Shown here in pieces: positions 1 through 64,000 of a stretch of 64,000 bases of DNA (within the stretch, counting starts at the first letter, position 1; each line of letters opens with the position of its first letter). The DNA is taken from contig CAINFC010000006.1 in assembly GCA_903847975.1 (NCBI GenBank), forward strand, positions 186,001-250,000. The letters run 5' to 3'. The notes beneath the pieces were generated by a model, which saw nothing but the letters and a program-made list of their open reading frames with translations, was not told where the DNA came from and searched no databases. Source of the DNA: an uncultured Acidobacteriota bacterium. Lineage in GTDB: Bacteria; Acidobacteriota; UBA6911; CAINFC01. A program made the position numbers and the translations under genes.

Positions 1-5
1 GAATG

Positions 6-1166
6 CTATCCGTTTTCCTTTTTCCCCTTGCTGTCTTCTTTTTTCGGCTTCGCCTTGGGGTCGGGTTTTGTTTTGCTCGTGTCTTTTACCGAGGTTTCCG
101 CCTTGGCCGGACCGTCGGCGGTTTTGCTGATGGTCGTGCTGATGACGATATCCTTCTCATCCTCTCCGGGCTTGGCGTCCGCCGCGGATTTGTCCTTGGA
201 AGCGAGAAGTTCCTTGTTTTCCTTTTCCTTCTGGAGCATGTCGATCGCCCTCTGGTAGGGGTCCCCCTCACCAGAAAGGCCCATAGCTGCCATAAAATCC
301 TTGACCGGCCGGAACAGGGAAAATCCCTCATCCGCCGCTGCCGCATCTTTCTTGCGCTGTTCGGCCAGCGCCGCGTTCACTTCCGGAACGGGCTTATTGA
401 GCGCAATGAGCCGTTCGCGGGCCAGTTTGGCATACTCGCTATCCGGGTAATCGCTGCTAAGCCTGGCGTAGTTGGCAGCCGCTTCGTCGGTTTTCTTGTT
501 CTGTTCCAGAGAGTCTCCCAGCTTGAATAAAATTTCATCCAGGCGGGAAAATTCCGGAAAGTTATCGGTCACCTGTTTGTACCGGCCGGCCGCTGCCTTA
601 AACTGCTTCTTGTCATAATAGAACTGGCCGATCTTGTACACCGACTGCGCTTCATTTTCCTGGACATCTTTCAGGTAAAGCCTGGCGATCGGCGCAAACT
701 CATGGTCCGGAAATTTTTCCAGGAACTTCTTCAGCTCATCTTCCGCTTTCTTGGAATGAGTGGAGTCCCTCTCCGGGCTTAACATCATCCTCATGTTGAG
801 TGCGGCTATCTTAAACTGCGCCTCCGCTGCAAGATCGGAGGTGGGATAAAAAAGCTGAAAGTCCTTAAACTGAGTCTCCGCCTGAGTCAGGGACTCCGTG
901 CCGCCTTCTTTATAGTAGGTGTTCCCCACTTCGAAAAAGGCTCGCGGCGTAAAGTCGCTGTCCGGGTAGGTATTGATCAGGGTCTGCAGCGAAAGGCGGG
1001 CCTTGATAAACTGACTCTTTTTCAAGTAGTTAACCGCGTTTTCATAAAGAGTCTTGTCCGGGGGGACGGCCTTGCTTTGCAGCTGCGCCGTCTTTTTACC
1101 GCAGGCGGAAAGAAAAATCCCGGTCAAAACCAGAAAGCAGAAAAATGCTTTCCTCGATCTTGCCAT
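6..1166 (-). CDS. bamD: BamD-like outer-membrane assembly lipoprotein
   Basis: Predicted periplasmic lipoprotein of 386 residues. It has a basic N-terminus, a hydrophobic stretch and a lipobox LSAC with the lipidated Cys at residue 22, followed by Lys-Lys. Residues about 40-260 hold TPR-type helical repeats of the BamD/YfiO kind (for example NTYPDSDFTPRAFFEVGNTY). BamD family members help the BAM complex insert beta-barrel proteins. The C-terminal 60-70 residues are a charged, Lys/Asp/Glu/Pro-rich tail not found in classical BamD (about 245 residues). A TTG codon lies two codons upstream of the chosen ATG; I prefer the ATG because the GAGG motif is about 10 bases before it. It is the last gene of the aroC-def-fmt-rsmB-PASTA-rpe run, after an 81-base gap. 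A generic TPR lipoprotein (YbgF-like) is the main alternative. Confidence 0.8.
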   Translation of the reverse strand: MARSRKAFFCFLVLTGIFLSACGKKTAQLQSKAVPPDKTLYENAVNYLKKSQFIKARLSLQTLINTYPDSDFTPRAFFEVGNTYYKEGGTESLTQAETQFKDFQLFYPTSDLAAEAQFKIAALNMRMMLSPERDSTHSKKAEDELKKFLEKFPDHEFAPIARLYLKDVQENEAQSVYKIGQFYYDKKQFKAAAGRYKQVTDNFPEFSRLDEILFKLGDSLEQNKKTDEAAANYARLSSDYPDSEYAKLARERLIALNKPVPEVNAALAEQRKKDAAAADEGFSLFRPVKDFMAAMGLSGEGDPYQRAIDMLQKEKENKELLASKDKSAADAKPGEDEKDIVISTTISKTADGPAKAETSVKDTSKTKPDPKAKPKKEDSKGKKENG

Positions 1167-1247
1167 ATGCAAAAAACCTCTTCGATTTCTATATCTCTGG
1201 TTGCTTTTCCCCCTGGCCTCAGGCGGCCCGGGGAAAACCGCTCAACT

Positions 1248-1916
1248 TTATATTTTACTAAAACTTCTCCTGAATTCTATCATGGATTGGATGACAGAGG
1301 ACGGATTTGGGTTGCGAAAAATGACAGAACCCGCAACCAGAATATCCACTCCGGACCGAATGATTTGTTGGTAGTTCCGGAGATCGACCCCGCCGTCGAT
1401 GGAAACCAGCGCCCTATATCCCTCCTGCCGGATCCACTGTTGCAGCCGGGAAATTTTCCCCAGCGAGCCGGGTATGAATACCTGCCCGCCAAAACCGGGG
1501 TTCACAGTCATAAGCAGAATATAGTCAACGGCAGGGAGAATTTCCTCCAGCAAGGAGAGAGGGGTGGAAGGGTTTAAAGCGATGCCCGCCTTGGCCCCTT
1601 TCTCCTGAATCCAGTGGACCAGACGGTGGGCGTGCGGCTCCGCTTCCAGATGAAAGGAAACCATATTGGCCCCCGCTTGGATGAAATCAGCCGCGTACCG
1701 CGCAGGATTCTGAATCATCAAGTGAACATCGAAGGGAAGCTTGCAGTACCGCCGGATGGACTCCACAACCGGAAGTCCAAGACTTATATTCGGCACGAAG
1801 GAACCGTCCATGATATCGAGGTGGATCAGATCGGCACCGGCCGTTTCCACCGTTTTCAATTCGTCCGCCAGCCGGCCAAAATCGGCGGCCAGCAAGGATG
1901 GGGCAATCTGGAACAT
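1248..1916 (-). CDS. rpe: Ribulose-phosphate 3-epimerase
   Basis: A 222-residue TIM-barrel enzyme that interconverts ribulose 5-phosphate and xylulose 5-phosphate in the pentose phosphate pathway. The family N-terminus IAPSLLAADF is present, followed by HLDIMDGSFVPN (catalytic Asp and metal His/Asp), DVHLMI, MTVNPGFGGQ and DGGV near residue 175, and then the phosphate-binding end VAGSVIF. The length is normal for the family. The start lies 6 bases after the PASTA gene stop and has no clear Shine-Dalgarno sequence, so translational coupling is likely. Cytoplasmic. Confidence 0.97.
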   Translation of the reverse strand: MFQIAPSLLAADFGRLADELKTVETAGADLIHLDIMDGSFVPNISLGLPVVESIRRYCKLPFDVHLMIQNPARYAADFIQAGANMVSFHLEAEPHAHRLVHWIQEKGAKAGIALNPSTPLSLLEEILPAVDYILLMTVNPGFGGQVFIPGSLGKISRLQQWIRQEGYRALVSIDGGVDLRNYQQIIRSGVDILVAGSVIFRNPNPSSVIQSMIEFRRSFSKI

Positions 1917-1922
1917 GGCAAT

Positions 1923-2645
1923 CTATTTACTCGCTTGTATACGTATGGTGTCCTTGGCCCCCAACCGGCTTCCTGCCGGAGGGTCCTGGTTAAGAATCAT
2001 CCCTTTTCTGACTCCCGGACTGCTCAGGTAACGTACTTCTTTGATCGGCAAGGAAACGTGCGCAAAAAGCTGAACGGCTTCATTGATTTCCTTTCCTTTC
2101 AAATCCGGCATCAGATAGTACGCATCCGGCTTTCCCGTGTTGACCAGAAGGTCCACCGCGCCGAGGGAGTCCTCGGCGGGAAGAGACGAGGCCGACTGGC
2201 GCACGACCTCCGAGGGCCGGCTTTCTCCCAGGGAGGCCAGGCAGATTCTCCCCAGACGGAATCCGGCCTGGGAGAGCTGGATTTCGGCGACACGCAGACT
2301 TGTTCCGGTAAGATCAGGGATAGGGACCTGCATTTTTCCGGAGCTGACGATCACACTTACCGTCTGCCCGACTTTGATCGGCGTACCTTCCGCGGGATGC
2401 TGGGAAAGAATGCAATGAATGGGCGTACTGGCGGAGGGCTGTGTTTTGGCGATTTCCATTTTCAACCCGAGCCTGGCCAGCAGAATCTCCGCGTCCTGTA
2501 TTTTAAGCCCGGTCAGGGCGGGAATCGTAGAGATTTCCTTTCTCATGGTATAGCGCATAGCCAGGAAGCCGCTGGCTACGGCCGCTACCAGCAGCGTAAG
2601 CCCAAGGAAAACCCAGCCCAGAACCCATTTCCACCCTTTACCCAT
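1923..2645 (-). CDS. Membrane-anchored PASTA-repeat protein
   Basis: A 240-residue protein with one N-terminal transmembrane helix (about residues 8-30), then three PASTA-type repeats, each opening with a Pro-Asp/Ala-Leu-Thr/Lys-Gly motif (IPALTGL, IPDLTGT, MPDLKGK). PASTA modules bind peptidoglycan fragments or act as spacers and usually sit on Ser/Thr kinases or penicillin-binding proteins. Here there is no kinase or transpeptidase domain. A TTG three codons upstream is an alternative start. The gene lies between rsmB and rpe in the housekeeping operon. The extracytoplasmic repeats could sense or bind cell wall, but the function is not known. Confidence 0.85.
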   Translation of the reverse strand: MGKGWKWVLGWVFLGLTLLVAAVASGFLAMRYTMRKEISTIPALTGLKIQDAEILLARLGLKMEIAKTQPSASTPIHCILSQHPAEGTPIKVGQTVSVIVSSGKMQVPIPDLTGTSLRVAEIQLSQAGFRLGRICLASLGESRPSEVVRQSASSLPAEDSLGAVDLLVNTGKPDAYYLMPDLKGKEINEAVQLFAHVSLPIKEVRYLSSPGVRKGMILNQDPPAGSRLGAKDTIRIQASK

Positions 2646-2696
2646 GACGTTCAAAATTAAGGAGAGAAGATGCTACCACATTTCCCCTGTTTTCCC

Positions 2697-4115
2697 TCAC
2701 AATCGGGCTTCTGTTCCGGTTCTTCCCCTTTTGCTTCGGCGGAGCAGGGCAGCAAAAAATCCATCTTCCTCCACGGCGCCGGGCCATGTGCAGAAATATC
2801 CGTTGGAAGTAACCCACCCGGCATTCAGACCGTCCCCTCGAATCTCCTGCAGCCGGAATTCCGGATGGGAAGCCAGGAATTCGCAAATCACCTGGTCCGT
2901 TTCTTCCGGTTCGGTCGAACAGGTGGAGTAAAGAAAATAGCCGCCCTCATCTACCAGCCCGCACAGAACCTCCAGAAGCTGCCGCTGGATTTTTTGCATG
3001 CGGGAAATATCCGAGCTGCCGATTCGCCAACGGATTTCCGGGTGCCTTCGGACCGTACCCGATCCTGTGCAGGGAGCATCCAGCAGAACGGATGAAAAGA
3101 AAACCCGGTCCCGGAACGGAAGAGGCCCCAGGCAATCGGCAGCCATCCGTACGATTTTTGCCCGTCCGGAAGGAGCGACGGGAGTTCCCCAGTTCACGAA
3201 CCTTTCGGCTTTCCGGTCGATGGCCAGGATCTCACCCTGCGGCCCCAACCGTTTTGAAAGGATCAGGGTTTTTCCGCCGGGTGCCGCACAGGCATCCAAT
3301 ATGCGGTCCCCGGCGTTGAGAGGAAGCAGGTGGGGAACACACTGGGAGGCCCGGGACTGGAAATGAAAACAGGGAGTGCATCGGGATAATACCGCTCCAG
3401 CTTCGGCCAGTCCCGCAGCAGGATCCAGAAAATAGGCTCCCTCCGGAAAATCAAAGTTGCGCAGGAATCCGGACCGCGACAGCAGCTGGAGATCGGCTTC
3501 CGGTAAGGAATCCGAAAATGGTATGTGAAGATCCCTTCGGGGCGCCAGGTTGTTCGCCCGGAGCAGGGCGACGGTTTTCTCCTCCCCGAATCGGCTCCGC
3601 CACCGGTCCACAAGCCACTCGGGGTGGGAGAAGCGCAAGGAAAGGGACGCGGCATCGGATGCTCCCTCCTGCGAAAGCCATTGCCGCCAACTCTCCCGCT
3701 TTTCGGCAATCCGGCGCAATATGGCGTTAACGAGCCCCTGCGGACTCCGACCGATTCGAATCCGGCAAAGGGTCACGCTTTGCGAAACAGCCGCAAAAGG
3801 AGGCACCCGATCCATAAACAGCATCTGATAGACGCCCAGGCGAAGCACGTTCAGCACTTCCCGTTGTAAGGCCCGGATGCGGTCCGATTGGTGCTTGCGG
3901 ATGATTTCGTCCAGCGCGCTTCGGGACCGCAGGACCCCCAGGACCAATTCATAGGCAAAAGCCCTTTCCAGGGAGGATAGACGCTGCGACTCGGGGGAGG
4001 CAAAAAGATGCGAGGAGAAAGCGCCTTCCGACTCTATGGCTTCGAGGGCCTGGAAAGCGAAGATACGCCCCGGTGACACCCGGCTGGAGCCAGGGCTAAG
4101 CCGGGACGCAGGCAA
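2697..4115 (-). CDS. rsmB: 16S rRNA (cytosine-967 C5)-methyltransferase
   Basis: A 472-residue RsmB/Sun protein. Residues 1-150 form a NusB-like RNA-binding domain. The C-terminal half is a Rossmann methyltransferase with the SAM-binding motif DACAAPGGKT, then LDAPCTGSGTVRRHPEIRW and YSTCSTEPEE, which supply the two catalytic cysteines of m5C RNA methylases. The chosen start is TTG at 4115, overlapping the end of fmt by 20 bases. A GGAG motif about 5 bases upstream, inside fmt, supports it. A GTG at 4079 is an alternative that would shorten the N-terminus by 12 residues. Confidence 0.95.
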   Translation of the reverse strand: MPASRLSPGSSRVSPGRIFAFQALEAIESEGAFSSHLFASPESQRLSSLERAFAYELVLGVLRSRSALDEIIRKHQSDRIRALQREVLNVLRLGVYQMLFMDRVPPFAAVSQSVTLCRIRIGRSPQGLVNAILRRIAEKRESWRQWLSQEGASDAASLSLRFSHPEWLVDRWRSRFGEEKTVALLRANNLAPRRDLHIPFSDSLPEADLQLLSRSGFLRNFDFPEGAYFLDPAAGLAEAGAVLSRCTPCFHFQSRASQCVPHLLPLNAGDRILDACAAPGGKTLILSKRLGPQGEILAIDRKAERFVNWGTPVAPSGRAKIVRMAADCLGPLPFRDRVFFSSVLLDAPCTGSGTVRRHPEIRWRIGSSDISRMQKIQRQLLEVLCGLVDEGGYFLYSTCSTEPEETDQVICEFLASHPEFRLQEIRGDGLNAGWVTSNGYFCTWPGAVEEDGFFAALLRRSKRGRTGTEARL

Positions 4116-5055
4116 AGGATTCTCCGGATGTGATTCGATGTCCGTGGATCAGGTCGGCTCCGGAGATTCTCTTCCGGCCCGGCAGGCTGACTTCGATTAT
4201 TTCGAGATAGCTTCCATTTCCGCAGCAGGCTAGCAGCCGGCTCCCTTTTTCGACGTGCAGAAGGCCCGGGCTCACCCCGCTTTCGGCAGCCGACGGCGCG
4301 GCCACCAGGGCAGTTCGCCATATTTTGATCTCGCGGTCACGGAAATGAGCCAGAGCCCCGGGCCAGGGATTGAAGGCCCGGACCTGATTGTGGATGACGG
4401 CCGCCGGTTGCGACCAGAGCAGCACGCTTTCTTCTTTTCCGATCTTGGCTGCCTTGGTTGCCTGGGAATGGTCTTGCGGAACGGGGAGCAAGGCCCCCTT
4501 CTGCAATTCCCGCAACCCCCTCAACAGCAATTCGGCTCCCATTATGGCCAGACGGTCATGCAGTTCGCCCCCGGTCTCGTCCGGACCGATGGGGGTTGCC
4601 TCCTGCAGCAGGACCGGCCCGGAGTCGAGTCCGGCATCCATCTGCATGATGGTAATGCCTGTTTCGGAATCTCCCTGCAGAATGGCCCGGTGCACGGGAG
4701 CCGCCCCTCTGTGCCTGGGCAGCAGGGAGGCATGCACATTGATGGATCCGAAGCGCTTCATGCCCAGGATCCATTCCGGAAGAATCTGGCCGTAGGCGGC
4801 TACGACGATCACCTCCGCGGAAATACCTTCCAGCACGGGACGAAATTCTTCGGCGCGAACCTTGACCGGCTGATACACAGGGATTTTTTCCCGCAGCGCG
4901 ACATCCTTCACGGGAGAAAATTTGACCTGATGCCCGCGATCGCGGGGCCGGTCCATCTGGGTGACGATGGCGGCCACTTCGAAATCCGGACTCCGCACGA
5001 GGGCTTCCAGGGATGGAACTGCGAAATCGGACGTTCCCATAAATATTACTCTCAT
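4096..5055 (-). CDS. fmt: Methionyl-tRNA formyltransferase
   Basis: A 319-residue enzyme that formylates initiator Met-tRNA using 10-formyltetrahydrofolate. It opens with MRVIFMGTSDFAVPSLEAL and carries the formyltransferase core: NVHASLLPRHRGAAP (catalytic Asn and His) and MDAGLDSGPVL (catalytic Asp). The C-terminal OB-fold domain follows. GGGGAG about 9 bases before the ATG is a good ribosome-binding site. It lies between def and rsmB in the usual bacterial order def-fmt-rsmB. Confidence 0.97.
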   Translation of the reverse strand: MRVIFMGTSDFAVPSLEALVRSPDFEVAAIVTQMDRPRDRGHQVKFSPVKDVALREKIPVYQPVKVRAEEFRPVLEGISAEVIVVAAYGQILPEWILGMKRFGSINVHASLLPRHRGAAPVHRAILQGDSETGITIMQMDAGLDSGPVLLQEATPIGPDETGGELHDRLAIMGAELLLRGLRELQKGALLPVPQDHSQATKAAKIGKEESVLLWSQPAAVIHNQVRAFNPWPGALAHFRDREIKIWRTALVAAPSAAESGVSPGLLHVEKGSRLLACCGNGSYLEIIEVSLPGRKRISGADLIHGHRITSGESFACVPA

Positions 5056-5115
5056 CGGTGTAATCTCCCCGAGCGGAAACCGGGAGCGATCGGTCCCGCC
5101 TGCATCCGCCGGAAC

Positions 5116-5628
5116 TTACGACTCCTGCCGGGCGGCCTGGGCCTTTTTCAGCCTCCGCTTGACCAGGCTCCGCTTCAGCGGGGACAGGCGGTCGATAAAA
5201 AGAACTCCGCGAAGGTGATCGAGCTCATGGCAAAAGCAGCGCGCCAGAAGATCTTCAGCCTCCAGGGTCCATTCGGTGCCCTTCACGTCCTGTGCCCGCA
5301 GGACGATCTTTTGCGGACACCAGACCGATTCGTACACATCCGGCACGCTCAAGCAGCCTTCTTCTCCGTATTGCTCCCCGGTGCAGGAGACGATCTCCGG
5401 ATTCACGGCCACAAAGAGCTGGGCTCCTTCCGCTCCGGATTTCAGATCGACAACCACAATGCGCTTCAGGATTCCGATCTGGGGAGCCGCCAGGCCGATC
5501 CCGGGTGCGGCATACATGGTTTCCACCATGTCCTGAATCACCTCCTGCAGAGCGGAGTCAAAGGCAGTTACCGGTTCGCTCTGCTGTTTCAGAACGGGGT
5601 CAGGGTATGTCAGTATGGGACGAATCAT
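5116..5628 (-). CDS. def: Peptide deformylase
   Basis: A 170-residue metalloenzyme that removes the formyl group from nascent proteins. All three signature motifs are present: GIGLAAPQIG, EEGCLSVP (metal-binding Cys) and CHELDHLRGVLF (HExxH, two metal His and the catalytic Glu). The length is typical. It lies 60 bases upstream of fmt on the same strand, so formylation and deformylation are co-expressed. AGGAAA upstream of the ATG serves as ribosome-binding site. Confidence 0.97.
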   Translation of the reverse strand: MIRPILTYPDPVLKQQSEPVTAFDSALQEVIQDMVETMYAAPGIGLAAPQIGILKRIVVVDLKSGAEGAQLFVAVNPEIVSCTGEQYGEEGCLSVPDVYESVWCPQKIVLRAQDVKGTEWTLEAEDLLARCFCHELDHLRGVLFIDRLSPLKRSLVKRRLKKAQAARQES

Positions 5629-5697
5629 TTTGTCTGTTTCTTTTCCTGAGAGGCATGCCCGATAAAGTCCGCAAACCTCAGCGAGAGGGGTTCTGCC

Positions 5698-6870
5698 TCA
5701 GATTTTCTGGAGCCAGGACAGGTGGCTCTGGTAATTGTTCCGGATTTCTTCCATGGAATCTCCTCCGAATTTTTCCAGGAAGGCGTCGGCCAGCACAAAA
5801 GCCAGCATCGCTTCCCCGACCGTTCCGGCGGCGGGTACAACGGACACATCCGAGCGCTCGTAAACCGCGTCCTTCCTGGCTTTGGTTCGGATGTCGACCG
5901 ATGTCAGTGGCTTCAGCAGCGTGGAGATGGGCTTCATAAAGCCCCGAACCTGAACGGGCATGCCGTTGGTGATCCCTCCCTCGAGCCCTCCGCACCGGTT
6001 GGTGCGACGGTAAAACCCCCTGCTGCTCTTGTGGTAATAAATGGCATCATGAACTTCCGAGCCGGGCCGACCGGCATTACGAACGCCATCCCCGATTTCC
6101 ATGGCCTTGACTCCGGGAATGGAGAGGAAAGCCTGGGCGATCCTCCCGTCCAGCTTGCGGTCCCATTGGGTATGAGACCCCAGACCAGCCGGCACGCGAA
6201 AGGCAATCACTTCAAAAATTCCTCCCAGGGTATCCCCGTGCTCCTTGGCTTGGTCGATGGCCTGCATCATCCTTTTTTCCGCGTCCGGATTAAGACACCG
6301 CATGGGAGTGAGGTTACATCGCCGCAGGGCTTTCGGCTCCGGGAGTTTCTGTGCATCGGTTCCTGCTTCCACATTCCCGACTCGAACCGTGTGGCTGAAA
6401 ATGGAAATGTCGAAAGCTTCGAGAAACTGCTTCAGCAATGCGCCTGCCGCGACCCGCGCCGCCGTTTCCCGGGCGCTCGCTCTTTCCAGTATGTTCCGCA
6501 TATCCTGGTGCCGGTATTTGATCATTCCCGCCAGGTCGGCGTGACCCGGTCGCGGCTGGTGGACGGCCCGCTGCGTTTCCCAGGCCTCCACCGGCTGGGA
6601 GTTCATTTCCTGCTGCCAGTTCACCCAGTCACGGTTGTCGATGCGCAGGGCAATCGGACTCCCCAGGGAAAATCCGTGTCGTACCCCGCCGACGATCTGA
6701 GCCTGGTCCGTTTCTATTTTCATGCGATCGCCGCGGCCATAACCCTGCTGACGGCGGCTTAAATCTTCCTGGACCGCATCGATCCGGATCGGGACGCCGG
6801 AGGGCATTCCTTCCAGAATGACCGTAAGGCAAGGTCCGTGCGATTCTCCTGCAGTAATCAGTCGTATCAT
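5698..6870 (-). CDS. aroC: Chorismate synthase
   Basis: Final enzyme of the shikimate pathway. It converts 5-enolpyruvylshikimate 3-phosphate to chorismate with reduced FMN. About 390 residues from the chosen ATG. Family motifs: GESHGP at the N-terminus, RRQQGYGRGDRM, GRPGHADLAGMIKY, the central RASARETAARVAAGAL and GGLEGGITNG. The frame extends to 6951, but I chose the ATG at 6870 (MIRLITAGESHG) because the GGGGGAGA motif lies about 7 bases before it. An in-frame ATG two codons upstream is almost on the ribosome-binding site. It is probably the first gene of the def-fmt-rsmB operon, with a 69-base gap before def. Confidence 0.97.
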   Translation of the reverse strand: MIRLITAGESHGPCLTVILEGMPSGVPIRIDAVQEDLSRRQQGYGRGDRMKIETDQAQIVGGVRHGFSLGSPIALRIDNRDWVNWQQEMNSQPVEAWETQRAVHQPRPGHADLAGMIKYRHQDMRNILERASARETAARVAAGALLKQFLEAFDISIFSHTVRVGNVEAGTDAQKLPEPKALRRCNLTPMRCLNPDAEKRMMQAIDQAKEHGDTLGGIFEVIAFRVPAGLGSHTQWDRKLDGRIAQAFLSIPGVKAMEIGDGVRNAGRPGSEVHDAIYYHKSSRGFYRRTNRCGGLEGGITNGMPVQVRGFMKPISTLLKPLTSVDIRTKARKDAVYERSDVSVVPAAGTVGEAMLAFVLADAFLEKFGGDSMEEIRNNYQSHLSWLQKI

Positions 6871-7006
6871 TTCCATTCTCCCCCAAAATAGTATCAAATT
6901 CCTCCGGGCAAATAAAAGTGGGCTTTCCGGTGGTCCGGACTCGGTCCTCAAGGTAAAATTCTTTCTTCAGGGGTAGTAAATTCGATCCCCGGGACTTCGG
7001 CATTGC

Positions 7007-7035
7007 TTGACGGGGGCCATGGGACACGATAAGAT
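7007..7035 (+). promoter_or_regulatory. Putative sigma-70 promoter of the mla operon
   Basis: TTGACG at 7007-7012 and TAAGAT at 7030-7035 are separated by 17 bases. The -10 ends only 12 bases before the mlaE ATG and no Shine-Dalgarno is visible, so the leader would be very short. Confidence 0.45.
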
Positions 7036-7047
7036 TCAGATACTTGC

Positions 7048-7806
7048 ATGGGATATATATTTAATGTTTTAAAAGAGATCCAGCTTTTCTCGCTGCTTTT
7101 TCTCCGCGCGGTTATCAACGTGTTCCAGAAACCGCGCTACATAAGGGATACCTTTCAGCAGATGGATTCCATCGGGATAGGATCCCTGCCGATTATCTCC
7201 CTCACCGGCTTTTTCACCGGCGCGGTTCTGGCCCTGCAATCCTCGAAAACCCTAAAGTCTTTCGGGGCGGTGAACCTGACCGGCCAGCTGGTTGCCCTTT
7301 CCCTGGTCCGCGAGCTGGGTCCGGTTCTTGCCGCCCTGATGATTGCCGGCCGGATCGGCTCCGGAATTGCCTCCGAACTGGGGTCCATGACCGCCACCGA
7401 GCAGATCAACGCCATGCGCGCCCTGGGAACCGATCCGACCCGAAAGCTGGTAACCCCCCGCATGCTGGCCACGGTCACCATGTTGCCGCTGCTGACGGTA
7501 GTTTGCAATTTCTGGGGGCTGGTCGGAGGATGGCTCGTTTCCCTTTATAAGCTGCGGATCAGCTCCAGCCTTTTCTGGTTGACGTCATTCAGCTCTTTAT
7601 CCTATTCCGATCTGGTTCAGAGCCTGGTTAAACCCTTTTTTTTCGCCTTTATTATCAGCATGATCGGCTGCCACTGCGGCTTGTCAACCACCGGTGGAAC
7701 CCAGGGAGTGGGCCGCTCCACGACAAAAAGCATGGTTCTGGCTTCCATCCTGGTCATTGTGGCCGATTTCTTCCTGAACACCATTATCATTGAATTGACC
7801 CGGTAG
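7048..7806 (+). CDS. mlaE: MlaE-family ABC transporter permease
   Basis: A 252-residue inner-membrane permease of the MlaE/YrbE family, which moves phospholipids between the inner and outer membranes. It shows the family's hydrophobic core, the segment SLVRELGPVLAALMIAGRIG and the motif ASELGSMTATEQINAMRALG, which is diagnostic. It is followed 4 bases later by the MlaF ATPase and then the MlaD MCE protein. No mlaC- or mlaA-like gene is nearby. The ATG lacks a clear ribosome-binding site. Confidence 0.95.
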   Translation: MGYIFNVLKEIQLFSLLFLRAVINVFQKPRYIRDTFQQMDSIGIGSLPIISLTGFFTGAVLALQSSKTLKSFGAVNLTGQLVALSLVRELGPVLAALMIAGRIGSGIASELGSMTATEQINAMRALGTDPTRKLVTPRMLATVTMLPLLTVVCNFWGLVGGWLVSLYKLRISSSLFWLTSFSSLSYSDLVQSLVKPFFFAFIISMIGCHCGLSTTGGTQGVGRSTTKSMVLASILVIVADFFLNTIIIELTR

Positions 7807-7810
7807 AAGC

Positions 7811-8602
7811 GTGATTCGCCTTCAGTCCGTTTACAAGTCCTTTCAGGGCAAGCCGGTCCTCAAGGGGATCGACCTGCACGTGAGGGAAGGAGAAACCAAG
7901 ATCATTCTCGGAGGAAGCGGGTCCGGCAAATCCACGATTCTGAAATTAATCCTGGGCCTGGATAAGCCGGATTCAGGGTCGATTCAGGTGGAAGGGGAGG
8001 AAATTACCAGCCTGAGCGAGGAGGAAATGATCTCTGTCCGAACGAAAATGGGAGTTGTTTTCCAGGAGGGAGCCCTGTTCGATTCCCTGACGGTCGGCGA
8101 AAACACCGGCTACCGCCTTCGCGAAGCAAAAGCCAGCCGGGAGCCGGAGATTCAGAAGACGGTTCGACGGCTTCTCGGGTTCGTAGGTCTGGAGGATGCC
8201 ATTGACAAGATGCCGGCAGAGCTGTCCGGCGGAATGAGGAGACGAGCGGCCATTGCCCGGGCCCTGGCCGGTAGCCCCAAAATCATGCTTTATGACGAAG
8301 CTACAGCGGGGCTGGATCCGATCACCTCCCGGGTGATCTGCGAGCTGATGATCAAACTCCGGGACCTTGAGAATGTGAGTTCCATTTTTGTCACCCACCA
8401 CCTGGAAGCGGCGTTTCTGCTTGCCAGCCAGTATGCCCGCCGATCCCCCGATGGAAACGTCCTGTTTTTCAAGGAAGCAGACGACCTGTGCCTGGTCAAC
8501 ACCAAATTCCTGGTTATGGAAGACGGAAAAATCGTTGCCGAGGGAACGGATGAAGAGATCCGCCAATGCGAAAACGAGTACGTAAAGGAATTGATTTATT
8601 AG
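7811..8602 (+). CDS. mlaF: MlaF-type ABC transporter ATPase
   Basis: A 263-residue cytoplasmic ATPase that energises the MlaE permease. Walker A GGSGSGKST is at residues 34-42, the Q-loop Gln at 85, the signature LSGGMRRR at 138-145, Walker B IMLYDEATAGLD from 158, and the switch His in FVTHH near 196. The start is GTG, 4 bases after the mlaE stop. The length and the GMRRR form of the signature fit the MlaF/Ttg2A family. Confidence 0.95.
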   Translation: MIRLQSVYKSFQGKPVLKGIDLHVREGETKIILGGSGSGKSTILKLILGLDKPDSGSIQVEGEEITSLSEEEMISVRTKMGVVFQEGALFDSLTVGENTGYRLREAKASREPEIQKTVRRLLGFVGLEDAIDKMPAELSGGMRRRAAIARALAGSPKIMLYDEATAGLDPITSRVICELMIKLRDLENVSSIFVTHHLEAAFLLASQYARRSPDGNVLFFKEADDLCLVNTKFLVMEDGKIVAEGTDEEIRQCENEYVKELIY

Positions 8603-8611
8603 GAGCATTCG

Positions 8612-9982
8612 ATGAAAAGTAAGGGATCCAGGGGCAAATTTGCCGAAATCCGGGTTGGGATTTTTGTCGTTATCTGCATTGCCATTCTGACCGTTGCCGT
8701 AATTTATATCAGCTCTGGATCGGGCATTTTCGGGCCTACCTTCCGGGCGGTTACCTACCTGCCCACCGTAGGGGGGCTGAAACCGGGTGCCCCGGTCCAG
8801 CTGGCCGGCGTGGAAGTAGGCACCGTCGTCAGCGTCGACATCCTGCGGCCGGAACTGGAGCCGCGCAATGAAACCAATCTGGCCATTTACCGGCACATGG
8901 AGCAGACACAGGATGAAATCGACAAGCGCCGTGCCAAGATCCCCGAAGCCGAACAGGAGCTTCGCAGCCTTGTGGAAAAGAGACAGCAGCTCCTCGATGC
9001 CCAAAAGGGGAGTGACGCATCCTTCAAATCCCTCCTGAACCGGATTAACGACCTCACGGAGGGGCTGGAAGCCAACCGAAACAAGATTTCGGACCTGGAG
9101 GGTGAACTGATCCAGCTGAGGGGCAGCATACAGAATGTCCAGGTGATCATGAAAATCGAACAGGCCTACCGGACCTGGCTGCGGCAGGATTCCGCTGTCG
9201 GCGTTGGTTCCATCGGTCTGCTTGGCGACAAATACATCGACATCTCTCTTGGTCGGTCGGATAAGCCGGTCGCGGAGAACGAACAGGGAATGGTGGTTAT
9301 CACCGGCAAAAAAGAGACGGATTTCCGGGAGCTGATCACGGGAATCGATGACGTGATCGGCAATTTCGGGGTGTTGTCGCAGCGTTTTAAAAATCTGACC
9401 AACAAGCTGGATGAGGGATCCATCGCCCAGTTCATCGGAGATCGCAGCTTCTACGACAACCTGAACGCCACTTTGCGTGAAACGGACCAGACTTTGCGCT
9501 CTTCCACGGAGCTGCTGCAGGATATTCGGGGCGGGAAGGGAACCGTCGGAAGGCTGATTGCCGAAGACAAACTCTATACCGACATCACACAGATTACCAG
9601 TAAGTCCAATGAGGTCCTTGGTAAAATCAACAGCGCCCAGGGGGTACTCGGCAAGCTGATCAATGAAGACCAGATTTACAGGAAAGCGGAATCGGTACTT
9701 AACTCCGCGGATGTCATTGCGGAGCGGATTAAAAACGGCGAAGGGACTCTGGGGAAACTGAGCAAGGATGAAGCTCTTTATGAAAAGACAAGAGCGACGC
9801 TCGATAAGCTCGCCTCGGTTATCGATGACATCGAACAGGGGAAGGGCACCATGGGCAAACTGATCAAGGATAAGAGCCTTTATGAAAACCTGAACCAGAC
9901 TTCTGCCGAACTGGTCAAGCTCCTTTACGACTTCCGGCAGGATCCCAAAAAGTACCTGACCATACGATTCCGTCTCTTTTAA
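8612..9982 (+). CDS. mlaD: MlaD-like MCE-domain protein with coiled-coil insert and 34-residue repeats
   Basis: A 456-residue protein with an N-terminal membrane anchor (residues about 14-34) and a periplasmic MCE domain. The MCE domain appears split. Residues 43-77 give GLKPGAPVQLAGVEVGTV, and residues 175-214 give the end part with GSIGLLGDKYIDISLG. Between them lies a charged helical stretch (about 80-172) with heptad-like spacing. The C-terminal part carries four tandem repeats with exact 34-residue period (Gly at 310, 344, 378, 412; pattern G-x-G-T/V-x-G-K/R-L, ending in Leu/Ile-Tyr) plus a degenerate copy near 269. MCE proteins form hexameric rings that carry lipids. GGAG lies 7 bases before the ATG. 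Encoded right after mlaF. Confidence 0.92.
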   Translation: MKSKGSRGKFAEIRVGIFVVICIAILTVAVIYISSGSGIFGPTFRAVTYLPTVGGLKPGAPVQLAGVEVGTVVSVDILRPELEPRNETNLAIYRHMEQTQDEIDKRRAKIPEAEQELRSLVEKRQQLLDAQKGSDASFKSLLNRINDLTEGLEANRNKISDLEGELIQLRGSIQNVQVIMKIEQAYRTWLRQDSAVGVGSIGLLGDKYIDISLGRSDKPVAENEQGMVVITGKKETDFRELITGIDDVIGNFGVLSQRFKNLTNKLDEGSIAQFIGDRSFYDNLNATLRETDQTLRSSTELLQDIRGGKGTVGRLIAEDKLYTDITQITSKSNEVLGKINSAQGVLGKLINEDQIYRKAESVLNSADVIAERIKNGEGTLGKLSKDEALYEKTRATLDKLASVIDDIEQGKGTMGKLIKDKSLYENLNQTSAELVKLLYDFRQDPKKYLTIRFRLF

Positions 9983-10057
9983 ATCGCTTTCGCACCTTGA
10001 CTTAATATTTTACATTACGATATTGATATTAATTATCCATAAACATTGATAATTTTG

Positions 10058-10086
10058 TTGACTTTTATCCTTTTACAGGTTACAGT
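10058..10086 (+). promoter_or_regulatory. Putative promoter of the TPR-amidase gene
   Basis: TTGACT at 10058-10063 and TACAGT at 10081-10086, with a 17-base spacer, lie in an AT-rich gap (9983-10092) unlike the GC-rich surroundings. The -10 ends 6 bases before the ATG at 10093, so the transcript would be leaderless if that ATG is used. Confidence 0.5.
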
Positions 10087-10092
10087 AGCTGC

Positions 10093-11601
10093 ATGGTTTT
10101 GCAGCAGCTTCATCAAGCAGCATTTTTAAGACATGTATTTCCCTTCCTGAAACAGTTCCGTCCTTTCTTTTTTATCTCATTTCTTCTGGTTTCTTTTTCT
10201 GCCGGCGCTCAAACCTGGGATCACAAGGCTTCCGCCAACCATTTCAAGCAGGCCACGAAGTGGCAGGAAGAGCTCCTGCGCGAGAAAAATCCTTCCAACC
10301 GCAAGCAGAACTATTTAAAGATCATCAAGGAGTTTGAGAGGGTATGGCTGAAAGATCCTCATTATTCCGGCTGCGACGATGCGATGTTTTACGCCGGACA
10401 GCTATGGAAAATGGCGGCGGAGAACTGTAAGGAAAAGCAGCTCTATAAAAAGTCGTTGGATCAGTTTAAAGCTCTCATCAAGGAATACCCGCAGTCCGAT
10501 TTCTCGGCCAGGGCCCAGCTCGAGATGATTCGGATTTTCTGTTTTCAGGGGCAGGCTGCGCCCGCCCGCGAACAGCTGGCCGCTCTATTGAAGCGCTATC
10601 CCAAATCCAAGGAAGCGGAAAAAGCCCGGCAGGCTGTAGCGGCACTCGATACAGCCAAGGCCACTCGTACCGGTAAAAGCGCCAAAAGCGACAGGAACGT
10701 GTCCATTACGGAGCAGGCGGCCTCCGTTCCGGCGGTAACGGAAAATCAGACGGCTGCCGGTTCCGTGCTGGTCACCACGATCCCCCCTTCGACTGCCAGG
10801 GAAAAGGAATCCGATATTTTACCTCCTCCCGAGCCGGCTCAGCCTCCGCGCCTGGGAGGACTCACCCTTACCCGAACGCTCGGCCTGAAGATCAACCGCG
10901 TGGTCCTTGACCCGGGCCACGGCGGACACGATACCGGTACGATCAGCAAATCGGGACTGATGGAAAAGGACCTGGTTCTCGATCTGGCCATTCGACTCAG
11001 GAGCTTTCTCCAGGAGCGCATGGGAATGGAAGTGATCCTGACGCGAGAGACGGATGTTTTTCTTCCCCTGGAAGAACGCACGGCTCTTGCCAACCGGAAC
11101 AAGGCAGACCTGTTCATCTCGATCCACGCCAACAGCAGCCGAAATTCGAAAATTAACGGAGTGGAAACCTTCTTTCTCAGCTGGGCTAACAGCAAAGAGG
11201 ATCAGGAGCTGGCCATCCGGGAAAATGCAGCGGCATCCAGCACGGTAGCCGACCTGCAGGACCTGGTTCGAAAAATTGCCAAAAATGAAAAAATCGGTGA
11301 ATCCAGGGAGCTGGCCTCCTATATCCAGGGAGACCTGATCAAGTATGTGGCCGGCTTTTCCCCGGGGGCCAAGGATCGGGGCGTGAAGCAGGCACCCTTT
11401 GTTGTCTTGATCGGTGCCTCCATGCCTTCCGTTCTGGCCGAGGTGTCCTTCCTGAGCAACCCGAAAGTTGCCTCACGACTATCGTCGGAGGATGCCAGGG
11501 AGCACCTGGCAGACGGGCTCTTTACCGGAATTGAAAGATATGTTTCCAGCCTGAGTCGCCAGGCTGGAAATTACCAGCGTACCCTGGAAACAGGCCCGTA
11601 G
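10093..11601 (+). CDS. TPR-containing N-acetylmuramoyl-L-alanine amidase
   Basis: A 502-residue exported amidase that cuts the peptide stem from peptidoglycan. A long N-terminal region ends in a hydrophobic signal segment with likely cleavage after AGA near residue 40. Residues about 70-185 form TPR-like repeats (YPQSDFSARAQLEM, RYPKSKEAEKARQAV), followed by a low-complexity linker to about 255. The Amidase_3 domain covers about 268-490: zinc ligands His276 (DPGHGGHD), Glu291 (MEKDL) and His345 (SIHANSS), with catalytic Glu450 (LAEVSFLSNP). The fused TPR part resembles periplasmic TPR amidases of other diderms. It has no ribosome-binding site; see the promoter just upstream. Confidence 0.93.
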   Translation: MVLQQLHQAAFLRHVFPFLKQFRPFFFISFLLVSFSAGAQTWDHKASANHFKQATKWQEELLREKNPSNRKQNYLKIIKEFERVWLKDPHYSGCDDAMFYAGQLWKMAAENCKEKQLYKKSLDQFKALIKEYPQSDFSARAQLEMIRIFCFQGQAAPAREQLAALLKRYPKSKEAEKARQAVAALDTAKATRTGKSAKSDRNVSITEQAASVPAVTENQTAAGSVLVTTIPPSTAREKESDILPPPEPAQPPRLGGLTLTRTLGLKINRVVLDPGHGGHDTGTISKSGLMEKDLVLDLAIRLRSFLQERMGMEVILTRETDVFLPLEERTALANRNKADLFISIHANSSRNSKINGVETFFLSWANSKEDQELAIRENAAASSTVADLQDLVRKIAKNEKIGESRELASYIQGDLIKYVAGFSPGAKDRGVKQAPFVVLIGASMPSVLAEVSFLSNPKVASRLSSEDAREHLADGLFTGIERYVSSLSRQAGNYQRTLETGP

Positions 11602-11692
11602 TCGCCAGAACACAGGCCGCAACCGAGGGCATTGAAGAGAAACGCCAAACCAGAGACTGCCCAATCAGAGGGATGAACATCGAGGAGCCAAT

Positions 11693-13045
11693 ATGGTCGA
11701 ACTGATGCAAAGGCGAAAGATTCTGCGCGACGGATTGGATGCTGCGGCCGGACTCACCTGGATGGCAATTGCTCCGCAGAGCAGAGCGTTAGGTGCCAAC
11801 GAGCGCCTGCGCCTGGGAATCATCGGGCTGCGCCAGCAGGGAACCGTCAACATGATGGATTTCTGCTCCGTGCCGGACGTTGAGATTGCGGCGCTTTGCG
11901 ATGTGGACGAATCGCAATTTGCCAAACCGCTCAAGGTCCTCTCCGATGCCGGACGGCCGAAGCCGGCTCTTTTCCGAGACCTTCGGAAGCTCCTGGAGCA
12001 GAAGGATATCCACGCCGTCAGCATCGCCACCCCGAACCATTGGCATTCCCTGGCTGCCATTTGGGCCTGCCAGGCGGGCAAGGACGTCCATGTCGAAAAG
12101 CCCGGCTCCCATAACCTGTTCGAAGGTCGCAAAATGGTGGAGGCGGCGCGCAAATACAATCGCATCGTACAACACGGCACGGAACAGCGCAGCTCCGCTA
12201 CCCAGCAGGCCGGAATCCGTTTCCTTCAGGAAGGCGGACTGGGAGAGATTTACATGGCCAAAGGTCTGTGCTACAAATGGCGGGATACCATTGGCCGTCT
12301 TCCGGAAGAACCCGTCCCCTCCGGTGTGGATTACGACCTCTGGCTTGGCCCTGCGCCCCGCCGGTCCTTTTCCCGCAACCGGTTTCATTACAACTGGCAT
12401 TGGCACTGGGAATACGGCAATGGAGACATCGGCAATCAGGGAGTCCACGAGCTGGACGTGGCCCGCTGGGGTCTGGGAGTCAAGCTTCCCGGCCGGATCA
12501 CTTCCGTCGGCAGCCATTTCATGTTTAACGATGACCAGGAAACCGCAAACTGGCAGATCGCTCTTTTTGAATTTCCGGATGCGATCGCTTCCGGGGACAA
12601 AAAGAAAGTTCTGCAATTCGAAGTCCGGCACTGGATGGGGAATCATGAAGCCTCCTTTTTTGCCGGACGGGAAAATGAAATCGGCAATACTTTCTACGGT
12701 ACCAAGGGATACATGACTATGACCGTCAACGGGTGGCAGACCTTCCTTGGCCAGGATCAGAAACCGGGCCCATCCGCCAAAGGGGAAGGAAACAACCGTT
12801 ACGCCCTGGACCACGCCCGGAATTTCATCGAGGCGGTGCGGAAGCGTGACAACGCGCTTCATTTTGGAGATATTGAGGAAGGCCACTACACCTGCGCCCT
12901 GATCCATCTGGCCAATGCCTCCCACCGCCTGAAGCGTTCTTTAATTTTCGACCCGGCAACCGAAACCTGTTCCGGCGACCCGGAAGCCGACCGAATGCTC
13001 GCTGGGTCCTACCGAAAGCCGTTCATCGTCCCGGAGCAGGTTTAA
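11693..13045 (+). CDS. Gfo/Idh/MocA-family oxidoreductase with Tat-like N-terminus
   Basis: A 450-residue NAD(P)-dependent oxidoreductase of the glucose-fructose oxidoreductase/inositol dehydrogenase superfamily. The N-terminus has MQRRKILRD followed by a weakly hydrophobic stretch, resembling a Tat signal. The Rossmann motif is the altered LGIIGLRQQG rather than GxGxxG, then ALCDVD and the active-site motif VEKPGSHN. The C-terminal half has the family beta-sheet domain, with GDIGNQGVHELDVARW. GAGGAG about 6 bases upstream supports the ATG. Such Tat-tagged members are common in planctomycetes and acidobacteria and probably act on sugars, but the substrate cannot be read from sequence. Confidence 0.9.
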   Translation: MVELMQRRKILRDGLDAAAGLTWMAIAPQSRALGANERLRLGIIGLRQQGTVNMMDFCSVPDVEIAALCDVDESQFAKPLKVLSDAGRPKPALFRDLRKLLEQKDIHAVSIATPNHWHSLAAIWACQAGKDVHVEKPGSHNLFEGRKMVEAARKYNRIVQHGTEQRSSATQQAGIRFLQEGGLGEIYMAKGLCYKWRDTIGRLPEEPVPSGVDYDLWLGPAPRRSFSRNRFHYNWHWHWEYGNGDIGNQGVHELDVARWGLGVKLPGRITSVGSHFMFNDDQETANWQIALFEFPDAIASGDKKKVLQFEVRHWMGNHEASFFAGRENEIGNTFYGTKGYMTMTVNGWQTFLGQDQKPGPSAKGEGNNRYALDHARNFIEAVRKRDNALHFGDIEEGHYTCALIHLANASHRLKRSLIFDPATETCSGDPEADRMLAGSYRKPFIVPEQV

Positions 13046-13066
13046 ATCCTTGGGGAAGGAAGAATT

Positions 13067-13107
13067 CGAGCTGCGGCAGGGTGACCGAAATACTCTGCCG
13101 CAGCTCG
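13067..13107. repeat. Perfect 13-bp inverted repeat (hairpin)
   Basis: Arms CGAGCTGCGGCAG (13067-13079) and its exact complement (13095-13107) enclose a 15-base loop, 21 bases after the oxidoreductase stop. No U-tract follows, so it may be an mRNA-stabilising or rho-independent-like end for the upstream gene. I see no gene in the rest of the gap 13046-13294. Confidence 0.7.
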
Positions 13108-13294
13108 ATCGGCATCCGAAATCCAAACGCCTGCAATTATCCCCGTCCGCATTTAACGGCGGCCTTCTTACCGGTTTTTCACCGATCTTTTCCAAGGACC
13201 TGTTTTCCTTCAAAGAAAAAAGGGTAAAATCTTTCCATGGCCGGGGACGGTTTGCCTTTGTGTTTCCGGTAAAGGGAAATGGTTTCGCCCGAAC

Positions 13295-14338
13295 ATGATT
13301 CGCATCGCCCAGTACAACAAATATATCGCCACGGGGATGGTTCTGGTATTCGCTCTGGGCATCCTTTATCTGGTCCGCATATTTTTCCTGGCTCTCTTCG
13401 GCGCCTATATTTTTTCCTTCCTTTTTTCTCCGGTTTACATTTACCTGGGCAAGAGGCTGCGCAGCGACCACCTGGCCGCCATGACCACCATCGTCATCAT
13501 CGGACTGCTCGCCATGCTGCCCCTTTTCCTGGCCACCTATACGGCTTTTCAGCAGGCCCTGGTTTTTCAGGATGAGCTGAATATGGATGACATCACCCGG
13601 CTGATGCAGAAAGTACATATTCCCCTCAACCTGCAGAAAGCGGTGCAGAAGCTGGTCATGGACCTGTCGGGAATTATTGCCGCATCCCTTCCGTCCATAT
13701 TCAACATTGCCTCACATGTGGTGATCTCCCTGTTCATCATGTTTGTAGCCATGTACAACATATTTTTGAAAATTCACTACGTCATTGCCCGCTCCCTGGA
13801 GTACCTGCCTTTTTCCCAGAAGAATGCCATATGGCTGGTCAGGCAGTTTGAGCAGATCAGCCGAGCGGTACTGATCGGACAGATCCTGATCTGCTGCCTT
13901 CAGGGGCTGCTGGGCGGGCTGGGCTTTTTTTTCCTGGGAATTCCCAATGGTGCCCTTTGGGGCATGGTCATGGCCGTTCTCAGCCTGGTGCCCATCCTTG
14001 GCACCTCCCTGATCTGGCTGCCCACATCGCTCTATTACCTGGCGCAGGACGACATGCTTCGAGGGATTGGATTGCTTCTCTGGGGCGGGATCGTCGTCAG
14101 CCACATCGACAACATCGTCCGCCCGATCCTGGGAAGCCGTCTCGGTAAAATCAACGGAATCGTCATGCTGGTCGGAGCTTTTGCCGGGCTTGATTTTTTC
14201 GGTATCGTGGGGGTGGTACTCGGACCGTTGCTGCTGGCCTTCTTTTTTGCGTTCCTCCAGGTCTACCGCCAGGAGTACCTGGGACATCCGGTTCCGATGT
14301 CCCGGGCCCAGATCCTGAGCTCCGGGGAAAGCCCCTAG
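13295..14338 (+). CDS. AI-2E family (PerM/YdiK-type) membrane protein
   Basis: A 347-residue polytopic inner-membrane protein of the AI-2E transporter family. It has two N-terminal hydrophobic pairs, a soluble segment with the family's amphipathic region (residues about 85-130), then five to six further helices. The C-terminal core holds GIPNGALWGMVMAVLSLVPI and the conserved HIDNIVRPILGSR and GLDFFGIVGVVLGPLL segments. Family members export small molecules (autoinducer-2, Na+/Li+ antiport or others); the substrate here is unknown. It is followed 25 bases later by the giant TPR gene. Confidence 0.92.
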   Translation: MIRIAQYNKYIATGMVLVFALGILYLVRIFFLALFGAYIFSFLFSPVYIYLGKRLRSDHLAAMTTIVIIGLLAMLPLFLATYTAFQQALVFQDELNMDDITRLMQKVHIPLNLQKAVQKLVMDLSGIIAASLPSIFNIASHVVISLFIMFVAMYNIFLKIHYVIARSLEYLPFSQKNAIWLVRQFEQISRAVLIGQILICCLQGLLGGLGFFFLGIPNGALWGMVMAVLSLVPILGTSLIWLPTSLYYLAQDDMLRGIGLLLWGGIVVSHIDNIVRPILGSRLGKINGIVMLVGAFAGLDFFGIVGVVLGPLLLAFFFAFLQVYRQEYLGHPVPMSRAQILSSGESP

Positions 14339-14363
14339 GAATCTCCCGGAAACGGACCCTCCC

Positions 14364-17300
14364 ATGGCCAAGTGGTTTTTATTTCTGTTCCTGACCGGCG
14401 CCGCCCTCACGCCAGCAACCATGACGTCTTCCGCGAACGCGCCGGAAGGAGCCGGAAAGGATCCTTTAGAAGAAATATTCTATCGGAAGGCCCTGTTGCT
14501 CGGTTCGGAGGCCCTGGTGCCGCGACCGACCCGCGAAGTTGTCGAGGGACTCAGGACCATCGTCCGGACGCCTTCCACCCGGCCAGAGTACCTGCGGATT
14601 CTTGCCGCTGAAGAAATTGCCCTGGAGGAAGTGGAATCCGCAGAAAACCATTTTCTGGCTTATGTGAAGGCCCTGGGAGAGAGTGAGGAGGCGCTTACCG
14701 GGCTGGCGGCCTTCTATGAGTCCCGCGGCAAAGTGGCGCAGCAGGTCCAGGCCCTGCGCCAGGCCATGATGAAAAGCTCCGGGAAAGAAATCGCCGGCAC
14801 GCCTCTGGCTCGCCGGGCGTCCTATTCCCTGGCTCAAAAAATCCTGAAGGTCATCGAATTTTCTCCTGTAGACGGGGTTTCGCGGCTGGATATTCTGAAT
14901 GATCTGGTGAGGCTTTACCCGAGCGACGCGGACGTCCAGAAAGAGATTCACCAGGAATGGATACGCCAAAAAGCGACCCGGGAGCTGCGCAGCGCTCTTG
15001 TCCTGTTCCGTCAGAAATTTCCGGAAGAAAAGGAGTATGCCGTCGGCCTGGAGGCGGAGGCCCTGGAGCTGGAAGGAACCCCGGATCAGGCCCGCTCTTT
15101 GCTGGAAAGCAGCTTTCAGCCCCTGTGGCCCGATTTTCTGCTGCGCAAGTATTCCCGGGCCATTCGCCGCGATCGTAACTATTGGAAGGAACGGATTTCC
15201 TCCCTGAGCCGCCGCCTTGAATCCGGCACCGGCGATACGGATGCCGCCGTTCGCCTGTTTTACGCTTTCCAGCAGGAAGGAAACCTCCTCCGTGCCTGCC
15301 AGGTGCTTAACCACATCTCCCGCACGAAGGAAAAGGCCTCGTCCGCCCGCGCCGCAAAGGGGGGGTGGCTGCCGGAGGAGCTGTACGTCTGGGGCATACT
15401 CTACAAGCATCTCGGCCACTACGATGAAGCGGCCGGGCACTTCTACAGCCTCTACAATCGGAATGCGCCGCCGGCCGTAAATGCATCCCCCTCCCTCTGG
15501 CCCAATCTGACCACCCAACCCGATCGCGAGGAAGCGCTCTACCAGCTGTTTGACACGCTGATCGAAGCCAACTCGCACTTTACCCGCATCGGATCCGGAA
15601 ACCTGGCCTATTTCAGCCAGCTGGCCTCCATGGACCGCCATCCGGGTCTGCTGAACGGAATCCTTTCCATCCTGCTTAATCGCACGGATCCCGGGCAGCA
15701 GTACCGGATGCAGGAAGAAAAGGCCACCGCCTACTTCAATGCGCGAAGAGCCGAATCGCTCTACCGGATTTTTCTTGTCGAATTTCCGAAGTCGGGCCGA
15801 ATTCCCATAATGCAGTGGCAGGTATTGCGACAGTATGCCAAATATGGAGCGCACGAAGCGATCCTCCGTCTGGGGGAGCAGTTCCTGCAGCGCTTCCCGG
15901 ATAAGATCAACGAAGCTGGGGGGGCTGGCATTCTGCTGTCCGACGCCTATCTGGCCTTGAACCGGAAAGAGGAAGCCTGGAAAACCTACGAAAGGCTTCT
16001 GGACCTCCTGGCCCGTCGAGGGGCACAGAAGCTTTTCCGGGACAAGGAAGACGCAAAACCCGGCCCCAGGGAGGAGCCGCCTTCGGCAGAGTCGTCGGAA
16101 GGCAACGAAGAGATGGCGGGAGACGGCAGCCGACCGATGCCGGATGAAAAAGAGGATTCTACAGCGGAAAACCGGGAAGCTACTCCCGTTGTGGATTACG
16201 AGTTCGTATTGCAGCGCTATATTTCCGCGCTGGCCGGCGCTAAGCTCATTCCCCAGGCCCTGACTCTTTTTCGGAGGGAAATCGAGCGCCATCCTCAGGA
16301 AGCCGGCCTCTACGAGCGCCTTTCCAGCTTTCTCGAACAGAACCGCCTGGACCAGGAGGTCGAAGCCGTTTACCTTCGGGCCATTCAGCAATTCAAAGAA
16401 GCCACCTGGTACAATCGCCTGGCCCGCTGGTACCTTCGAAGGAAGATGACGGACAAATTCCTGTCCCTCTCCCAGCAGCTGGTGGAGTCTCTCCCCGGCG
16501 ATCCGCTGGCAACCTATTTACGGGAAATACTAGAAAAAGATCCCGCAGGCAATCGGATTTACCTGCAGGTCAATCTCCTGGCCCTGCAACGCTTCCCTCA
16601 CAACCTGACTTTTGTTCGTAACCTGCTGCGCTACTACAGCAACCGCAGGGCGCTGGTCCCGGAATGGGAAAAGCTGACCCGCCGATATTTTTTCTTCGAT
16701 TCCGAAATTCAGAAGCTGTATCTGGGCGCTTTATCCTCTCAGAACCGGCTGGGTGCGATGACAGACAGCCTGGCGGAATCGGAGAAGCAGGAGGCCACTT
16801 CCGGTACGGACAAGGGATTCAGCCCTGCCGAGCGTGCCTTCCTGGGGAGCGCTCGCACCTGGAGATCCCGCTTTGAGGAGGCAGAAGCGGATCTCCGTCG
16901 CCTCGCCTCGGATTTTCCTGCCTATCCGGAATATACCCGGCAGCTCGTGGACCTGCAGCGGTCCCTGGGAGCCCGAAACGCACGTCATTACCAGGAAGCA
17001 GCGGGACGGGAGGAAAAATGGGCACGCCTTTTTCCCACCCAAAACGAGCGCTGGATCAAAGCGGGTGAGATCTGGGCCGATGCGGGAAGCCTGGACAAAG
17101 CGGTAGAACTGTGGAATCAGATCGCAGTGCGGCAGCCTCGCAATCCGGAGCGAATCGTCGACGCCGCCACTGTTTTCTGGGATTATTACCTGTTTGACCC
17201 GGCCGAAAAATGGATTCGCCAGTATCGAACTGCGGCCCGGCTCCCCGACGCTCTTTTTTACGAGATGGGCGCCATCCTGGAAAGCCGTGGGGAGAGGGAA

Positions 17301-20300
17301 AAGGCGGTCGGGGAATATTTGAATACCTTCTCCTCCGGCCACCCGCGCCACTACCAGGCGGAACGTCGCCTGGAGCAGCTTCTGGAGCGGCCGGAATTCC
17401 GGAAACTCGTTCTGGCGGCCGGTTCCCAAAGATGCCGGGAATCGGAAGGCTACTCTTTTCTGGTCCCCTTTCTCCAGTTTCTGGCCCGTCAGGCGGAAGA
17501 CGCCACACTGGAAAACCTGGTGGATGCATCGCGGAAAACCCTGATTCGCGACGCGCGGGCTTTCCAGGAAGTCCGCACACTGCTTCGCCGGAGAAAAAGG
17601 GAAGCCTGCGAGGAGCGCCTGCTGAAGGAGTGGGTGCAGGACAAGCGGGAAACGTCGGAAATACTCGCCGCCACCTCCGAGCTGGCGGGATTTTACGAAA
17701 GCTACCAACGAAAAGAGGATGCCTCCCGCATTTGGGAGCAACTGGCGGAGCGCTACCCGAAGAACCTGGGAGTCATCGAGAGCGGCGTCGCTTATTATGT
17801 CCGGACCGGGCGCGTGGAAAAAGCCTTGGAGCTTCTGGCCGGAGCCCTGCCGTCTGCGAATCCTTCCTACAGAAAACAGTTTTTGTCCCGGGCCGGAGAG
17901 CTGCAGCTGGATCGTGGCAACCTTCCCGAGGCGGAGAAGTGCTGGCTTTCCCTGCTGGCCGCCGAGCCGGAAAATACCCGCGCTTTTTCTCAGCTGGCCG
18001 AGGTTTACCGCCGGCAGAACGACCTTCCGAAGCTGGCCGGGCTCTATCAGCGAACTTTGGAGCAGCTTACGGCGCCGCCCAAAGGAGAGGACCCGGAACG
18101 ACGCCAGAAGACGGAAGAAATCCGGCTGCGCCTCATCGATGTCTACCAGGCCATGAAAGAGCCGGTTCCGGCCATCGACCTCTACAAGGAACTGCTGAAT
18201 CGCAATCCGGAAAACCCGGAATGGATCACATCCGCCTCCCGGTTTGCGGATACTTTCGGGCAGAAAGACCGGCTGGTCGACTTCTTTACCCGTCAGGCAG
18301 CCCGCTCCAGCAAGGATTACCGCTGGCCGCTTCTGCTGGCCCGCATTCAGAAGGCGTTGGGAAACCGCGAGGAGTCGATTCCCCTGTATTCCAAGTCCCT
18401 GGAAATTCAGCCCACGCATCTCGAAGCGCTGCGGGAATTGACAACACTGCTGGAAGCCTCCGGTCGCTGGGAGGAGTGCCTCCCCCTGCTCAGGAAAATC
18501 CATGTGCAGACCTATCGCCGGCCGGAGCCCCTCCGGGAAGCGGCGGAAATATTGGGGCTTCAGAAGCGCATCCCGGAAGCCTTGGCCATGCTGGAAGAGG
18601 CGCAGCAGGCAGCTTCCTTACCCAAACAGCGGCGGTGGAGACAGGCGGCCCTTTCGTTGCTGCGCTGGAATCAGGTCGCGGAGGCTGCTAAGGTTGCCGA
18701 GCAGGGCTGGAATTCGCTGCTGGCCACCCGCGACGAGAATCCCATGGAGGCCGACGATCTCATCGCCTTTTCTCTTCCGGCCTTACGGCGGCAACAGCTG
18801 CCAGCCCTCTGGGACCGGCTGATCCGGTTGGGCCTCTCCCTGCCCTCCGACCATCCCGGCCGGGAGACAGTCACCTCGTTTTTGGAGTACACATTTCCCG
18901 GAATGCTCAAAACGTATGGCTCCAGCCGGCAGCTGGATCAGTTGGACGATCAGATTCGGGCGGACTGGAATAGCGGCAGGCTCGAAGCCTGGCCGGAACT
19001 TAAGCAGAGCCTCCTGACGGTGTCGCAAAATGCGGACCTGGCCTACCTGGAGGAGTGGATCTGGCAGAAGCGATACCAGGAGAGCCGGCCGCCGGACTCC
19101 CGACTGCCGGTCAATCCGCAAATCCGTCGTTCTCTTACGGATTTTTACAGGAAACGGTTCGCTCACGGGCCTTTGGCCCAGTGGCTGGTTTCGGCCGTTG
19201 CCAAAGAAACTCCCGTTCCGGATCCGGGACTGTATCTGGAAGCCGCGCGGTATTTCCGCCTGGCCGGGAAGAGCCAGGAGGAGAAAGAATCCCTGGTCCT
19301 TTTTGCGTCGCTGGATCCCAACAATGAAGACAAGAGCTCCGAGGCCATGGAACGTCTGGCCGTCCTGTTGCGCGGGCCGGGAAACCGGAGTGACTCCTCC
19401 GCCATCGAACCGGGAGCGGCTTCCGGTTCGATTCCTTTGGTGAATGCCTTTCTGTTCCTGGACCAGCCGGAGGTGGCGCTCCGGCTGATTCGTGGGCTGG
19501 AAAAAGGATTGGGAAAGAAGTGGAGTGCGGCGCAGCAAGCCCTGATCGGTTGGAAAAACGGAGCCTACCCGGAGGATGTCAATGACTATCATTTCTCCAT
19601 TCTGGGCCTGAAGAGCATTGGGGAGAGGCTTTCCCAACCTTCGGATCCCAAGGCGGACTGGATTGGCAGGGACTGGTTTTACCTGGCCTCTTCCTACGCG
19701 CAGTCGAAGGCGGCACAGGATCCGCGCCGGAAAGCCGACGCCCACCTGCATATGGCAGACCTGGAAGGCAGCCCCCAGGATACAGGCGGCTGGCTGCGAA
19801 CCGGGGAAGGCCTTATGGGTAAAGGCAGCCAGGAACAGGCCCTCTCCTTTTTCCGGCAGGCTGTGGAGCTTCAGCCGGGCAGCTTTCTGTACCAGATCCG
19901 ATACCGGGAAGCGCTCCTTGCTGCTGGCCAGGATCCCCGGAGTCTGGCCGCTCCGTTGCGGGAAATTGTGGACCGGCAGTGCAGCACGGGCAAGTTTTCC
20001 TCCCAGCGACTCGAAATCCGGAAGAGGCATGTGGACCATGTTCTCCGTCTTTCTCTCCGATACGGCTTTTTTAACGAACTGTCCGAATCCTTCCAGCGCT
20101 TCCTGGAGGAAAGCATTACATTGCAAGGGCATTGGAGCAACACCTTTTTGCTGGAAGAAATTTTGCCCCGAATTTCCAAAAGTCCGGCCAAGGAGGCGTT
20201 CCTCAAACGGATTGTACTGGCTTCTCCCCATCCACAGGAGATGGTCGATTATTTTTTCGACAGCGATCGGCTGGAGGAAACGGAAAAGCTCCCGGTGGCT

Positions 20301-21821
20301 CTCGCCGTCGTCGACCATTTGAAAACCCAGTCGGAGCTCGGTGAGGAGGGATCCCGTCAGTACATCCGCGACAGTCGGAACGACCTGCTGCTGCGCAGCA
20401 TTGACTTCATGCTCGAAACCGGAAACGCGGCCCGGGCCCAGGAACAAATACGCCTTTTCCTGGAAGATCCTGCTGCGGAGCGATGGATTCCGCAGGCCAG
20501 GTTCCTGCAGATGAAAGCCCTGCGGATTCAGGGGAAAGCCCCCGAGGCTCTCCGCATTCTGGAGGAGTGGGTGGAAAAGGATGCGGATTCCTATCTGGAT
20601 TTCAAGGACAAGGCGGAGGGGCTGTTCCTTAAAGAGGAGGAGAAGTCGACCCTGGCCCGCTGCCAGGAGCAGTATTACCGGCGGAAGCTTCTTTCTTCCA
20701 GCCTCCTGCCTGAAGATTTTCTCGGCCTGATCCGCTCTCTTTACCGCCAGAAGAAAAACCCCGAAGCCCAGGCTGCGTATCGGCAGATGAGCTGCCTATT
20801 TGCTTCTCCTCTGCTTCCCGAAAACGAAATCGAGACAGACCGGAACGATTTCTCTCTGGGGTCCGATTGGCAGGATGCCGTTGCTGAAATTGCCGAAGAG
20901 TCAGGGGATTTTCTGCTGGCCACCCAGGTCCGCCAGCAGATGCAAAGCCGGCTGCCGGTTGGAACCCTCGCCAGCGCCCGAAACCTGTGCGCCCTGGCCC
21001 GGGTGGATTGGAAAAGCGGCCGCACGGCGGACGCTCTGCTCAAAGCGCAGGAACTCCTGCCGCAGGGCGGATTGCCGGCGTCCGCCCAAAGGGATACGGC
21101 CTGGATGCTCTGGAAAGTTTCCTCTGAAAATCGGGGCCGGATCGCCGGGGCACTGAAAGAAGCTTCCCGGGATGATCCCGAAATTCAGGTCTTTCTCCAT
21201 TGGATGGGGAATTCCGGTGCCCCAGCGCCAGCCACCCTTCCGCGATATGCATCCCTTATGGATCGGGCCGCCTGCGAGGAAGGCATCCCGGGCATCCAGG
21301 CGGAGGACCTGGTCTCTTCCATCCGGCGGCTGGTTTTTCTGGATCCCGAGGACCGGAGCCGCCGCCTCCTGCTGTTCCGCCAGCTGCTGCGGCTGCAGCA
21401 GGAACGATTCGCCCTGGAAGTCCTGGATCCAAGCGGAGAATTTGCCTATGGTTATATACCGCAGGGGAAAAGAGCCTCTCTGGCCTTCCTGCGACCGCAA
21501 TCCGATGAAGGGATCGCCAGCCCGATGTCCCAGCTGGGCCTTTCGGGCGAATCCGCCTTACGCACGGCCCGCGAGGCATTTCTCGCCGCCCTGGAGGAAC
21601 AAATCTGGGAAACGGCCGACTATTACGGGCGGCTCATGATTTATTTCAGCGATCGCCCCGCGGAGCTGAAGGAATCTCTGGCGCTGCTCCGCAGGCTGAA
21701 AACAGAAAGACAGCGCCAGGAAGCCAAAAAAGACCAGCTCTGGCGGGTGTCGCGCCATATGACTCTGCCGCCTGCCTTCGCCAGCGGGGAAGGGAGTTCC
21801 TTGCCCCGGCCGAGGTTCTGA
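14364..21821 (+). CDS. Giant exported TPR-repeat protein (2485 residues)
   Basis: A single uninterrupted 2485-codon frame. The N-terminus MAKWFLFLFLTGAALTPA looks like a signal peptide with cleavage after ANA near residue 26. The rest is almost entirely alpha-helical TPR-type repeats, with phrases such as YPKNLGVIESGVAYYVRTGR, LLNRNPENPEWITSASRFAD and SLEIQPTHLEALREL recurring across the length. An acidic low-complexity linker (about residues 562-608, Glu/Asp/Ser/Pro-rich) breaks the array. No catalytic domain is recognisable. It probably works as a periplasmic scaffold. It is followed by a DUF3352-like exported protein, and the two may function together. There is no strong ribosome-binding site before the ATG. 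Confidence 0.9.
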   Translation: MAKWFLFLFLTGAALTPATMTSSANAPEGAGKDPLEEIFYRKALLLGSEALVPRPTREVVEGLRTIVRTPSTRPEYLRILAAEEIALEEVESAENHFLAYVKALGESEEALTGLAAFYESRGKVAQQVQALRQAMMKSSGKEIAGTPLARRASYSLAQKILKVIEFSPVDGVSRLDILNDLVRLYPSDADVQKEIHQEWIRQKATRELRSALVLFRQKFPEEKEYAVGLEAEALELEGTPDQARSLLESSFQPLWPDFLLRKYSRAIRRDRNYWKERISSLSRRLESGTGDTDAAVRLFYAFQQEGNLLRACQVLNHISRTKEKASSARAAKGGWLPEELYVWGILYKHLGHYDEAAGHFYSLYNRNAPPAVNASPSLWPNLTTQPDREEALYQLFDTLIEANSHFTRIGSGNLAYFSQLASMDRHPGLLNGILSILLNRTDPGQQYRMQEEKATAYFNARRAESLYRIFLVEFPKSGRIPIMQWQVLRQYAKYGAHEAILRLGEQFLQRFPDKINEAGGAGILLSDAYLALNRKEEAWKTYERLLDLLARRGAQKLFRDKEDAKPGPREEPPSAESSEGNEEMAGDGSRPMPDEKEDSTAENREATPVVDYEFVLQRYISALAGAKLIPQALTLFRREIERHPQEAGLYERLSSFLEQNRLDQEVEAVYLRAIQQFKEATWYNRLARWYLRRKMTDKFLSLSQQLVESLPGDPLATYLREILEKDPAGNRIYLQVNLLALQRFPHNLTFVRNLLRYYSNRRALVPEWEKLTRRYFFFDSEIQKLYLGALSSQNRLGAMTDSLAESEKQEATSGTDKGFSPAERAFLGSARTWRSRFEEAEADLRRLASDFPAYPEYTRQLVDLQRSLGARNARHYQEAAGREEKWARLFPTQNERWIKAGEIWADAGSLDKAVELWNQIAVRQPRNPERIVDAATVFWDYYLFDPAEKWIRQYRTAARLPDALFYEMGAILESRGEREKAVGEYLNTFSSGHPRHYQAERRLEQLLERPEFRKLVLAAGSQRCRESEGYSFLVPFLQFLARQAEDATLENLVDASRKTLIRDARAFQEVRTLLRRRKREACEERLLKEWVQDKRETSEILAATSELAGFYESYQRKEDASRIWEQLAERYPKNLGVIESGVAYYVRTGRVEKALELLAGALPSANPSYRKQFLSRAGELQLDRGNLPEAEKCWLSLLAAEPENTRAFSQLAEVYRRQNDLPKLAGLYQRTLEQLTAPPKGEDPERRQKTEEIRLRLIDVYQAMKEPVPAIDLYKELLNRNPENPEWITSASRFADTFGQKDRLVDFFTRQAARSSKDYRWPLLLARIQKALGNREESIPLYSKSLEIQPTHLEALRELTTLLEASGRWEECLPLLRKIHVQTYRRPEPLREAAEILGLQKRIPEALAMLEEAQQAASLPKQRRWRQAALSLLRWNQVAEAAKVAEQGWNSLLATRDENPMEADDLIAFSLPALRRQQLPALWDRLIRLGLSLPSDHPGRETVTSFLEYTFPGMLKTYGSSRQLDQLDDQIRADWNSGRLEAWPELKQSLLTVSQNADLAYLEEWIWQKRYQESRPPDSRLPVNPQIRRSLTDFYRKRFAHGPLAQWLVSAVAKETPVPDPGLYLEAARYFRLAGKSQEEKESLVLFASLDPNNEDKSSEAMERLAVLLRGPGNRSDSSAIEPGAASGSIPLVNAFLFLDQPEVALRLIRGLEKGLGKKWSAAQQALIGWKNGAYPEDVNDYHFSILGLKSIGERLSQPSDPKADWIGRDWFYLASSYAQSKAAQDPRRKADAHLHMADLEGSPQDTGGWLRTGEGLMGKGSQEQALSFFRQAVELQPGSFLYQIRYREALLAAGQDPRSLAAPLREIVDRQCSTGKFSSQRLEIRKRHVDHVLRLSLRYGFFNELSESFQRFLEESITLQGHWSNTFLLEEILPRISKSPAKEAFLKRIVLASPHPQEMVDYFFDSDRLEETEKLPVALAVVDHLKTQSELGEEGSRQYIRDSRNDLLLRSIDFMLETGNAARAQEQIRLFLEDPAAERWIPQARFLQMKALRIQGKAPEALRILEEWVEKDADSYLDFKDKAEGLFLKEEEKSTLARCQEQYYRRKLLSSSLLPEDFLGLIRSLYRQKKNPEAQAAYRQMSCLFASPLLPENEIETDRNDFSLGSDWQDAVAEIAEESGDFLLATQVRQQMQSRLPVGTLASARNLCALARVDWKSGRTADALLKAQELLPQGGLPASAQRDTAWMLWKVSSENRGRIAGALKEASRDDPEIQVFLHWMGNSGAPAPATLPRYASLMDRAACEEGIPGIQAEDLVSSIRRLVFLDPEDRSRRLLLFRQLLRLQQERFALEVLDPSGEFAYGYIPQGKRASLAFLRPQSDEGIASPMSQLGLSGESALRTAREAFLAALEEQIWETADYYGRLMIYFSDRPAELKESLALLRRLKTERQRQEAKKDQLWRVSRHMTLPPAFASGEGSSLPRPRF

Positions 21822-21852
21822 GGAAAGGTTGCCCACTGACTTCCGAGCAGCT

Positions 21853-23640
21853 ATGCGTCACTCCAATTTCATTCCTGGTTGTCTCATGCGGAACCTGGCA
21901 AGGAATGCCCTGATTCCGCTTGCTTTTTGTGCGGTCTGCGGCATAACCGACCTCCGGGCACAACTGTCTCCGGCTGAAATCATGCCCACCGGAGCCCTGG
22001 TTTATGTGGAGGCCCGGGATCTGAAATCCATGCTGGAGGGATGGCTCTCGTCTCCCGAGAAGAAGCGCTGGCAGGAGAGCAGACACTATCAGCGTTTTCA
22101 GAACTCCCGGCTCTTTCTGAAGCTGACCAGCCGCGCCGAGCAGTTTGCCGTTTCCGCCGGATTTCCCATCCTCACGGAGCAGCTGATCCCCTTTGCGGGA
22201 AGGCAATCGGCTCTGGGAATTTACAATCCCGCCGAGCAGGAATTCCTGTTTCTCACGGAACTATCCGCAGCCGAGCGTCAGATCCTGCAATTGTTCCGCA
22301 ACAAAAGCCGTTTTGAAGTGCGGGCCCAGGATGGTTTTACCTACTACCGCAATAACCAGGGCGGCCGGATGGTCTGTTTCGCCGAGATCGACCCGTATCT
22401 TGCCGTATCCACCCAGGAGGATCTCATCCGGTCCGCGCTGTCGCTGCGAAAATCGCCAGCCTCCCGTACCTCGCTGGCCCGCACCCGGGAATGGCAGGAA
22501 ACCATGTCATCCCAGGAATCCTCCGATCTTCGAATCTTTCTGGCCATGGGTTCGCTGTCCGAGCATCCCGCCTTTCGCCGGGAATGGCTTTTCGGAAATG
22601 CAAAGGAGCTGCAGCCTTTCCAAAGCATCCGCAACGAAATCTTTTTTTCTTCCGCTCAGGTGCGCGAAAAGCGGCTGCTGGTCCGCAAGGAAAAGCTGGC
22701 GGCGGTTTCGGGCTCTCTCCCGCTGGAGCTGCTGGAACGCTACAGCCCCAACCATCAGACCTATCTCCTGGGGTATGCGGCTCCTGAACTGGAGCCCCTG
22801 GCGACTCGCATGGAGCAGCTACTCTGGAATCCGGTCCCGCTGGAGCATCCCGGGCCGCCGCGGCCTGCCGCCCCGCTCGGGTACCAGGAGCTGATGGAAG
22901 CCTACCGACGCAGCCCATTCGAAAAAAGCATCGATGAGCCCGAATCCCTGACCGAGCCATCGGAGGGAAAGAGCGGAACGCGCCCGGCCCGTCCGAAGCT
23001 GGTGCAGATTCTGGCCTCCCTCGGGCTGCAAGCCGTCCTGGAGACGGGAAGCGTCCTCTCTCCGGAGGACAGCCCTTTCCATTTTACTTCCTATGCTTTT
23101 GTGCTCTATGCACCCGGGTCGGCCAACCTTTCTTCCGAGCCTCTGCGGGGATGGATCCAGGACGAATTTGCCCGGCTTTATACCGTATCGGGCTATCCGG
23201 GCACCTGGCGGCGCAAGGTCCTGGCCCAGGTTTCCTACGACACCCTGGAGACCGATGCCGGCCTGATGCCAATCAGCGTGGCCCGGATTGGGAATGCCCT
23301 GGTCGTGGCTAACTCGGAAGACAGCTTGCGGAAAATTCTGCTGACTTTCCAGGCCGGGATGCCCCCGCGCTTTTTTACTACCCGGGAACCGCCGGCCCTG
23401 TCTTTGTTTGCGCGGCTGGAATTCCGCGAGGCTCGCGACAGTTTCCTTCGCTGGCAGAAAGCCCTGGATTACCTGCAGAAGCAGAATGCCGAGGAGTATT
23501 CCGAGCCGCTGTTTTTCTCCGAAGATCTGGGCGGTTTGCTGCAATCCCTGGTGCGACTGCAGAGGGTTACCCTGCAGCGCCAGACCGCCACGGATGGCGT
23601 ACGAGAGGAAATCGTATACGATTCGCTTCCCAGGCCTTAG
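21853..23640 (+). CDS. DUF3352-like exported protein
   Basis: Around 595 residues, predicted to be exported. The region after the signal resembles DUF3352-type proteins: a PTGALVYVEARDLKSML opening, then a pattern of alternating strands and helices with GGRMVCFAEIDPYLAVSTQE and later LVVANSEDSLRKIL. The start is uncertain. TTG at 21829 abuts an AGGAAAGG motif, ATG at 21853 is used here, and ATG at 21886 gives the cleanest signal peptide (MRNLARNALIPLAF...RAQ). It begins right after the giant TPR gene and is likely in the same transcript. The function is unknown; DUF3352 proteins are poorly characterised envelope proteins. Confidence 0.7.
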   Translation: MRHSNFIPGCLMRNLARNALIPLAFCAVCGITDLRAQLSPAEIMPTGALVYVEARDLKSMLEGWLSSPEKKRWQESRHYQRFQNSRLFLKLTSRAEQFAVSAGFPILTEQLIPFAGRQSALGIYNPAEQEFLFLTELSAAERQILQLFRNKSRFEVRAQDGFTYYRNNQGGRMVCFAEIDPYLAVSTQEDLIRSALSLRKSPASRTSLARTREWQETMSSQESSDLRIFLAMGSLSEHPAFRREWLFGNAKELQPFQSIRNEIFFSSAQVREKRLLVRKEKLAAVSGSLPLELLERYSPNHQTYLLGYAAPELEPLATRMEQLLWNPVPLEHPGPPRPAAPLGYQELMEAYRRSPFEKSIDEPESLTEPSEGKSGTRPARPKLVQILASLGLQAVLETGSVLSPEDSPFHFTSYAFVLYAPGSANLSSEPLRGWIQDEFARLYTVSGYPGTWRRKVLAQVSYDTLETDAGLMPISVARIGNALVVANSEDSLRKILLTFQAGMPPRFFTTREPPALSLFARLEFREARDSFLRWQKALDYLQKQNAEEYSEPLFFSEDLGGLLQSLVRLQRVTLQRQTATDGVREEIVYDSLPRP

Positions 23641-23779
23641 TCAAACGGCCCCCCCCACCGACGGCAGGAATTCCTTTCTTTTTTCATTCCCGGGGCTCTT
23701 TTTTCTTTGCTATAATGGCATTGGCGTTTTCACGGCAGAAAACAAATTTCTTATAGGGTCATCCAAAAGGAGAAAGAAC

Positions 23780-24958
23780 ATGTCTCAGCGTCCATTGAAT
23801 GTCGGGCTGATTGGCGGCGGCGGCGGAGCCTTCATCGTCAATCCCCATCAAAGAGGAATTCATTCCGACGGAACCCGTCGGGTAACCTGCGGCGCCCTGC
23901 ACCCTGATCCTCAGAAAGCCATGCAGTTTGCCGCAGAATGGCCTTACCCTATGCAGGGCTATTCCAGCTATTCCGAGATGATCGAACAGGAAAGCCGCAA
24001 GCCGGTCGGCGAAAGGATAGACTACGCGCTCATCGTCACCCCCAACAATGTTCATTTCGATCCGGCCATGAAGTGTATCCGCGCCGGGATTCCCGTATTC
24101 TGCGAGAAGCCCCTGACGGTATCCCTTTCGGAGGCCGACCAGCTGGTGGAAGCCGTGGAAAAGTATAAGGTTCCCTTCGCCGTGTCCCATACCTACCTGG
24201 GGCACTGGACCAGCCTGTTCGCCCGGCATATCGTGCGCTCCGGACTTCTGGGGGAGATTCGCTGGGTGGACGCCTGCTACCACCAGGGATGGCTGGCCGG
24301 ACGTACGGAGGATCAGGGCGTTCAGCAGGCAGAATGGAGAACGGATCCCAAGCAGGCCGGCGGAAGCTGCTGCGGCGGGGACATCGGCACCCATGCGCTC
24401 ATGCAGATGCGCTTCGTGACCGGGCTGGAGGTCACCGAGCTCTGCGCCTACCTGGAAACCTTTGTGCCTGGCCGCCGGCTGGACGATCACTTCACCACCT
24501 ATGTGAAACTCAACAATGGAGGACGTGGTCTGGTCCGGGCCAGCCAGATCGCCCACGGCCACAAGAACGACCTGCGCCTGGAAGTAAACGGCACCCTGGG
24601 CACGCTGTACTGGGTGCAGGAGGAGCCGGAATGGGTGCGGATCTTCCTTCCCGGACAGCCGGACCGCGTCTACTGGCGTGCTGTGGTTCAGCCGAACGAC
24701 GGGTTCCTTAAGGATATTCCCGAATGGCTGCTCAAGGAGCCTACAATTCCCAGCGGACACCCGGAAGCTTTTCACGACGCCTTTGGCCGACTGCACCGCT
24801 TCTTTGAAGCCGATGTGCGGGCCTACAACGAAGGGAAACCCTTTGCCGCCGACGGCAGCAGGTACGCCAACATCGTGGATGGGCGAACCGGCATGGCCTT
24901 CATCGCTGCAGCGATCGAAAGCAGCCATAGTGGGAACTCCTGGGTTCCAATGAAGTAG
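23780..24958 (+). CDS. Gfo/Idh/MocA-family oxidoreductase
   Basis: A 392-residue cytoplasmic oxidoreductase with no export signal. The dinucleotide-binding motif NVGLIGGGGGAFI is at the N-terminus, then DYALIVTPNNVHFDPA and the catalytic-loop FCEKPLTVSLSEADQLVEAV, and GGDIGTHALMQMRF with the catalytic-region His. Its form is close to sugar or inositol dehydrogenase-like proteins found in polysaccharide-degrading bacteria. The ATG at 23780 follows AAAAGGAGA by about 7 bases; the open frame further upstream (from 23408) is not coding. A TATAAT at 23711-23716 could be its -10. It ends just before an intrinsic terminator. Confidence 0.93.
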   Translation: MSQRPLNVGLIGGGGGAFIVNPHQRGIHSDGTRRVTCGALHPDPQKAMQFAAEWPYPMQGYSSYSEMIEQESRKPVGERIDYALIVTPNNVHFDPAMKCIRAGIPVFCEKPLTVSLSEADQLVEAVEKYKVPFAVSHTYLGHWTSLFARHIVRSGLLGEIRWVDACYHQGWLAGRTEDQGVQQAEWRTDPKQAGGSCCGGDIGTHALMQMRFVTGLEVTELCAYLETFVPGRRLDDHFTTYVKLNNGGRGLVRASQIAHGHKNDLRLEVNGTLGTLYWVQEEPEWVRIFLPGQPDRVYWRAVVQPNDGFLKDIPEWLLKEPTIPSGHPEAFHDAFGRLHRFFEADVRAYNEGKPFAADGSRYANIVDGRTGMAFIAAAIESSHSGNSWVPMK

Positions 24959-24977
24959 TATTGGCCGATTCGGAATC

Positions 24978-25009
24978 AAAGGGGGCGATCCGGAGGTCGC
25001 CCCTTTTTT
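24978..25009 (+). terminator. Intrinsic terminator
   Basis: GGGGCGA (24982-24988) pairs with TCGCCCC (24997-25003), extended by flanking AAA/TTT pairs, followed by a T6 tract (25004-25009). It ends the Gfo/Idh gene. The next gene's ribosome-binding site GGGGAGG begins only about 5 bases beyond the T-tract. Confidence 0.88.
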
Positions 25010-25024
25010 CATTGGGGAGGTACC

Positions 25025-28000
25025 ATGTTTGATTCACGGAGCCGTTTTTCCCAAAGGATTGGACCGCTTTTAACCGACCGTCCCATCCTTTCGGCCCGCA
25101 TGGCATCCGTCGCATTTTTCGCGGCATTCTTTTTTACTTTCTGCCTGGCACAAAGCCGGACGGAAACGCCTGCTCCTGAAAAAGCCTGGACCCTCGCCCT
25201 GCCCGGCCCACCGGCCGGCAGCCCCACTCTCCTTGGCCGTGCGGAGGAGATGACGGGTCTGCTGGTAACTCTGCATAACGGCACCATTCTCCACCTGGAC
25301 CGCGAAGGAAAAAGGGTTAAGGAAATGAGCATGGATCGGCCTGCAGCGGCCGCCGCTCTGTCCGCAGACCTGAGCGGCCATGGCGATTTCAGCATCGTCG
25401 GCGCCGATCTCTGGGGTTCGGTCTATGCCTTTGACAGCCTGGGCAGGAGGATGTGGAAATACGAGCGGGAAGACAAAACCGGCGGAGGGTACAACTACCT
25501 GACGGCTTTCGATCTGGACGGCGATGGCGCCCAGGAAATCCTGATGAGCAGCGCCCGCGGCAATCTTTATGCGCTTCGGGGAAACGGCCGTCTGCAAATG
25601 GAAATTCAGGTAACCCGTTACCGGGTTAGCGCCCCGGCCGTGGCGGACATCAACGGCGACGGAATGCCGGAGCTGATCTTCGGTAATGAGCGCAGTGAAA
25701 TTTATTGCCTGGGGAGCTGGGGAGAATATGTCTGGGGAAAGCACATGCCGGACTTTCGCTTCGGACGATCTCTCCCCGTCCTGGCGGATGCCGACGGAGA
25801 CGGCCGCACGGAAGCCTATATCTCCACCTCCTTTGTCGGGCAGAACCTCGGCCTTTTTCAGCTGGACGCCTCCTCGGGCGACGTTCTCTGGAAAGCCCCC
25901 AGCCGGCTTCAGGTTTACAACAGCACCGCGCTGGCCGACCTGAACGGCGACGGATTAAAAGAAATATTGTATGGCGATAAAAACACCATGCTGTATGCCG
26001 TCGATGCCCGGGGGAAACCCCTTTGGGAGAGACAGCTTCCCGGCAGGGGCATCTTCTTCTCCCCGGTGATATTCGAGTGGGGGAACGCCCGAAAGCCTTA
26101 TATTTTCCAAATAGTGCGCGATTCCGGGCCGGATGGCCATGCTCTGTTTCTCCTGAGCCCGGAGGGGAAGCTTCTGAGCAGCTGGTCGCTGGAAGGGGGT
26201 GGAGCGGGCTCCCCTTTGCTGGGCGGCTGGGCAGGAGACCGAACGCTTCGGCTGTTCGCGGTTTCCACCAACGGCAGGCTTTCCTGTTTTCGGATACCGG
26301 ACACCTCTTCTTCCACCCGGATTCTCTGGGGAAGCACCCGTTTCGATTCCGCCCTTTCGGGCCGGGAGACGGGCCCGGCAAATAAGAAAATCCTTATACG
26401 TCCACCAGCAGGTACGGACCGGAAACAATCCGATGCGATCCGCCGGGCCGCAGCTCCCGGAACAACCGTCCTGGAATTGCCGCCGATGCAGGAAGGACAG
26501 AGAGCTCATATCCGGATCACCTCTCCGGACGGGGTGCTTCGGGTAAAGATACATGGGCCCGGTTTTGGTCCGGACGCCTCATTCGATTCCTCCCGGCAAG
26601 GGGATTACCGGGTCCAGGTTCAGATACAGGACCTGGCCTCCGGAAGGCTGCTGAAGGAGCAGGCCTACCTTTTCACCCAATCTTCAGGCAATGGAAGGTC
26701 CGCGGAAACCGCTTCCGGCGGGTCTGCGGAACTCCGGCAGCTGGATAATCCCTGGGAGGATCCAATTTCAGGCCGGAGATTTACGGAACCGGCCACGGCT
26801 GCCTCCGTACCCGGACGAATCACATTGAAAATGCTGGGGAATGAATACGAATCGGCAGCCATCGCCTTGACCAACGCCTCGGATTCGCAGGCCGTTTTCC
26901 GGCTGTCCTGCAGCGATTTCAGGGACTCGAACGGGAAACAGGTGGCCGCCAGGCAGGTCCTTGAGCTGAGGGAGGTGCCGGGCATACTTCCGGAATCGAC
27001 CGGAGCTCCGGCCGAGGACGTCCTGCCGCTCCTCGGGCAGGGCCAGCTGGTCTGGATGTCCCCGCGTGAAACGCGAAAAATCTGGCTGACTATTAACAGC
27101 CGCAGCTTGCCCTCCGGCCAGTTCCGTGCCCGTCTGACGGTCGGAAACCTGCGGAGCACCCGGGTGCCGCTGGAAGCGGAAATCCTGCTCAATGTTTACC
27201 CTTTCCGCCTGCCGGACAACCGTGTCTATCGCCATGGTGACTGGCTCTACCTTGCGGGAATCAAGGACGATGAGCTTTTTGAAGCTACGCTACGGGATGC
27301 CCTGGACCACGGCACCAACGTATTCCACATCCCGGCCCTGACTTTTCAGGCGGACCGTCAGAAACGGCTGGTTGCTGTAGGAATGGAAATGCACGACAAA
27401 ATCGTCCGTCGGCTGCGTGGGAAGGCCCTTTTTCTGGTCGGCGGCTCGGTCAACCTGACCTGGCCGAAAGATTACGATCCGCCCGAATCGCTCCGGGAAA
27501 GCGCTTTTGCCGATGCGGTCCGGCTCTATGGGGAACACATGAAAGCCCTGGGGCTTGCCTACTCGGACTGGGCTTTTTACACCATGGACGAGCCCGGCCT
27601 GATGGGCAGAGATGCTTCCTACGAAAAGTGGATGCTGGGAGTGAAGCGAGTCAAGGCCGCTGATCCGAAGGTACAAATCTATGCCAATCCGGCCGGAGGG
27701 GCCCGGGCTGAAATTCTTCGCGAAATTGCTCCCTGGGTCGACATCTGGCAGCCCGATCTTCACCTGGTGCGGGACGAACCGGAAGCGCTGTCCGAAATTT
27801 TTCGAAAGGGCCAGTACTGGCATTACGAAGCTCCGGCCGACCAGCGCCACCTGGATCCGCTCGGCTATTACCGGATGAAGCCCTGGGTCGCATTTCAGAT
27901 GGGTATGACCGGCGGCGGCTACTGGGTCTATTCCTCAAGCCCCTACTGGCTGTTTGACCCGCTCCTGGGGACGGAATACGGAACCGTTTATACGACCGAC

Positions 28001-28300
28001 CGCGGACCGGTAACCACCAAGCGCTGGGAGGCTTCCCGGGACGGCATGGAGGATTTTGAGCTGCTTTGGCAGCTGCGCCTGGCCGCCCGAAAAGAAGGAT
28101 CCTCCAGGGGAGCGGAGGCATTGGGACTTCTCCAGGACGCGGTGGAATTCGTTACTCGCGGGCAGGAAAAGGTCAGCGATATCAGCCGTCAGGTGTATCC
28201 CTACACTCCGGACTATAAGACCTGGATGCAATACCGGGGAAAGCTAATCGCTGCTCTGTGTTCCTTGTCGGGTGCGGCTCTCCAGCCAGTCGGCCCATGA
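25025..28300 (+). CDS. Exported FG-GAP repeat protein with C-terminal DUF4091 (GH-like) domain
   Basis: A 1091-residue protein. A long n-region precedes the hydrophobic signal segment (MASVAFFAAFFFTFCLAQS). Residues about 160-330 hold at least four FG-GAP/VCBS-type calcium-binding repeats (DLDGDGAQEIL, DINGDGMPELIF, DADGDGRTEAYI, DLNGDGLKEILY), suggesting a beta-propeller. The middle (about 420-720) has beta-sandwich-like sequence. The C-terminal third resembles DUF4091, a glycoside-hydrolase-like (GH123-related) domain, with an acidic YTMDEPG motif near residue 855 that could be catalytic. GGGGAGG lies 5 bases before the ATG. The last 57 bases overlap the 3' end of the convergent hypB. Likely polysaccharide binding or degradation at the cell surface. 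Confidence 0.8.
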   Translation: MFDSRSRFSQRIGPLLTDRPILSARMASVAFFAAFFFTFCLAQSRTETPAPEKAWTLALPGPPAGSPTLLGRAEEMTGLLVTLHNGTILHLDREGKRVKEMSMDRPAAAAALSADLSGHGDFSIVGADLWGSVYAFDSLGRRMWKYEREDKTGGGYNYLTAFDLDGDGAQEILMSSARGNLYALRGNGRLQMEIQVTRYRVSAPAVADINGDGMPELIFGNERSEIYCLGSWGEYVWGKHMPDFRFGRSLPVLADADGDGRTEAYISTSFVGQNLGLFQLDASSGDVLWKAPSRLQVYNSTALADLNGDGLKEILYGDKNTMLYAVDARGKPLWERQLPGRGIFFSPVIFEWGNARKPYIFQIVRDSGPDGHALFLLSPEGKLLSSWSLEGGGAGSPLLGGWAGDRTLRLFAVSTNGRLSCFRIPDTSSSTRILWGSTRFDSALSGRETGPANKKILIRPPAGTDRKQSDAIRRAAAPGTTVLELPPMQEGQRAHIRITSPDGVLRVKIHGPGFGPDASFDSSRQGDYRVQVQIQDLASGRLLKEQAYLFTQSSGNGRSAETASGGSAELRQLDNPWEDPISGRRFTEPATAASVPGRITLKMLGNEYESAAIALTNASDSQAVFRLSCSDFRDSNGKQVAARQVLELREVPGILPESTGAPAEDVLPLLGQGQLVWMSPRETRKIWLTINSRSLPSGQFRARLTVGNLRSTRVPLEAEILLNVYPFRLPDNRVYRHGDWLYLAGIKDDELFEATLRDALDHGTNVFHIPALTFQADRQKRLVAVGMEMHDKIVRRLRGKALFLVGGSVNLTWPKDYDPPESLRESAFADAVRLYGEHMKALGLAYSDWAFYTMDEPGLMGRDASYEKWMLGVKRVKAADPKVQIYANPAGGARAEILREIAPWVDIWQPDLHLVRDEPEALSEIFRKGQYWHYEAPADQRHLDPLGYYRMKPWVAFQMGMTGGGYWVYSSSPYWLFDPLLGTEYGTVYTTDRGPVTTKRWEASRDGMEDFELLWQLRLAARKEGSSRGAEALGLLQDAVEFVTRGQEKVSDISRQVYPYTPDYKTWMQYRGKLIAALCSLSGAALQPVGP

Positions 28301-28921
28301 ATCCAGGCCTTCCCCCGTCCTGCAGGACACGGGGAAAAAGGCCACACCCGGGTTGAGCATCTCCACTCCCTTGCGGAAGTTGTCCATGTCGAAACTCACG
28401 TAGGGGAGCAGGTCGATCTTGTTCAGGATCAGCGCCTGCAGGCCGCGGTAAATGGCGGGATATTTAAAAGGCTTGTCATCTCCCTCCGGAACGCTGGCGA
28501 TCAGGACATCTATATCCGTCCCCAGCCGGAAGGAGGCAGGACAGACCAGGTTGCCGACATTTTCCACCAGAAGCAGGTGCATTTCCGCAAGGGGCAGCTG
28601 GGAAAGAGCGGAGGCAATCAGCGCCGCATCCAGGTGGCATCCTCCGGCGGTATTCACCTGCACGGCAGGAACTCCGGCCTGCCTGACCTTGTCTGCATCC
28701 ATGGTCACCCGGGCGGTGTCTCCCTCGATCACCCCCATCGACACCCGCGAAGACAGACGGGCGATGGTCTGCAGAATCAGGCTGGTCTTGCCTGCGCCCG
28801 GAGAGGCCATCAGGTTGATGGAGAAGATGCCGAACTTGTGCAGCCACCCGCGGTTCTGCTCCGAAACCTGATCATTGGCATTCAGAATCCGTTCCACGAC
28901 CGGAACCCGAATTTCCTTCAT
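28244..28921 (-). CDS. hypB: Hydrogenase/urease nickel-insertion GTPase HypB
   Basis: A 225-residue GTPase that works with HypA to insert nickel into the NiFe hydrogenase large subunit. Walker A ASPGAGKTS is at about 39-47. The metal-site residues Cys95-His96 (GGCHLDAAL) and Cys127 (NLVCPASF) are present, followed by the NKIDLLPY base-recognition motif. It lacks the N-terminal His-rich and CXXCGC nickel-binding stretches of E. coli HypB, so it is the short form. AGGAGGGGG before the ATG is a strong ribosome-binding site. It is the last gene of the hox-hyp cluster. Its 3' end overlaps the convergent DUF4091 gene. Confidence 0.96.
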   Translation of the reverse strand: MKEIRVPVVERILNANDQVSEQNRGWLHKFGIFSINLMASPGAGKTSLILQTIARLSSRVSMGVIEGDTARVTMDADKVRQAGVPAVQVNTAGGCHLDAALIASALSQLPLAEMHLLLVENVGNLVCPASFRLGTDIDVLIASVPEGDDKPFKYPAIYRGLQALILNKIDLLPYVSFDMDNFRKGVEMLNPGVAFFPVSCRTGEGLDSWADWLESRTRQGTQSSD

Positions 28922-28957
28922 TGATCCTTCCCCCTCCTGAAGCCGCCGCTTCGGTCT

Positions 28958-29308
28958 TTATTCGTCGACATCGATATCAATGGAATGTAAAAAAAATTCG
29001 TTCCCCGCCATGAGCTTTGCCTGGTGACTCCCGCACTGCGGGCAAAAAGCCAGCTCTGAATCCATGACAAACTCGAGCTGGCATGCCTGGCATGCAAAGC
29101 GGGCGGATATTCTTTCGATTTGCAGCTTCGATCCGCGGCAAATCGTGCCCTCGCCGAGAATCTGCCAGTAGAATTCCAGGGACTCTCCGACGAATCCGGC
29201 CAGGTCTCCGACCACCAGGTTGACCTGGCGCACTCGCCGCGCATCCGCCTCTGCCGCATGGCGCAGTACGGTTTTCAGCAGATCTTCGGTTACCGCCAGC
29301 TCGTGCAA
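28958..29308 (-). CDS. hypA: Hydrogenase nickel-incorporation protein HypA
   Basis: A 116-residue nickel chaperone. The N-terminus HELAVTEDLL fixes the start at a TTG codon (initiator Met then His2, the nickel ligand), with AGGAGA about 10 bases upstream. The zinc site is formed by two CxxC pairs (Cys73, Cys76, Cys89, Cys92). The acidic end DIDVDE is typical of the family. The longer frame upstream is the tail region of hoxH read in another frame. It lies between hoxH and hypB, as in many hox operons. Confidence 0.94.
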   Translation of the reverse strand: MHELAVTEDLLKTVLRHAAEADARRVRQVNLVVGDLAGFVGESLEFYWQILGEGTICRGSKLQIERISARFACQACQLEFVMDSELAFCPQCGSHQAKLMAGNEFFLHSIDIDVDE

Positions 29309-29372
29309 TTCCGAATGTTCTCCTGCGCTCTCCGCCGGGCAACGATGCAGCGGCGCGCCGCTCCCCAGAGGC

Positions 29373-30794
29373 TCACGGCCGTTCCACCCGGTCGCATAGC
29401 CTGCCGTCCGCGCCGTACAGTTCGATTTGCAGCGGGATCCGGCCCTGGGCATGCGTGGAACAGCTCAGGCAGGGATCGAAGGCCCGGATCCCCGATTCCA
29501 CGCGGTTCAGCATGCCTTCCGGAAGGGTATCGCCCTTCACGTAGTGCCGGGCAATCTGCAGGATGGCGCGGTTCATGGGCAGATTGTTTTGACCGGTGGC
29601 GATCACCATGTTCACCCAGGTCACCAGCCCCCCGTCCCGCACTTTGTAATGATGGAACAGGGTTCCCCGCGGCGCTTCCAGCGCCCCGACGGCTTCAAAG
29701 CGGTTGCGCCTGGCGATGGCCCTCACGTTTTCGTCCAGGATGTCCGGATGCTCCAGAAGCTCGGTCATTTTTTCCAGGCAGAAAAGAATTTCTATGAGGC
29801 GGGCGTAGTGATAATGAAAGGAGCTGAGCACCACGGGCCGCCCCAGCTGGCGGAATTCAGCCAGTTCGGCATCCGCCAGAGGCGTTCCGCAGTGGGTGGC
29901 CACGTTGAGCCGGGCCAGCGGTCCGACGCGGTACATTCCTCCCGGGTAACCGATCGGCTTGTAGTACGGAGATTTCAGGTAGGACCAGGTCTCGACCGCC
30001 TCGCCGATATAGTCCTGGTACCGGGCCGGCTCCAGCTGATCGGCCACCAGAGCTCCGGTGGCATCGATGATCCGCAGCTTCCCGTCATAGTGTTCCAGCC
30101 CGCCGGACGGGGTCACCATGCCCATGAAAAGGGAAGGGAAGCTGCCGAAAAACCTGGCTTCCTCGTGAAACCGGTCCAGGGTGTGCTTGTATAAATCCAT
30201 GGTCCGGATCGCGATCTGCATCGCCTCCGGAATCATGCCCAGGATGGCCTCCCGTCCTTCTGCCGAGAGCGGAGTTTTGACTCCGCCGGGAACGCCCCAA
30301 CCGGAATGAATTTTTCGGGATCCAAGAATCTGAATGACCTCCTGGCCGAAACGCCGCAGCCGTATGCCGCTTCGGGTCAGCTCCGGATGCGCGGCAATCA
30401 GCCCCATTACGTTGCGTTCATTCGGGTCGGAATCGAACCCCAGCAGCAGGTCGGGCGAGCTGAGGTGAAAAAAACTCAAAGCGTGGGACTGGATCAGCTG
30501 GCCGAAGTGCATGATACGGCGCAGCCGAACCGCCGCCTCCGGTATTTCAACCGCCAGCAGGGCGTCCCCGGTCTTTGCGGAAGCCAGGAGATGGCTGACC
30601 GGGCAGATCCCGCAGATCCGGGCGGTAATGGCAGGCATCTCCCGGAAGGACCTCCCTTCGCAAAATTTTTCGAACCCCCTGAATTCCGTCACATGAAAAC
30701 GGCAGTCGGCGACCTGTCCGGCATCATCCAGCTGGATGCTTATCTTGGCATGGCCCTCTATTCGGGTTACCGGGTCAATAACAATTTGTTGCAT
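29373..30794 (-). CDS. hoxH: NAD-linked NiFe hydrogenase large subunit HoxH
   Basis: A 473-residue catalytic subunit of a group 3d bidirectional hydrogenase that couples H2 and NAD+/NADH. The N-terminal nickel-site pair Cys61/Cys64 lies in [10 protein letters not shown]. The C-terminal pair Cys442/Cys445 lies in DPCLSCSTH. About 25 residues follow His448, as expected for a precursor trimmed by a HoxW-type endopeptidase, which is not in this window. It is separated from hoxY by 153 bases holding two strong hairpins, one resembling an intrinsic terminator. The ribosome-binding site is weak (AGAG). Confidence 0.97.
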
Positions 30795-30815
30795 GATTCA
30801 CTCTGGTAAAATCAG

Positions 30816-30839
30816 AAAAACCGCCTCGCGAAAAGGCGG
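30816..30839 (-). terminator. Terminator-like hairpin between hoxY and hoxH
   Basis: On the minus strand, CCGCCT (30839-30834) pairs with AGGCGG (30826-30821) around a 7-base loop, then T5 (30820-30816) and CTGATTTT. It lies 21 bases before the hoxH ATG, so it may attenuate transcription into hoxH. Confidence 0.6.
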
Positions 30840-30859
30840 ATCACCCAATATTCTTTCGA

Positions 30860-30894
30860 GGCCCGCAAGTCCCCCGGCAGCAGGGGAGCGGGCC
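30860..30894 (-). repeat. Strong hairpin downstream of hoxY
   Basis: Perfect 7-bp arms GGCCCGC/GCGGGCC enclose a further TCCCC/GGGGGA pairing. It lies between the hoxY stop and the terminator-like hairpin. It may protect the hoxEFUY mRNA 3' end. Confidence 0.6.
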
Positions 30895-30947
30895 GATTCC
30901 ATTCTCCATGATCCATTTTCAATTTTCCATTTCCGGGGAACTGGCTC

Positions 30948-31532
30948 CTATCCGTATTTCAGCTTGTCGGACAGATCCGGGCTTCTCCCCTCCAGCAACT
31001 CGGAGATCAGATAGAAAATCAGGTCGGCCGAGGGAGGACAGCCGGGAAGGAACAGATCGACCGGCACGGCCTGGTGCACGGGGATCACCCGGTCGAGGAG
31101 CCGGGGCAGGATCCCGCCGGACCTCGGCACGCCTGGATGGAGGGAGGCATTCTCGACAAAGGAGCGGTCCATCACCACCCCGGCGCTGGACTGCGTATTG
31201 CGCATGCTGGTAACATTCCCGGTTACGGCACAATCCCCGAAAGCGACCAGCAGCCGGCTTTTTTTCCTGGCCTCCTGCAGGTGATGGAGGTTGTCCTCAT
31301 TGGCCACCGCTCCTTCCACCAGCACGACGTCCACCTGGTCCGGAAACTCCTTCCGGTCGACCAGCGGTCCGTAGACCAGCGAAATGCGGGGGGCAAGGTC
31401 CATCAGACGCTCATCCATATCCAGAAAGGACATATGGCAGCCGGCGCAGCCGCCCAGCCAGAGGGTGGCGATGCGAGGCCGGGCTCTGTGGTTGGCGTTG
31501 CCCGGCGTTTCCGTTCCCATTATTGAATCCAT
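30948..31532 (-). CDS. hoxY: NAD-linked NiFe hydrogenase small subunit HoxY
   Basis: A 194-residue electron-transfer subunit carrying the proximal [4Fe-4S] cluster. Cluster ligands are visible in [28 protein letters not shown] and [12 protein letters not shown]. The open frame runs further upstream inside hoxU; I chose the ATG at 31532 because GGGAGA lies 8 bases before it. An ATG at 31520 is also possible. It overlaps hoxU by 13 bases, suggesting coupled translation. It is cytoplasmic, without the Tat signal of membrane-bound uptake hydrogenases. Confidence 0.95.
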
Positions 31533-32236
31533 AAATGCTTCTCCCGCGCCGTTTTGATATAAACCAGAAAATCGCGCTGCTTGACCACCTCCGCCGCCGA
31601 TCGCCCTTTTTCGAACAGGGCGCCCGTAGGACATACCTGCACGCACTTTCCGCAGCCGGTGCAGCTGCCGGATTTGCCCCAGAGCTGGTTCAGGTCGGTG
31701 ATGATCCTGGACGACCCTCCGCGACCCATGACGTCGCGGGTGTGGGCCCCCTCCATTTCGTGGCACACCCTCACGCAGCGGGTGCAGAGCACGCAGCGGT
31801 TATGATCCATGATGAAACGTTCATGGGAAGCGTCCACCTCCACAGCCGGGCACTGGTATTCGAACCGCACGTGGTCCATTCCCACGTCGTAGCCCATCTG
31901 CTGCAGATCGCACTGCCCGTTGATGACACAGATGGAGCAGAAGTGGTTGCGCTCCGCGAACAGCAACTCCAGGATCATCCGCCGGTACTTGACCAGCCGC
32001 TCGGAATGAGTGGTCACCTCCATCCCTTCGGTGATCCGGGTCATGCAGGCCGGGTGCAGCTTGTTGCTCCCGGCCAGTTCCACCAGGCAAAGCCGGCAGG
32101 CTCCGATGGGGGTCAACCCGTCCAGGTGGCAGAGCGTGGGCAGCTCGATCCCGTTTTCCCGCAGCACATCGAGCAGGGTCTGATCTTCGCTGGCGCTGAC
32201 CATCTGGCCGTTGATCATCAGTGTCTTGACGCTCAT
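31520..32236 (-). CDS. hoxU: Hydrogenase diaphorase iron-sulfur subunit HoxU
   Basis: A 238-residue subunit homologous to the N-terminal part of NuoG. The [2Fe-2S] ligands are in [16 protein letters not shown] and HPACMT. The His/Cys cluster region is [19 protein letters not shown], followed by two ferredoxin-type [4Fe-4S] sites, [11 protein letters not shown] and [15 protein letters not shown]. The ATG at 32236 follows AAAAGGAGA and overlaps the hoxF stop by four bases (ATGA). It passes electrons between HoxF and HoxY. Confidence 0.96.
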
Positions 32237-33942
32237 AGGCAGTTCTCCTTTTCCTGAACCGGTTCCGCCGATCCGCAGGCGGCATCCGGAGCCCCCATCC
32301 GGCAGACCCCGGCCGGGCATGTTTTCTGCTCGATATGCGCCAGATATTCCTCCCGGAAATAGCGCAGGGTGCTCACCACCGGATTGGGGGCCGTCTGCCC
32401 CAGTCCGCAAAGGCTGGTGTGCTTGAGCAGGTCGCAGAGTTCCTCCATGAGTTCCAGGTCATGGAGACTGGCGGTTCCGCTGCTTATTTTCTCAAGAATA
32501 CGGTAGATCTGTGCGGTACCCGCACGGCAGGGAACGCACTTTCCGCACGACTCATCCATGCAGAACTGCATGAAAAACCGGGCGACATCGACCATGCAGG
32601 ACGTCTCGTCCATGACGATCAGCCCCCCGGATCCCATCATCGATCCTACCTTGATAAGGGATTCATAATCGATCGGCAGATCGAGGTGCGGCAGCGGAAT
32701 GCAGCCTCCCGAGGGGCCTCCGGTCTGCGCCGCCTTGAACTGCTTCCCGTCCGGTATCCCTCCGCCGATGTCGAAAATGACCTGCCGGAGGCTTATCCCC
32801 ATGGGAACCTCGATCAGGCCGGTATGGACGATCTTTCCGGCCAGAGCGAAAACCTTGGTCCCCTTGCTTTTTTCCGTACCGATCCGGGAAAACCACTGCC
32901 CGCCGTTGCGGACGATGGCGGGAACATTGGCAAACGTCTCCACGTTGTTGATCAGGGTAGGCATGTCCCATAGCCCCTTTTCGGCCGGAAAGGGAGGCCG
33001 GGGCCTGGGCGTTCCACGATTCCCTTCGATGGAGCCGATCAATGCCGTTTCCTCGCCGCAGACAAAAGCTCCCGCGCCGATGCGCAGATCCACCCGGAAA
33101 TTGAAAGCCGATTCCAGGATGCGGTTTCCAAGCAGCTGCACCTTTTCGGCCTGGCGGATGGCGGTTTTCAGGCGGCTGATGGCCATCGGATATTCGCCGC
33201 GCACGTAAATATAGCCTTGCTCTGCGCCAATGGCATACGCCGCCAGGGCCATCCCTTCCAGGATCCGGTGGGGATCTCCTTCCAGTATGCTCCGGTCCAT
33301 AAAAGCGCCAGGATCCCCCTCATCGGCATTGCAAACGACAAACTTCCTGGATCCCTTGGATTTGGCGACCGTGCTCCACTTCAGTCCGGTCGGGTAGCCT
33401 CCCCCGCCGCGGCCCCGCAGCCCGCTCTGAGTGACCTCCCGGACGACGTCCATGGGGGTCATCTCCGAAACCGCCTTCCACAGGGCGCTGTACCCGTCCG
33501 CACCGATGTAGTCCTCCAGACGTTCCGGATTGATCCGGCCGGCATTTTCCAGGACGATCTTATACTGGCTGCGGAAAAACGGGTCGTCGAGAGGATACAG
33601 GAATTGAGCCAGGGGCTGATCGCCGCCCAGGTGATGCCGGACGATCTCCGCCACCATGCCTTCGTTGACATGGTGGTAGAGCCATCGTTCCCAGCTATCT
33701 TCGCGGTATCTTTGGATTTCCACCAGGGGACCTGCATGACAAAGACCCAGGCAGCCGGTCCCATATAATAGGATCTGCTCCCCGAGGCCCGCTTCGTTGA
33801 CCGCCTTCTGAAAGATCTCCCGGATGCTTGTGCTTCCCAGGGAGTGGCATCCGGCGGCGGCACAAACGGCAACGCAATACTTTGCCTGCCTGCGGGCCGC
33901 CTGCTCTTTTTCTGCCGCAGCCAATAATTCTTCGCCAGTCAT
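32233..33942 (-). CDS. hoxF: Hydrogenase NADH-binding diaphorase subunit HoxF
   Basis: A 569-residue NuoF homologue that oxidises or reduces NAD(H). The N-terminal thioredoxin-like [2Fe-2S] domain has cysteines in CAAAGCHS and GCLGLC. The FMN/NADH region has [30 protein letters not shown] and [19 protein letters not shown]. The [4Fe-4S] site is [12 protein letters not shown] with a distal Cys in TSLCGLG. The start is ATG at 33942, overlapping the hoxE stop (ATGA), with GGAGG upstream. The open frame upstream to 34179 is not used. Confidence 0.97.
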
Positions 33943-34445
33943 AACGTTTCCATCCTCCACTGTTGCGTTCGTTGCAAGGCGTACTGGGGAGAGACCTGTC
34001 CTTCGACGGCGCCGTCGAACACTACGGCCGGAGCGATACCGCAGGCGCCGACACAGCGTGCCGTGGTAATGGAAAGCAGGCCGTCCGGCGTCGTCTCTCC
34101 TGCCTTGATCCCATGTTCTTTTTCCAGTGCGGAGAGAATGTCCGCAGCGCCCTTCACGTAGCACGCGGTTCCCATACATACCACGCAGGTGTGCTTTCCC
34201 TGGGGTTTCATGGAAAAAAAGTTATAGAAGGTGGCCACCCCGTAGGCGCGGCTGGGTGGTACGCGTAGAGCGCGGGCCACATAGATCAGCAGATCTTCTT
34301 CCAGAAAGCCGAACAGCTCCTGGGCGGTATGCAGCACTTCCAGGATGGCGTTGGGCTGAAACTGGTGACGCTTGATGGCGGCATCGAGGATCTTGTATCG
34401 CTTGTCGCCGCGGGGCGGCGGAAGGGAGGTTGGTTTTTCGGGCAT
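33939..34445 (-). CDS. hoxE: Hydrogenase [2Fe-2S] subunit HoxE
   Basis: A 168-residue NuoE-like subunit. [2Fe-2S] ligands Cys90, Cys95 (CMGTAC), Cys131 and Cys135 (CVGAC) follow the NuoE pattern. It also has [17 protein letters not shown], a typical family segment. It is the first gene of the hoxEFUYH-hypAB cluster, preceded by a promoter (TTGACT-16-TAAAAT) and palindromic sequences. The hoxE subunit places this enzyme with pentameric bidirectional Hox hydrogenases. Confidence 0.96.
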
Positions 34446-34468
34446 GGATGATTTCCTGTAGCGATGGA

Positions 34469-34488
34469 TTTCAATATATATATTAAAA
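34469..34488 (-). promoter_or_regulatory. AT-rich palindrome in the hox leader (possible operator)
   Basis: A 20-base near-perfect palindrome (9 of 10 pairs; core AATATATATATT) lies just downstream of the predicted hox start site. It could be an operator, perhaps for an Fnr/Crp-type or redox regulator. This is inferred from symmetry only. Confidence 0.35.
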
Positions 34489-34496
34489 CGGGAGCA

Positions 34497-34524
34497 ATTT
34501 TACTACAGAAAAGACCGGAGTCAA
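34497..34524 (-). promoter_or_regulatory. Putative hox operon promoter
   Basis: On the minus strand, TTGACT (34524-34519) and TAAAAT (34502-34497) are spaced by 16 bases. The start would fall about 45 bases upstream of the hoxE ATG, which has an AGGAAA ribosome-binding site. Confidence 0.6.
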
Positions 34525-34526
34525 GT

Positions 34527-34542
34527 TTCCGGAATTCCGGAA
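34527..34542. promoter_or_regulatory. Perfect 16-bp palindrome between hoxE and gltS
   Basis: TTCCGGAATTCCGGAA is fully self-complementary. It sits directly upstream of the hox -35 box and 33 bases before the divergent gltS ATG, a good position for a dimeric regulator serving one or both genes. Confidence 0.4.
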
Positions 34543-34575
34543 TGGTAAAATAAAGGCTGCTTCGGATTCGGACCT

Positions 34576-35793
34576 ATGACCCGCTTTTTCCTGGAACTGA
34601 ACCTGGTAGAAACTCTATCGCTGGCTGCGCTGCTCTATTTCGCCGGGCGCGGCGGGCTTGCTCTTTTCCCGTTTCTCCAGAAAAGGAATATCCCGGCGCC
34701 GGTCATCGGGGGCCTTTTTTTTGCCTGCCTGGCGGCGGCTCTGCAGAACGGTCAGTGGCTACGCTTCCGCCTGGACACCGCTCTCCAGAGTCCCCTGATG
34801 ATCGCCTTCTTTACCACCATCGGACTGGAAGCCAGCCTGGACCTCCTGAAACGCGGCGGGTCCCAGATGATCCGCCTTCTGCTGCTGTCGAGTCTGATCG
34901 CTGTTTTACAGAATCTTCTCGGCCTCTTTCTGGCCGGAAGCCTGCAGCTCCCGCCGCTGGTCGGCCTGATCTGCGGCTCGATTACTCTTATGGGGGGGCC
35001 GGCCACCGGCGCAGCTTTCGGTCAGCTGCTGGAGCAGCAGCACGGGGTGCCGGGCGCGGTCACCCTGGCCATGGCCGCTGCTTCCTTCGGTATTCTGAGT
35101 GCCGGTTTTCTGGGCGGGCCTGCGGCCACACGACTGATCCAGATGAGGAAGCTGGTTCCCGGCGAGGTGGACGGAAGCAAAGGGAAAGAAGTGCCCACGG
35201 CCGGGCCCGGGCCCCGGGAATCACGGCCGGGCGAAGCCGGCTACGAAGCCATGAAGGCCATGGCATTGGTCCTGATTCTGATGTGGGCCGGATCATGGTT
35301 CGGATCCTGGACCAACCGCTACTTCACCCTGCCCGCCTATGTGGGCGCCATGCTGCTGGCGGCGCTTTTCCGAAACCTGAATGACCGGTATCTGTGGCTG
35401 CCTTATTGTCCCTCGACTATACGCTGCCTGGGATCCGTAAGCCTTTCTCTTTTCCTTTCCATGGCTCTGATGTCCATGCGATTGCAGGACCTTGCCCACC
35501 TGCTGCTGCCAATGCTGGTCATTTTGTTTCTCCAGGCCGCGGTCATGACGCTGTGCGCCTATTGGATCACCTTTGCGTGGATGGGCAAGGATTATTGCGC
35601 CGCGGTCATGGTCGCCGGGCATATCGGCTTCGGGCTGGGAACCACGGCCAACGCCATGGCAAATATGGACGCGCTCGCGGAGCGGTTTGGAGCCGCCCCG
35701 CGGGCTTTCCTGGTGCTCCCCATTGTCGGAGCTTTTTTCATCGATTTCACCAACTCGCTGATCATTACCGCTTTCATACACTGGTCCAAATAA
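34576..35793 (+). CDS. gltS: Sodium/glutamate symporter (GltS family)
   Basis: A 405-residue polytopic membrane protein with about ten helices in two inverted halves split by a hydrophilic loop (residues about 190-225). Family-like segments include GGLFFACLAA, AFFTTIGLEASLDLLKRGG, ITLMGGPATGAAFGQLL and the matching second-half HIGFGLGTTANAMANM. GltS proteins take up glutamate with sodium. It is divergent from hoxE. The fucokinase gene starts 24 bases after its stop and is probably co-transcribed. Confidence 0.92.
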   Translation: MTRFFLELNLVETLSLAALLYFAGRGGLALFPFLQKRNIPAPVIGGLFFACLAAALQNGQWLRFRLDTALQSPLMIAFFTTIGLEASLDLLKRGGSQMIRLLLLSSLIAVLQNLLGLFLAGSLQLPPLVGLICGSITLMGGPATGAAFGQLLEQQHGVPGAVTLAMAAASFGILSAGFLGGPAATRLIQMRKLVPGEVDGSKGKEVPTAGPGPRESRPGEAGYEAMKAMALVLILMWAGSWFGSWTNRYFTLPAYVGAMLLAALFRNLNDRYLWLPYCPSTIRCLGSVSLSLFLSMALMSMRLQDLAHLLLPMLVILFLQAAVMTLCAYWITFAWMGKDYCAAVMVAGHIGFGLGTTANAMANMDALAERFGAAPRAFLVLPIVGAFFIDFTNSLIITAFIHWSK

Positions 35794-35816
35794 TAGAGAT
35801 CCAAAGGAGCAAGAAA

Positions 35817-38800
35817 TTGAGACAGGAATTCGAACGAACCTGGGACTACCTGATCCTTACTGTTGCTCGGGAGCAGCAGGCAGATGTCATCCGAAGACAG
35901 CTCGAACTGCGGTTGGAGCTGCAGCTGCTGCTGCGCGTGGAGCACGTTCTGGTGCTGGCCGATCCCGGCGGTATTTCGATCGGCAGTGGCGGCAGCACTC
36001 TCTGTGCCCTGCTGGCCGTCTTGCGGGATGGCAGAGCCAGAGGGCTCTGGAGCGAATCAACGGAAGACTGGCGAACCTGGATTTCCTCGCTTCGAATCCT
36101 GATGATCCACTCCGGCGGAGAGAAGCCGGTATCTCCCATCCATGATTCCCTGGGGAAGCTGTTGCTGCCGGTTCCCGGGGAAGGAGACCAGATTCTCCCC
36201 CTTGCGCTGCTGGATCGCATTCTCCCCAATTATCTCCATCTGCCGGTCATGCCCTCCGGCGGGCAGCTGGTGGTTGCCAGCGGAGACGTTCTCCTGAGCT
36301 ACGATCCCTGCAGCATTCAATTCCCTTTCCGAGGGCTGTCGGGCTTATCTTTCTGGGCGGACCCCGGCGATACCTGCCAGCATGGCGCCTTCCGGACCTC
36401 CGCGGACGGTATCGTCCTGCGGTACTACCAAAAGCCGTCGAGGGAAAAGCAATTGCAGGAAGGGCTGCTGAACCGTTACGGGCAAAGTCTGCTCGATATC
36501 GGCGTCATGCGCTTCACCATGGATGCCGTTCTCCAGATCCTGGATCTTTTTGAAACCGCTCCCGATTCCGCGAACGACTTTTCCTTTTCGCCTTTCTGGC
36601 AGGGTGTTCTGGAGGGGAGCGGCTTCGATCTGTACCGGGAGCTGGGCTGCGCGCTGGGAAAGGAGGTTTCGGAGCGGGACTACGTCACTGAAGTACAGGA
36701 GAACGGTTCGCGATGGGATCCGCGGGTGCTGAAAAAGTTCTACACAGGCCTCCAACAACTGCCCTTCCATGTGCAGGTGATCCCCAGGTGCGATTTTTAT
36801 CATTTCGGATCCTCTCAGGAAATCCTCTACAGCGCCATGCAGCTTTATCGAAGGGATCATGGCCTTACGCGGCAGGAGCCGTGCCTGCTGACCAGCAATG
36901 AACTGGGTTCGCGGGGCGACATCCACGGGAGGCGATCCTGGGTAGACCAGTGCCGTGTGGAGGCGGAACTCTTCCTGGAAGGGAACAGCTTTATTTCCCA
37001 GCTGGATATAAAGGAACCGCTGCGCGTCCCTGCCGGCATTTGCATGACCGCCCTCCCGGTCCAGAGCCAGGCAGGGGAAGCGTCCTGGCTGCTGATGATC
37101 TTTGGCACAGAGGACGACTTTCATCTGCCATCCGAGGGTAAGGCCACCTACTGCAATACTCCCTTTTCTTCCTGGCTGGATGAAATGCACCTTCAGCCGG
37201 AAGAGCTTTGGGCTCTCCAACCCTCGGGCGAACAGGGTATTATGGCCGATGCCCCTCTCTTCCCTCTGGTTTCCGGTCCGGGCGACGTTCATCGCTGGCT
37301 ATGGATCGCCAATCCCGACTCTGCCTCCAAAGAGCAAAAGGCCCGATGGATGCAGGCCGAACGCCTGAGCCTCCGCCAGGTACGCAGCCGCCTGCGGTTG
37401 GGAGAGGTCGCCGAAAGGCAGAAGTCTATTGTGTCCTGCTCATTGCGTAACAGCATCCGAAAGGCCTTTCATCCTCAAAGCGGTCTCTCGGCCAGAGAAC
37501 TGTCATGGATTCTGCGCCATTCGGATCAGAACCCGGCGGTATGGACTGCCGAAGTCCTTCGGGAAGGGGATTGGCATTATCGCGTGGAACCTCCCGGGGC
37601 CAGCCTGGACAGCTTTACCTTGCCCAGGATCCTTCATACCTTGGGTACGGCTATTCACAATCTGACCGCGTCCGGGTCCGCCGGATCGGAAAACGTTGCC
37701 CTGTCGGCATCTTTCCTGACGGACTGGAACCGAAAGGAGTTTCCGCTGAGAGAATATCTGCTGGAGCAGGGTATCCGCCTAAACGAAGACAGCCTGCAGG
37801 ACTTGGGCGAGAAGCTGAAGTCAGCCTCCTTTGACTACATGGGGAAATGCATCCTTTCAAGCGGAACCGCTTTATCCGGAATTCCACGTTCCTGCCTGCG
37901 GGATGATGAGATCGTCTGGGGGCGATCACCGGCACGCCTGGATCTGGGGGGAGGATGGACGGATACTCCGCCTTATGCCCTGGAGCGCGGCGGATGCGTT
38001 ATCAATGCGGCCGTAAACCTGAACGGCCAGCCGCCCATTCAATGCTACGGAAGGGTGATTCCGGAAAGGCTGATTCGGATTACCTCCATCGACCAGGGAA
38101 CCCGCGAGGAAATCACAAGCTGGGAGAATCTTCTGGATTACCGGCAAGCTACCAGTGTATTCGGCCTGGCCAAGGCCGCTCTGGTTTTGAACGGCTTTTC
38201 CCCTTTTCATTTCCAGGAAAAATCGGCAGCTTCCTTCCTCGATCTCCTGCGGCACTTTGGAGGAGGCATTGAGCTCACCACTCTGGCGGCAATCCCCAAG
38301 GGGAGCGGGCTCGGTACCTCCAGTATCATGGGTGCGGTGGTCCTTTCCGTGGTTCACCGGATTATGGGGAAAAAGCTGGAGCCCAACGATCTTTTTCACG
38401 GCGTTCTGCGCCTGGAGCAGGCCTTGACAACCGGCGGAGGATGGCAGGACCAGATTGGCGGAGCCGTACGCGGGGTCAAAGTCCTGACCGCCCAGCCTGG
38501 CATGGTACCGGACATCCATATCCGTTTTGTGCTGGAAGATGTCCTGGATCCACAGCAGAACGATGGATGCACTCTTTTGTACTACACCGGCATAACGCGG
38601 CTGGCCAAGAACATTCTGCAACAGGTGGTAGGCCGGTACCTGGATCGGGACCGCAAAGCCATGAGAACATTGAAGCTTCTGCACGATCTTCCGGCCAGGA
38701 TTTCGGACGCCATGTCCCGTAAAAACCTGCCTGACTTCGGGGCGTGCATTGACGAAGCCTGGAAGCTGAACAAGGAGTTGGACCCGGATTCCAGCAATGC

Positions 38801-39014
38801 GAGCGTGGAAACCCTGCTGTCCCGTATTCGTCCTTTTATTCATGGTGCCAAGCTGCTCGGTGCCGGGGGCGGGGGATTCCTGTTGATCGTCTGCAAATCG
38901 AAAGCAGATGCGCAGGCCGTCCGGCAAGCTCTATCCGACCATCCTCCCAATCCTCTGGCCCGTTTTTTTGACTTCGGCATCAGCGGCGAAGGGCTGGTGG
39001 TTACCGTGTCATGA
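35817..39014 (+). CDS. fkp: Bifunctional fucokinase / fucose-1-phosphate guanylyltransferase
   Basis: About 1065 residues, resembling Bacteroides Fkp (about 950) and plant FKGP. These convert L-fucose to fucose 1-phosphate and then GDP-fucose for glycan decoration. The N-terminal nucleotidyltransferase motif GISIGSGGST is at about 52-61. The C-terminal third is a GHMP kinase: LDLGGGWTDTPPYALERGG, the ATP loop PKGSGLGTSSIMGA and GAGGGGFLLIVC. The start is TTG at 35817 with AAAGGAG 7 bases before it; the open frame upstream overlaps gltS and is not coding. A related pyrophosphorylase-kinase for another 6-deoxy or heptose sugar is possible. Confidence 0.85.
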   Translation: MRQEFERTWDYLILTVAREQQADVIRRQLELRLELQLLLRVEHVLVLADPGGISIGSGGSTLCALLAVLRDGRARGLWSESTEDWRTWISSLRILMIHSGGEKPVSPIHDSLGKLLLPVPGEGDQILPLALLDRILPNYLHLPVMPSGGQLVVASGDVLLSYDPCSIQFPFRGLSGLSFWADPGDTCQHGAFRTSADGIVLRYYQKPSREKQLQEGLLNRYGQSLLDIGVMRFTMDAVLQILDLFETAPDSANDFSFSPFWQGVLEGSGFDLYRELGCALGKEVSERDYVTEVQENGSRWDPRVLKKFYTGLQQLPFHVQVIPRCDFYHFGSSQEILYSAMQLYRRDHGLTRQEPCLLTSNELGSRGDIHGRRSWVDQCRVEAELFLEGNSFISQLDIKEPLRVPAGICMTALPVQSQAGEASWLLMIFGTEDDFHLPSEGKATYCNTPFSSWLDEMHLQPEELWALQPSGEQGIMADAPLFPLVSGPGDVHRWLWIANPDSASKEQKARWMQAERLSLRQVRSRLRLGEVAERQKSIVSCSLRNSIRKAFHPQSGLSARELSWILRHSDQNPAVWTAEVLREGDWHYRVEPPGASLDSFTLPRILHTLGTAIHNLTASGSAGSENVALSASFLTDWNRKEFPLREYLLEQGIRLNEDSLQDLGEKLKSASFDYMGKCILSSGTALSGIPRSCLRDDEIVWGRSPARLDLGGGWTDTPPYALERGGCVINAAVNLNGQPPIQCYGRVIPERLIRITSIDQGTREEITSWENLLDYRQATSVFGLAKAALVLNGFSPFHFQEKSAASFLDLLRHFGGGIELTTLAAIPKGSGLGTSSIMGAVVLSVVHRIMGKKLEPNDLFHGVLRLEQALTTGGGWQDQIGGAVRGVKVLTAQPGMVPDIHIRFVLEDVLDPQQNDGCTLLYYTGITRLAKNILQQVVGRYLDRDRKAMRTLKLLHDLPARISDAMSRKNLPDFGACIDEAWKLNKELDPDSSNASVETLLSRIRPFIHGAKLLGAGGGGFLLIVCKSKADAQAVRQALSDHPPNPLARFFDFGISGEGLVVTVS

Positions 39015-39034
39015 ATTCGGACATCCCCACCCGG

Positions 39035-39055
39035 CTGAAATCACAAGGATTTCAG
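39035..39055. repeat. Short perfect hairpin
   Basis: CTGAAATC and GATTTCAG flank a 5-base loop between fkp and the next gene. No T-tract follows. It may mark the end of the fkp transcript. Confidence 0.45.
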
Positions 39056-39081
39056 GGATGGCGAAAGGATAAAAATTTAGT

Positions 39082-39087
39082 TATAAT
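39082..39087 (+). promoter_or_regulatory. Consensus -10 box (TATAAT)
   Basis: TATAAT ends 8 bases before the ATG of the DUF6599-like gene, which would give a leaderless or nearly leaderless mRNA. No good -35 is visible. Confidence 0.4.
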
Positions 39088-39095
39088 CGTAAGGA

Positions 39096-40274
39096 ATGAC
39101 GAAAAGAAGACGTTTTTTGCCAATTAAAATATTCAGATTCAGGCTACCCCTGGCATTTCCTTTCGCTCTTTTTCTTCTTTTTCCGGTCGGGATGAACTGC
39201 GGGACTGCCATGGATTGGAATTCCATCCCAACTCTCGCGGATAAGGACAGGCTCCTGCTCGGACTCGAGTCTGCGGGGCCCAAAGCGACGATTCCGCTGG
39301 AAAACCTTTCCGCCTTCGGCCTGGAACCGCCCCTTCGAAGCCTACTTCAGGAAAATGGATTGAGGAAAGCCGTGACGGAAACATGGAAGTCAGGCAGCCA
39401 GGCAATCCAGGTGGATTATTTTTGTCTTCAGGACAGCAAGGCGGCATTTAGCGCCTTCACCTTTCTTCCTCCCTCGGACGACAGCGGGAGCAGCTCCACC
39501 GATCCGGGAATTCCTATTCGCAGCCGGGACGGGATTTACTTCTGGCAGGCGAACCTGCTGGTTCGGATTCGGGCACAGGAGGGAAAGGATATGCTGCCCG
39601 GATCGAAAAGGTGGTCTCTGGCCTCCCTGCTTTCGAGATCCATCAGCCTGAAGGAAAAAGCACTGCTGCCCCCTTTGATGCTCTTCCTCCCCAAAGAATC
39701 CATGACCCCGGGCAGCACGCGCTACCTTCTGGGAAAGAGCGGGCTTGGGGGGGTGCTGCAGAGAGTATCCGGAGAAGGGTTCGGATTCCAGGATAGCGTC
39801 GAAGCTGTCTCCGCCGATTATTCCTTCGGATCTTCTTCCGGCAGGCTCATCCTGCTCGGTTATCCCAATCCGAACCTGGCTCGACAGTATTTCGATAGCA
39901 TCCAGGAGGAAATGGCAAGGTCCGGCTGGGCCAAAGAAGATTACCAGATCAAGAGAAACAGGCTTTTGATTGCCCTGCTTGTGGGCAGGGCGGATCCCGA
40001 GATGGTCTCCCGCTTTCTGGGGAAAATTGAATACACCTACAACATTAAATGGATTTACGATCGCAAAAAAGCAGAATTTGTCCCTTCCCAGTCGGTTTCC
40101 CTGCTGGGCGTTTTCATACAATCCTTCCTTCTTCTTGGACTGGCTGGAATGGGGGCCGTCCTCATCGGATTATGCATCGGCGGAAGCCGCTACCTGATTC
40201 ACGACCTTTTTCAGAACCAGGCTCTGGACCAGCCCAAGAAGTGGCGCATTGTTAGATTAAAATTGGTGGAATAA
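39096..40274 (+). CDS. DUF6599-like exported protein with C-terminal TM helix
   Basis: A 392-residue protein. A basic N-terminus is followed by a hydrophobic stretch (about residues 17-32) that can serve as signal or anchor. The long exported domain resembles DUF6599 proteins of Acidobacteria. A strong transmembrane helix lies near the C-terminus (SLLGVFIQSFLLLGLAGMGA) and is followed by a short cytoplasmic tail. The function is unknown. AAGGA directly abuts the ATG and is too close to be a normal ribosome-binding site. It is followed 56 bases later by a Crp/Fnr regulator. Confidence 0.72.
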   Translation: MTKRRRFLPIKIFRFRLPLAFPFALFLLFPVGMNCGTAMDWNSIPTLADKDRLLLGLESAGPKATIPLENLSAFGLEPPLRSLLQENGLRKAVTETWKSGSQAIQVDYFCLQDSKAAFSAFTFLPPSDDSGSSSTDPGIPIRSRDGIYFWQANLLVRIRAQEGKDMLPGSKRWSLASLLSRSISLKEKALLPPLMLFLPKESMTPGSTRYLLGKSGLGGVLQRVSGEGFGFQDSVEAVSADYSFGSSSGRLILLGYPNPNLARQYFDSIQEEMARSGWAKEDYQIKRNRLLIALLVGRADPEMVSRFLGKIEYTYNIKWIYDRKKAEFVPSQSVSLLGVFIQSFLLLGLAGMGAVLIGLCIGGSRYLIHDLFQNQALDQPKKWRIVRLKLVE

Positions 40275-40330
40275 AAGTGGTATAGAATGAAAGAACAAGG
40301 TAAACTGTTTTCAAGGGGCAATCACTTATC

Positions 40331-41020
40331 ATGAGCGGTAAAATGATTGAGAAAAACACCAAGGAAGAATTCCTCAAGAGGGTTCCTCTTTTTTACGATC
40401 TCACCTCGGAAGAGCTAGCGGAAATCCAGCGTGTTTTCATTGAAAGAAATTACCGAAAGCATCAGGTGGTCTTTCTGGAGGAGGAAACCGGCTCGTACAT
40501 GTACCTGGTGCAAAGCGGAAAAGTCAAGGTGATCAAGTCTTCCCCCGAAGGCAAGGAGCACATACTGGCCATCCACTATTCCGGAGAATTTTTCGGCGAG
40601 ATGTCCTTGCTGGACGGTAAGACGGCACCGGCTACCATCGTGGCCATGGAGCCCTGCAAGCTGTTGATCGTTTCCCGGAACGACTTCCTCAAAACCCTGA
40701 TGGGAAATCAAAAAATTGCCCATCGGATGATCACCATTCTCTGCGAACGTCTCCGGGATGCATGGAACCAGCTGCCGTTCCTGACTTTTGCCAGCGCCGA
40801 GGACCGGATCATGAGCACCATGCATCGGCTTGCAGACAAAAGCGGGGTCCGGGATCATCGGGGAATCATCATCAATACCCGGATCACCCATCTTGAACTG
40901 GCCGAAATGTGCGGCACAAGCCGGGAGACCGCCACGCGCATCCTGCTCAAACTGCAGGACCAGGGTATTCTGGATATCGTGGACCACAAGTTCGTGCTCC
41001 TGGACAAACCTTCTTCCTGA
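40331..41020 (+). CDS. Crp/Fnr-family transcriptional regulator
   Basis: A 229-residue regulator. The N-terminal cyclic-nucleotide-binding-like beta-roll contains SGEFFGEMSLLDGKTAPATIVA. The C-terminal winged helix has ITHLELAEMCGTSRETATRILLKLQDQGIL, the DNA-recognition region. There is no N-terminal cysteine cluster, so it is not a classical oxygen-sensing Fnr. The E-SR-type recognition residues (SRETATR) suggest a TGTGA/TTGAT-like half-site. Its own ligand is unknown. An in-frame ATG four codons downstream is a possible alternative start. Confidence 0.93.
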   Translation: MSGKMIEKNTKEEFLKRVPLFYDLTSEELAEIQRVFIERNYRKHQVVFLEEETGSYMYLVQSGKVKVIKSSPEGKEHILAIHYSGEFFGEMSLLDGKTAPATIVAMEPCKLLIVSRNDFLKTLMGNQKIAHRMITILCERLRDAWNQLPFLTFASAEDRIMSTMHRLADKSGVRDHRGIIINTRITHLELAEMCGTSRETATRILLKLQDQGILDIVDHKFVLLDKPSS

Positions 41021-41093
41021 AACGCGGTGCCCGCAGTTCCGTGCAGGACACCGCCTCATTCGAGGTGTGCTTCAGCGCGAGCCATAGCGACCG

Positions 41094-41807
41094 ATGATCC
41101 CTTTCCGTGACAATATTCCGTCCCGCCGCTTTCCCATCTGGACGGTTCTGCTGATCGTGATCAACATCGCCGTCTTCCTGTACCAACTCCAGCTGGGGTA
41201 CACCCGCCCGAGGGCCCTCAAGCTTTTTATTTACAGCTACGGCATCGTTCCCGAAAGGTTTCTGGATCTCTCCCACGGTTTTGCGTCCATGATCCGGTAT
41301 TCTTTTATCCCTTTTTTCACCTCGATGTTTCTGCATGGCGGATTCATGCATATCATTGGAAACCTCTGGTACCTGTGGGTTTTTGGCGATAATGTCGAGG
41401 ACCGTCTGGGCCGTGTCCGCTTTCCGGTCTTCTATCTGGCCTGCGGACTGATTGCCGGTTGGATGCATCAGGTTTTCAATGCCGGCTCCAGTTTGCCCAG
41501 CATCGGTGCCAGCGGAGCAATTGCCGGAGTTCTGGGCGCCTATCTGATCAGCTTTCCGAAAGCCCGGATTCTCACGCTGGTACCGATTTTTATCTTTATT
41601 CAGATCATTGAGCTGCCCGCCCTCCTGGTCCTGGGCTTCTGGTTCCTCATCCAGTTTTTTAACGGAACAGCCTCGATCGTGCTCTCCTCGGAAACTGCCG
41701 GCGGGGTTGCCTGGTGGGCGCATATCGGGGGCTTCGTGGCGGGAATGATGCTGGTAGGCGTGTTTGCTCCTTCGCGGGGTTTCGGGAACAGAAGGATTAG
41801 TTCCTGA
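41094..41807 (+). CDS. Rhomboid-family intramembrane serine protease
   Basis: A 237-residue polytopic membrane protease with about six or seven helices. The catalytic Ser140 lies in GASGAIAG and the catalytic His210 in WAHIGGF. The family's HGGFMHIIGNLWYLWVFG segment (residues 81-98) is present. It may cleave transmembrane substrates in the inner membrane; no substrate can be inferred. It is followed by a terminator-like structure. Confidence 0.95.
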   Translation: MIPFRDNIPSRRFPIWTVLLIVINIAVFLYQLQLGYTRPRALKLFIYSYGIVPERFLDLSHGFASMIRYSFIPFFTSMFLHGGFMHIIGNLWYLWVFGDNVEDRLGRVRFPVFYLACGLIAGWMHQVFNAGSSLPSIGASGAIAGVLGAYLISFPKARILTLVPIFIFIQIIELPALLVLGFWFLIQFFNGTASIVLSSETAGGVAWWAHIGGFVAGMMLVGVFAPSRGFGNRRISS

Positions 41808-41833
41808 ACTCCCCAGGTGAGTATCAAAACCGA

Positions 41834-41895
41834 ACCCTCCGCCGGGAAGGACTTCCTTCGGCCGTCCTATGAATCCTTTGGAGGGTCGCCTTTTT
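41834..41895 (+). terminator. Probable terminator after the rhomboid gene
   Basis: ACCCTCC (41834-41840) pairs with GGAGGGT (41880-41886) around an inner hairpin (GGAAGG/CCTTC), and T5 lies at 41891-41895. The long arms and distal T-tract make it less regular than a textbook terminator. Confidence 0.5.
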
Positions 41896-41991
41896 GTGAA
41901 TTTATCAAGTATACTTAAAGCAACAGGAACGAAATAATCTGCCATCCGCAGGTAAATCGATTTTCTTTGATGCACTTTAAAGGAACGACGT

Positions 41992-42954
41992 ATGAATCGA
42001 AGATCATTTGTCCAAACGGCTGCAGGCGTTATGAGCTTCGGGCCCCAGGGGCTTTCTTCCCTGGCGCGCGAAAAAGAGGAAGGCCAGCTGGAAAAGAGAG
42101 CTCTCGGCAAGACCGGAGAAAAGCTGTCCATCCTGGGGTTCGGAGGAATCGTGGTCAGCAAGGCCACGACCCAGGAAGCAGCCCAGAGAGTTGAGGAAGC
42201 CATTCGGGGCGGCGTGAACTACTTTGACGTCGCTCCCAGTTACGGGAATGCGGAAGACATGCTGGGGCCGGCCCTGGAGCCTTTTCGCAAAAAGGTATTC
42301 CTGGCCTGCAAAACCCAGAAACGCTCCAAGGCAGGGGCTTTCGCGGAACTGGAGCAATCCCTGAAAAAAATGAGAACCGACCACTTCGACCTGTATCAGC
42401 TCCATGCGGTCACCACGCCCAAGGATGTGCAGGAAATCCTGGCTCCCGGAGGAGCGCTGGAAGCCTTTGCCGAGGCCCGTCAGGCCGGAAAAATCCGATT
42501 CATCGGATTCTCGGCCCACTCCATGGAAGCGGCCATCCGTCTGATGGAACAGTTTTCCTTCGATACGATCCTTTATCCGGTCAATCAAACCACCTGGCAC
42601 GCAGGCCACTTCGGCCCGCAGGCTCTGGAAAAGGCGATGCAGAAGCAAATGGGCGTTCTGGCGCTTAAGGCCCTGGCCAAAGGTCCGTGGGAAAAAGGAG
42701 CGGTCCGCACCCACCCCAAGTGCTGGTATGAGCCCCTGTCGGACCCCGAGGAAGCCCTTCTCGCCCTGCGGTTCACTCTGTCCCATCCGGTTACCGCCGC
42801 CATCCCCCCGGGAGACGAAAGTATTTTCAAGATGGCCTTGGGGTTGGCCCGTCGGTTTACTCCTCTTTCCGAACAGGAAATAGCAGGCCTCAAAGAGAAA
42901 GCTTCGAAAGGTCAGCCGATTTTCCGTTACCCCTCCAACGAATGGAAAGCCTAG
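41992..42954 (+). CDS. Aldo/keto reductase with Tat-like signal
   Basis: A 320-residue NADPH-dependent reductase. NRRSFVQTAAG at the N-terminus fits a Tat signal, though the hydrophobic part is short. The AKR core shows NYFDVAPSYGNAEDMLG (Asp and Tyr of the tetrad), a Lys in FLACKTQ and His in LYQLHAV, plus IRFIGFSAHS. It may act on a carbonyl or sugar. A TATACT (41910-41915) upstream could be a -10. It is separate from the sensor kinase that follows 76 bases later. Confidence 0.9.
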   Translation: MNRRSFVQTAAGVMSFGPQGLSSLAREKEEGQLEKRALGKTGEKLSILGFGGIVVSKATTQEAAQRVEEAIRGGVNYFDVAPSYGNAEDMLGPALEPFRKKVFLACKTQKRSKAGAFAELEQSLKKMRTDHFDLYQLHAVTTPKDVQEILAPGGALEAFAEARQAGKIRFIGFSAHSMEAAIRLMEQFSFDTILYPVNQTTWHAGHFGPQALEKAMQKQMGVLALKALAKGPWEKGAVRTHPKCWYEPLSDPEEALLALRFTLSHPVTAAIPPGDESIFKMALGLARRFTPLSEQEIAGLKEKASKGQPIFRYPSNEWKA

Positions 42955-43030
42955 CTCATGGCATTCGCTTGGGATCGGGAATAATGAATGACACCACCCA
43001 CAAGCAGAAAAGGACACCGGAAAGGATTTC

Positions 43031-45103
43031 ATGAGCAAGGCGGCTTTTTGCACCGGCAAGGACCTTCATATTCTGGCCAGGCTATCGGGCATGCTGGGCG
43101 TTTTCATGTCTTCGGAGCTGCGCATGGAGATATCGGAGGCTTTGCAGTCCCTCGGGGAGAGCACCGAAAATGACTGCGCCCTGGTTTGTTTTATTCATCG
43201 GGAAAACGGACAGGTTCTTGAATCCTTTGCATGGTGGAAAGGCGGACCCGGAGCTGCCGCCGCCGATTCCTCCACGTTGTGGGAAAGGGCCCAAAAGCTC
43301 CTCGCCGCCGGGGAATCTTCTTCCGGCTCGCTTTTTATAAACCGGTCGAACGCTCCTGCGACCCTCCCCCCGCAGGAACTGCTCGACAGGCTGGAAATGA
43401 ATTCCCTGGTCATGCAGTCCTTCCGCGGACGGAACCTGCCGGAAGGAATCCTGCTGCTGGGAAACGTCCAGGCCAGGCAAAAGCCGCTGACCCTGCCCAG
43501 TCCCTATCTCCTTTCCCTGGGAAACCTGCTCGCCAAATTATTTTCCGTTCTTACCGAGAAGGAAAGGAACGGGGTTCTGGAAAACCACCCGATTGTGCTC
43601 CGCGAGATCCTGGACAACCTTCCGGACTTTTTGTACGTCAAAGATCTGGACAGCCGGTTTGTTCTGGCCAATATCGCCCAGGTCCGATTATTAGGTAAAA
43701 AAAGCAAAGCAGAACTGGTAGGAAAAACGGATTTCGATCTGTATCCCCGGGATCTGGCAGAACGATACTATTGCGATGAAAGGCAGGTATTGGCAACCGG
43801 CAAGCCTCTCCTGGACAGAGAAGAGCCGGGACTGGACCAGAACAGAAATCCTATCTGTGTGTCCACTTCGAAAATCCCCCTGCACGACAGCCATGGGAGG
43901 ATCATCGGAGTGCTGGGAATCGGTCGCGACATTACCGAACGAAGAAAGCTGCAATCGGAGGTGCACCGCACCCGAAAAATGGAATCGCTGGGAGTGATTG
44001 CCGGCGGCATCGGCAACGAGCTCAACAACCTGCTTACCGGCCTGCTGGGAGGAATTTCCCTGGCCAAGTGCTATCTGCCCCCCGAAGATCCGGCGTTCAA
44101 ACGCCTCACCCAGGCGCAGGAAGCCGGCGTGTTGATGAAGCAGCTCAGCGACCGCCTGTACAAATTTGCCAAAGGAGCGGAACCGGTCAAGCATCCGACA
44201 CGCCTGGACCACCTGCTGCGCGAGGAGGTGTTCTTTTCACTGAGCACCTCTCCCGCCGCCATCCACTGCGACTTTCAGGTAAGCGAGGACCTGATGCAGG
44301 CCGAAATCGACGAGGATCAGTTCCGTCAGGTCATCAACCATCTGGTTATGAATGCCATTGAAGCCATGACCAAGGGCGGGGAGCTGAGGGTTCGGGCGGA
44401 AAACCTCCCCGAGGGGAGCGGCGAAAATCCAGCCGAAAAGCATACCGGGGCGGGGTATATCAAGATACAGATCGAGGATAAGGGAATCGGCATTCCCTTC
44501 GAGTTCATTCCCAAGCTTTACGACCCCTACTTCACCACCAAGGACTCCGTGGACCGGAAGGGAAGGGGCCTCGGGTTGCCGGTTTGCCATTCCATTATCA
44601 AGAAGCACGGCGGCCAGCTGCACATCGAATCCGATCCGGGAATGGGCACCCGGGTGCGCATCATCCTTCCTGGGATTAATCCCCAAAAGGATTCCCAGGC
44701 AGAAGGCGCCGTCCAGGTCGGACGAAAGAAAAAGCGCATCCTGATCATGGACGACGAGGCCTTTGTCCGCACCGTGGCCGGAGAAATGGTTACCCACCTG
44801 GGCTTTGACGTCGAATTCGCCTGCGACGGCGAGGAAGCAGTCGAGATTTACCGCAAGGCGCACGCCTCCGGAGATCCCTTCGCCCTGGTGATTCTGGACC
44901 TCTTCGTTTCAGGCGGACCCGGCGGAGAAGAGGCCATCCTGGCTTTGCGGGATTTCGATCGGGAAGTAAAAGGGGTGGTCTCCACCGGCTACGGCGAGGA
45001 TCCCGTCGCCAAACAGTACCGCAAATACGGATTTATCGACATCATCCACAAGCCTTTCAACCTGGAGCAGCTGGAGGAAGTCATCCGCCGGACCATCCCC
45101 TGA
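43031..45103 (+). CDS. Hybrid sensor kinase with missing phospho-acceptor His
   Basis: A 690-residue soluble protein. The N-terminal 180 residues look GAF-like. A PAS domain (about 195-310) includes FLYVKDLDSRFVLAN. The dimerisation helix reads IAGGIGNELNNLL, where the usual AHxFNN is replaced by GNELNN, putting Asn329 at the His position. The HATPase part is intact: VINHLVMNAIEAM (N-box), DKGIGIPFEFIPKLYDPYF and GRGLGLPVCHSI. A C-terminal receiver domain has the phospho-Asp623 in VILDLF and Lys in HKPF. No transmembrane helix is seen. GGAAAGGA before the ATG is a good ribosome-binding site. Confidence 0.9.
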   Translation: MSKAAFCTGKDLHILARLSGMLGVFMSSELRMEISEALQSLGESTENDCALVCFIHRENGQVLESFAWWKGGPGAAAADSSTLWERAQKLLAAGESSSGSLFINRSNAPATLPPQELLDRLEMNSLVMQSFRGRNLPEGILLLGNVQARQKPLTLPSPYLLSLGNLLAKLFSVLTEKERNGVLENHPIVLREILDNLPDFLYVKDLDSRFVLANIAQVRLLGKKSKAELVGKTDFDLYPRDLAERYYCDERQVLATGKPLLDREEPGLDQNRNPICVSTSKIPLHDSHGRIIGVLGIGRDITERRKLQSEVHRTRKMESLGVIAGGIGNELNNLLTGLLGGISLAKCYLPPEDPAFKRLTQAQEAGVLMKQLSDRLYKFAKGAEPVKHPTRLDHLLREEVFFSLSTSPAAIHCDFQVSEDLMQAEIDEDQFRQVINHLVMNAIEAMTKGGELRVRAENLPEGSGENPAEKHTGAGYIKIQIEDKGIGIPFEFIPKLYDPYFTTKDSVDRKGRGLGLPVCHSIIKKHGGQLHIESDPGMGTRVRIILPGINPQKDSQAEGAVQVGRKKKRILIMDDEAFVRTVAGEMVTHLGFDVEFACDGEEAVEIYRKAHASGDPFALVILDLFVSGGPGGEEAILALRDFDREVKGVVSTGYGEDPVAKQYRKYGFIDIIHKPFNLEQLEEVIRRTIP

Positions 45104-45104
45104 C

Positions 45105-45827
45105 TCATTTCGGCATCGGCAGCCTGCGGATTTTCAGGTTGCGGAAGGATGCCTGGTCGTTGTGGCTGGTAAGCAGAATGTGGCCGGGTACCTTACGGCC
45201 GAAATCCTTGATGCCCTTGAATTTCGTTGAATCCACCTGGGCCAGGATCTTGGGATCCCCGCAGGTGTATTCCAGCAGCTTTTCCCCGTTCAGCCAATGT
45301 TCCACATGATTCCCCTGCACGATGACCCGGGAATGGTTCCACTCTCCCCAGGGTTTGAGGGGTTTGGGCGTTTTCGGGGCCACCACCAGGTAAAAGGAGC
45401 CGCAGCTGGATAAATCGTGATCCGTAACCAGACGGTCGTCGATCATCTGGTATTCGTGTCCGATGGTCGCCTTGCGCTCTTCGGTGATAAAATATTTGAT
45501 TCCGCTGTTCGATTCGGGAGGCATGCTCCACTCCCAGGAAAACTCGAAGTCGTCGAAAACCTCGACGGTCATCATGTCTCCTTGCTTCGCCCCCCGGAGG
45601 TGAGTCAGAACCCCGTTTTCAATTTTCCAGGCGTGACTCGGCGGGGAAGGTTTACCATAGGCGCGCCAGCCGTTCAAAGTTTTTCCGTCAAACAGCATTT
45701 TCCATCCGGCCTTTTGTTCGGTCTCGGAAAGCGCATTCAGCCGGCTTTCCTGGGCAGGGCACCAGGAGCCAAGCACAGCCAGGATAAAAACCGGGAAAAA
45801 GAAAAGGATTCGTCTTTCAGAAATCAT
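45105..45827 (-). CDS. DUF1080 (3-keto-disaccharide hydrolase-like) exported protein
   Basis: A 240-residue protein with an N-terminal signal (RRILFFFPVFILAVLGSWC; a lipobox-like Cys is possible) and a DUF1080 concanavalin-like domain. It shows GWKMLFDGKTLNGWRAYG and GIKYFITEERKATIGHEYQM, then HDLSSCGSFYLV. The family includes enzymes acting on 3-keto-disaccharides and other glycan-binding proteins. The ATG at 45827 follows AAGGAGTAACCCT; the longer frame overlaps the HAD gene. It begins 4 bases after the HAD hydrolase stop on the same strand. It converges with the sensor kinase with a 1-base gap. Confidence 0.9.
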   Translation of the reverse strand: MISERRILFFFPVFILAVLGSWCPAQESRLNALSETEQKAGWKMLFDGKTLNGWRAYGKPSPPSHAWKIENGVLTHLRGAKQGDMMTVEVFDDFEFSWEWSMPPESNSGIKYFITEERKATIGHEYQMIDDRLVTDHDLSSCGSFYLVVAPKTPKPLKPWGEWNHSRVIVQGNHVEHWLNGEKLLEYTCGDPKILAQVDSTKFKGIKDFGRKVPGHILLTSHNDQASFRNLKIRRLPMPK

Positions 45828-45831
45828 AGGG

Positions 45832-46473
45832 TTACTCCTTGGTGGTTCGGGTTGGTCCATCGATGATTCCCATTTCGCGGAATTGACTTTCCAGGGATTC
45901 CCGCCCGGTAAAAAGGAGGGAGTTCCATCCCAGATTCCGGGCGGTCTGGATATGATCCGGGATGTCATCGATGAAGAGAATTTTGGCCGGAGCGCAGCCG
46001 GCCCGGGCCTCGACCGATCGGTAGATCGCCTCCTCCGGTTTCATGGTGCCGGTTTCAAAGGAAAAGATGCAGGTCCGGAACAGATCCAGGACGCGGAATC
46101 TTTCCCTAAGAAAACGGATGTGCATGGCGCTGGTATTACTGAGAATCATCATGTGGTAATGCCGGCAGAAGGGAGCGAAAAAAGATTCGTCCAGGATAAG
46201 GGAATCGGGAAAAAAGGTGGCCCAGGCGGGGACCAGGTCCATGGGCTCCATCCGCAATTCCAGAAGATCGCGCACTCCTGCGCAGAATTCCTCCACCGAG
46301 AGCTTTCCGGTCTCCAGCAGAAGGGGAAGGGAAGACTGCAGCAGTTTTTTCTTCATTTCCGGAATGCCGAGGCATGTCCGGGACGCCAGAGCCTGCAGCG
46401 GGCGGTTCAGATCAAAATCGACAATGACTTTGCCGATGTCAAAAACGATGGCATCGATTTTCGGGTTTTTCAT
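45832..46473 (-). CDS. HAD-family hydrolase
   Basis: About 213 residues. The HAD motifs are AIVFDIGKVIVDFD (nucleophile Asp and general acid/base position, here Asp-x-Gly with an altered second residue), MILSNTSAMH (motif II), a Lys near MKPEEAIYR and LFIDDIPDHIQTA (motif IV). It resembles the phosphatase-like HAD subfamily of small sugar or nucleotide phosphatases. The upstream in-frame ATG at 46515 is an alternative; I prefer 46473, but the ribosome-binding site is weak. Divergent from tsaC across a shared TATAAT/TATACT region. Confidence 0.85.
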   Translation of the reverse strand: MKNPKIDAIVFDIGKVIVDFDLNRPLQALASRTCLGIPEMKKKLLQSSLPLLLETGKLSVEEFCAGVRDLLELRMEPMDLVPAWATFFPDSLILDESFFAPFCRHYHMMILSNTSAMHIRFLRERFRVLDLFRTCIFSFETGTMKPEEAIYRSVEARAGCAPAKILFIDDIPDHIQTARNLGWNSLLFTGRESLESQFREMGIIDGPTRTTKE

Positions 46474-46520
46474 CCTATTAAGGCCTATGCGGGACACGCA
46501 AAGAAAAATTTCCATGATAG

Positions 46521-46526
46521 TATAAT
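46521..46526 (+). promoter_or_regulatory. TATAAT in the tsaC/HAD divergent region
   Basis: Plus-strand TATAAT lies 22 bases before the tsaC ATG. The overlapping minus-strand TATACT (46524-46519) could serve the HAD gene. No strong -35 is visible on either strand. Confidence 0.3.
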
Positions 46527-46548
46527 GGAACCTTTCTCAAAAGTCATT

Positions 46549-47211
46549 ATGAAATCCATTTTGAAAATCGATCTGGACCATCCGGACGAAGAGGCCCTGG
46601 AGGCGATGACCCGCTGCCTACGGGAGGGGAAGGTGCTTCTGTACCCGACCGACACGGTTTACGGGCTGGGATGCGATCCCTTCCGCCCGCAAGCCGTGCA
46701 GCGCATTGAGCGGCTCAAAGGAAGAGCGCCGGGAAAATCCTTTATCCTGCTGATCCCGGACCGGCAAAGCGCATACGATCTCATGGATGGCGAACCGGCT
46801 GCATTCCGGCGATTTTCCGACACGCTCTGGCCGGGCCCGGTCACCCTGGTGGCGCGGGCCGGAAGGACCGTGGACCGGTCCCTGGTCGGGCCCCGGGAAA
46901 CCGTCGCCATGCGCTGGGCCGGAAGCCGCTTCCTGGAAACTCTTTTTCTGAAATGGCCCCATCCGCTGCTTTCGACCAGCGCCAACCGGACCGGAGAGCC
47001 TCCTCTCGACGAGCCTTCCACATCCCTTTCGCCGGTGGTCCCTGCCGCAGATCTGGTGATCGATGGAGGGCCTTTGCGCCAGCCTGCTTCGGCAATTATC
47101 GACCTGTCGGTCACCCCTCCGCAGCTGATCCGCCGAGGGACCCTGTCCGATTCGTTGCTGGCCGCCCTAGGGGTCGCCACGGAAACGCCCGGAGGGAATA
47201 CATGCCCTTGA
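46549..47211 (+). CDS. tsaC: L-threonylcarbamoyladenylate synthase (Sua5/YrdC family)
   Basis: A 220-residue enzyme that makes threonylcarbamoyl-AMP for the t6A37 tRNA modification. It has LLYPTDTVYGLGCDP, KGRAPGKSFILLIP, LWPGPVTLV and LLSTSANRTGEP, the last a conserved substrate-binding loop. It is close to the short TsaC/YrdC form. The ATG at 46549 has no clear ribosome-binding site, and an ATG at 46525 inside the TATAAT box is unlikely. Confidence 0.94.
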   Translation: MKSILKIDLDHPDEEALEAMTRCLREGKVLLYPTDTVYGLGCDPFRPQAVQRIERLKGRAPGKSFILLIPDRQSAYDLMDGEPAAFRRFSDTLWPGPVTLVARAGRTVDRSLVGPRETVAMRWAGSRFLETLFLKWPHPLLSTSANRTGEPPLDEPSTSLSPVVPAADLVIDGGPLRQPASAIIDLSVTPPQLIRRGTLSDSLLAALGVATETPGGNTCP

Positions 47212-47286
47212 GCATCCAGCCGCTGGCACGCGCCGCCTCCGGACTTTCCCCCGACGATCATTCTTAAGCGAAAAGGACCTACTGGC

Positions 47287-48723
47287 ATGAGCAACAACCC
47301 CACCCGCTATTCCGCCGAATCCGGAACCCAACAGTACCGCATGGGGTATGTCTGGCTTACGGCGCTGGTTGCCGCCATGGGCGGTCTGCTCTTCGGCTAC
47401 GACTGGGTGGTGATCGGCGGGGCCAAGCCATTTCTCGAGAAGTACTTCGTGCTGACCACCGAGCAGCAGGTCGGATGGGCCAACAGCTGTGCTCTGCTGG
47501 GCTGCCTGCTTGGTTCCATCCTCACCGGAGGACTCAGTGACCGCTACGGCCGCAAGAAACTGCTGATTTTTTCCGCTTTCCTGTTCATGGTTTCCTCCCT
47601 TCTGACCGGATGGGCATCCACGTTTCCCGAATTCGTTACCTGGAGAATCGCCGGCGGCATCGCGATAGGCATGGCCTCCAATCTTTCCCCCCTGTACATT
47701 GCGGAAATCGCCCCGACGCCGTATCGGGGACGGCTGGTGGCCATGAACCAGCTGACCATTGTGATCGGCATCATTGCCGCACAGGTCGTCAACTGGCAAC
47801 TGGCCGAGCCGGTACCCGCCGGAGCTTCCGCGGAATTCATCCGCCTCAGCTGGAACGGCCAATATGCCTGGCGCTGGATGTTCACCGCGGTGGCCGTGCC
47901 CTCACTGGCCTTTTTCGTCTCCGCCATGTTTATTCCGGAAAGCCCTCGCTGGCTGGTAAAAAGAGGTCGGGACGAACGGGCCCACTCCGTTTTATCCCGT
48001 CTGGGAGGAAGGTCCTATGCGGATGGCAAAATCCGGGAGATTCAAGCCAACCTGGAGGCGGAGCAAACGACGCGTACCGCCTGGAAAGAGCTTTGGGAGC
48101 CGCGCATGTCGCGCCGCCTGCTCATCGGAGTGACGCTGGCCGTCCTCCAGCAGTGGAGCGGGATCAACGTCATTTTCAACTATGCCGAGGAGATTTATCG
48201 CTCCGCCGGATACGGTTTAAGCGACATCCTGTTCAACATTGTGATCACCGGGGCGATTAATTTTGTGTTTACCCTGGTGGCCATCGCCGGCGTGGACCGC
48301 CTGGGTCGCCGGCTGCTGATGATTTGGGGATGTGCCGGAATTGCCCTATCCCATCTTCTCATTGGCGTGGCCTATCTTCTCGGCTGGAAAGGCATCAGCA
48401 TTCTGACCCTGACCCTTTGCGCCCTGGGCTGCTACGGAATGTCCCTGGCGCCGATCACCTGGGTTCTCATCTCGGAAATTTTCCCGAACCGGATTCGGGG
48501 AACTGCCATTTCCATCGCCGTATCCGCCCTGTGGATCGCATGCTTCCTGCTCACCTTTACTTTCCCCATGCTGAACGGAGCTCTGGGAACGGCAAAAACG
48601 TTCTGGCTGTATTCCCTGATTTGCGCCGCCGGTTGTTTCTTCGTTTATTACGCCGTGCCGGAAACCAAAGACAGGTCTCTGGAAGAAATCGAAGGGGAGC
48701 TGGTCCGGGGACAGAATTCCTGA
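47287..48723 (+). CDS. Sugar porter (MFS) transporter
   Basis: A 478-residue, 12-helix member of the sugar-porter family. Marks: GGLLFGYDWVVIGG near residue 35, the loop motif SDRYGRKKLL, PESPRWLVKRGR after helix 6, GVDRLGRRLLMI and the C-terminal PETKDRSLEEIE. It probably imports a hexose or pentose with protons. AAAAGGA lies upstream of the ATG. A second MFS gene follows 32 bases later, so the two are probably one transcript. Confidence 0.95.
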   Translation: MSNNPTRYSAESGTQQYRMGYVWLTALVAAMGGLLFGYDWVVIGGAKPFLEKYFVLTTEQQVGWANSCALLGCLLGSILTGGLSDRYGRKKLLIFSAFLFMVSSLLTGWASTFPEFVTWRIAGGIAIGMASNLSPLYIAEIAPTPYRGRLVAMNQLTIVIGIIAAQVVNWQLAEPVPAGASAEFIRLSWNGQYAWRWMFTAVAVPSLAFFVSAMFIPESPRWLVKRGRDERAHSVLSRLGGRSYADGKIREIQANLEAEQTTRTAWKELWEPRMSRRLLIGVTLAVLQQWSGINVIFNYAEEIYRSAGYGLSDILFNIVITGAINFVFTLVAIAGVDRLGRRLLMIWGCAGIALSHLLIGVAYLLGWKGISILTLTLCALGCYGMSLAPITWVLISEIFPNRIRGTAISIAVSALWIACFLLTFTFPMLNGALGTAKTFWLYSLICAAGCFFVYYAVPETKDRSLEEIEGELVRGQNS

Positions 48724-48755
48724 AGCAGGCCGACCGGCCTGTCGGAATAGCACAC

Positions 48756-50009
48756 ATGAAAAGGTACCGGTTTCCTGTCGCCTTCCTCTGCGCCACTGCC
48801 TCCGCCGGCTACCTGAGCCGGGTCAACGTATCGATCGTCGCCCCGCTGCTGATTTCCCGTTTCGGATTCACCGAGGTGGAAATCGGCAGTCTGTTCAGTG
48901 CCTTTCTTGCCGGTTATGCCATGTTCCAGGCCCTGGGCGGCTGGATTGCCGACCGGCATGGCCCGCCCAGAACGCTGATGGCCTCCTCTTTCCTTTGGAC
49001 GGTGCTGACCCTTCTGTTTCTTTCCATCGGCTGGATGTCGGTAGCCTCGACCTGGGCCTTGACGCTGGGAATGGTATTGCGATTTCTTCTGGGAATCGCC
49101 CAGGCCCCCTTGTTTCCTGCCTCGGCGGCCGCAGTGTCCGGCTGGGTTCCGCCCCACATGCAGGCACGGTGCAATGCGGTGGTTCTGGCTGGAGTCAGCA
49201 TCGGATCGGCCGCCGCTCCGATGCTGATCTCCCCGGTGATGACCCGCTTCGGCTGGCAGGCGGGCATGCTCATCTCCATCCTTCCGGCATGGATCGTTTT
49301 CCTGGTCTGGAGAAAAACCGCCCCATCCTGGGATCCGGTCCTCCGCCGGACGGACCGGCCGGAACAGCAGACCCCGGCCCCTGCGGCCTCCTTCCTGCGC
49401 TCCGCTTCCTTCTGGATGCTCACCTTCAGTTACAGCCTGCAGGGCTACGTGGGGTACATCTTTGTTTTCTGGTTTTACCTCTACCTGGTACGAGTCAGGC
49501 ATTTCAGCCTGCTGGAAGGAGCCTTTTTCAGCAGCCTGCCCTGGGTGCTGTCCATGATTTCCATTCCCCTGGGAGGTTGGCTTTCCGACCTGTTGATCCA
49601 TACCCGTCTGGGAAGGCAGTGGGGGCGACGCGCCGTTCCGGTGTTCGGCCTGGCAGGGGCGGGCATCACGCTGGCGCTGGGGGCGGGAACCGGCAGCCCC
49701 TATGCCGCGGCTTTCTACCTGGCACTGTCCACATCCCTGGTTCTTTGCGTGGAGGGCCCTTTCTGGGCAGCGGTCACGGAAATCGGCCGGGCTCATCCCG
49801 GGGCCGGGGGCGGGATCATGAACACCGGGTGTAACCTGGGTGGCTTCCTTTCTCCTCTGCTGACACCCTGGCTGGCGGAGAGGATCGGCTGGGAGGGAGC
49901 GCTTTACCTGGCTGCGGTTTTATCCTTGATTGCGGCTGCGGCCTGGTGCCGGATATGGCTCCCGGAAGCTAAGCCAGGTTGCGATTCTGATACGCCTTGC
50001 GGGACTTGA
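48756..50009 (+). CDS. MFS transporter (anion:cation symporter-like)
   Basis: A 417-residue, 12-helix transporter. The first helix reads SAGYLSRVNVSIVAPLLI, and IADRHGPPRTLM is the loop 2-3 motif. It resembles ACS-family hexuronate/organic-anion porters (ExuT-like), which would suit the nearby uronate isomerase, but the substrate is a guess. The ATG is at 48756; the open frame upstream is a shadow of the sugar-porter gene. Its 3' end overlaps the convergent radical SAM gene by 41 bases. Confidence 0.9.
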   Translation: MKRYRFPVAFLCATASAGYLSRVNVSIVAPLLISRFGFTEVEIGSLFSAFLAGYAMFQALGGWIADRHGPPRTLMASSFLWTVLTLLFLSIGWMSVASTWALTLGMVLRFLLGIAQAPLFPASAAAVSGWVPPHMQARCNAVVLAGVSIGSAAAPMLISPVMTRFGWQAGMLISILPAWIVFLVWRKTAPSWDPVLRRTDRPEQQTPAPAASFLRSASFWMLTFSYSLQGYVGYIFVFWFYLYLVRVRHFSLLEGAFFSSLPWVLSMISIPLGGWLSDLLIHTRLGRQWGRRAVPVFGLAGAGITLALGAGTGSPYAAAFYLALSTSLVLCVEGPFWAAVTEIGRAHPGAGGGIMNTGCNLGGFLSPLLTPWLAERIGWEGALYLAAVLSLIAAAAWCRIWLPEAKPGCDSDTPCGT

Positions 50010-50997
50010 AGCCGAAATGCGCTCCGACGCTCTCCGCAAAAAGCTGACGGAAAGTCTTGTCCAGATACGAGCGGATGGAAACGTAGCACTCGTCGCATTT
50101 GTTCTGGCGGGTAAATTCCCGGATCATCCGGTCCTGCTGATCGAGAGGGAATCGTATGAACTGCATGGAGCAGGGCTGCAGCATGCCGTCGGCCGTAACC
50201 ACCAGGAACCTCTGGCCGGACATACAGCCGGGCGTGCCTTTATTCGCGAAATAATCGTAGGTGGCATCCAGAGTCGCCAGGCTGTTGACGATCCAGTGGG
50301 TGTGGTTCATGCGGTGTTTGATCTGATCCAGCTGCTTTTTCAGGAGCTTCAGATCGTCCGGAGCTCCTGGAAAAAGCTTTTTGTTTCCCGTACGCCTCGA
50401 GGAATAAGCGCTGTAGCTGATATTTACCCCCCATTGAACCGCTTTATCCGCACACTCGTTGAGGTAGGGCAGATTCTCCTTGGTGATGCAGACGTTGAGA
50501 ACGATATCGTCGTATCCCAGCTTTCCCAGCCGGGGCATCAGCTCACTGAGCCGGTCGTAAAGCCCGGGCAGGCCGCGGAACTTGTCGTGGCGATCATCGG
50601 GGAAGTCCAGGCTGACGGAAAACTGATTGACGCCAGCCTCGCGCAGCGCCAAGTATTTCTCCTCGGTCATGTGCGACCAGTTGGAGACCAGAATCAGATA
50701 AGGCAGGCCGGAAGGCCGCTTGATGGTGCGGATGATGTCCAGGATATCGTCGCGCATCAGCGGCTCCCCGCCGGAAACCTGGACCACCGCGGGATGCAGC
50801 ACGCGCATGTAGCGGTCGTAATCGCGGGCTTTCAACTGCCTGCTTTCGTCCCGCGGCCCGCCGTGATCGCAATGCCGACAGAAGCAGGTGCAGCTGTCGG
50901 TTACTTCAAACGAGACCACCAGGGGTCGTTTTTGAATCCAGTTCAAAGTGGACCGGAGAATGACTCCGATCGATTCCTGCAGAGGCAATCTTCTCAT
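49969..50997 (-). CDS. Radical SAM protein with C-terminal Cys-rich domain
   Basis: A 342-residue radical SAM enzyme. The [4Fe-4S]/SAM motif is CTCFCRHC (Cys36, Cys40, Cys43). The SAM-binding GGEPLM follows, and the C-terminal part has cysteines in GCMSGQ, QPCSMQF and CDECY, resembling a SPASM/twitch auxiliary cluster. Such proteins often modify peptides or small metabolites; no partner peptide is evident. GGGAAA about 5 bases upstream is the ribosome-binding site, directly below a terminator-like hairpin. Promoter TTGAAA-17-TATAAT is at 51117-51089. It is divergent from the AAA gene. Confidence 0.9.
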   Translation of the reverse strand: MRRLPLQESIGVILRSTLNWIQKRPLVVSFEVTDSCTCFCRHCDHGGPRDESRQLKARDYDRYMRVLHPAVVQVSGGEPLMRDDILDIIRTIKRPSGLPYLILVSNWSHMTEEKYLALREAGVNQFSVSLDFPDDRHDKFRGLPGLYDRLSELMPRLGKLGYDDIVLNVCITKENLPYLNECADKAVQWGVNISYSAYSSRRTGNKKLFPGAPDDLKLLKKQLDQIKHRMNHTHWIVNSLATLDATYDYFANKGTPGCMSGQRFLVVTADGMLQPCSMQFIRFPLDQQDRMIREFTRQNKCDECYVSIRSYLDKTFRQLFAESVGAHFGFKSRKAYQNRNLA

Positions 50998-51012
50998 AAT
51001 TTTCCCGCATAT

Positions 51013-51050
51013 AAAAAAGGCCGGGGACGAATTTCCTGTATCCGCCGGCC
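51013..51050 (-). terminator. Terminator-like hairpin in the radical SAM gene leader
   Basis: On the minus strand, GGCCGG (51050-51045) pairs with CCGGCC (51024-51019), with further inner TCC/GGA pairing. It is followed by T6 (51018-51013) and then ATATGCGGGAAA. The T-tract ends 15 bases before the ATG. Transcription from the upstream promoter would stop here unless it is bypassed. Confidence 0.6.
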
Positions 51051-51088
51051 CAGCATGTTCTGCTTAACCTGTTTATTAAAAGGGCCTA

Positions 51089-51117
51089 ATTATACTCCGA
51101 AGCTAAACGGCTTTCAA
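51089..51117 (-). promoter_or_regulatory. Strong promoter of the radical SAM gene
   Basis: TTGAAA (51117-51112) and TATAAT (51094-51089) are spaced by 17 bases on the minus strand. The start would lie near 51082 and give a leader of about 85 bases, with the terminator-like hairpin inside it. Confidence 0.65.
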
Positions 51118-51169
51118 GATTGGACTTCCCGGAAAGGAAGGGGAAGCCGTTTGTCCTGAAGACGGGATT

Positions 51170-52963
51170 ATGGTAAAAATGGATTCTATTATGCAATCAT
51201 CACCTCAGGAAAAAGCGGCCCGGCGGATACCCGCCTGGGCGGAAAACCTCCGGAACCAGTTCCTGGCGGACGAATGCAGCCAGTTCCTGATTCACGGCAA
51301 CGTGTACGACCTCTTTCCTTTCCGGCAGGAATACCTGGGTCTCAGGGACTTTCTGCAGAAAGGGCTGCTGGCGGAAAAGTGGGTCCTGTTCTACAACCGC
51401 AGCGAAGGCCTGGTGGTATCGGATCCCGCAGGTACCGTTCAGGAACCGGCATGGCTGCTCGGCCTGGCCTCTTCCTGCGGAAGCCTTCTGGAAACGGAGA
51501 GCGGAGCGCGCTCGGTGGCCGCGGATCCGGATCGGGTGCTTCCCCTGCTGGACCGGGTTTTGCAGACCGCGCGAGGCTCCTCCCGGAATTACGCTTTCGT
51601 TCTGGACTATGCCGAAACGATTCTGCCGGAGACCTCGATGACCTTTCTTTCGGACGGAGAGCGAAAGAACCTGATCACCGTTCACCGCTGGGCCGACGAT
51701 TTGGATCTGCGCCTTTCCAACGGAGTGGTGCTGCTGATCGCGGAAACTCTGGCGGATGTGAACGCCCGTATACGCAGCCATCCCAGCATCAATCTGATCG
51801 AAATTCCTTTCCCCGACCAAGAGGAGCGCCAGGCGTTCATTGAATCCCTGATCGCCCTTCTGGGCTCCGGGCTCACCTTGGCCCTTGCCCCGCAAAAGCT
51901 GGCGGAAGTGACCAGCGGGCTCAGTCTGACTCATATCGAAAAAATGATCCGCTCCGCCTGGAAGCAGGGCACACAGCTGGACTACGAAACCGTTGTCAGG
52001 CGCAAAAACAGCGTAATCGAAAAAGAGAGCGGTGGATTGCTGGAGGTGGTATACCCGAAGCATAGCGTGGATGATTGCGCCGGCCATACGCTGGCCAAAA
52101 AGAGAATTCGCAGAGAGATCGCCAAAATCAAGTCTGAGCAGCGAAGCAAGTGCCCGGCCGGAATCATCCTGGTCGGAGAAATGGGAACCGGAAAAACCTA
52201 CCTCACCTTCGCCATCGCCTTCGAATTCGGGCTGCCGGTGGTAATCATCAAAAACCTGCTCGGAAGCCTGGTCGGGCTTTCCGACAGCAATCAGGAAAAA
52301 ATGCTCTCCATGCTGGAAGCCATGGCGCCCATTATCGTGATCGTGGACGAAGGGGACGTTTTCTTCGGCAAGAGAAAAAGCGAAGGGGACAGCGGCGTGC
52401 AGAGCCGGCAGTTCGGGCGTTACGCCACCTTCATGAGCCAGGGGTCCCATCGCGGTCGCGTTTTCTGGATCATCAATTCCGCTCACCCCGACAACCTGGC
52501 CGACGATTTCAAACGGCCGGGTCGCTGCGACGTGATTATCCCGCTCTTCCCCATGCTATCCCAGGAGGATCAGAAAGAAACCCTGGTCAAGGTTTTCGCG
52601 CAAAGGGGGATCGATACGACATCCTTCGACTGGGAAAAGAGCCTGGCCCTGCTGGCCGAAACCGGCAGCCAGGGGTGGCCGGTGAGGGAGTATACCGCTT
52701 CGGATCTCTCCAAAATCGCGGTCCTGGCCGAAGACCTTGCCGAAGAGCGGGGCGCCGCGGCCGTTCAGTCGGAGGATCTGGCCACCGCTTTGCAGCAGTA
52801 CTCTCCGGGATCCATTCAACTGGTAAAGAAATACCAGCGGCTGCTGGCCATCACCGAATGCACCGCCGCGGAAACGGTTCCCGAACCCTACCGGTCGCTG
52901 CCCCTGGAGGAGGTGTACCGGCAGATACGCGAGCTGAAAATACAGCTCGGAGATCGTATCTGA
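51170..52963 (+). CDS. AAA+ ATPase of the PspA-ABC cluster
   Basis: A 597-residue ATPase. The N-terminal half (to about 290) looks like a degenerate AAA module beginning FLIHGNVYDLF, without a Walker A motif. The second module has Walker A GEMGTGKT at 336-343, Walker B IIVIVDE with Asp393/Glu394 and an RPGRCDVII arginine-finger region near 450. This architecture resembles Ycf46/SpoVK- or Vps4-like remodelling ATPases. The C-terminus ends in an amphipathic helix (EEVYRQIRELKIQL). The next genes encode a coiled-coil protein and PspA, so a role in remodelling those proteins is plausible. The start is uncertain (ATG at 51170, 51179 or 51191). Confidence 0.85.
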   Translation: MVKMDSIMQSSPQEKAARRIPAWAENLRNQFLADECSQFLIHGNVYDLFPFRQEYLGLRDFLQKGLLAEKWVLFYNRSEGLVVSDPAGTVQEPAWLLGLASSCGSLLETESGARSVAADPDRVLPLLDRVLQTARGSSRNYAFVLDYAETILPETSMTFLSDGERKNLITVHRWADDLDLRLSNGVVLLIAETLADVNARIRSHPSINLIEIPFPDQEERQAFIESLIALLGSGLTLALAPQKLAEVTSGLSLTHIEKMIRSAWKQGTQLDYETVVRRKNSVIEKESGGLLEVVYPKHSVDDCAGHTLAKKRIRREIAKIKSEQRSKCPAGIILVGEMGTGKTYLTFAIAFEFGLPVVIIKNLLGSLVGLSDSNQEKMLSMLEAMAPIIVIVDEGDVFFGKRKSEGDSGVQSRQFGRYATFMSQGSHRGRVFWIINSAHPDNLADDFKRPGRCDVIIPLFPMLSQEDQKETLVKVFAQRGIDTTSFDWEKSLALLAETGSQGWPVREYTASDLSKIAVLAEDLAEERGAAAVQSEDLATALQQYSPGSIQLVKKYQRLLAITECTAAETVPEPYRSLPLEEVYRQIRELKIQLGDRI

Positions 52964-53028
52964 CCCGTGAATAATTGGGAGGCTTCGAGGTATCTTTATT
53001 GAACATTCCTGGAAAGGGAAAGAACGGT

Positions 53029-53661
53029 ATGGAACAGAAACCCAAAGGAAAGTCGTGGATCAGCAACCTGTTATTTGAGGACGAAGGACGTGCATCGGAA
53101 AGCCCGGCGGAATCCTCGGACACTTTCGAACCGGAACTGCCTGTTTCCGAACCCGTCATCGCTCCTGTCGCCGCCCGGCCGGAAGCCATCGGCGGGGGGA
53201 AAGCTTCGGACGGTGCGCTTTTAAATCTGAAGGAGATTTACCGCAGCGCCGGAATCGCGGAAAACCCTTTTGCCACCCCGGAGCAGGTTATGGAGCTGCA
53301 GGCCACCTTTTCCGACCTTCCGGTGGAAATGCAGAAGCAGAAGGTACTGAAAACTCTTGGCTCCTTCAAGGTGGACGTCCAGGCGATTGTGGATAATACC
53401 CGGGCCAAGACTTCCGCCCTGGGAAGCTACCTCCAGGGAATTCAGACCGACGCCCAGAACACCATCGAGGCCAGCAACCAGACCATTGCCCAGCTGCAGG
53501 AGCAGATCGACGCCTGCCGGTCCCGGATCACCGAGGCGCAGTCGCTGCTCGACCAGACCCAAGCGCATTGCGGCCGTGAAATCAGCCGCCTGAAAGAGGT
53601 GCTGGATTTTCTCGGGGCTACCGCTTCTTTGGACGCCCCGCCGGACAGGCGGATAAAATAA
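53029..53661 (+). CDS. Coiled-coil protein, function unknown
   Basis: A 210-residue protein I do not recognise. The first 60 residues are acidic and Pro/Ser-rich (low complexity). The segment LLNLKEIYRSAGI and the VEMQKQKVLKTL region look like a small helical domain. Residues about 120-195 are a coiled coil with heptad-type Leu/Gln/Glu spacing (IAQLQEQIDACRSRITEAQS). There is no membrane helix or signal. The ATG at 53029 gives MEQKPKGKSWIS; the frame extends to 52975. It sits 65 bases after the AAA gene and 40 bases before pspA, and may be a PspA partner or adaptor. Confidence 0.75.
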   Translation: MEQKPKGKSWISNLLFEDEGRASESPAESSDTFEPELPVSEPVIAPVAARPEAIGGGKASDGALLNLKEIYRSAGIAENPFATPEQVMELQATFSDLPVEMQKQKVLKTLGSFKVDVQAIVDNTRAKTSALGSYLQGIQTDAQNTIEASNQTIAQLQEQIDACRSRITEAQSLLDQTQAHCGREISRLKEVLDFLGATASLDAPPDRRIK

Positions 53662-53701
53662 CAGTACGAATTTGGAACCAAACTAATCAGGAGGAAAGCG
53701 T

Positions 53702-54424
53702 ATGGGACTGTTCAGCCGAATATGGAATATCATCAAGGGGATTTTATTCGAGGGCGTGGAAAAAGCCGAAGTGAAAAATGCCGGCGTGGTCTTCGATCAG
53801 GCCATTCGGGCCAAGATCGATCGCTACCACCGTCTGCGCGATGCCGTCGGAGGCCTGGAAGCCAATCGCATCCGGATGGAAACCCGCTTGAACGAGCTGA
53901 AGCGAACCCTGGAAGAAGTCGAATCCGACCTCCGGGCTGCCATCGCCAACGAGAACGAGACGCTCGGCCCCATTCTCCTGCAAAAGAAGCAGGAGCTGGA
54001 AACCCAGATCCCACCGCTGGAGCGGGAGCTCGAACAGGCGGTGGCGGAGCTGAAAGACCATATGCAGAACCTGACCATGGCCCAGGCGGACATCCAGAGG
54101 CTGCGGCAGGAGAAAGAGCGCGCCCTGGCCACGGCGGAGACCGATCTGCTGCGCAAGGAAATTGAAGATGAAATTGCCCACCTGTCGGTGGACAGCTCGG
54201 AAATGGCGGCCCTGGATAACGTCCGCCAGAGGCTTGACAAGTTGCACGGGGAGGCCCAGGTCGCCAAGAAGCTGGGAGAAACCGATATCAACCGGCAGCT
54301 GCAGTCTCTGCGTGCCGAGTCCCGTGCCACCAATGCCAAGTCGGACTTCAAAAAGCTGGTGGAAATGTCCAAAGCTCAGGCCGCCGGCGGTAAAGTCGAG
54401 AAGACTCTGGGGCCGAAGGAATAA
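53702..54424 (+). CDS. pspA: PspA/IM30 (ESCRT-III superfamily) protein
   Basis: A 240-residue coiled-coil protein of the PspA/Vipp1 family. The N-terminus MGLFSRIWNIIKGIL is the amphipathic membrane-binding helix typical of the family. The rest is almost all charged helix with heptad repeats (KRTLEEVESDLRAA, AQADIQRLRQEKERAL). PspA-type proteins assemble on membranes and repair or remodel them under envelope stress. AGGAGGAAAGCG before the ATG is a strong ribosome-binding site. No PspB/C/F regulators are nearby; instead it sits between a coiled-coil gene and an ABC transporter module. Confidence 0.88.
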   Translation: MGLFSRIWNIIKGILFEGVEKAEVKNAGVVFDQAIRAKIDRYHRLRDAVGGLEANRIRMETRLNELKRTLEEVESDLRAAIANENETLGPILLQKKQELETQIPPLERELEQAVAELKDHMQNLTMAQADIQRLRQEKERALATAETDLLRKEIEDEIAHLSVDSSEMAALDNVRQRLDKLHGEAQVAKKLGETDINRQLQSLRAESRATNAKSDFKKLVEMSKAQAAGGKVEKTLGPKE

Positions 54425-54487
54425 TTGGCTCCCGAGAATACGGTTTATTTTTTCGTTTTTCTTGTCTGTACACAAGGAGAGCTCACC

Positions 54488-56059
54488 ATGGCACGTTTGA
54501 AAACCGGACCGAAAATTGTTCTTAGCCTGCTTCTGCTGGCCGTTGTCGGCTATTCTGTTTATCGCTATTGGCCCAAAATTCAGGAGATGACCGGCCTGTC
54601 CAAGCCTGGTTCTTCATCCGTTTCCGAATCGAAAAGCGGCTCTGCCGGCGAAAGCGCGTCGCGTTCGTCGGGTTCCAGCAATCAGGTGCGGGTGAGGGTC
54701 AACATCTGGGTCGGGTGTGTTCCCGGCCTGGTGGCCAACGGCGGCCTGGACACCCAGCCCGGATCCATTTTCGATCAGAAGGGACTCAAGGTCGAATTCA
54801 AAATCATTGACGACTGGACGGAAGGCGCAGCGGCACTGGCCACGGGCAACGTGGACGTGATGCTGACCACGGTGGACGTCTTTGCCAAGGATTACTTCCA
54901 GTTTTCCGAGAAGAAGTTCCCCACCCAGACGGTTCTGATGGTGGACTGGTCCCGGGGTGCGGATGGGATTATTGCCCGGCAGGGAATCAATTCCATTGAG
55001 GATCTGGCCGGCAAAGTCGTGGCTTTTCCGGAATTCACACCTTCGCACTTCCTGCTGCACAATGCCCTGAAGCAGTCGGGTCTGGCCAGCGCCCAGATAT
55101 CGGAGATCCTGAGCCGGGCGGTGCACACCAAAGATGGCATCGACAGTGCCACCATTTTCGGCCAGCAGAAAGTGGACGCGGCCGTCGCCTGGGATCCGGA
55201 CATGAGCGATGCGGTCGGCAAGCGTCCCGGTTCGAAGAAGATTTTCGACACCAAGGTGGCCAACAAGCTGATTGCCGACATTCTCATCGTCGGCGAGAAG
55301 TACATTCAGGAGCAGAGCCCGACGCTGTCGAAATTCCTGGACGGATGGCTGCAGGGAGTCGAGTTCATCAAGCAGAATCCGCAGCGCGCCTACTCCCTGA
55401 TCGGAGCGGTGAAGGATTTTAATATCCCCGCCGATCTGGCCAAAATCATGCTGGAAGGGGTCAAACTGGCGGACTATTCCGAAAACTCCCAGTTTTTTGC
55501 CCTGAAGGGCGGCCTATCCGACTATGCCAACATTTTCAACATGGCCCAGGACACCTGGAGGGATCTGCGGGTGATCAAGCGGTCCACCGATCCTCTGAAA
55601 ACCGTGGAACCACGCTTCGTAAAGAACCTGGAAGCCAAGTACCCGCAGGCAGCTCCGGAAGCGGCACCGACTTACACGGCCCCGGCCAAGTCGGCGACTC
55701 CCATCATGACCCAGCAGAAGAGCATCTATTTCGAGACCAACTCCGCCCAGATGAGCCCGGACTCCCGGGTCATTGTGGATGAAATCGGCAGCTTTATGCG
55801 GGCTTACGAGAACACCGTGGTGGACATCGAAGGAAACACCGATTCCACCGGCAACCGGGAATACAACATGAACCTGTCCCGTGAGCGGGCGGAGAGCGTG
55901 AAAAGCTACCTGACGGGCAAGTACTCCTTTCCTGCTTCGCGGATACGGACTTTCGGCAACGGGCCCGACAAGCCGTTGGAAAACAACAATACGCCCGAAG
56001 GGCGCGAGAAGAACCGTCGCACCGACATCAAGGTGTATCCGAACCCCGCCTCCAAGTAG
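54488..56059 (+). CDS. Membrane-anchored ABC substrate-binding protein fused to an OmpA-like domain
   Basis: A 523-residue protein. An N-terminal transmembrane helix (about 9-27) is followed by a Ser-rich linker. A NitT/TauT-type (NMT1/SsuA-like) substrate-binding domain spans about 65-400, with GNVDVMLTTVDVFA, VAFPEFTPSHFLLHNAL and DAAVAWDPDMSDAV. A Pro/Ala linker leads to a C-terminal OmpA-like domain (about 420-515) carrying the peptidoglycan-contacting residues in GNTDSTGNREY and LSRERAESV. The binding domain would thus be tied both to the inner membrane and to the cell wall. AAGGAGAG precedes the ATG. A strong hairpin follows the stop before the permease gene. Confidence 0.88.
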   Translation: MARLKTGPKIVLSLLLLAVVGYSVYRYWPKIQEMTGLSKPGSSSVSESKSGSAGESASRSSGSSNQVRVRVNIWVGCVPGLVANGGLDTQPGSIFDQKGLKVEFKIIDDWTEGAAALATGNVDVMLTTVDVFAKDYFQFSEKKFPTQTVLMVDWSRGADGIIARQGINSIEDLAGKVVAFPEFTPSHFLLHNALKQSGLASAQISEILSRAVHTKDGIDSATIFGQQKVDAAVAWDPDMSDAVGKRPGSKKIFDTKVANKLIADILIVGEKYIQEQSPTLSKFLDGWLQGVEFIKQNPQRAYSLIGAVKDFNIPADLAKIMLEGVKLADYSENSQFFALKGGLSDYANIFNMAQDTWRDLRVIKRSTDPLKTVEPRFVKNLEAKYPQAAPEAAPTYTAPAKSATPIMTQQKSIYFETNSAQMSPDSRVIVDEIGSFMRAYENTVVDIEGNTDSTGNREYNMNLSRERAESVKSYLTGKYSFPASRIRTFGNGPDKPLENNNTPEGREKNRRTDIKVYPNPASK

Positions 56060-56085
56060 CCGGTCGGTTCGCGTCGTATTTCATT

Positions 56086-56133
56086 CGGGATGCCGGATAG
56101 CGGATCTCCGCAACACCGGCATCCCGGACTTTT
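56086..56133 (+). terminator. Terminator-like hairpin within the ABC cluster
   Basis: Perfect 11-bp arms CGGGATGCCGG (56086-56096) and CCGGCATCCCG (56116-56126) surround a 19-base loop, followed by GAC and T4. It lies between the binding-protein gene and the permease gene. It may lower downstream expression or protect the upstream mRNA. Confidence 0.55.
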
Positions 56134-56151
56134 CCATTAAGGAACAAGTGC

Positions 56152-56952
56152 ATGCTGATTCAGCGACGAAAGCTTTCTTTATTTGCCAGGGTCGGCCTGG
56201 GAGTGATCGCCTGGCTCCTTTTCCTGGGCCTATGGTACCTGAGCGCCATCTTCGAGTGGCTACCGCCCATGTCCCTCCCCCATCCCGTCGATGTCGTCAA
56301 GGCATTTTTCCGCCTGTGGATGGAAAACGACCTGATCGGCAATGTTGCCATCAGCTGGTGGCGGATTGCACAGGCCTTTTTCTGGTCTACGCTGATCGCT
56401 TTGCCGCTCGGAATAATCATGGCGTTCTCAGAGCCGGTCTTTCACTTTGTGAATCCCATTGCCGCTCCCATGCGCTCCATGCCGGTCAGCGCCTTTCTTC
56501 CGGCCATTATCGCCGTGTTTGGCCTGGATGAACAGATGAAGATCGCTTTTCTATTTATCGGGATGTTCTTCTATCTTCTCGCGATTGTCACCGAGGAAGC
56601 CAACCGGGTTCGGAAAGAGCTGATCGAAACCGCCCTTACCCTGGGCGCCAAAAAGCTCCAGGTGCTCTGGCTGGTCTTTTGTGCCAGCTTTCCTCCGATC
56701 TACGGTTCCTTCCGGATCCTCTACGATATCGGCTGGACCTATGTCATCCTGGCCGAAGTGGTAAATTCCCGCAAAGGAATCGGCTACATGATCGAGTCCG
56801 CCCGGAAGTTCCTGGACTTCGATCGCGTTTATGCCGGCATCATTGCCATCGGACTGGCTGCTTTTCTCTTTCGCTGGCTGCTGAAAATGTCGGAGCACTG
56901 GCTCTTCCCGTGGCAGAAAGTGGCCACCCGTGCGGCCGGAAAGGAGGAGTAG
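56152..56952 (+). CDS. ABC transporter permease (NitT/TauT/SsuC family)
   Basis: A 266-residue membrane protein with about six helices. The family EAA-type loop reads EEANRVRKELIETALTLGAKK, and GIGYMIESARKF is a common SsuC/TauC motif. It would form the pore for the preceding OmpA-fused binding protein. TAAGGA lies before the ATG. The ATPase gene follows after one base. The substrate is unknown; sulfonate-, nitrate- or pyrimidine-like ligands are typical of the family. Confidence 0.93.
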   Translation: MLIQRRKLSLFARVGLGVIAWLLFLGLWYLSAIFEWLPPMSLPHPVDVVKAFFRLWMENDLIGNVAISWWRIAQAFFWSTLIALPLGIIMAFSEPVFHFVNPIAAPMRSMPVSAFLPAIIAVFGLDEQMKIAFLFIGMFFYLLAIVTEEANRVRKELIETALTLGAKKLQVLWLVFCASFPPIYGSFRILYDIGWTYVILAEVVNSRKGIGYMIESARKFLDFDRVYAGIIAIGLAAFLFRWLLKMSEHWLFPWQKVATRAAGKEE

Positions 56953-56953
56953 C

Positions 56954-57781
56954 ATGAGGACGGAAAGGAAAGTCAAACTCCAGGTCAGCAATCTTTGCAA
57001 ATCGTTCGTTTCGCCGGAAGGGAAAAGGATCGAAGCGGTTCGCGACGTCTCCTTCGAAATCGAAGACCTTTTTAAAAATGAACGGGACATCGGCGAGTTC
57101 CGGGTTTTTCTGGGGCCCTCCGGCTGCGGAAAGTCCACCGTGCTGCGCATGATCGCCGGACTGGAATTTCCGGACAAGGGGTCCATTCTCCTGCAGGGCC
57201 AGCCGGTTTCCGGACCGGGCCGCGACCGGGGGATGGTTTTCCAGAAATACGCCTCCTTCGATTGGATGACCGTCCGGAAAAATATCGAGTACGGCATGAA
57301 AATCAATGGAGTGGACGAGAAAACAAGGGAAGCTGTGGCCCGCAAGCTCATACAGGATGTGGGGCTTTCGGGGTTTGAAAACTCCTACCCGCAGCACCTG
57401 TCCGGGGGAATGCAGCAGCGGGTGGCGATTGCCAGAACCCTTGCCATCAACCCGGAGCTGGTTCTAATGGACGAGCCCTTCGGCGCACTGGATGCCCAGA
57501 CCCGCGGGGAGATGCAGCTTCTGCTGACCGACATCTGGGAAAAGAATGCCAGTACGATCCTTTTCGTTACCCACGATGTGGAAGAGGCGGTCTTTTTAGC
57601 CGACCGGATCTACATAATGACGTCTCGCCCGGGTACAATTCTGGAGGAGCACGAGGTGCCCTTCGAGAGGCCCCGCAGCATTGCTCTCAAGGAGAACCAC
57701 TCTTTTCACGAGTTGCAGAATACGATTCTTGACCGGCTGCGCAAAGCATCGGGGCGGGGTCAGGTGCGCGTTGGAATTTGA
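56954..57781 (+). CDS. ABC transporter ATPase (NitT/TauT/SsuB family)
   Basis: A 275-residue ATPase with Walker A GPSGCGKS at 54-61, a Q-loop near MVFQKYASF, the signature LSGGMQQRVAIARTL, Walker B LVLMDEPFGALD and switch His in FVTHDVEEA. Compared with SsuB/TauB there is a short charged insert (EDLFKNERDIGEF) before Walker A. The ATG at 56954 follows AAGGAGGAG. It is the energising subunit for the preceding permease. The next gene starts within its last bases. Confidence 0.94.
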   Translation: MRTERKVKLQVSNLCKSFVSPEGKRIEAVRDVSFEIEDLFKNERDIGEFRVFLGPSGCGKSTVLRMIAGLEFPDKGSILLQGQPVSGPGRDRGMVFQKYASFDWMTVRKNIEYGMKINGVDEKTREAVARKLIQDVGLSGFENSYPQHLSGGMQQRVAIARTLAINPELVLMDEPFGALDAQTRGEMQLLLTDIWEKNASTILFVTHDVEEAVFLADRIYIMTSRPGTILEEHEVPFERPRSIALKENHSFHELQNTILDRLRKASGRGQVRVGI

Positions 57782-58631
57782 AGCTAAGGTGGCGAAAGAA
57801 ACGGAAAAAAAAGAAACCAGCTATGCCCGGGAAGCCTTCCTGAACGGGTACAACCTGGCCTTCCTCGGCGCCGCGGCAGCCTTAGGGCTGTTGAATTGGG
57901 ACTTCGTGCCTCTGCTTTCGGGAGTAATTCTGCCGCTGGAAGCGCTTTACATGCTCTTCGTCCCGGACCAGGGATGGTTTCGCCGCTGGGTCGATCTGCA
58001 GCAGGGCATCGAAAGCCAGAAGGAGGAGGCCCGGAGGAAAAGCGAGCTTCTGGCCAGCTTTTCCCCGGAAGTCCGGGACCGCTATGTGCAGCTGGTGCGC
58101 CTGAAGGAGGAAATCGCCAACTACTGCAAGGGCACGGAAGCGTCCTGTCCGCTCGATTCCGAGGATCTCGTCAAGCTGGACAGCTATCTGGATTCTTTCG
58201 TATATTTCATCCAGTTCCGGGCCCAGTGCCTGGCCACCAAGCTTTCCATCGACACCGCGGAAATTCAAAAGCGGATTAAGCGTCTGGAGCGCGAAGTGGA
58301 ATCGGACCGTAATAACCCGGACCGTCAGCAGGTAAACGCCCTTCGGGCGGAAAACATCAAGATGAATCAGGAAATCCTGGACCGCGTAGAGCGGCTGGAC
58401 AGCTACATGATGATGGTCGACGCCCAGACCGAAGCGATCGAAAATACCCTGAAGCTGATTCAGGTCAGGCTGGCTACTTCCAACTTCCAGGCCGAAGGGG
58501 AGGTGGAACTGGTATCCTCGGATATCAACCATCTGCTGGATGCCATCCATAGCACCGAAAAGAACCTGGAGGAGGCCAGCAAAGACATGGTCAAGATCAA
58601 GAAGCTCACCCGACTTTCCATCACGCCCTAA
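57771..58631 (+). CDS. Two-TM coiled-coil protein of the ABC/PspA cluster
   Basis: A 286-residue protein I do not recognise as a named family. Two hydrophobic helices (about 20-60) lie near the N-terminus (LAFLGAAAALGLLNW and LLSGVILPLEALYMLFV). The remainder is a charged helical region with heptad-like spacing (EIQKRIKRLEREVESDR, HSTEKNLEEASKDM). The likely start is TTG at 57771, overlapping the ATPase gene end by 11 bases; a GTG at 57789 is an alternative. Tight overlap with the ABC ATPase suggests it is part of the same system, perhaps a membrane partner of PspA. Confidence 0.75.
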   Translation: MEFEAKVAKETEKKETSYAREAFLNGYNLAFLGAAAALGLLNWDFVPLLSGVILPLEALYMLFVPDQGWFRRWVDLQQGIESQKEEARRKSELLASFSPEVRDRYVQLVRLKEEIANYCKGTEASCPLDSEDLVKLDSYLDSFVYFIQFRAQCLATKLSIDTAEIQKRIKRLEREVESDRNNPDRQQVNALRAENIKMNQEILDRVERLDSYMMMVDAQTEAIENTLKLIQVRLATSNFQAEGEVELVSSDINHLLDAIHSTEKNLEEASKDMVKIKKLTRLSITP

Positions 58632-58643
58632 CGGAAGAGGACA

Positions 58644-59516
58644 ATGAATCGACGGACTTTTCTTGGATCGGTGATGGCAGTGCGGGAGATGCTCCCATGG
58701 GACTCCGCCCGGCTGGGAATTGCCTGTTCGCTGGGGGATTCCGAGGATACGGCCAGGAAAGCTCTGAGCGAGGCCCGGCAGGCCGGCTTCACGCGGGCGC
58801 AGCTGCAAATCCCCTGGACCAGAGTCGATGACTCCTTCCTGCGAAAGGTACCCGGCTGGCTGCGACAGGAAGGGCTTCAGGCAGACGTCCTGGGCGCATA
58901 TGTAAACTGCTGCCTCCCGGCAAATGTGTGGATGGATTGCCGGGAGCAGGATTTTGACCGGGCCATCGAAACCGCCGGATTGATCGGTGCCCGCAGGCTG
59001 GTCGCCTGGACAGGCGGTTACGGTGCGGATTTGATGAAAGCCGACCCCAGAAACCATGACCCTGCCGCCGAAGATGCGGTCTGCCGCTTTGTGGAAATCC
59101 GGACGCGGAAAATGGAAAGTTCCGGCCTTCAATTGGCTCTCGAGACCTATATCACCCTGGTCTGCCCCGATGCGGTGTCTCTTTCCCGGCTCCTCAAGCG
59201 GCTGCCAAACCGGGTCGGAGCGGTTCTGGATCCTCCGAACCTCACTCCCATCGCCCTTTTTCCGCAGAGGGATAAGGTGCTCAAGGATATGTTTCGCCTG
59301 CTGGCCGGCCGAATCCAGCTGGTCCACCTCAAGGACTTCCGACTGGCGCCCGGCGGTGCCTCCTATCTGCTCCCCGGACCTATGGAAGGAGATCTGAACT
59401 ACCGGCTTTTTCTGGACCGTATCCGGCAGCTCCCTTCCGATATTCCGGTCATCGCCGAGCACCTTTCGTCCCGCCAGTTTGCGAATGCCCGGCAGCGGCT
59501 GCTGGCCTCTTTTTAG
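58644..59516 (+). CDS. Sugar phosphate isomerase/epimerase-like TIM-barrel protein
   Basis: A 290-residue protein of the xylose isomerase-like TIM-barrel superfamily. NRRTFLGSVMA at the N-terminus resembles a Tat motif but with little hydrophobic sequence. Barrel features include GLQLALETYI (Glu), GAVLDPPNL (Asp) and QLVHLKDFR (His, Asp), a metal-site pattern of this superfamily. The exact reaction is unknown. GAAGAGGACA lies before the ATG. It starts 12 bases after the cluster's last gene and 46 bases before uxaC. Confidence 0.85.
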   Translation: MNRRTFLGSVMAVREMLPWDSARLGIACSLGDSEDTARKALSEARQAGFTRAQLQIPWTRVDDSFLRKVPGWLRQEGLQADVLGAYVNCCLPANVWMDCREQDFDRAIETAGLIGARRLVAWTGGYGADLMKADPRNHDPAAEDAVCRFVEIRTRKMESSGLQLALETYITLVCPDAVSLSRLLKRLPNRVGAVLDPPNLTPIALFPQRDKVLKDMFRLLAGRIQLVHLKDFRLAPGGASYLLPGPMEGDLNYRLFLDRIRQLPSDIPVIAEHLSSRQFANARQRLLASF

Positions 59517-59562
59517 ACCTCATCATCTGGACATGCAGGCGGCCCGGTGTCATAATCTGGGC

Positions 59563-60969
59563 ATGCTTAATCCAAATCGTTATTTCCACCCCGAGCCGGG
59601 CACTCGGCAAATTGCCCGTGAACTTTATGAAATTGCCGCACAGTTCCCGCTGGTCTGCCCCCACGGCCATGTCGATCCGCGGATTCTGGCGGAAAACAGT
59701 CCCTTCCCCGACCCTTCGGAGCTGCTGATCATCCCCGATCACTACGTCTTCCGGATGCTCTATTCCCAGGGAGTCTCACTGGAAAGCCTCGGCATCCCGC
59801 GAAAAGACGGCGGATGGACCGAGGCCGACCGGCGAAAAATCTGGCAGATTTTTGCCGACCATTATTACCTGTTCCGGGGGACGCCCAGCTGGTGCTGGCT
59901 CCGCCAGGAATTTGCGGATGTCTTCGAAATCGAGGAGAGGCTCGACAGCGGGAACGCCATGCGGCTTTACGATCGGATCGCCGCCAAGCTGGCCGAGCCG
60001 GAATTCCGTCCCCGGGCTCTTTTTGAGCGCTTCCGCATCCAGGTTCTCTGCACCACGGACGCAGCCACGGATGACCTCGCCCATCATCGCAAAATAAGGG
60101 AATCCGGCTGGGGAGGTGATGTCCGGCCCACTTTTCGCCCGGACATCGTAATGACCCTGCTCCACCCCTCCTGGAGAGAGAGCATCGGGCAGATGGAAAA
60201 GCAGACCGGCATTTCCATCGGCGGTTACCGGGCCTATATTCAGGCTCTGGAAAGGCGCCGTGAGTTTTTCAAAACCATGGGCTGCACCTGCACAGACCAT
60301 GCCGTCCTGGAGCCCTACACGGCGGAACTGAGTACGCAAAAGGCGGAAGAAATTTTTATCCGGGCCCTTGGCGGCCACGCCACCGTGGAAGACGACCGCC
60401 TTTTTACCGCCCATATGCTGATGGAAATGGCGCGGATGAGCGTGGCGGATGGTCTGGTCATGCAGCTGCACCCCGGCTCTTTTCGGAATCACAACCAGTC
60501 CGTATTTGACCGGTTTGGCCCGGACAAGGGCTGCGATATCCCGGTGAGCACCGAATACACCCGGAATCTCCGCGCCCTTCTGAACAAGTACGGCAACGAA
60601 AGCCGGTTTCGGCTGGTCCTGTTTACCCTGGACGAATCGAGCTATTCACGGGAGCTGGCGCCCCTCGCGGGGCATTATCCTGCTCTGCGCCTGGGGCCTG
60701 CCTGGTGGTTCCACGACAGCCTGGAAGGGATGATGCGCTTCCGGAAAATGGTCACCGAGACGGCCGGCATTTACAACACGGTAGGATTCAATGACGACAC
60801 CCGGGCCTTCCTTTCCATACCGGCGCGGCACGACCTCTCCCGCCGGGTGGATTCGAACTTTCTGGCGGAACAGGTAGCCACGCATGTCATCGAGAAAGAG
60901 GAAGCGGAGGAGATGATCCGCGACCTTTCCTACCGCCTGGTACGCAAGACGTACGGATTCGACCGGTAG
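59563..60969 (+). CDS. uxaC: Glucuronate/galacturonate isomerase
   Basis: A 468-residue uronate isomerase that converts D-glucuronate to fructuronate or D-galacturonate to tagaturonate in uronic acid catabolism. Motifs: CPHGHVDPR (metal His pair), the segment CTTDAATDDLAHH and GFNDDTRAFLSIPARHD (catalytic Asp and Arg region). The length is typical. The ATG at 59563 (MLNPNRYFHPEPG) fits family N-termini; the frame extends to 59479. It is downstream of the sugar isomerase and near sugar transporters. A hairpin follows at 61011-61042. Confidence 0.95.
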   Translation: MLNPNRYFHPEPGTRQIARELYEIAAQFPLVCPHGHVDPRILAENSPFPDPSELLIIPDHYVFRMLYSQGVSLESLGIPRKDGGWTEADRRKIWQIFADHYYLFRGTPSWCWLRQEFADVFEIEERLDSGNAMRLYDRIAAKLAEPEFRPRALFERFRIQVLCTTDAATDDLAHHRKIRESGWGGDVRPTFRPDIVMTLLHPSWRESIGQMEKQTGISIGGYRAYIQALERRREFFKTMGCTCTDHAVLEPYTAELSTQKAEEIFIRALGGHATVEDDRLFTAHMLMEMARMSVADGLVMQLHPGSFRNHNQSVFDRFGPDKGCDIPVSTEYTRNLRALLNKYGNESRFRLVLFTLDESSYSRELAPLAGHYPALRLGPAWWFHDSLEGMMRFRKMVTETAGIYNTVGFNDDTRAFLSIPARHDLSRRVDSNFLAEQVATHVIEKEEAEEMIRDLSYRLVRKTYGFDR

Positions 60970-61010
60970 CCGGGGTTCGGCCGGTCCATCCTGGCTTCCG
61001 GATCTTCCCG

Positions 61011-61042
61011 TCTTCCTGTGATTTTTTCTTTTCACAGGAAGA
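61011..61042. repeat. Hairpin downstream of uxaC
   Basis: TCTTCCTGTGA (61011-61021) and its exact complement (61032-61042) flank a T-rich loop. Outer CTTCCCG/CGGGAAG pairs extend it imperfectly. It may end the uxaC transcript, although no T-tract follows the right arm. Confidence 0.55.
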
Positions 61043-61164
61043 CAGGAAGACCGGGAAGAACAGCGAAAAAGTCTGCCGCCAGGGGATTCTATTTTAGTTT
61101 CCCCCGGACCGGGCGAAGGACCAAAGGCCCGGCTGCTCCTTGCCACCCAATAAGGATTCGCAAA

Positions 61165-61372
61165 AAGTCGGGAACCCCAAAGGGATTCCGAATCGCAGCC
61201 CGGGGTTGCGCCGAAAGGGCGCTATCCCGGGTGGGCGGATTTTTCACAAGCAGCCCTGTAAGGGCTGCGCAACCACCTGGTATTGCTGGATTTTGCGCAA
61301 CCCTGCAGGGTTGTATCGTACGAACATCCCTACCCCGGGCAGGCGCGAAGCGCGCCAAGACCGGGTAGGGAT
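61165..61372. repeat. Composite palindromic repeat element
   Basis: Five hairpins lie in series in the 466-base gene-free stretch after uxaC (60970-61435). They are GGAACCCC/GGGATTCC (61171-61189), CCCGGG/CCCGGG around GCGCC/GGCGC (61199-61231), GCAGCCCT/AGGGCTGC (61250-61268), the 16-base palindrome CAACCCTGCAGGGTTG (61298-61313) and ATCCCTACCC/GGGTAGGGAT around GGCGCG/CGCGCC (61326-61372). GCGCAACC occurs twice. Open frames here look spurious. It resembles modular intergenic repeats of environmental bacteria rather than a gene. Confidence 0.6.
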
Positions 61373-61435
61373 CCGAAGCCGCTTCAGGCTTCCGCCAGAA
61401 CTCGATTTTTTACGCAGCTTTCAATAAGAAGCAGC

Positions 61436-61762
61436 CTATTCGGTGGCTTTCTTGATCTCCCGCTTCAGCCTGTGAATATGCCGGCGGACTATTTTGAGCT
61501 GCTTGCTGTCGTGCGCCTGCAGAGCCTCATCCCGCTTGGCTTTCAGCTTCTTGATCTTTCCTTTGGTAGCCGCTTTGTTGAAGGTGGCCTTGGTATGATG
61601 ATGAATGTGGGTGTCGATGTGCAGCGCCTTGCACAGCAGCACCAGAAGGTGCTCCTTGTTCAGCTGGGTATAGCCCTGCACAGAATCATCCTTCAGTCCG
61701 GCAGCGATTTCCCGCAATTGTGCAACGGTCAAGTGTTTTAGCTCGTCAAAGGTATGGGCCAT
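61436..61762 (-). CDS. Small Rho_N-like domain protein
   Basis: A 108-residue basic protein. Residues 5-45 resemble the Rho termination factor N-terminal (SAP-like) domain: LKHLTVAQLREIAAGLKD, then YTQLNKEHLLVLLCKAL. The C-terminal half is a Lys/Arg-rich helix (KKLKAKRDEALQAHD, RRHIHRLKREIKK). This suggests nucleic-acid binding, but it is not Rho itself. GGAGGAAATTGGAAA precedes the ATG at 61762; the frame extends upstream without a better start. Confidence 0.75.
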   Translation of the reverse strand: MAHTFDELKHLTVAQLREIAAGLKDDSVQGYTQLNKEHLLVLLCKALHIDTHIHHHTKATFNKAATKGKIKKLKAKRDEALQAHDSKQLKIVRRHIHRLKREIKKATE

Positions 61763-61845
61763 TTTCCAATTTCCTCCAGAATGATAATAAACGTTATCTT
61801 GTACTTCGACATCCGTCAAGCCTCTGCCGGAGGGAATCCGGCTTT

Positions 61846-62940
61846 TCAGAACCATCGCATGCGGTGCAGCGAATGGAGAAGGTTGTATCCCAGAACAACA
61901 TCCAGGCGTCGATGATTCAACAAGGGATAGGGAGTGGCAAAAGCGCAGGTTCCCATCACCGCCACCGTGATGTCCGGCAGCAATTCCCAGCTGGATACAA
62001 AAAACAGGCGGTTTCCTCTGCCCAGCCGGTCGGAATTCCATGGACCGTAATTCTGATCCACCGCCGAAAAGCCGCCCCACAAATGGAGTCGGCGCGTGAA
62101 ACGATGGTCGAGATGCCAGGCAAATCCGTAGGCGGTGTCCGGGTGGTATCGCTCATACTGCTCAAAGGTCATCTCCTGAAAAAAGCGGCTGCCCGGAACC
62201 TGGATGCGGACAGCCTGACGGAGAGTTTGCCGGTCGGCATGCTGCGTCGAATCAACGGATAAGGAAATGTGCGGCGACAGGTTTTTTTTAAAACCCAGGA
62301 AATAGTAGTTGAAGTGGCCCATGCGGTCCAGACGGGAAAAAACCGATGGATCGTTAAAATCTCCCAGGTAGCCCGCCAACAGGTGAACTTCGTCAAAGAA
62401 GAGCTGTTCCGGCTTTCGAATGCTGATTCGATGGCCGGTCAAATAGCCGTTGTTGTTATAGCTGGTGATGTCCGTGCTGTTGTTGCGAACGAATCCCAGA
62501 CCGCCCGTGGATATTTCCAGCCACGGCTTGAGGCGAACATCGAGGGAAAGCTGCCGGGCATGGAAATCGTAGGCGTGCGCGCCGTTGCCGATCCCGGTGC
62601 GGTTCCACCCCGAATTGAAGCGGCTGCCGGTTCCCAGCGCGGCAGCGATCGAATACCTGCCCCGGCTATCGATCCGCAAGCTGCCCTGAATCTGAGCCTG
62701 GTATTGCAGGGAGGAGATCACCACCCTGCTTCCGTTCAGGTCGTCCTGGCTGAACTTGTTTCTGGTTGCCACCTGAAAGCCCGAGAATTGGATCCAGCGG
62801 CGCAGCGAATGGCTGGTCGCCGGCCGGTTGGTTTGGCCGGCAGGCGAAGCGGAGCGGTCCGGATCGGCCGCAGAAGCCGGCGTCAGGCAACAGCCAAGCA
62901 GCGGGGCGCACAGGATCCAGAAAAAAAAGATTCGTTTCAT
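61846..62940 (-). CDS. Predicted outer-membrane beta-barrel protein
   Basis: A 364-residue protein with a signal peptide (RIFFFWILCAPLLGCCLTPASA) and alternating polar/nonpolar strands with many aromatic residues. The C-terminus ends in RMRWF, consistent with the terminal Phe of BAM-assembled barrels. There is no clear family match, though it has the look of an alginate-export or porin-like barrel. AGGA directly abuts the ATG. A TATAAT is on the minus strand at 62971-62966, about 26 bases upstream. A function in sugar or lipid passage is possible. Confidence 0.75.
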   Translation of the reverse strand: MKRIFFFWILCAPLLGCCLTPASAADPDRSASPAGQTNRPATSHSLRRWIQFSGFQVATRNKFSQDDLNGSRVVISSLQYQAQIQGSLRIDSRGRYSIAAALGTGSRFNSGWNRTGIGNGAHAYDFHARQLSLDVRLKPWLEISTGGLGFVRNNSTDITSYNNNGYLTGHRISIRKPEQLFFDEVHLLAGYLGDFNDPSVFSRLDRMGHFNYYFLGFKKNLSPHISLSVDSTQHADRQTLRQAVRIQVPGSRFFQEMTFEQYERYHPDTAYGFAWHLDHRFTRRLHLWGGFSAVDQNYGPWNSDRLGRGNRLFFVSSWELLPDITVAVMGTCAFATPYPLLNHRRLDVVLGYNLLHSLHRMRWF

Positions 62941-63051
62941 TCCTGATAATGCGTAAAAGTCGAAAATTATACAACAGGCTGGATCGGCTGGGGCCTACAA
63001 ATTACAGGCCTGGAAGAATTCTTCTTTCCCGGGCTTTTTCACACCGGGCGC

Positions 63052-63081
63052 TTGACAGAGAAAGAAAAGCCAAAGGATAAT
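63052..63081 (+). promoter_or_regulatory. Strong sigma-70 promoter
   Basis: TTGACA (63052-63057) and GATAAT (63076-63081) are separated by 18 bases. The start would fall near 63089, leaving about 58 bases to the GTG of the 33-residue membrane peptide. It is divergent from the beta-barrel gene. Confidence 0.72.
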
Positions 63082-63146
63082 GGGACGGTTCCATTTCGGT
63101 TTCAACCATGACCAAACCCGGGGCGATATTCGCCCGAGGAGGAAAC

Positions 63147-63248
63147 GTGAAGCAATCTCCGTTCAGGCCGGTGCTGAAAGACATACATTTCTGGGTTCCC
63201 TTTCTGGTTTTAATTTTTGGCCTGATCCTGCTGGTCTACATTCGCTGA
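63147..63248 (+). CDS. 33-residue single-pass membrane peptide
   Basis: A GTG-started frame with GAGGAGGAAAC directly upstream, an excellent ribosome-binding site. It encodes KQSPFRPVLKDIHFWV followed by the hydrophobic PFLVLIFGLILLVYIR and stop. The single predicted helix runs from about residue 15 to 32. It lies between the strong promoter and the GRP-type transporter gene (31-base gap), so it is likely translated on the same mRNA. It may be a small transporter subunit or regulatory peptide. The length is too short for family assignment. Confidence 0.65.
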   Translation: MKQSPFRPVLKDIHFWVPFLVLIFGLILLVYIR

Positions 63249-63279
63249 ACGGCGCTCTTTGCCCAAGAGGAGACAACCT

Positions 63280-64000
63280 GTGACAAACCAAACGAAAAAA
63301 AGCGACGAATCACGCAGCCGCTCCCTTCATTCCCTTGGTGTCCTTTGCGGACTGGCCGCCGGAGCTTGGCTGGGGGCCGCGGAGGCTCCCACCAAGCTGG
63401 TGACGGCCGGCTTCTCCCCCTTCCTCATCTCGCTGATGATGGTTGCGGGCGTATTCGTGGCCCGCTGGACTCTGCCGATGGCCCTCAAGGGCACAGGATA
63501 TATCCTGAAAGATTTTCAGGAGAAGCCCCATCTGCTCGTCTGGGCCATACTGGCCGGCATGCTCTGGTCGGTGGCCAACACGCTGACGGTTTTTGCCATT
63601 CGGGACGTCGGTCTTTCGATTGCCTTTCCTCTGTGGAATACCAATAGCCTGGTGGGCCTCTTCTGGGGCTGGCTGATGTTCAATGAGCTGCGTGGAGCGA
63701 CCATTGGCCAGAAAAGCAAGGTTCTGGGAGGAGCCGGCTCAATCATCATCGGCGCCTATATTCTGGCGTATGCCACCTCGCAGCATTCCGGCGTACCGCC
63801 CCAGAAGGCAGCCGCAGGCATTCTTGCCGCTTTGGGGGCAGGGTTGCTCTGGGGAACCATGTACATTCCTTACCGGAAAGCTTACATCAGCGGAATGAAC
63901 CCGCTCTCCTTCGTGACCATGTTTACCGTGGGAGAGCTTCTGACCGTAGGCACCCTTGCGGCCATTTTTCACGGCGGCCTGGGCCCATTGGCGGCGGATA
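63280..64000 (+). CDS. GRP-type sugar transporter (partial, runs off the window)
   Basis: The window contains 240 codons with no stop before the edge. GTG start at 63280, with AAGAGGAG about 8 bases upstream. It has a polar N-terminus (TNQTKKSDESRSRSL), then multiple transmembrane helices. The segment FPLWNTNSLVGLFWGWLMFNEL matches the pattern of GRP (glucose/ribose porter) and RhaT-like proteins of the drug/metabolite transporter superfamily, which move sugars with protons. The family usually has ten helices; about seven are visible. It follows the 33-residue membrane peptide. Confidence 0.82.
   Translation, partial: MTNQTKKSDESRSRSLHSLGVLCGLAAGAWLGAAEAPTKLVTAGFSPFLISLMMVAGVFVARWTLPMALKGTGYILKDFQEKPHLLVWAILAGMLWSVANTLTVFAIRDVGLSIAFPLWNTNSLVGLFWGWLMFNELRGATIGQKSKVLGGAGSIIIGAYILAYATSQHSGVPPQKAAAGILAALGAGLLWGTMYIPYRKAYISGMNPLSFVTMFTVGELLTVGTLAAIFHGGLGPLAAD

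Follow-up and report, generated by a model that had tools for sequence, protein, structure and literature searches.

Background

In the classical view, PspA is an envelope-stress effector. Among the AAA+ ATPases, Vps4 carries an N-terminal MIT domain, and Cdc48/VCP is a segregase.

A Vps4-like ATPase for bacterial PspA/Vipp1 was stated to be an open question by Liu et al. 2021 (PMC8281802), and an SBP, ProX, is found in some archaeal ESCRT loci as well (PMC10936438). Main-text passages of Ravi et al. 2024 (PMC11237479) describe PspA in an operon with a double AAA+ protein whose N-terminal copy is inactive, an ABC pair and a PBPB-OmpA protein; ATP-dependent membrane remodelling tied to solute transport was inferred by those authors. 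As far as these passages describe it, the locus reported here has the same parts in one operon: PspA, an AAA+ protein with an inactive N-terminal copy, an ABC ATPase, a permease and an SBP-OmpA protein. The operon type and the remodelling idea are already known as a prediction from that work and are not new here. The present locus differs from that operon type, as the passages present it, in having the AAA+ gene first and an altered pore loop. Two helical protein families called c and t below, the division into a core (AAA+, PspA, t and often c) and an importer (SBP, permease and ATPase), the importer swaps and the kept anchor are not named in the main-text passages of that paper. No experimental study of this cassette type was found in the main texts of the open-access literature.

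Methods

The window is a stretch of 64,000 nucleotides from an uncultured Acidobacteriota bacterium with an 8.1 Mb genome (326 contigs). Homologues of its AAA+ protein were gathered blind to their neighbours from 100 relatives and a scan of 84,980 species genomes, which yielded 98 distinct loci. Neighbour families were scored by iterated profile search of all ORFs within 9.5 kb, with same-strand and opposite-strand matches kept apart. This search took the place of longest-ORF gene calling, in which long antisense ORFs gave misleading results at high GC.

The cassette and its setting

Positions 51170-58631 of the window hold seven plus-strand genes in the order A-c-P-B-M-N-t, where A is AAA+, P is PspA, B is SBP-OmpA, M is the permease and N is the ABC ATPase. 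The first-pass annotation had described seven consecutive same-strand genes of these kinds, and all seven are present, five with Pfam matches and c and t as helical proteins without a Pfam family.

51170..52963, plus strand: Cdc48/VCP-like AAA+ protein of 597 aa, in which a degenerate N-terminal AAA domain is followed by a single active one (PF00004, E 2.7e-16)
52250..52276, plus strand: pore loop 1 of the AAA+ protein (KNLLGSLVG), with Leu in place of an aromatic residue (alignment of 98 homologues)
53029..53661, plus strand: c, helical, its C-terminal part a single long helix; no Pfam family (AF2 model)
53702..54424, plus strand: PspA/IM30, of the bacterial ESCRT-III superfamily (PF04012, E 3.9e-18, full length; profile against Vipp1/PspA structures, E 8e-34)
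54488..56059, plus strand: putative wall-tethered SBP, consisting of a TM anchor, a NitT/TauT-type SBP and OmpA (NMT1, PF09084, E 1.3e-12; OmpA, PF00691, E 1.2e-20)
54488..54589, plus strand: N-terminal membrane anchor of the SBP, which stays with the core in importer swaps (locus comparisons)
55727..56017, plus strand: OmpA peptidoglycan-binding domain of the SBP (PF00691, full length; profile matches OmpA/Pal/MotB-type domains)
56152..56952, plus strand: ABC importer permease, TauC/SsuC-like (PF00528, E 1.1e-17; top NCBIfam TauC)
56954..57781, plus strand: ABC importer ATPase with intact motifs (PF00005, E 1.4e-29; family conservation)
57771..58631, plus strand: t, membrane hairpin and coiled coil, core member, no Pfam or NCBIfam match (AF2 model)

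The intergenic gaps are, in cassette order, 65, 40, 63, 92 and 1 bases, followed by an 11-base overlap. With the starts used here this is the spacing first described, namely earlier gaps of 40-92 bases and a last trio of genes that lie 1 base apart and then overlap by 11. The start taken for c is the ATG at 53029; a TTG farther upstream at 52975 is also open.

A divergent radical SAM/SPASM-like gene lies upstream of the cassette (49969-50997, minus strand), and a strong sigma-70-like match is found near it on the minus strand (51117-51089). Downstream, a xylose-isomerase-like TIM-barrel gene begins 12 bases past t and is followed by the gene for the glucuronate isomerase UxaC (58644-60969, plus strand). 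These two genes could share a transcript with the cassette; they are absent from the recurring neighbour families. Elsewhere the window contains an ORF of 2485 aa (14364-21821, plus strand).

Conservation of the gene set

The gene-neighbourhood search that the first-pass annotation had suggested was run on the 98 AAA+ loci, and the gene set recurs, with the full set found together in several phyla. Same-strand neighbours were PspA in 60 loci, t in 53, the ATPase in 43, the permease in 40, SBP-OmpA in 39 and c in 23, although these locus counts are not independent events, since the sample leans towards AAA+ proteins resembling that of the window and includes related MAGs. On the opposite strand, each family was found in 0-2 loci. 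All 56 full-length PspA candidates from the AAA+ loci independently matched PF04012. The relatives contain about 38 PspA genes in roughly 0.44 Gb (the total is an estimate); at that density, chance would place PspA this close in fewer than 0.1 of the 98 loci. The association of AAA+ with PspA, at 60 of 98, is thus far beyond chance. From the importer side, a strong full-length SBP-OmpA match is present in 15 of the 100 relatives, and 13 of these 15 have the AAA+ protein (Fisher p 2.5e-9). The seven genes are one real, widely conserved unit.

The commonest complete orders are c-P-B-M-N-t-A (12 loci) and P-B-M-N-t-A (11 loci), and the window has the same gene set with AAA+ shifted to the front. 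Ten of the 98 loci are core-only, with P-t-A and no importer. Members occur in Acidobacteriota, Planctomycetota, Myxococcota, Armatimonadota, Latescibacterota, Elusimicrobiota, Riflebacteria and others. At one locus (L041:3-7277), three tandem SBP-like genes are followed by a divergent permease-ATPase-AAA set (G052).

PspA is absent near AAA+ in 34 of the 98 loci, some of them on short contigs. In a fully supported AAA+ clade of 17 rows, drawn from Myxococcota and other Proteobacteria, PspA is never nearby; the members of this clade (L048, L053-L058, L065-L067, L071-L073, L076, L078, L079 and L083) are also without t or an importer nearby, which suggests that AAA+ has another use there. No convincing weak relatives of c, t or PspA were found in the AAA-only loci. 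Because the AAA+ family occurs without PspA, its members do not all have to act on PspA. Two members of the clade, L076 and L079, are MAGs titled Klebsiella pneumoniae; their AAA+ proteins group with Myxococcota/Deltaproteobacteria, and the label is probably wrong.

The AAA+ protein

The C-terminal domain matches archaeal VCP-like/Cdc48 chains in profile comparison (E 1e-77), with the Walker A K, the Walker B DE and the arginine fingers intact. The N-terminal domain can be aligned to the AAA domains of Cdc48 between the Walker B region and the lid (E 2e-7) and has no Walker A motif; on this alignment it is a degenerate AAA domain, predicted to be inactive. There is no sign of the Vps4 MIT domain in the window protein, in which the N-region is the degenerate AAA domain and the closest structures are Cdc48/VCP. 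The aromatic residue of pore loop 1 is W or Y in 97 of the 98 homologues and is L in the window only. The Arg beside it, present in 94 of 98, is lost in the window copy too, and the loss of both residues suggests that this copy may be specialised or weak.

PspA and the helical proteins c and t

The window's PspA is the sole PspA match in the 8.1 Mb genome. No match to PspB or PspC was found anywhere in its 326 contigs, and none to PspF above the cut-off, so that the absence of all three, first noted for the window, extends to the whole genome.

The AF2 model of t is all helical (pLDDT 90) and places a hydrophobic hairpin at residues 26-66 (helices 26-41 and 43-66). The protein had been described as a two-TM coiled-coil protein; the coiled coil stands, and the modelled hairpin may be re-entrant instead of crossing the membrane fully twice. 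The model of c (pLDDT 80) has a disordered N-terminal half and a long helix at 117-202. A PspA/Snf7 relationship of t was considered and rejected: profile comparison with PspA gave a probability of 9%, no Pfam family matched and no fold match reached E <= 0.001. An ESCRT-III assignment of c was likewise rejected, as its top fold match, a CHMP1B/IST1 structure, was not significant (E 1.3). Profile and fold comparison therefore detected no ESCRT-III relationship for either protein. These two unnamed families belong to the core, c often but not always, and their membership is new here.

The importer

A hydrophobic membrane segment with no evident cleavage site opens the SBP, and its C-terminal part is an intact peptidoglycan-binding OmpA domain. 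Its nearest solved structures are sulfonate- and taurine-binding proteins, at low similarity. Family alignments show the SBP site residues and the motifs of permease and ATPase to be preserved, as they are in functional importers. The earlier suggestion of a wall-tethered importer is supported by the predicted membrane segment and OmpA domain together with these motifs.

A tethered SBP could also belong to a sensor, in which the peptidoglycan-bound SBP and the ABC pair would sense solute or the spacing of wall and membrane and trigger the assembly of PspA to repair the envelope, with transport secondary. The classical role of PspA in envelope stress fits such a reading, as does an SBP that bridges membrane and wall like a MotB-type tether. 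We consider it unlikely, given that the importer's site residues and motifs are kept as for transport and that the cassette contains no regulator or kinase.

Importer exchange on a kept core

Correlations of distance matrices among the tested core pairs (AAA+, PspA, t and c) were r 0.83-0.94, compared with 0.90 within the importer and 0.63-0.69 between core and importer, all values that still contain shared species history. Trees of the concatenated core and of the concatenated importer disagree in places.

Two importer swaps can be read from pairwise identities. The first, and the clearest, is in Bryobacterales, where AAA+, PspA, t and c of L060/L062 and L070 are 74-96% identical, whereas SBP, permease and ATPase are 22-30% identical. 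In the second, L037 is 57-82% identical to L114/L104/L039 in the core and 20-30% in the importer; its importer instead shares 53-70% identity with the one in L060/L062, and the cores of these loci share 16-34%. The window itself shares 59-65% identity with L070 in the importer versus 14-33% in the core, and its core is closest to that of L051 from Latescibacterota (PspA 48%).

DNA similarity between L070 and L062/L060 runs through c, PspA and the first SBP codons, ends at L070 position 5912 or 5955 and restarts at 9085-9087, directly after the ATPase stop at 9082. In L037, similarity to the core relatives covers the anchor codons (5416-5492) and is back at ~8897, and the SBP body, permease and ATPase in between (~5633 to 8759) match L060/L062. 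The SBP anchor is identical to that of the core relative at 19/28 and 19/27 positions in the two swaps, and to that of the importer relative at 4/26. These comparisons indicate that the importer trio has been replaced wholesale at least twice on a kept core, which is new as far as we found, with breakpoints that in both swaps fall directly behind the codons for the SBP anchor and where the ATPase gene ends, or close to that point. Since the anchor was kept with the core both times, it is likely the coupling point and may contact a core protein. In the same L037 locus, t is inverted and relocated between the PspA and SBP genes (L037:4517-5232, minus strand), and gene order is thus not essential.

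Chimeric MAGs are unlikely to account for the swaps, because L060 and L062 are arranged alike and, in L037, the importer has core genes on either side within a contig of 146 kb.

The exchanges bear on two further explanations. The importer and the PspA/AAA+ module could simply be co-expressed and function separately; the modules are indeed separable and exchangeable, and in some genomes related SBP-OmpA genes are distant from AAA+. Co-expression alone, however, does not predict that importers of different lineages should enter at one common position and leave the anchor in place, and we regard this explanation as very unlikely. Alternatively, the AAA+ protein could be a chaperone that assembles, extracts or recycles importer components (or t or c) while PspA merely stabilises the bilayer. 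Its closeness to the Cdc48/VCP segregase rather than to Vps4 with its MIT domain would suit such a function, and its covariation with t is no weaker than that with PspA (r 0.92 and 0.88). Yet core-only loci retain PspA, t and AAA+ without any importer, and AAA+ is unchanged by importer swaps, and a chaperone role seems improbable to us.

Proposed mechanism

Our main reading, to which we give roughly an even chance (about 0.5), is that the cassette is one functional unit in which the core is docked via the SBP anchor to an interchangeable importer and the AAA+ protein turns the PspA assembly over. The core of PspA, AAA+, t and often c would form a membrane-associated scaffold and ATP-driven remodeller. 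The importer would be an exchangeable ABC module whose SBP is held between the inner membrane, by its anchor, and the peptidoglycan, by its OmpA domain, and the core may dock onto it through the anchor segment. PspA would polymerise and organise or protect a membrane patch around the wall-tethered importer; t and c may serve as its adaptors at the membrane. A Cdc48-like AAA+ ring acting on PspA, t or c could then turn the assembly over, which would presumably favour uptake or help to keep the envelope intact. What the sequences show is which parts are present and conserved, how they divide into modules, that importers were swapped and that the anchor stayed with the core; a Vps4-like disassembly mechanism is plausible but unproven. 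More tentatively, the cassette might be a bacterial ESCRT-like machine, in which PspA polymers are driven by a dedicated Cdc48-type AAA+ protein as the Vps4 analogue and serve as a dock for wall-tethered importers via one TM anchor helix.

The cassette is a natural candidate for supplying the PspA/Vipp1 ATPase and is common in uncultured Acidobacteriota, Planctomycetota and Myxococcota. Its importer swaps separate core from cargo, indicate a short anchor as the connector and make a testable architecture of what was a list of neighbours.

Comparison with known systems

The window shares with TauABC/SsuABC-type importers of taurine, sulfonate or nitrate the SBP, permease and ATPase families with intact motifs, but its SBP is membrane-anchored, OmpA-fused and encoded with PspA and AAA+. 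PspA is all that it shares with the classical Psp system (PspF, PspABC): the window's genome is without PspB/PspC and has no PspF over the cut-off, and the window's AAA+ is not an NtrC-type activator. As in the ESCRT-III/Vps4 systems of archaea and eukaryotes, a protein of the ESCRT-III superfamily is encoded with a classic AAA ATPase, and their adjacency is conserved here. The window differs from those systems in having PspA rather than Snf7/CdvB, and a Cdc48-like AAA with a degenerate AAA N-domain and no MIT domain seen.

Follow-up and report, generated by a model that had tools for sequence, protein, structure and literature searches.

A single open reading frame from an uncultured Acidobacteriota bacterium joins a putative membrane anchor, a NitT/TauT-type substrate-binding domain and an OmpA-like domain, and lies in a set of seven genes that also encodes an ABC permease, an ABC ATPase, a PspA protein, an AAA+ ATPase and two further proteins designated CC1 and CC2. 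Judging from sequence and structure prediction, the fusion protein is probably a wall-fixed binding subunit of an importer, coupled to PspA-based membrane maintenance in a PSP-type cassette. This reading starts from what was established computationally: which domains the protein has and how they are predicted to fold, the invariance of its contact residues, and the conservation of the gene set. Coordinates are those of the window, the 64,000-nucleotide stretch of DNA that was analyzed (Table 1).

Table 1. Features of the fusion gene and its cassette in the window
Feature	Coordinates	Strand	Basis and remarks
Two-part AAA+ ATPase	51170..52963	+	First cluster gene here
CC1, coiled-coil protein	53029..53661	+	Family that immediately precedes PspA in most close relatives
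PspA/IM30 (ESCRT-III-like) protein	53702..54424	+	Pfam; alignment matches solved Vipp1/PspA
Binding protein-OmpA fusion	54488..56059	+	523 aa; parts from Pfam, AlphaFold2, VIA-align 2
Putative transmembrane anchor, residues 6-35	54503..54592	+	Hydropathy and predicted helix; no Cys nearby
OmpA-like domain, residues 407-518	55706..56041	+	Pfam, fold match, Asp452 and Arg467 invariant in 59/59
ABC permease, TauC/SsuC type (BPD_transp_1)	56152..56952	+	Pfam, NCBIfam
ABC ATPase, SaoA/TauB/nitrate type	56954..57781	+	Pfam, NCBIfam
CC2, all-helical protein	57771..58631	+	TTG start overlaps the ABC ATPase stop; no Pfam family

Architecture and predicted fold of the fusion protein

The fusion frame is open and begins with an ATG preceded by AAGGAG. 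The encoded protein is laid out as an N-terminal helix (residues ~6-35), a flexible linker (38-58), a NitT/TauT binding domain (~65-385) and an OmpA-like domain (~407-518). Pfam assigned residues 95-301 to NMT1 (PF09084; E 1.2e-12, 48.7 bits against a gathering score of 20.5) and residues 414-510 to OmpA (PF00691; E 1.1e-20, 74.2 bits against a gathering score of 27.2). In NCBIfam the best partial matches, none of which reached its cut-off, placed the middle part with SsuA and taurine binding proteins and the C-terminus with OmpA proteins of the YiaD, Pal and MotB types.

The structure was predicted with AlphaFold2 from 59 sequences. Mean pLDDT was 91.6 and pTM 0.85, and both folds were modeled with high confidence. 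Values of pLDDT under 50 were confined to residues 1-4 and to the linker at 38-58, which connects the N-terminal helix with the binding domain. Comparison with solved structures using VIA-align 2 gave TauA as the best match for the binding domain (residues 65-378 against 6ssy_B: Z 27.7, rmsd 3.0, 287 aligned), with SsuA at Z 25.4, in keeping with a two-lobed binding-protein fold. Residues 407-518 superposed on the peptidoglycan-binding domain of TagL (5m38: Z 18.1, rmsd 1.2, 112 aligned), and a Foldseek search with the model agreed with both the TauA/SsuA and the peptidoglycan-binding domain matches. The first-pass annotation had described one frame joining an anchor, a NitT/TauT domain and an OmpA-like domain with its Asp and Arg contacts, and had looked to structure prediction for the OmpA-like fold. 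Pfam, the model and the 59-sequence alignment bear out this description, and the fold did form in the model. An assembly artefact or chance fusion was ruled out, since full-length relatives occur in many species.

Conservation was assessed in an alignment of 58 of the 81 complete fusion ORFs, retained after a redundancy filter, together with the window protein. Twenty of these 59 fusions are merely 24-31% identical to the window protein. Residues D452, L463, S464, R467, A468 and N509-R510-R511 of the OmpA domain are nevertheless invariant in 59/59, and from work on OmpA domains we take D452 and R467 to be the peptidoglycan (diaminopimelate) contacts. The binding domain is likewise invariant in all 59 at W74, G76, T128, D130, D153, W154, S155, G157, D159, P185, W235, P237 and D264. 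Because these binding-domain residues persist even at 24-31% identity, the alignment suggests a working ligand site shared by the fusions.

Such conservation argues against an alternative in which the fusion is a signalling device, its wall-fixed domain reporting ligand or wall-membrane spacing while the permease and ATPase serve as a transducer that controls a PspA and AAA+ remodeller, with little or no import. We give this reading a real but clearly minor chance. FtsEX-like ABC proteins act as transducers and provide a comparison for it, and NrtC and CmpC, structures of which were among the fold matches, have a binding-protein-like regulatory domain. It also draws some support from two divergent relatives (L131 and L132) that keep the OmpA contacts and have lost several of the binding-domain residues. 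The binding-domain set is thus not universal.

At the N-terminus of the window protein, a 19-residue segment has a mean hydropathy of 1.69 and is flanked by basic residues. The corresponding value was at least 1.6 in 42 of the 59 fusions and 1.25-1.6 in the other 17. A cysteine, at any position in the N-terminal region, was present in seven of the 59, and the N-terminus of one distant relative (L116) resembles a cleavable signal peptide more than an anchor. A lipoprotein anchor was ruled out for the window protein because its N-terminal region has no Cys. Sequence and model together make a membrane anchor likely here, and as a prediction they lend good support to the earlier proposal that the binding domain is held between the inner membrane and the wall. 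In the distant subfamily of relatives, the linker from membrane helix to binding domain carries a strongly conserved stretch with the consensus EAPDTxGVTTVKEYKY (alignment columns ~77-100), which is absent from the window protein.

The seven-gene cassette in the window and in relatives

In the window the genes follow one another on one strand with close spacing, in the order AAA+, CC1, PspA, fusion, permease, ABC ATPase and CC2. The AAA+ gene, first here, is last in most close relatives. Its C-terminal domain is closest among solved structures to CDC48/p97-type AAA domains (E down to 1e-55), and its Walker A, Walker B and arginine residues are invariant in 33 aligned proteins. The Pfam AAA match covers the C-terminal half alone. 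The N-terminal half matches, by profile, only the lid of the CDC48 AAA domain (E 3.2e-7) and looks in sequence like a degenerate AAA domain. The Pfam scan reported no MIT domain for this protein.

CC1 of the window scored 108 bits against the profile of the family whose genes precede PspA. In CC2, a hydrophobic N-terminal region (helices 27-41 and 43-66) leads into coiled coils. No consistent Pfam family was found for either family. The 52 CC2 members gave no Snf7/PspA match in Pfam, just scattered weak matches, and the CC2 model had no PDB match in Foldseek at E <= 0.001. Aligned to the cassette PspA, CC2 reached an hhalign probability of 0.6%; CC1 showed weak coiled-coil similarity to PspA (probability 23%). 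These comparisons gave CC2 no demonstrable ESCRT-III kinship, though a remote one may exist.

The permease, with a motif-intact ATPase beside the binding protein, completes the gene set of a type I ABC importer whose transport is itself predicted. Walker A and the signature were found in 66/67 ABC ATPases and Walker B in 67/67. By patterns of our own, the H-loop was matched in 50/67 ATPases and the permease motif in 56/72 permeases. That the ATPases and most permeases keep their transport motifs is a second point against the signalling reading. The complete ABC set adjoining the fusion would also suit an ordinary importer, in which the OmpA domain does no more than enrich the binding protein locally, and PspA and the AAA+ ATPase provide general envelope upkeep with no mechanistic coupling. 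In favour of this, one relative (L130) encodes an additional, free binding protein (5812-6831) next to the fusion in the same cluster. This reading is nonetheless doubtful, since the association with PspA, CC2 and AAA recurs across several phyla named in deposited titles, beyond mere neighbourhood, in counts that ignore shared ancestry.

In PADLOC, the OmpA domain gave a match to ZorB and the AAA domain one to IetA, which could point to an anti-phage or defence cassette. These matches span single common domains only, and no partner of either system is present among the seven genes; in particular, no ZorA-like protein was found among them, and the ZorB match is limited to the OmpA domain. A defence system was rejected on these grounds as highly improbable.

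Downstream of the cassette, a gene for a sugar-isomerase-like TIM-barrel protein (58644-59516) is closely followed by a glucuronate isomerase gene (59563-60969, + strand; 543.5 bits against a cut-off of 387). Upstream, two successive MFS transporters, a sugar porter and one of galactonate/phosphate type (47287-50009, + strand), are adjoined by an oppositely oriented radical SAM gene (49969-50997).

Relatives were collected by a scan of a genome collection, from which the best 80 of 360 encoded relatives were kept. The groups named in the depositors' titles, mostly of metagenome bins, include Acidobacteria/Terriglobia/Bryobacterales, Methylomirabilota, Latescibacterota, Planctomycetota, Armatimonadota, Elusimicrobia and Myxococcales. 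Loci were counted where at least 6 kb of flank was available on each side, which gave 24 close loci (from L038-L097) and six distant loci (from L098-L117); L121 and L122 were omitted as presumed duplicates of L102 and L086. PspA, permease, ABC ATPase and CC1 accompany the fusion in 24/24 close loci, CC2 and AAA in 21/24, and all seven genes are present in 21/24. None of the six distant loci has all seven; the permease, the ATPase and CC2 were each found in 5/6, PspA and AAA in 4/6 and CC1 in 1/6. Relatives from the same class with at least 6 kb of flank have all seven genes in two of three cases. At two distant loci (L098 and L099) the fusion is accompanied by CC2, and the permease, the ATPase and PspA are all missing from the vicinity. 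In two other loci (L107 and L091) the fusion is the sole one of the seven genes; flanks at these four were 1.8-9 kb.

The first-pass annotation had judged the arrangement better suited to sensing than to free import. This preference, which took no account of the neighbouring transporter genes, was not borne out: a cognate permease and a motif-intact ATPase lie directly downstream of the fusion and recur beside it in all 24 close loci counted, which weakens a sensing-only reading, as does the invariance of the binding-domain residues. The constant company of PspA and the frequent presence of AAA and CC2 in the same loci speak in turn for signalling.

CC2 was further traced in a phylum sample of 297 genomes. 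It was present in 60, and the fusion, at a threshold of E <= 1e-60 that misses divergent fusions such as L131 and L132, was present in 28, all of them within the 60. Ten CC2 regions from the 60 CC2-carrying genomes were read. Three (L126, L127, L129) are two-gene PspA-CC2 pairs without a transporter, and one (L133) is a CC1-CC2 pair. L131 and L132 have the order fusion, permease, ATPase, CC2, CC1, with PspA and AAA absent, and the remaining four (L128, L130, L134, L135) come from fusion-carrying genomes. The gene combinations vary among these ten regions, and the modules therefore recombine, with CC2 as the common link, in counts that take no account of shared ancestry. Since the PspA-CC2 pairs lack a transporter, the latter may be an addition to a PspA module; the occurrence of CC2 and PspA together in its absence keeps sensing a live rival.

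Some additional features of the relatives were noted. Fourteen loci, including L058, L065, L068, L070, L074, L076, L082 and L088, have a conserved gene of ~153-164 aa that immediately precedes CC1 in the opposite orientation. On visual inspection its product resembles a helix-turn-helix protein and could regulate the cassette. A small protein adjoins the fusion in members of the distant subfamily (L011, L013, L014, L101, L107); that of L107 matches von Willebrand A domains, and those of the other four cluster with it by sequence. At L117, two fusion-type proteins (including 6412-8193) flank PspA. Loss of the permease in class relatives L011-L015, where the loci span 3-4.4 kb, was considered and rejected, as the longer stretches L118 and L119 have the permease-side genes across the AAA gene. 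In the vicinity of L119 there are also efflux genes (AcrB, HlyD, OEP) and a TetR gene, which were considered unrelated neighbours.

Proposed function of the cassette

The favoured reading, a wall-fixed importer subunit coupled to PspA-based maintenance, would work as follows. The fusion would serve as the binding subunit of an ABC importer of the NitT/TauT class and would be fixed at both ends, by its helix in the inner membrane and by its OmpA-type domain on the peptidoglycan, a topology and wall attachment predicted from the domains. It would act with its own permease and ATPase, presumably in the uptake of a small anion or zwitterion. The AAA+ ATPase would most likely remodel PspA polymers, joined by the two coiled-coil partners. 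Most likely, the transporter complex would be held at points of membrane-wall register, and transport would be coupled there to PspA-based membrane maintenance. The presence of PspA and the AAA+ ATPase appears to tie the complex to envelope maintenance, and a role connected with envelope status is plausible from the gene content.

A more elaborate version may be imagined as a mechano-chemical checkpoint. Held fast at both the membrane and the wall, the binding domain would reach the permease only at the right spacing, and the ATPase cycle would report ligand and spacing through CC2, acting as the membrane receptor of PspA, to a PspA/AAA+ remodeller resembling ESCRT-III/Vps4. CC2 does also pair with PspA alone; the full scheme is speculative, and we consider it rather improbable. 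If the working proposed for the favoured reading is correct, uptake, peptidoglycan anchoring and ESCRT-III-like remodelling would be linked in one gene set in several bacterial groups. The cassette would then offer a concrete system for how an AAA+ ATPase recruits and recycles bacterial PspA. CC2, found both in the cassette and in the PspA-CC2 pairs, is a candidate membrane partner of PspA.

Comparison with known systems

The literature search returned one relevant paper (Ravi et al. 2024, mSystems, PMC11237479) and no experimental study, with thin coverage of subscription journals. The paragraph of that paper devoted to the operon describes a PBPB-OmpA protein (example OGG56892.1) in a PspA / AAA+ / ABC operon and suggests, as a computational prediction, wall binding and solute transport. 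The architecture and operon are therefore already published in outline. That operon and the window share PspA, the AAA+ ATPase, the ABC ATPase, the permease and the PBPB-OmpA protein, which in the window are on the same strand and closely spaced. The published two-AAA protein has an inactive N-terminal copy, which the degenerate N-terminal half in the window fits. The same source treats PspA as an ESCRT-III relative and describes a Snf7 homologue with a TM segment, whereas CC2 in the window is a TM coiled coil with no PspA/Snf7 match. CC1, part of the window cassette, is unmentioned in its section on the operon. The additions made here are modest: the exact layout, two unnamed partner families (CC1 and CC2), the pairing of CC2 with PspA where no transporter is present, and the invariance of residues at the wall contact and in the binding domain.

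Like archaeo-eukaryotic ESCRT-III/Vps4, the cassette places an ESCRT-III relative, PspA, and an AAA+ ATPase in one predicted operon. Unlike Vps4, the cassette ATPase is CDC48-like, with a degenerate N-terminal AAA half and no MIT domain in the Pfam scan. TauA and SsuA, from TauABC and SsuABC, share the binding-domain fold and the class of permease and ATPase with the fusion system. Identity over the fold alignment is 16-18%, and the solved TauA and SsuA lack an OmpA domain. Binding proteins of this type normally have no inner-membrane anchor. An N-terminal membrane helix with a C-terminal OmpA-like domain is the arrangement of MotB/PomB, TagL/TssL and ZorB, to which the OmpA domain of the fusion matches by sequence or fold. 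The fusion differs from these proteins in having a binding-protein domain in between, and its partners are an ABC transporter and PspA in place of a motor, a T6SS or Zorya.
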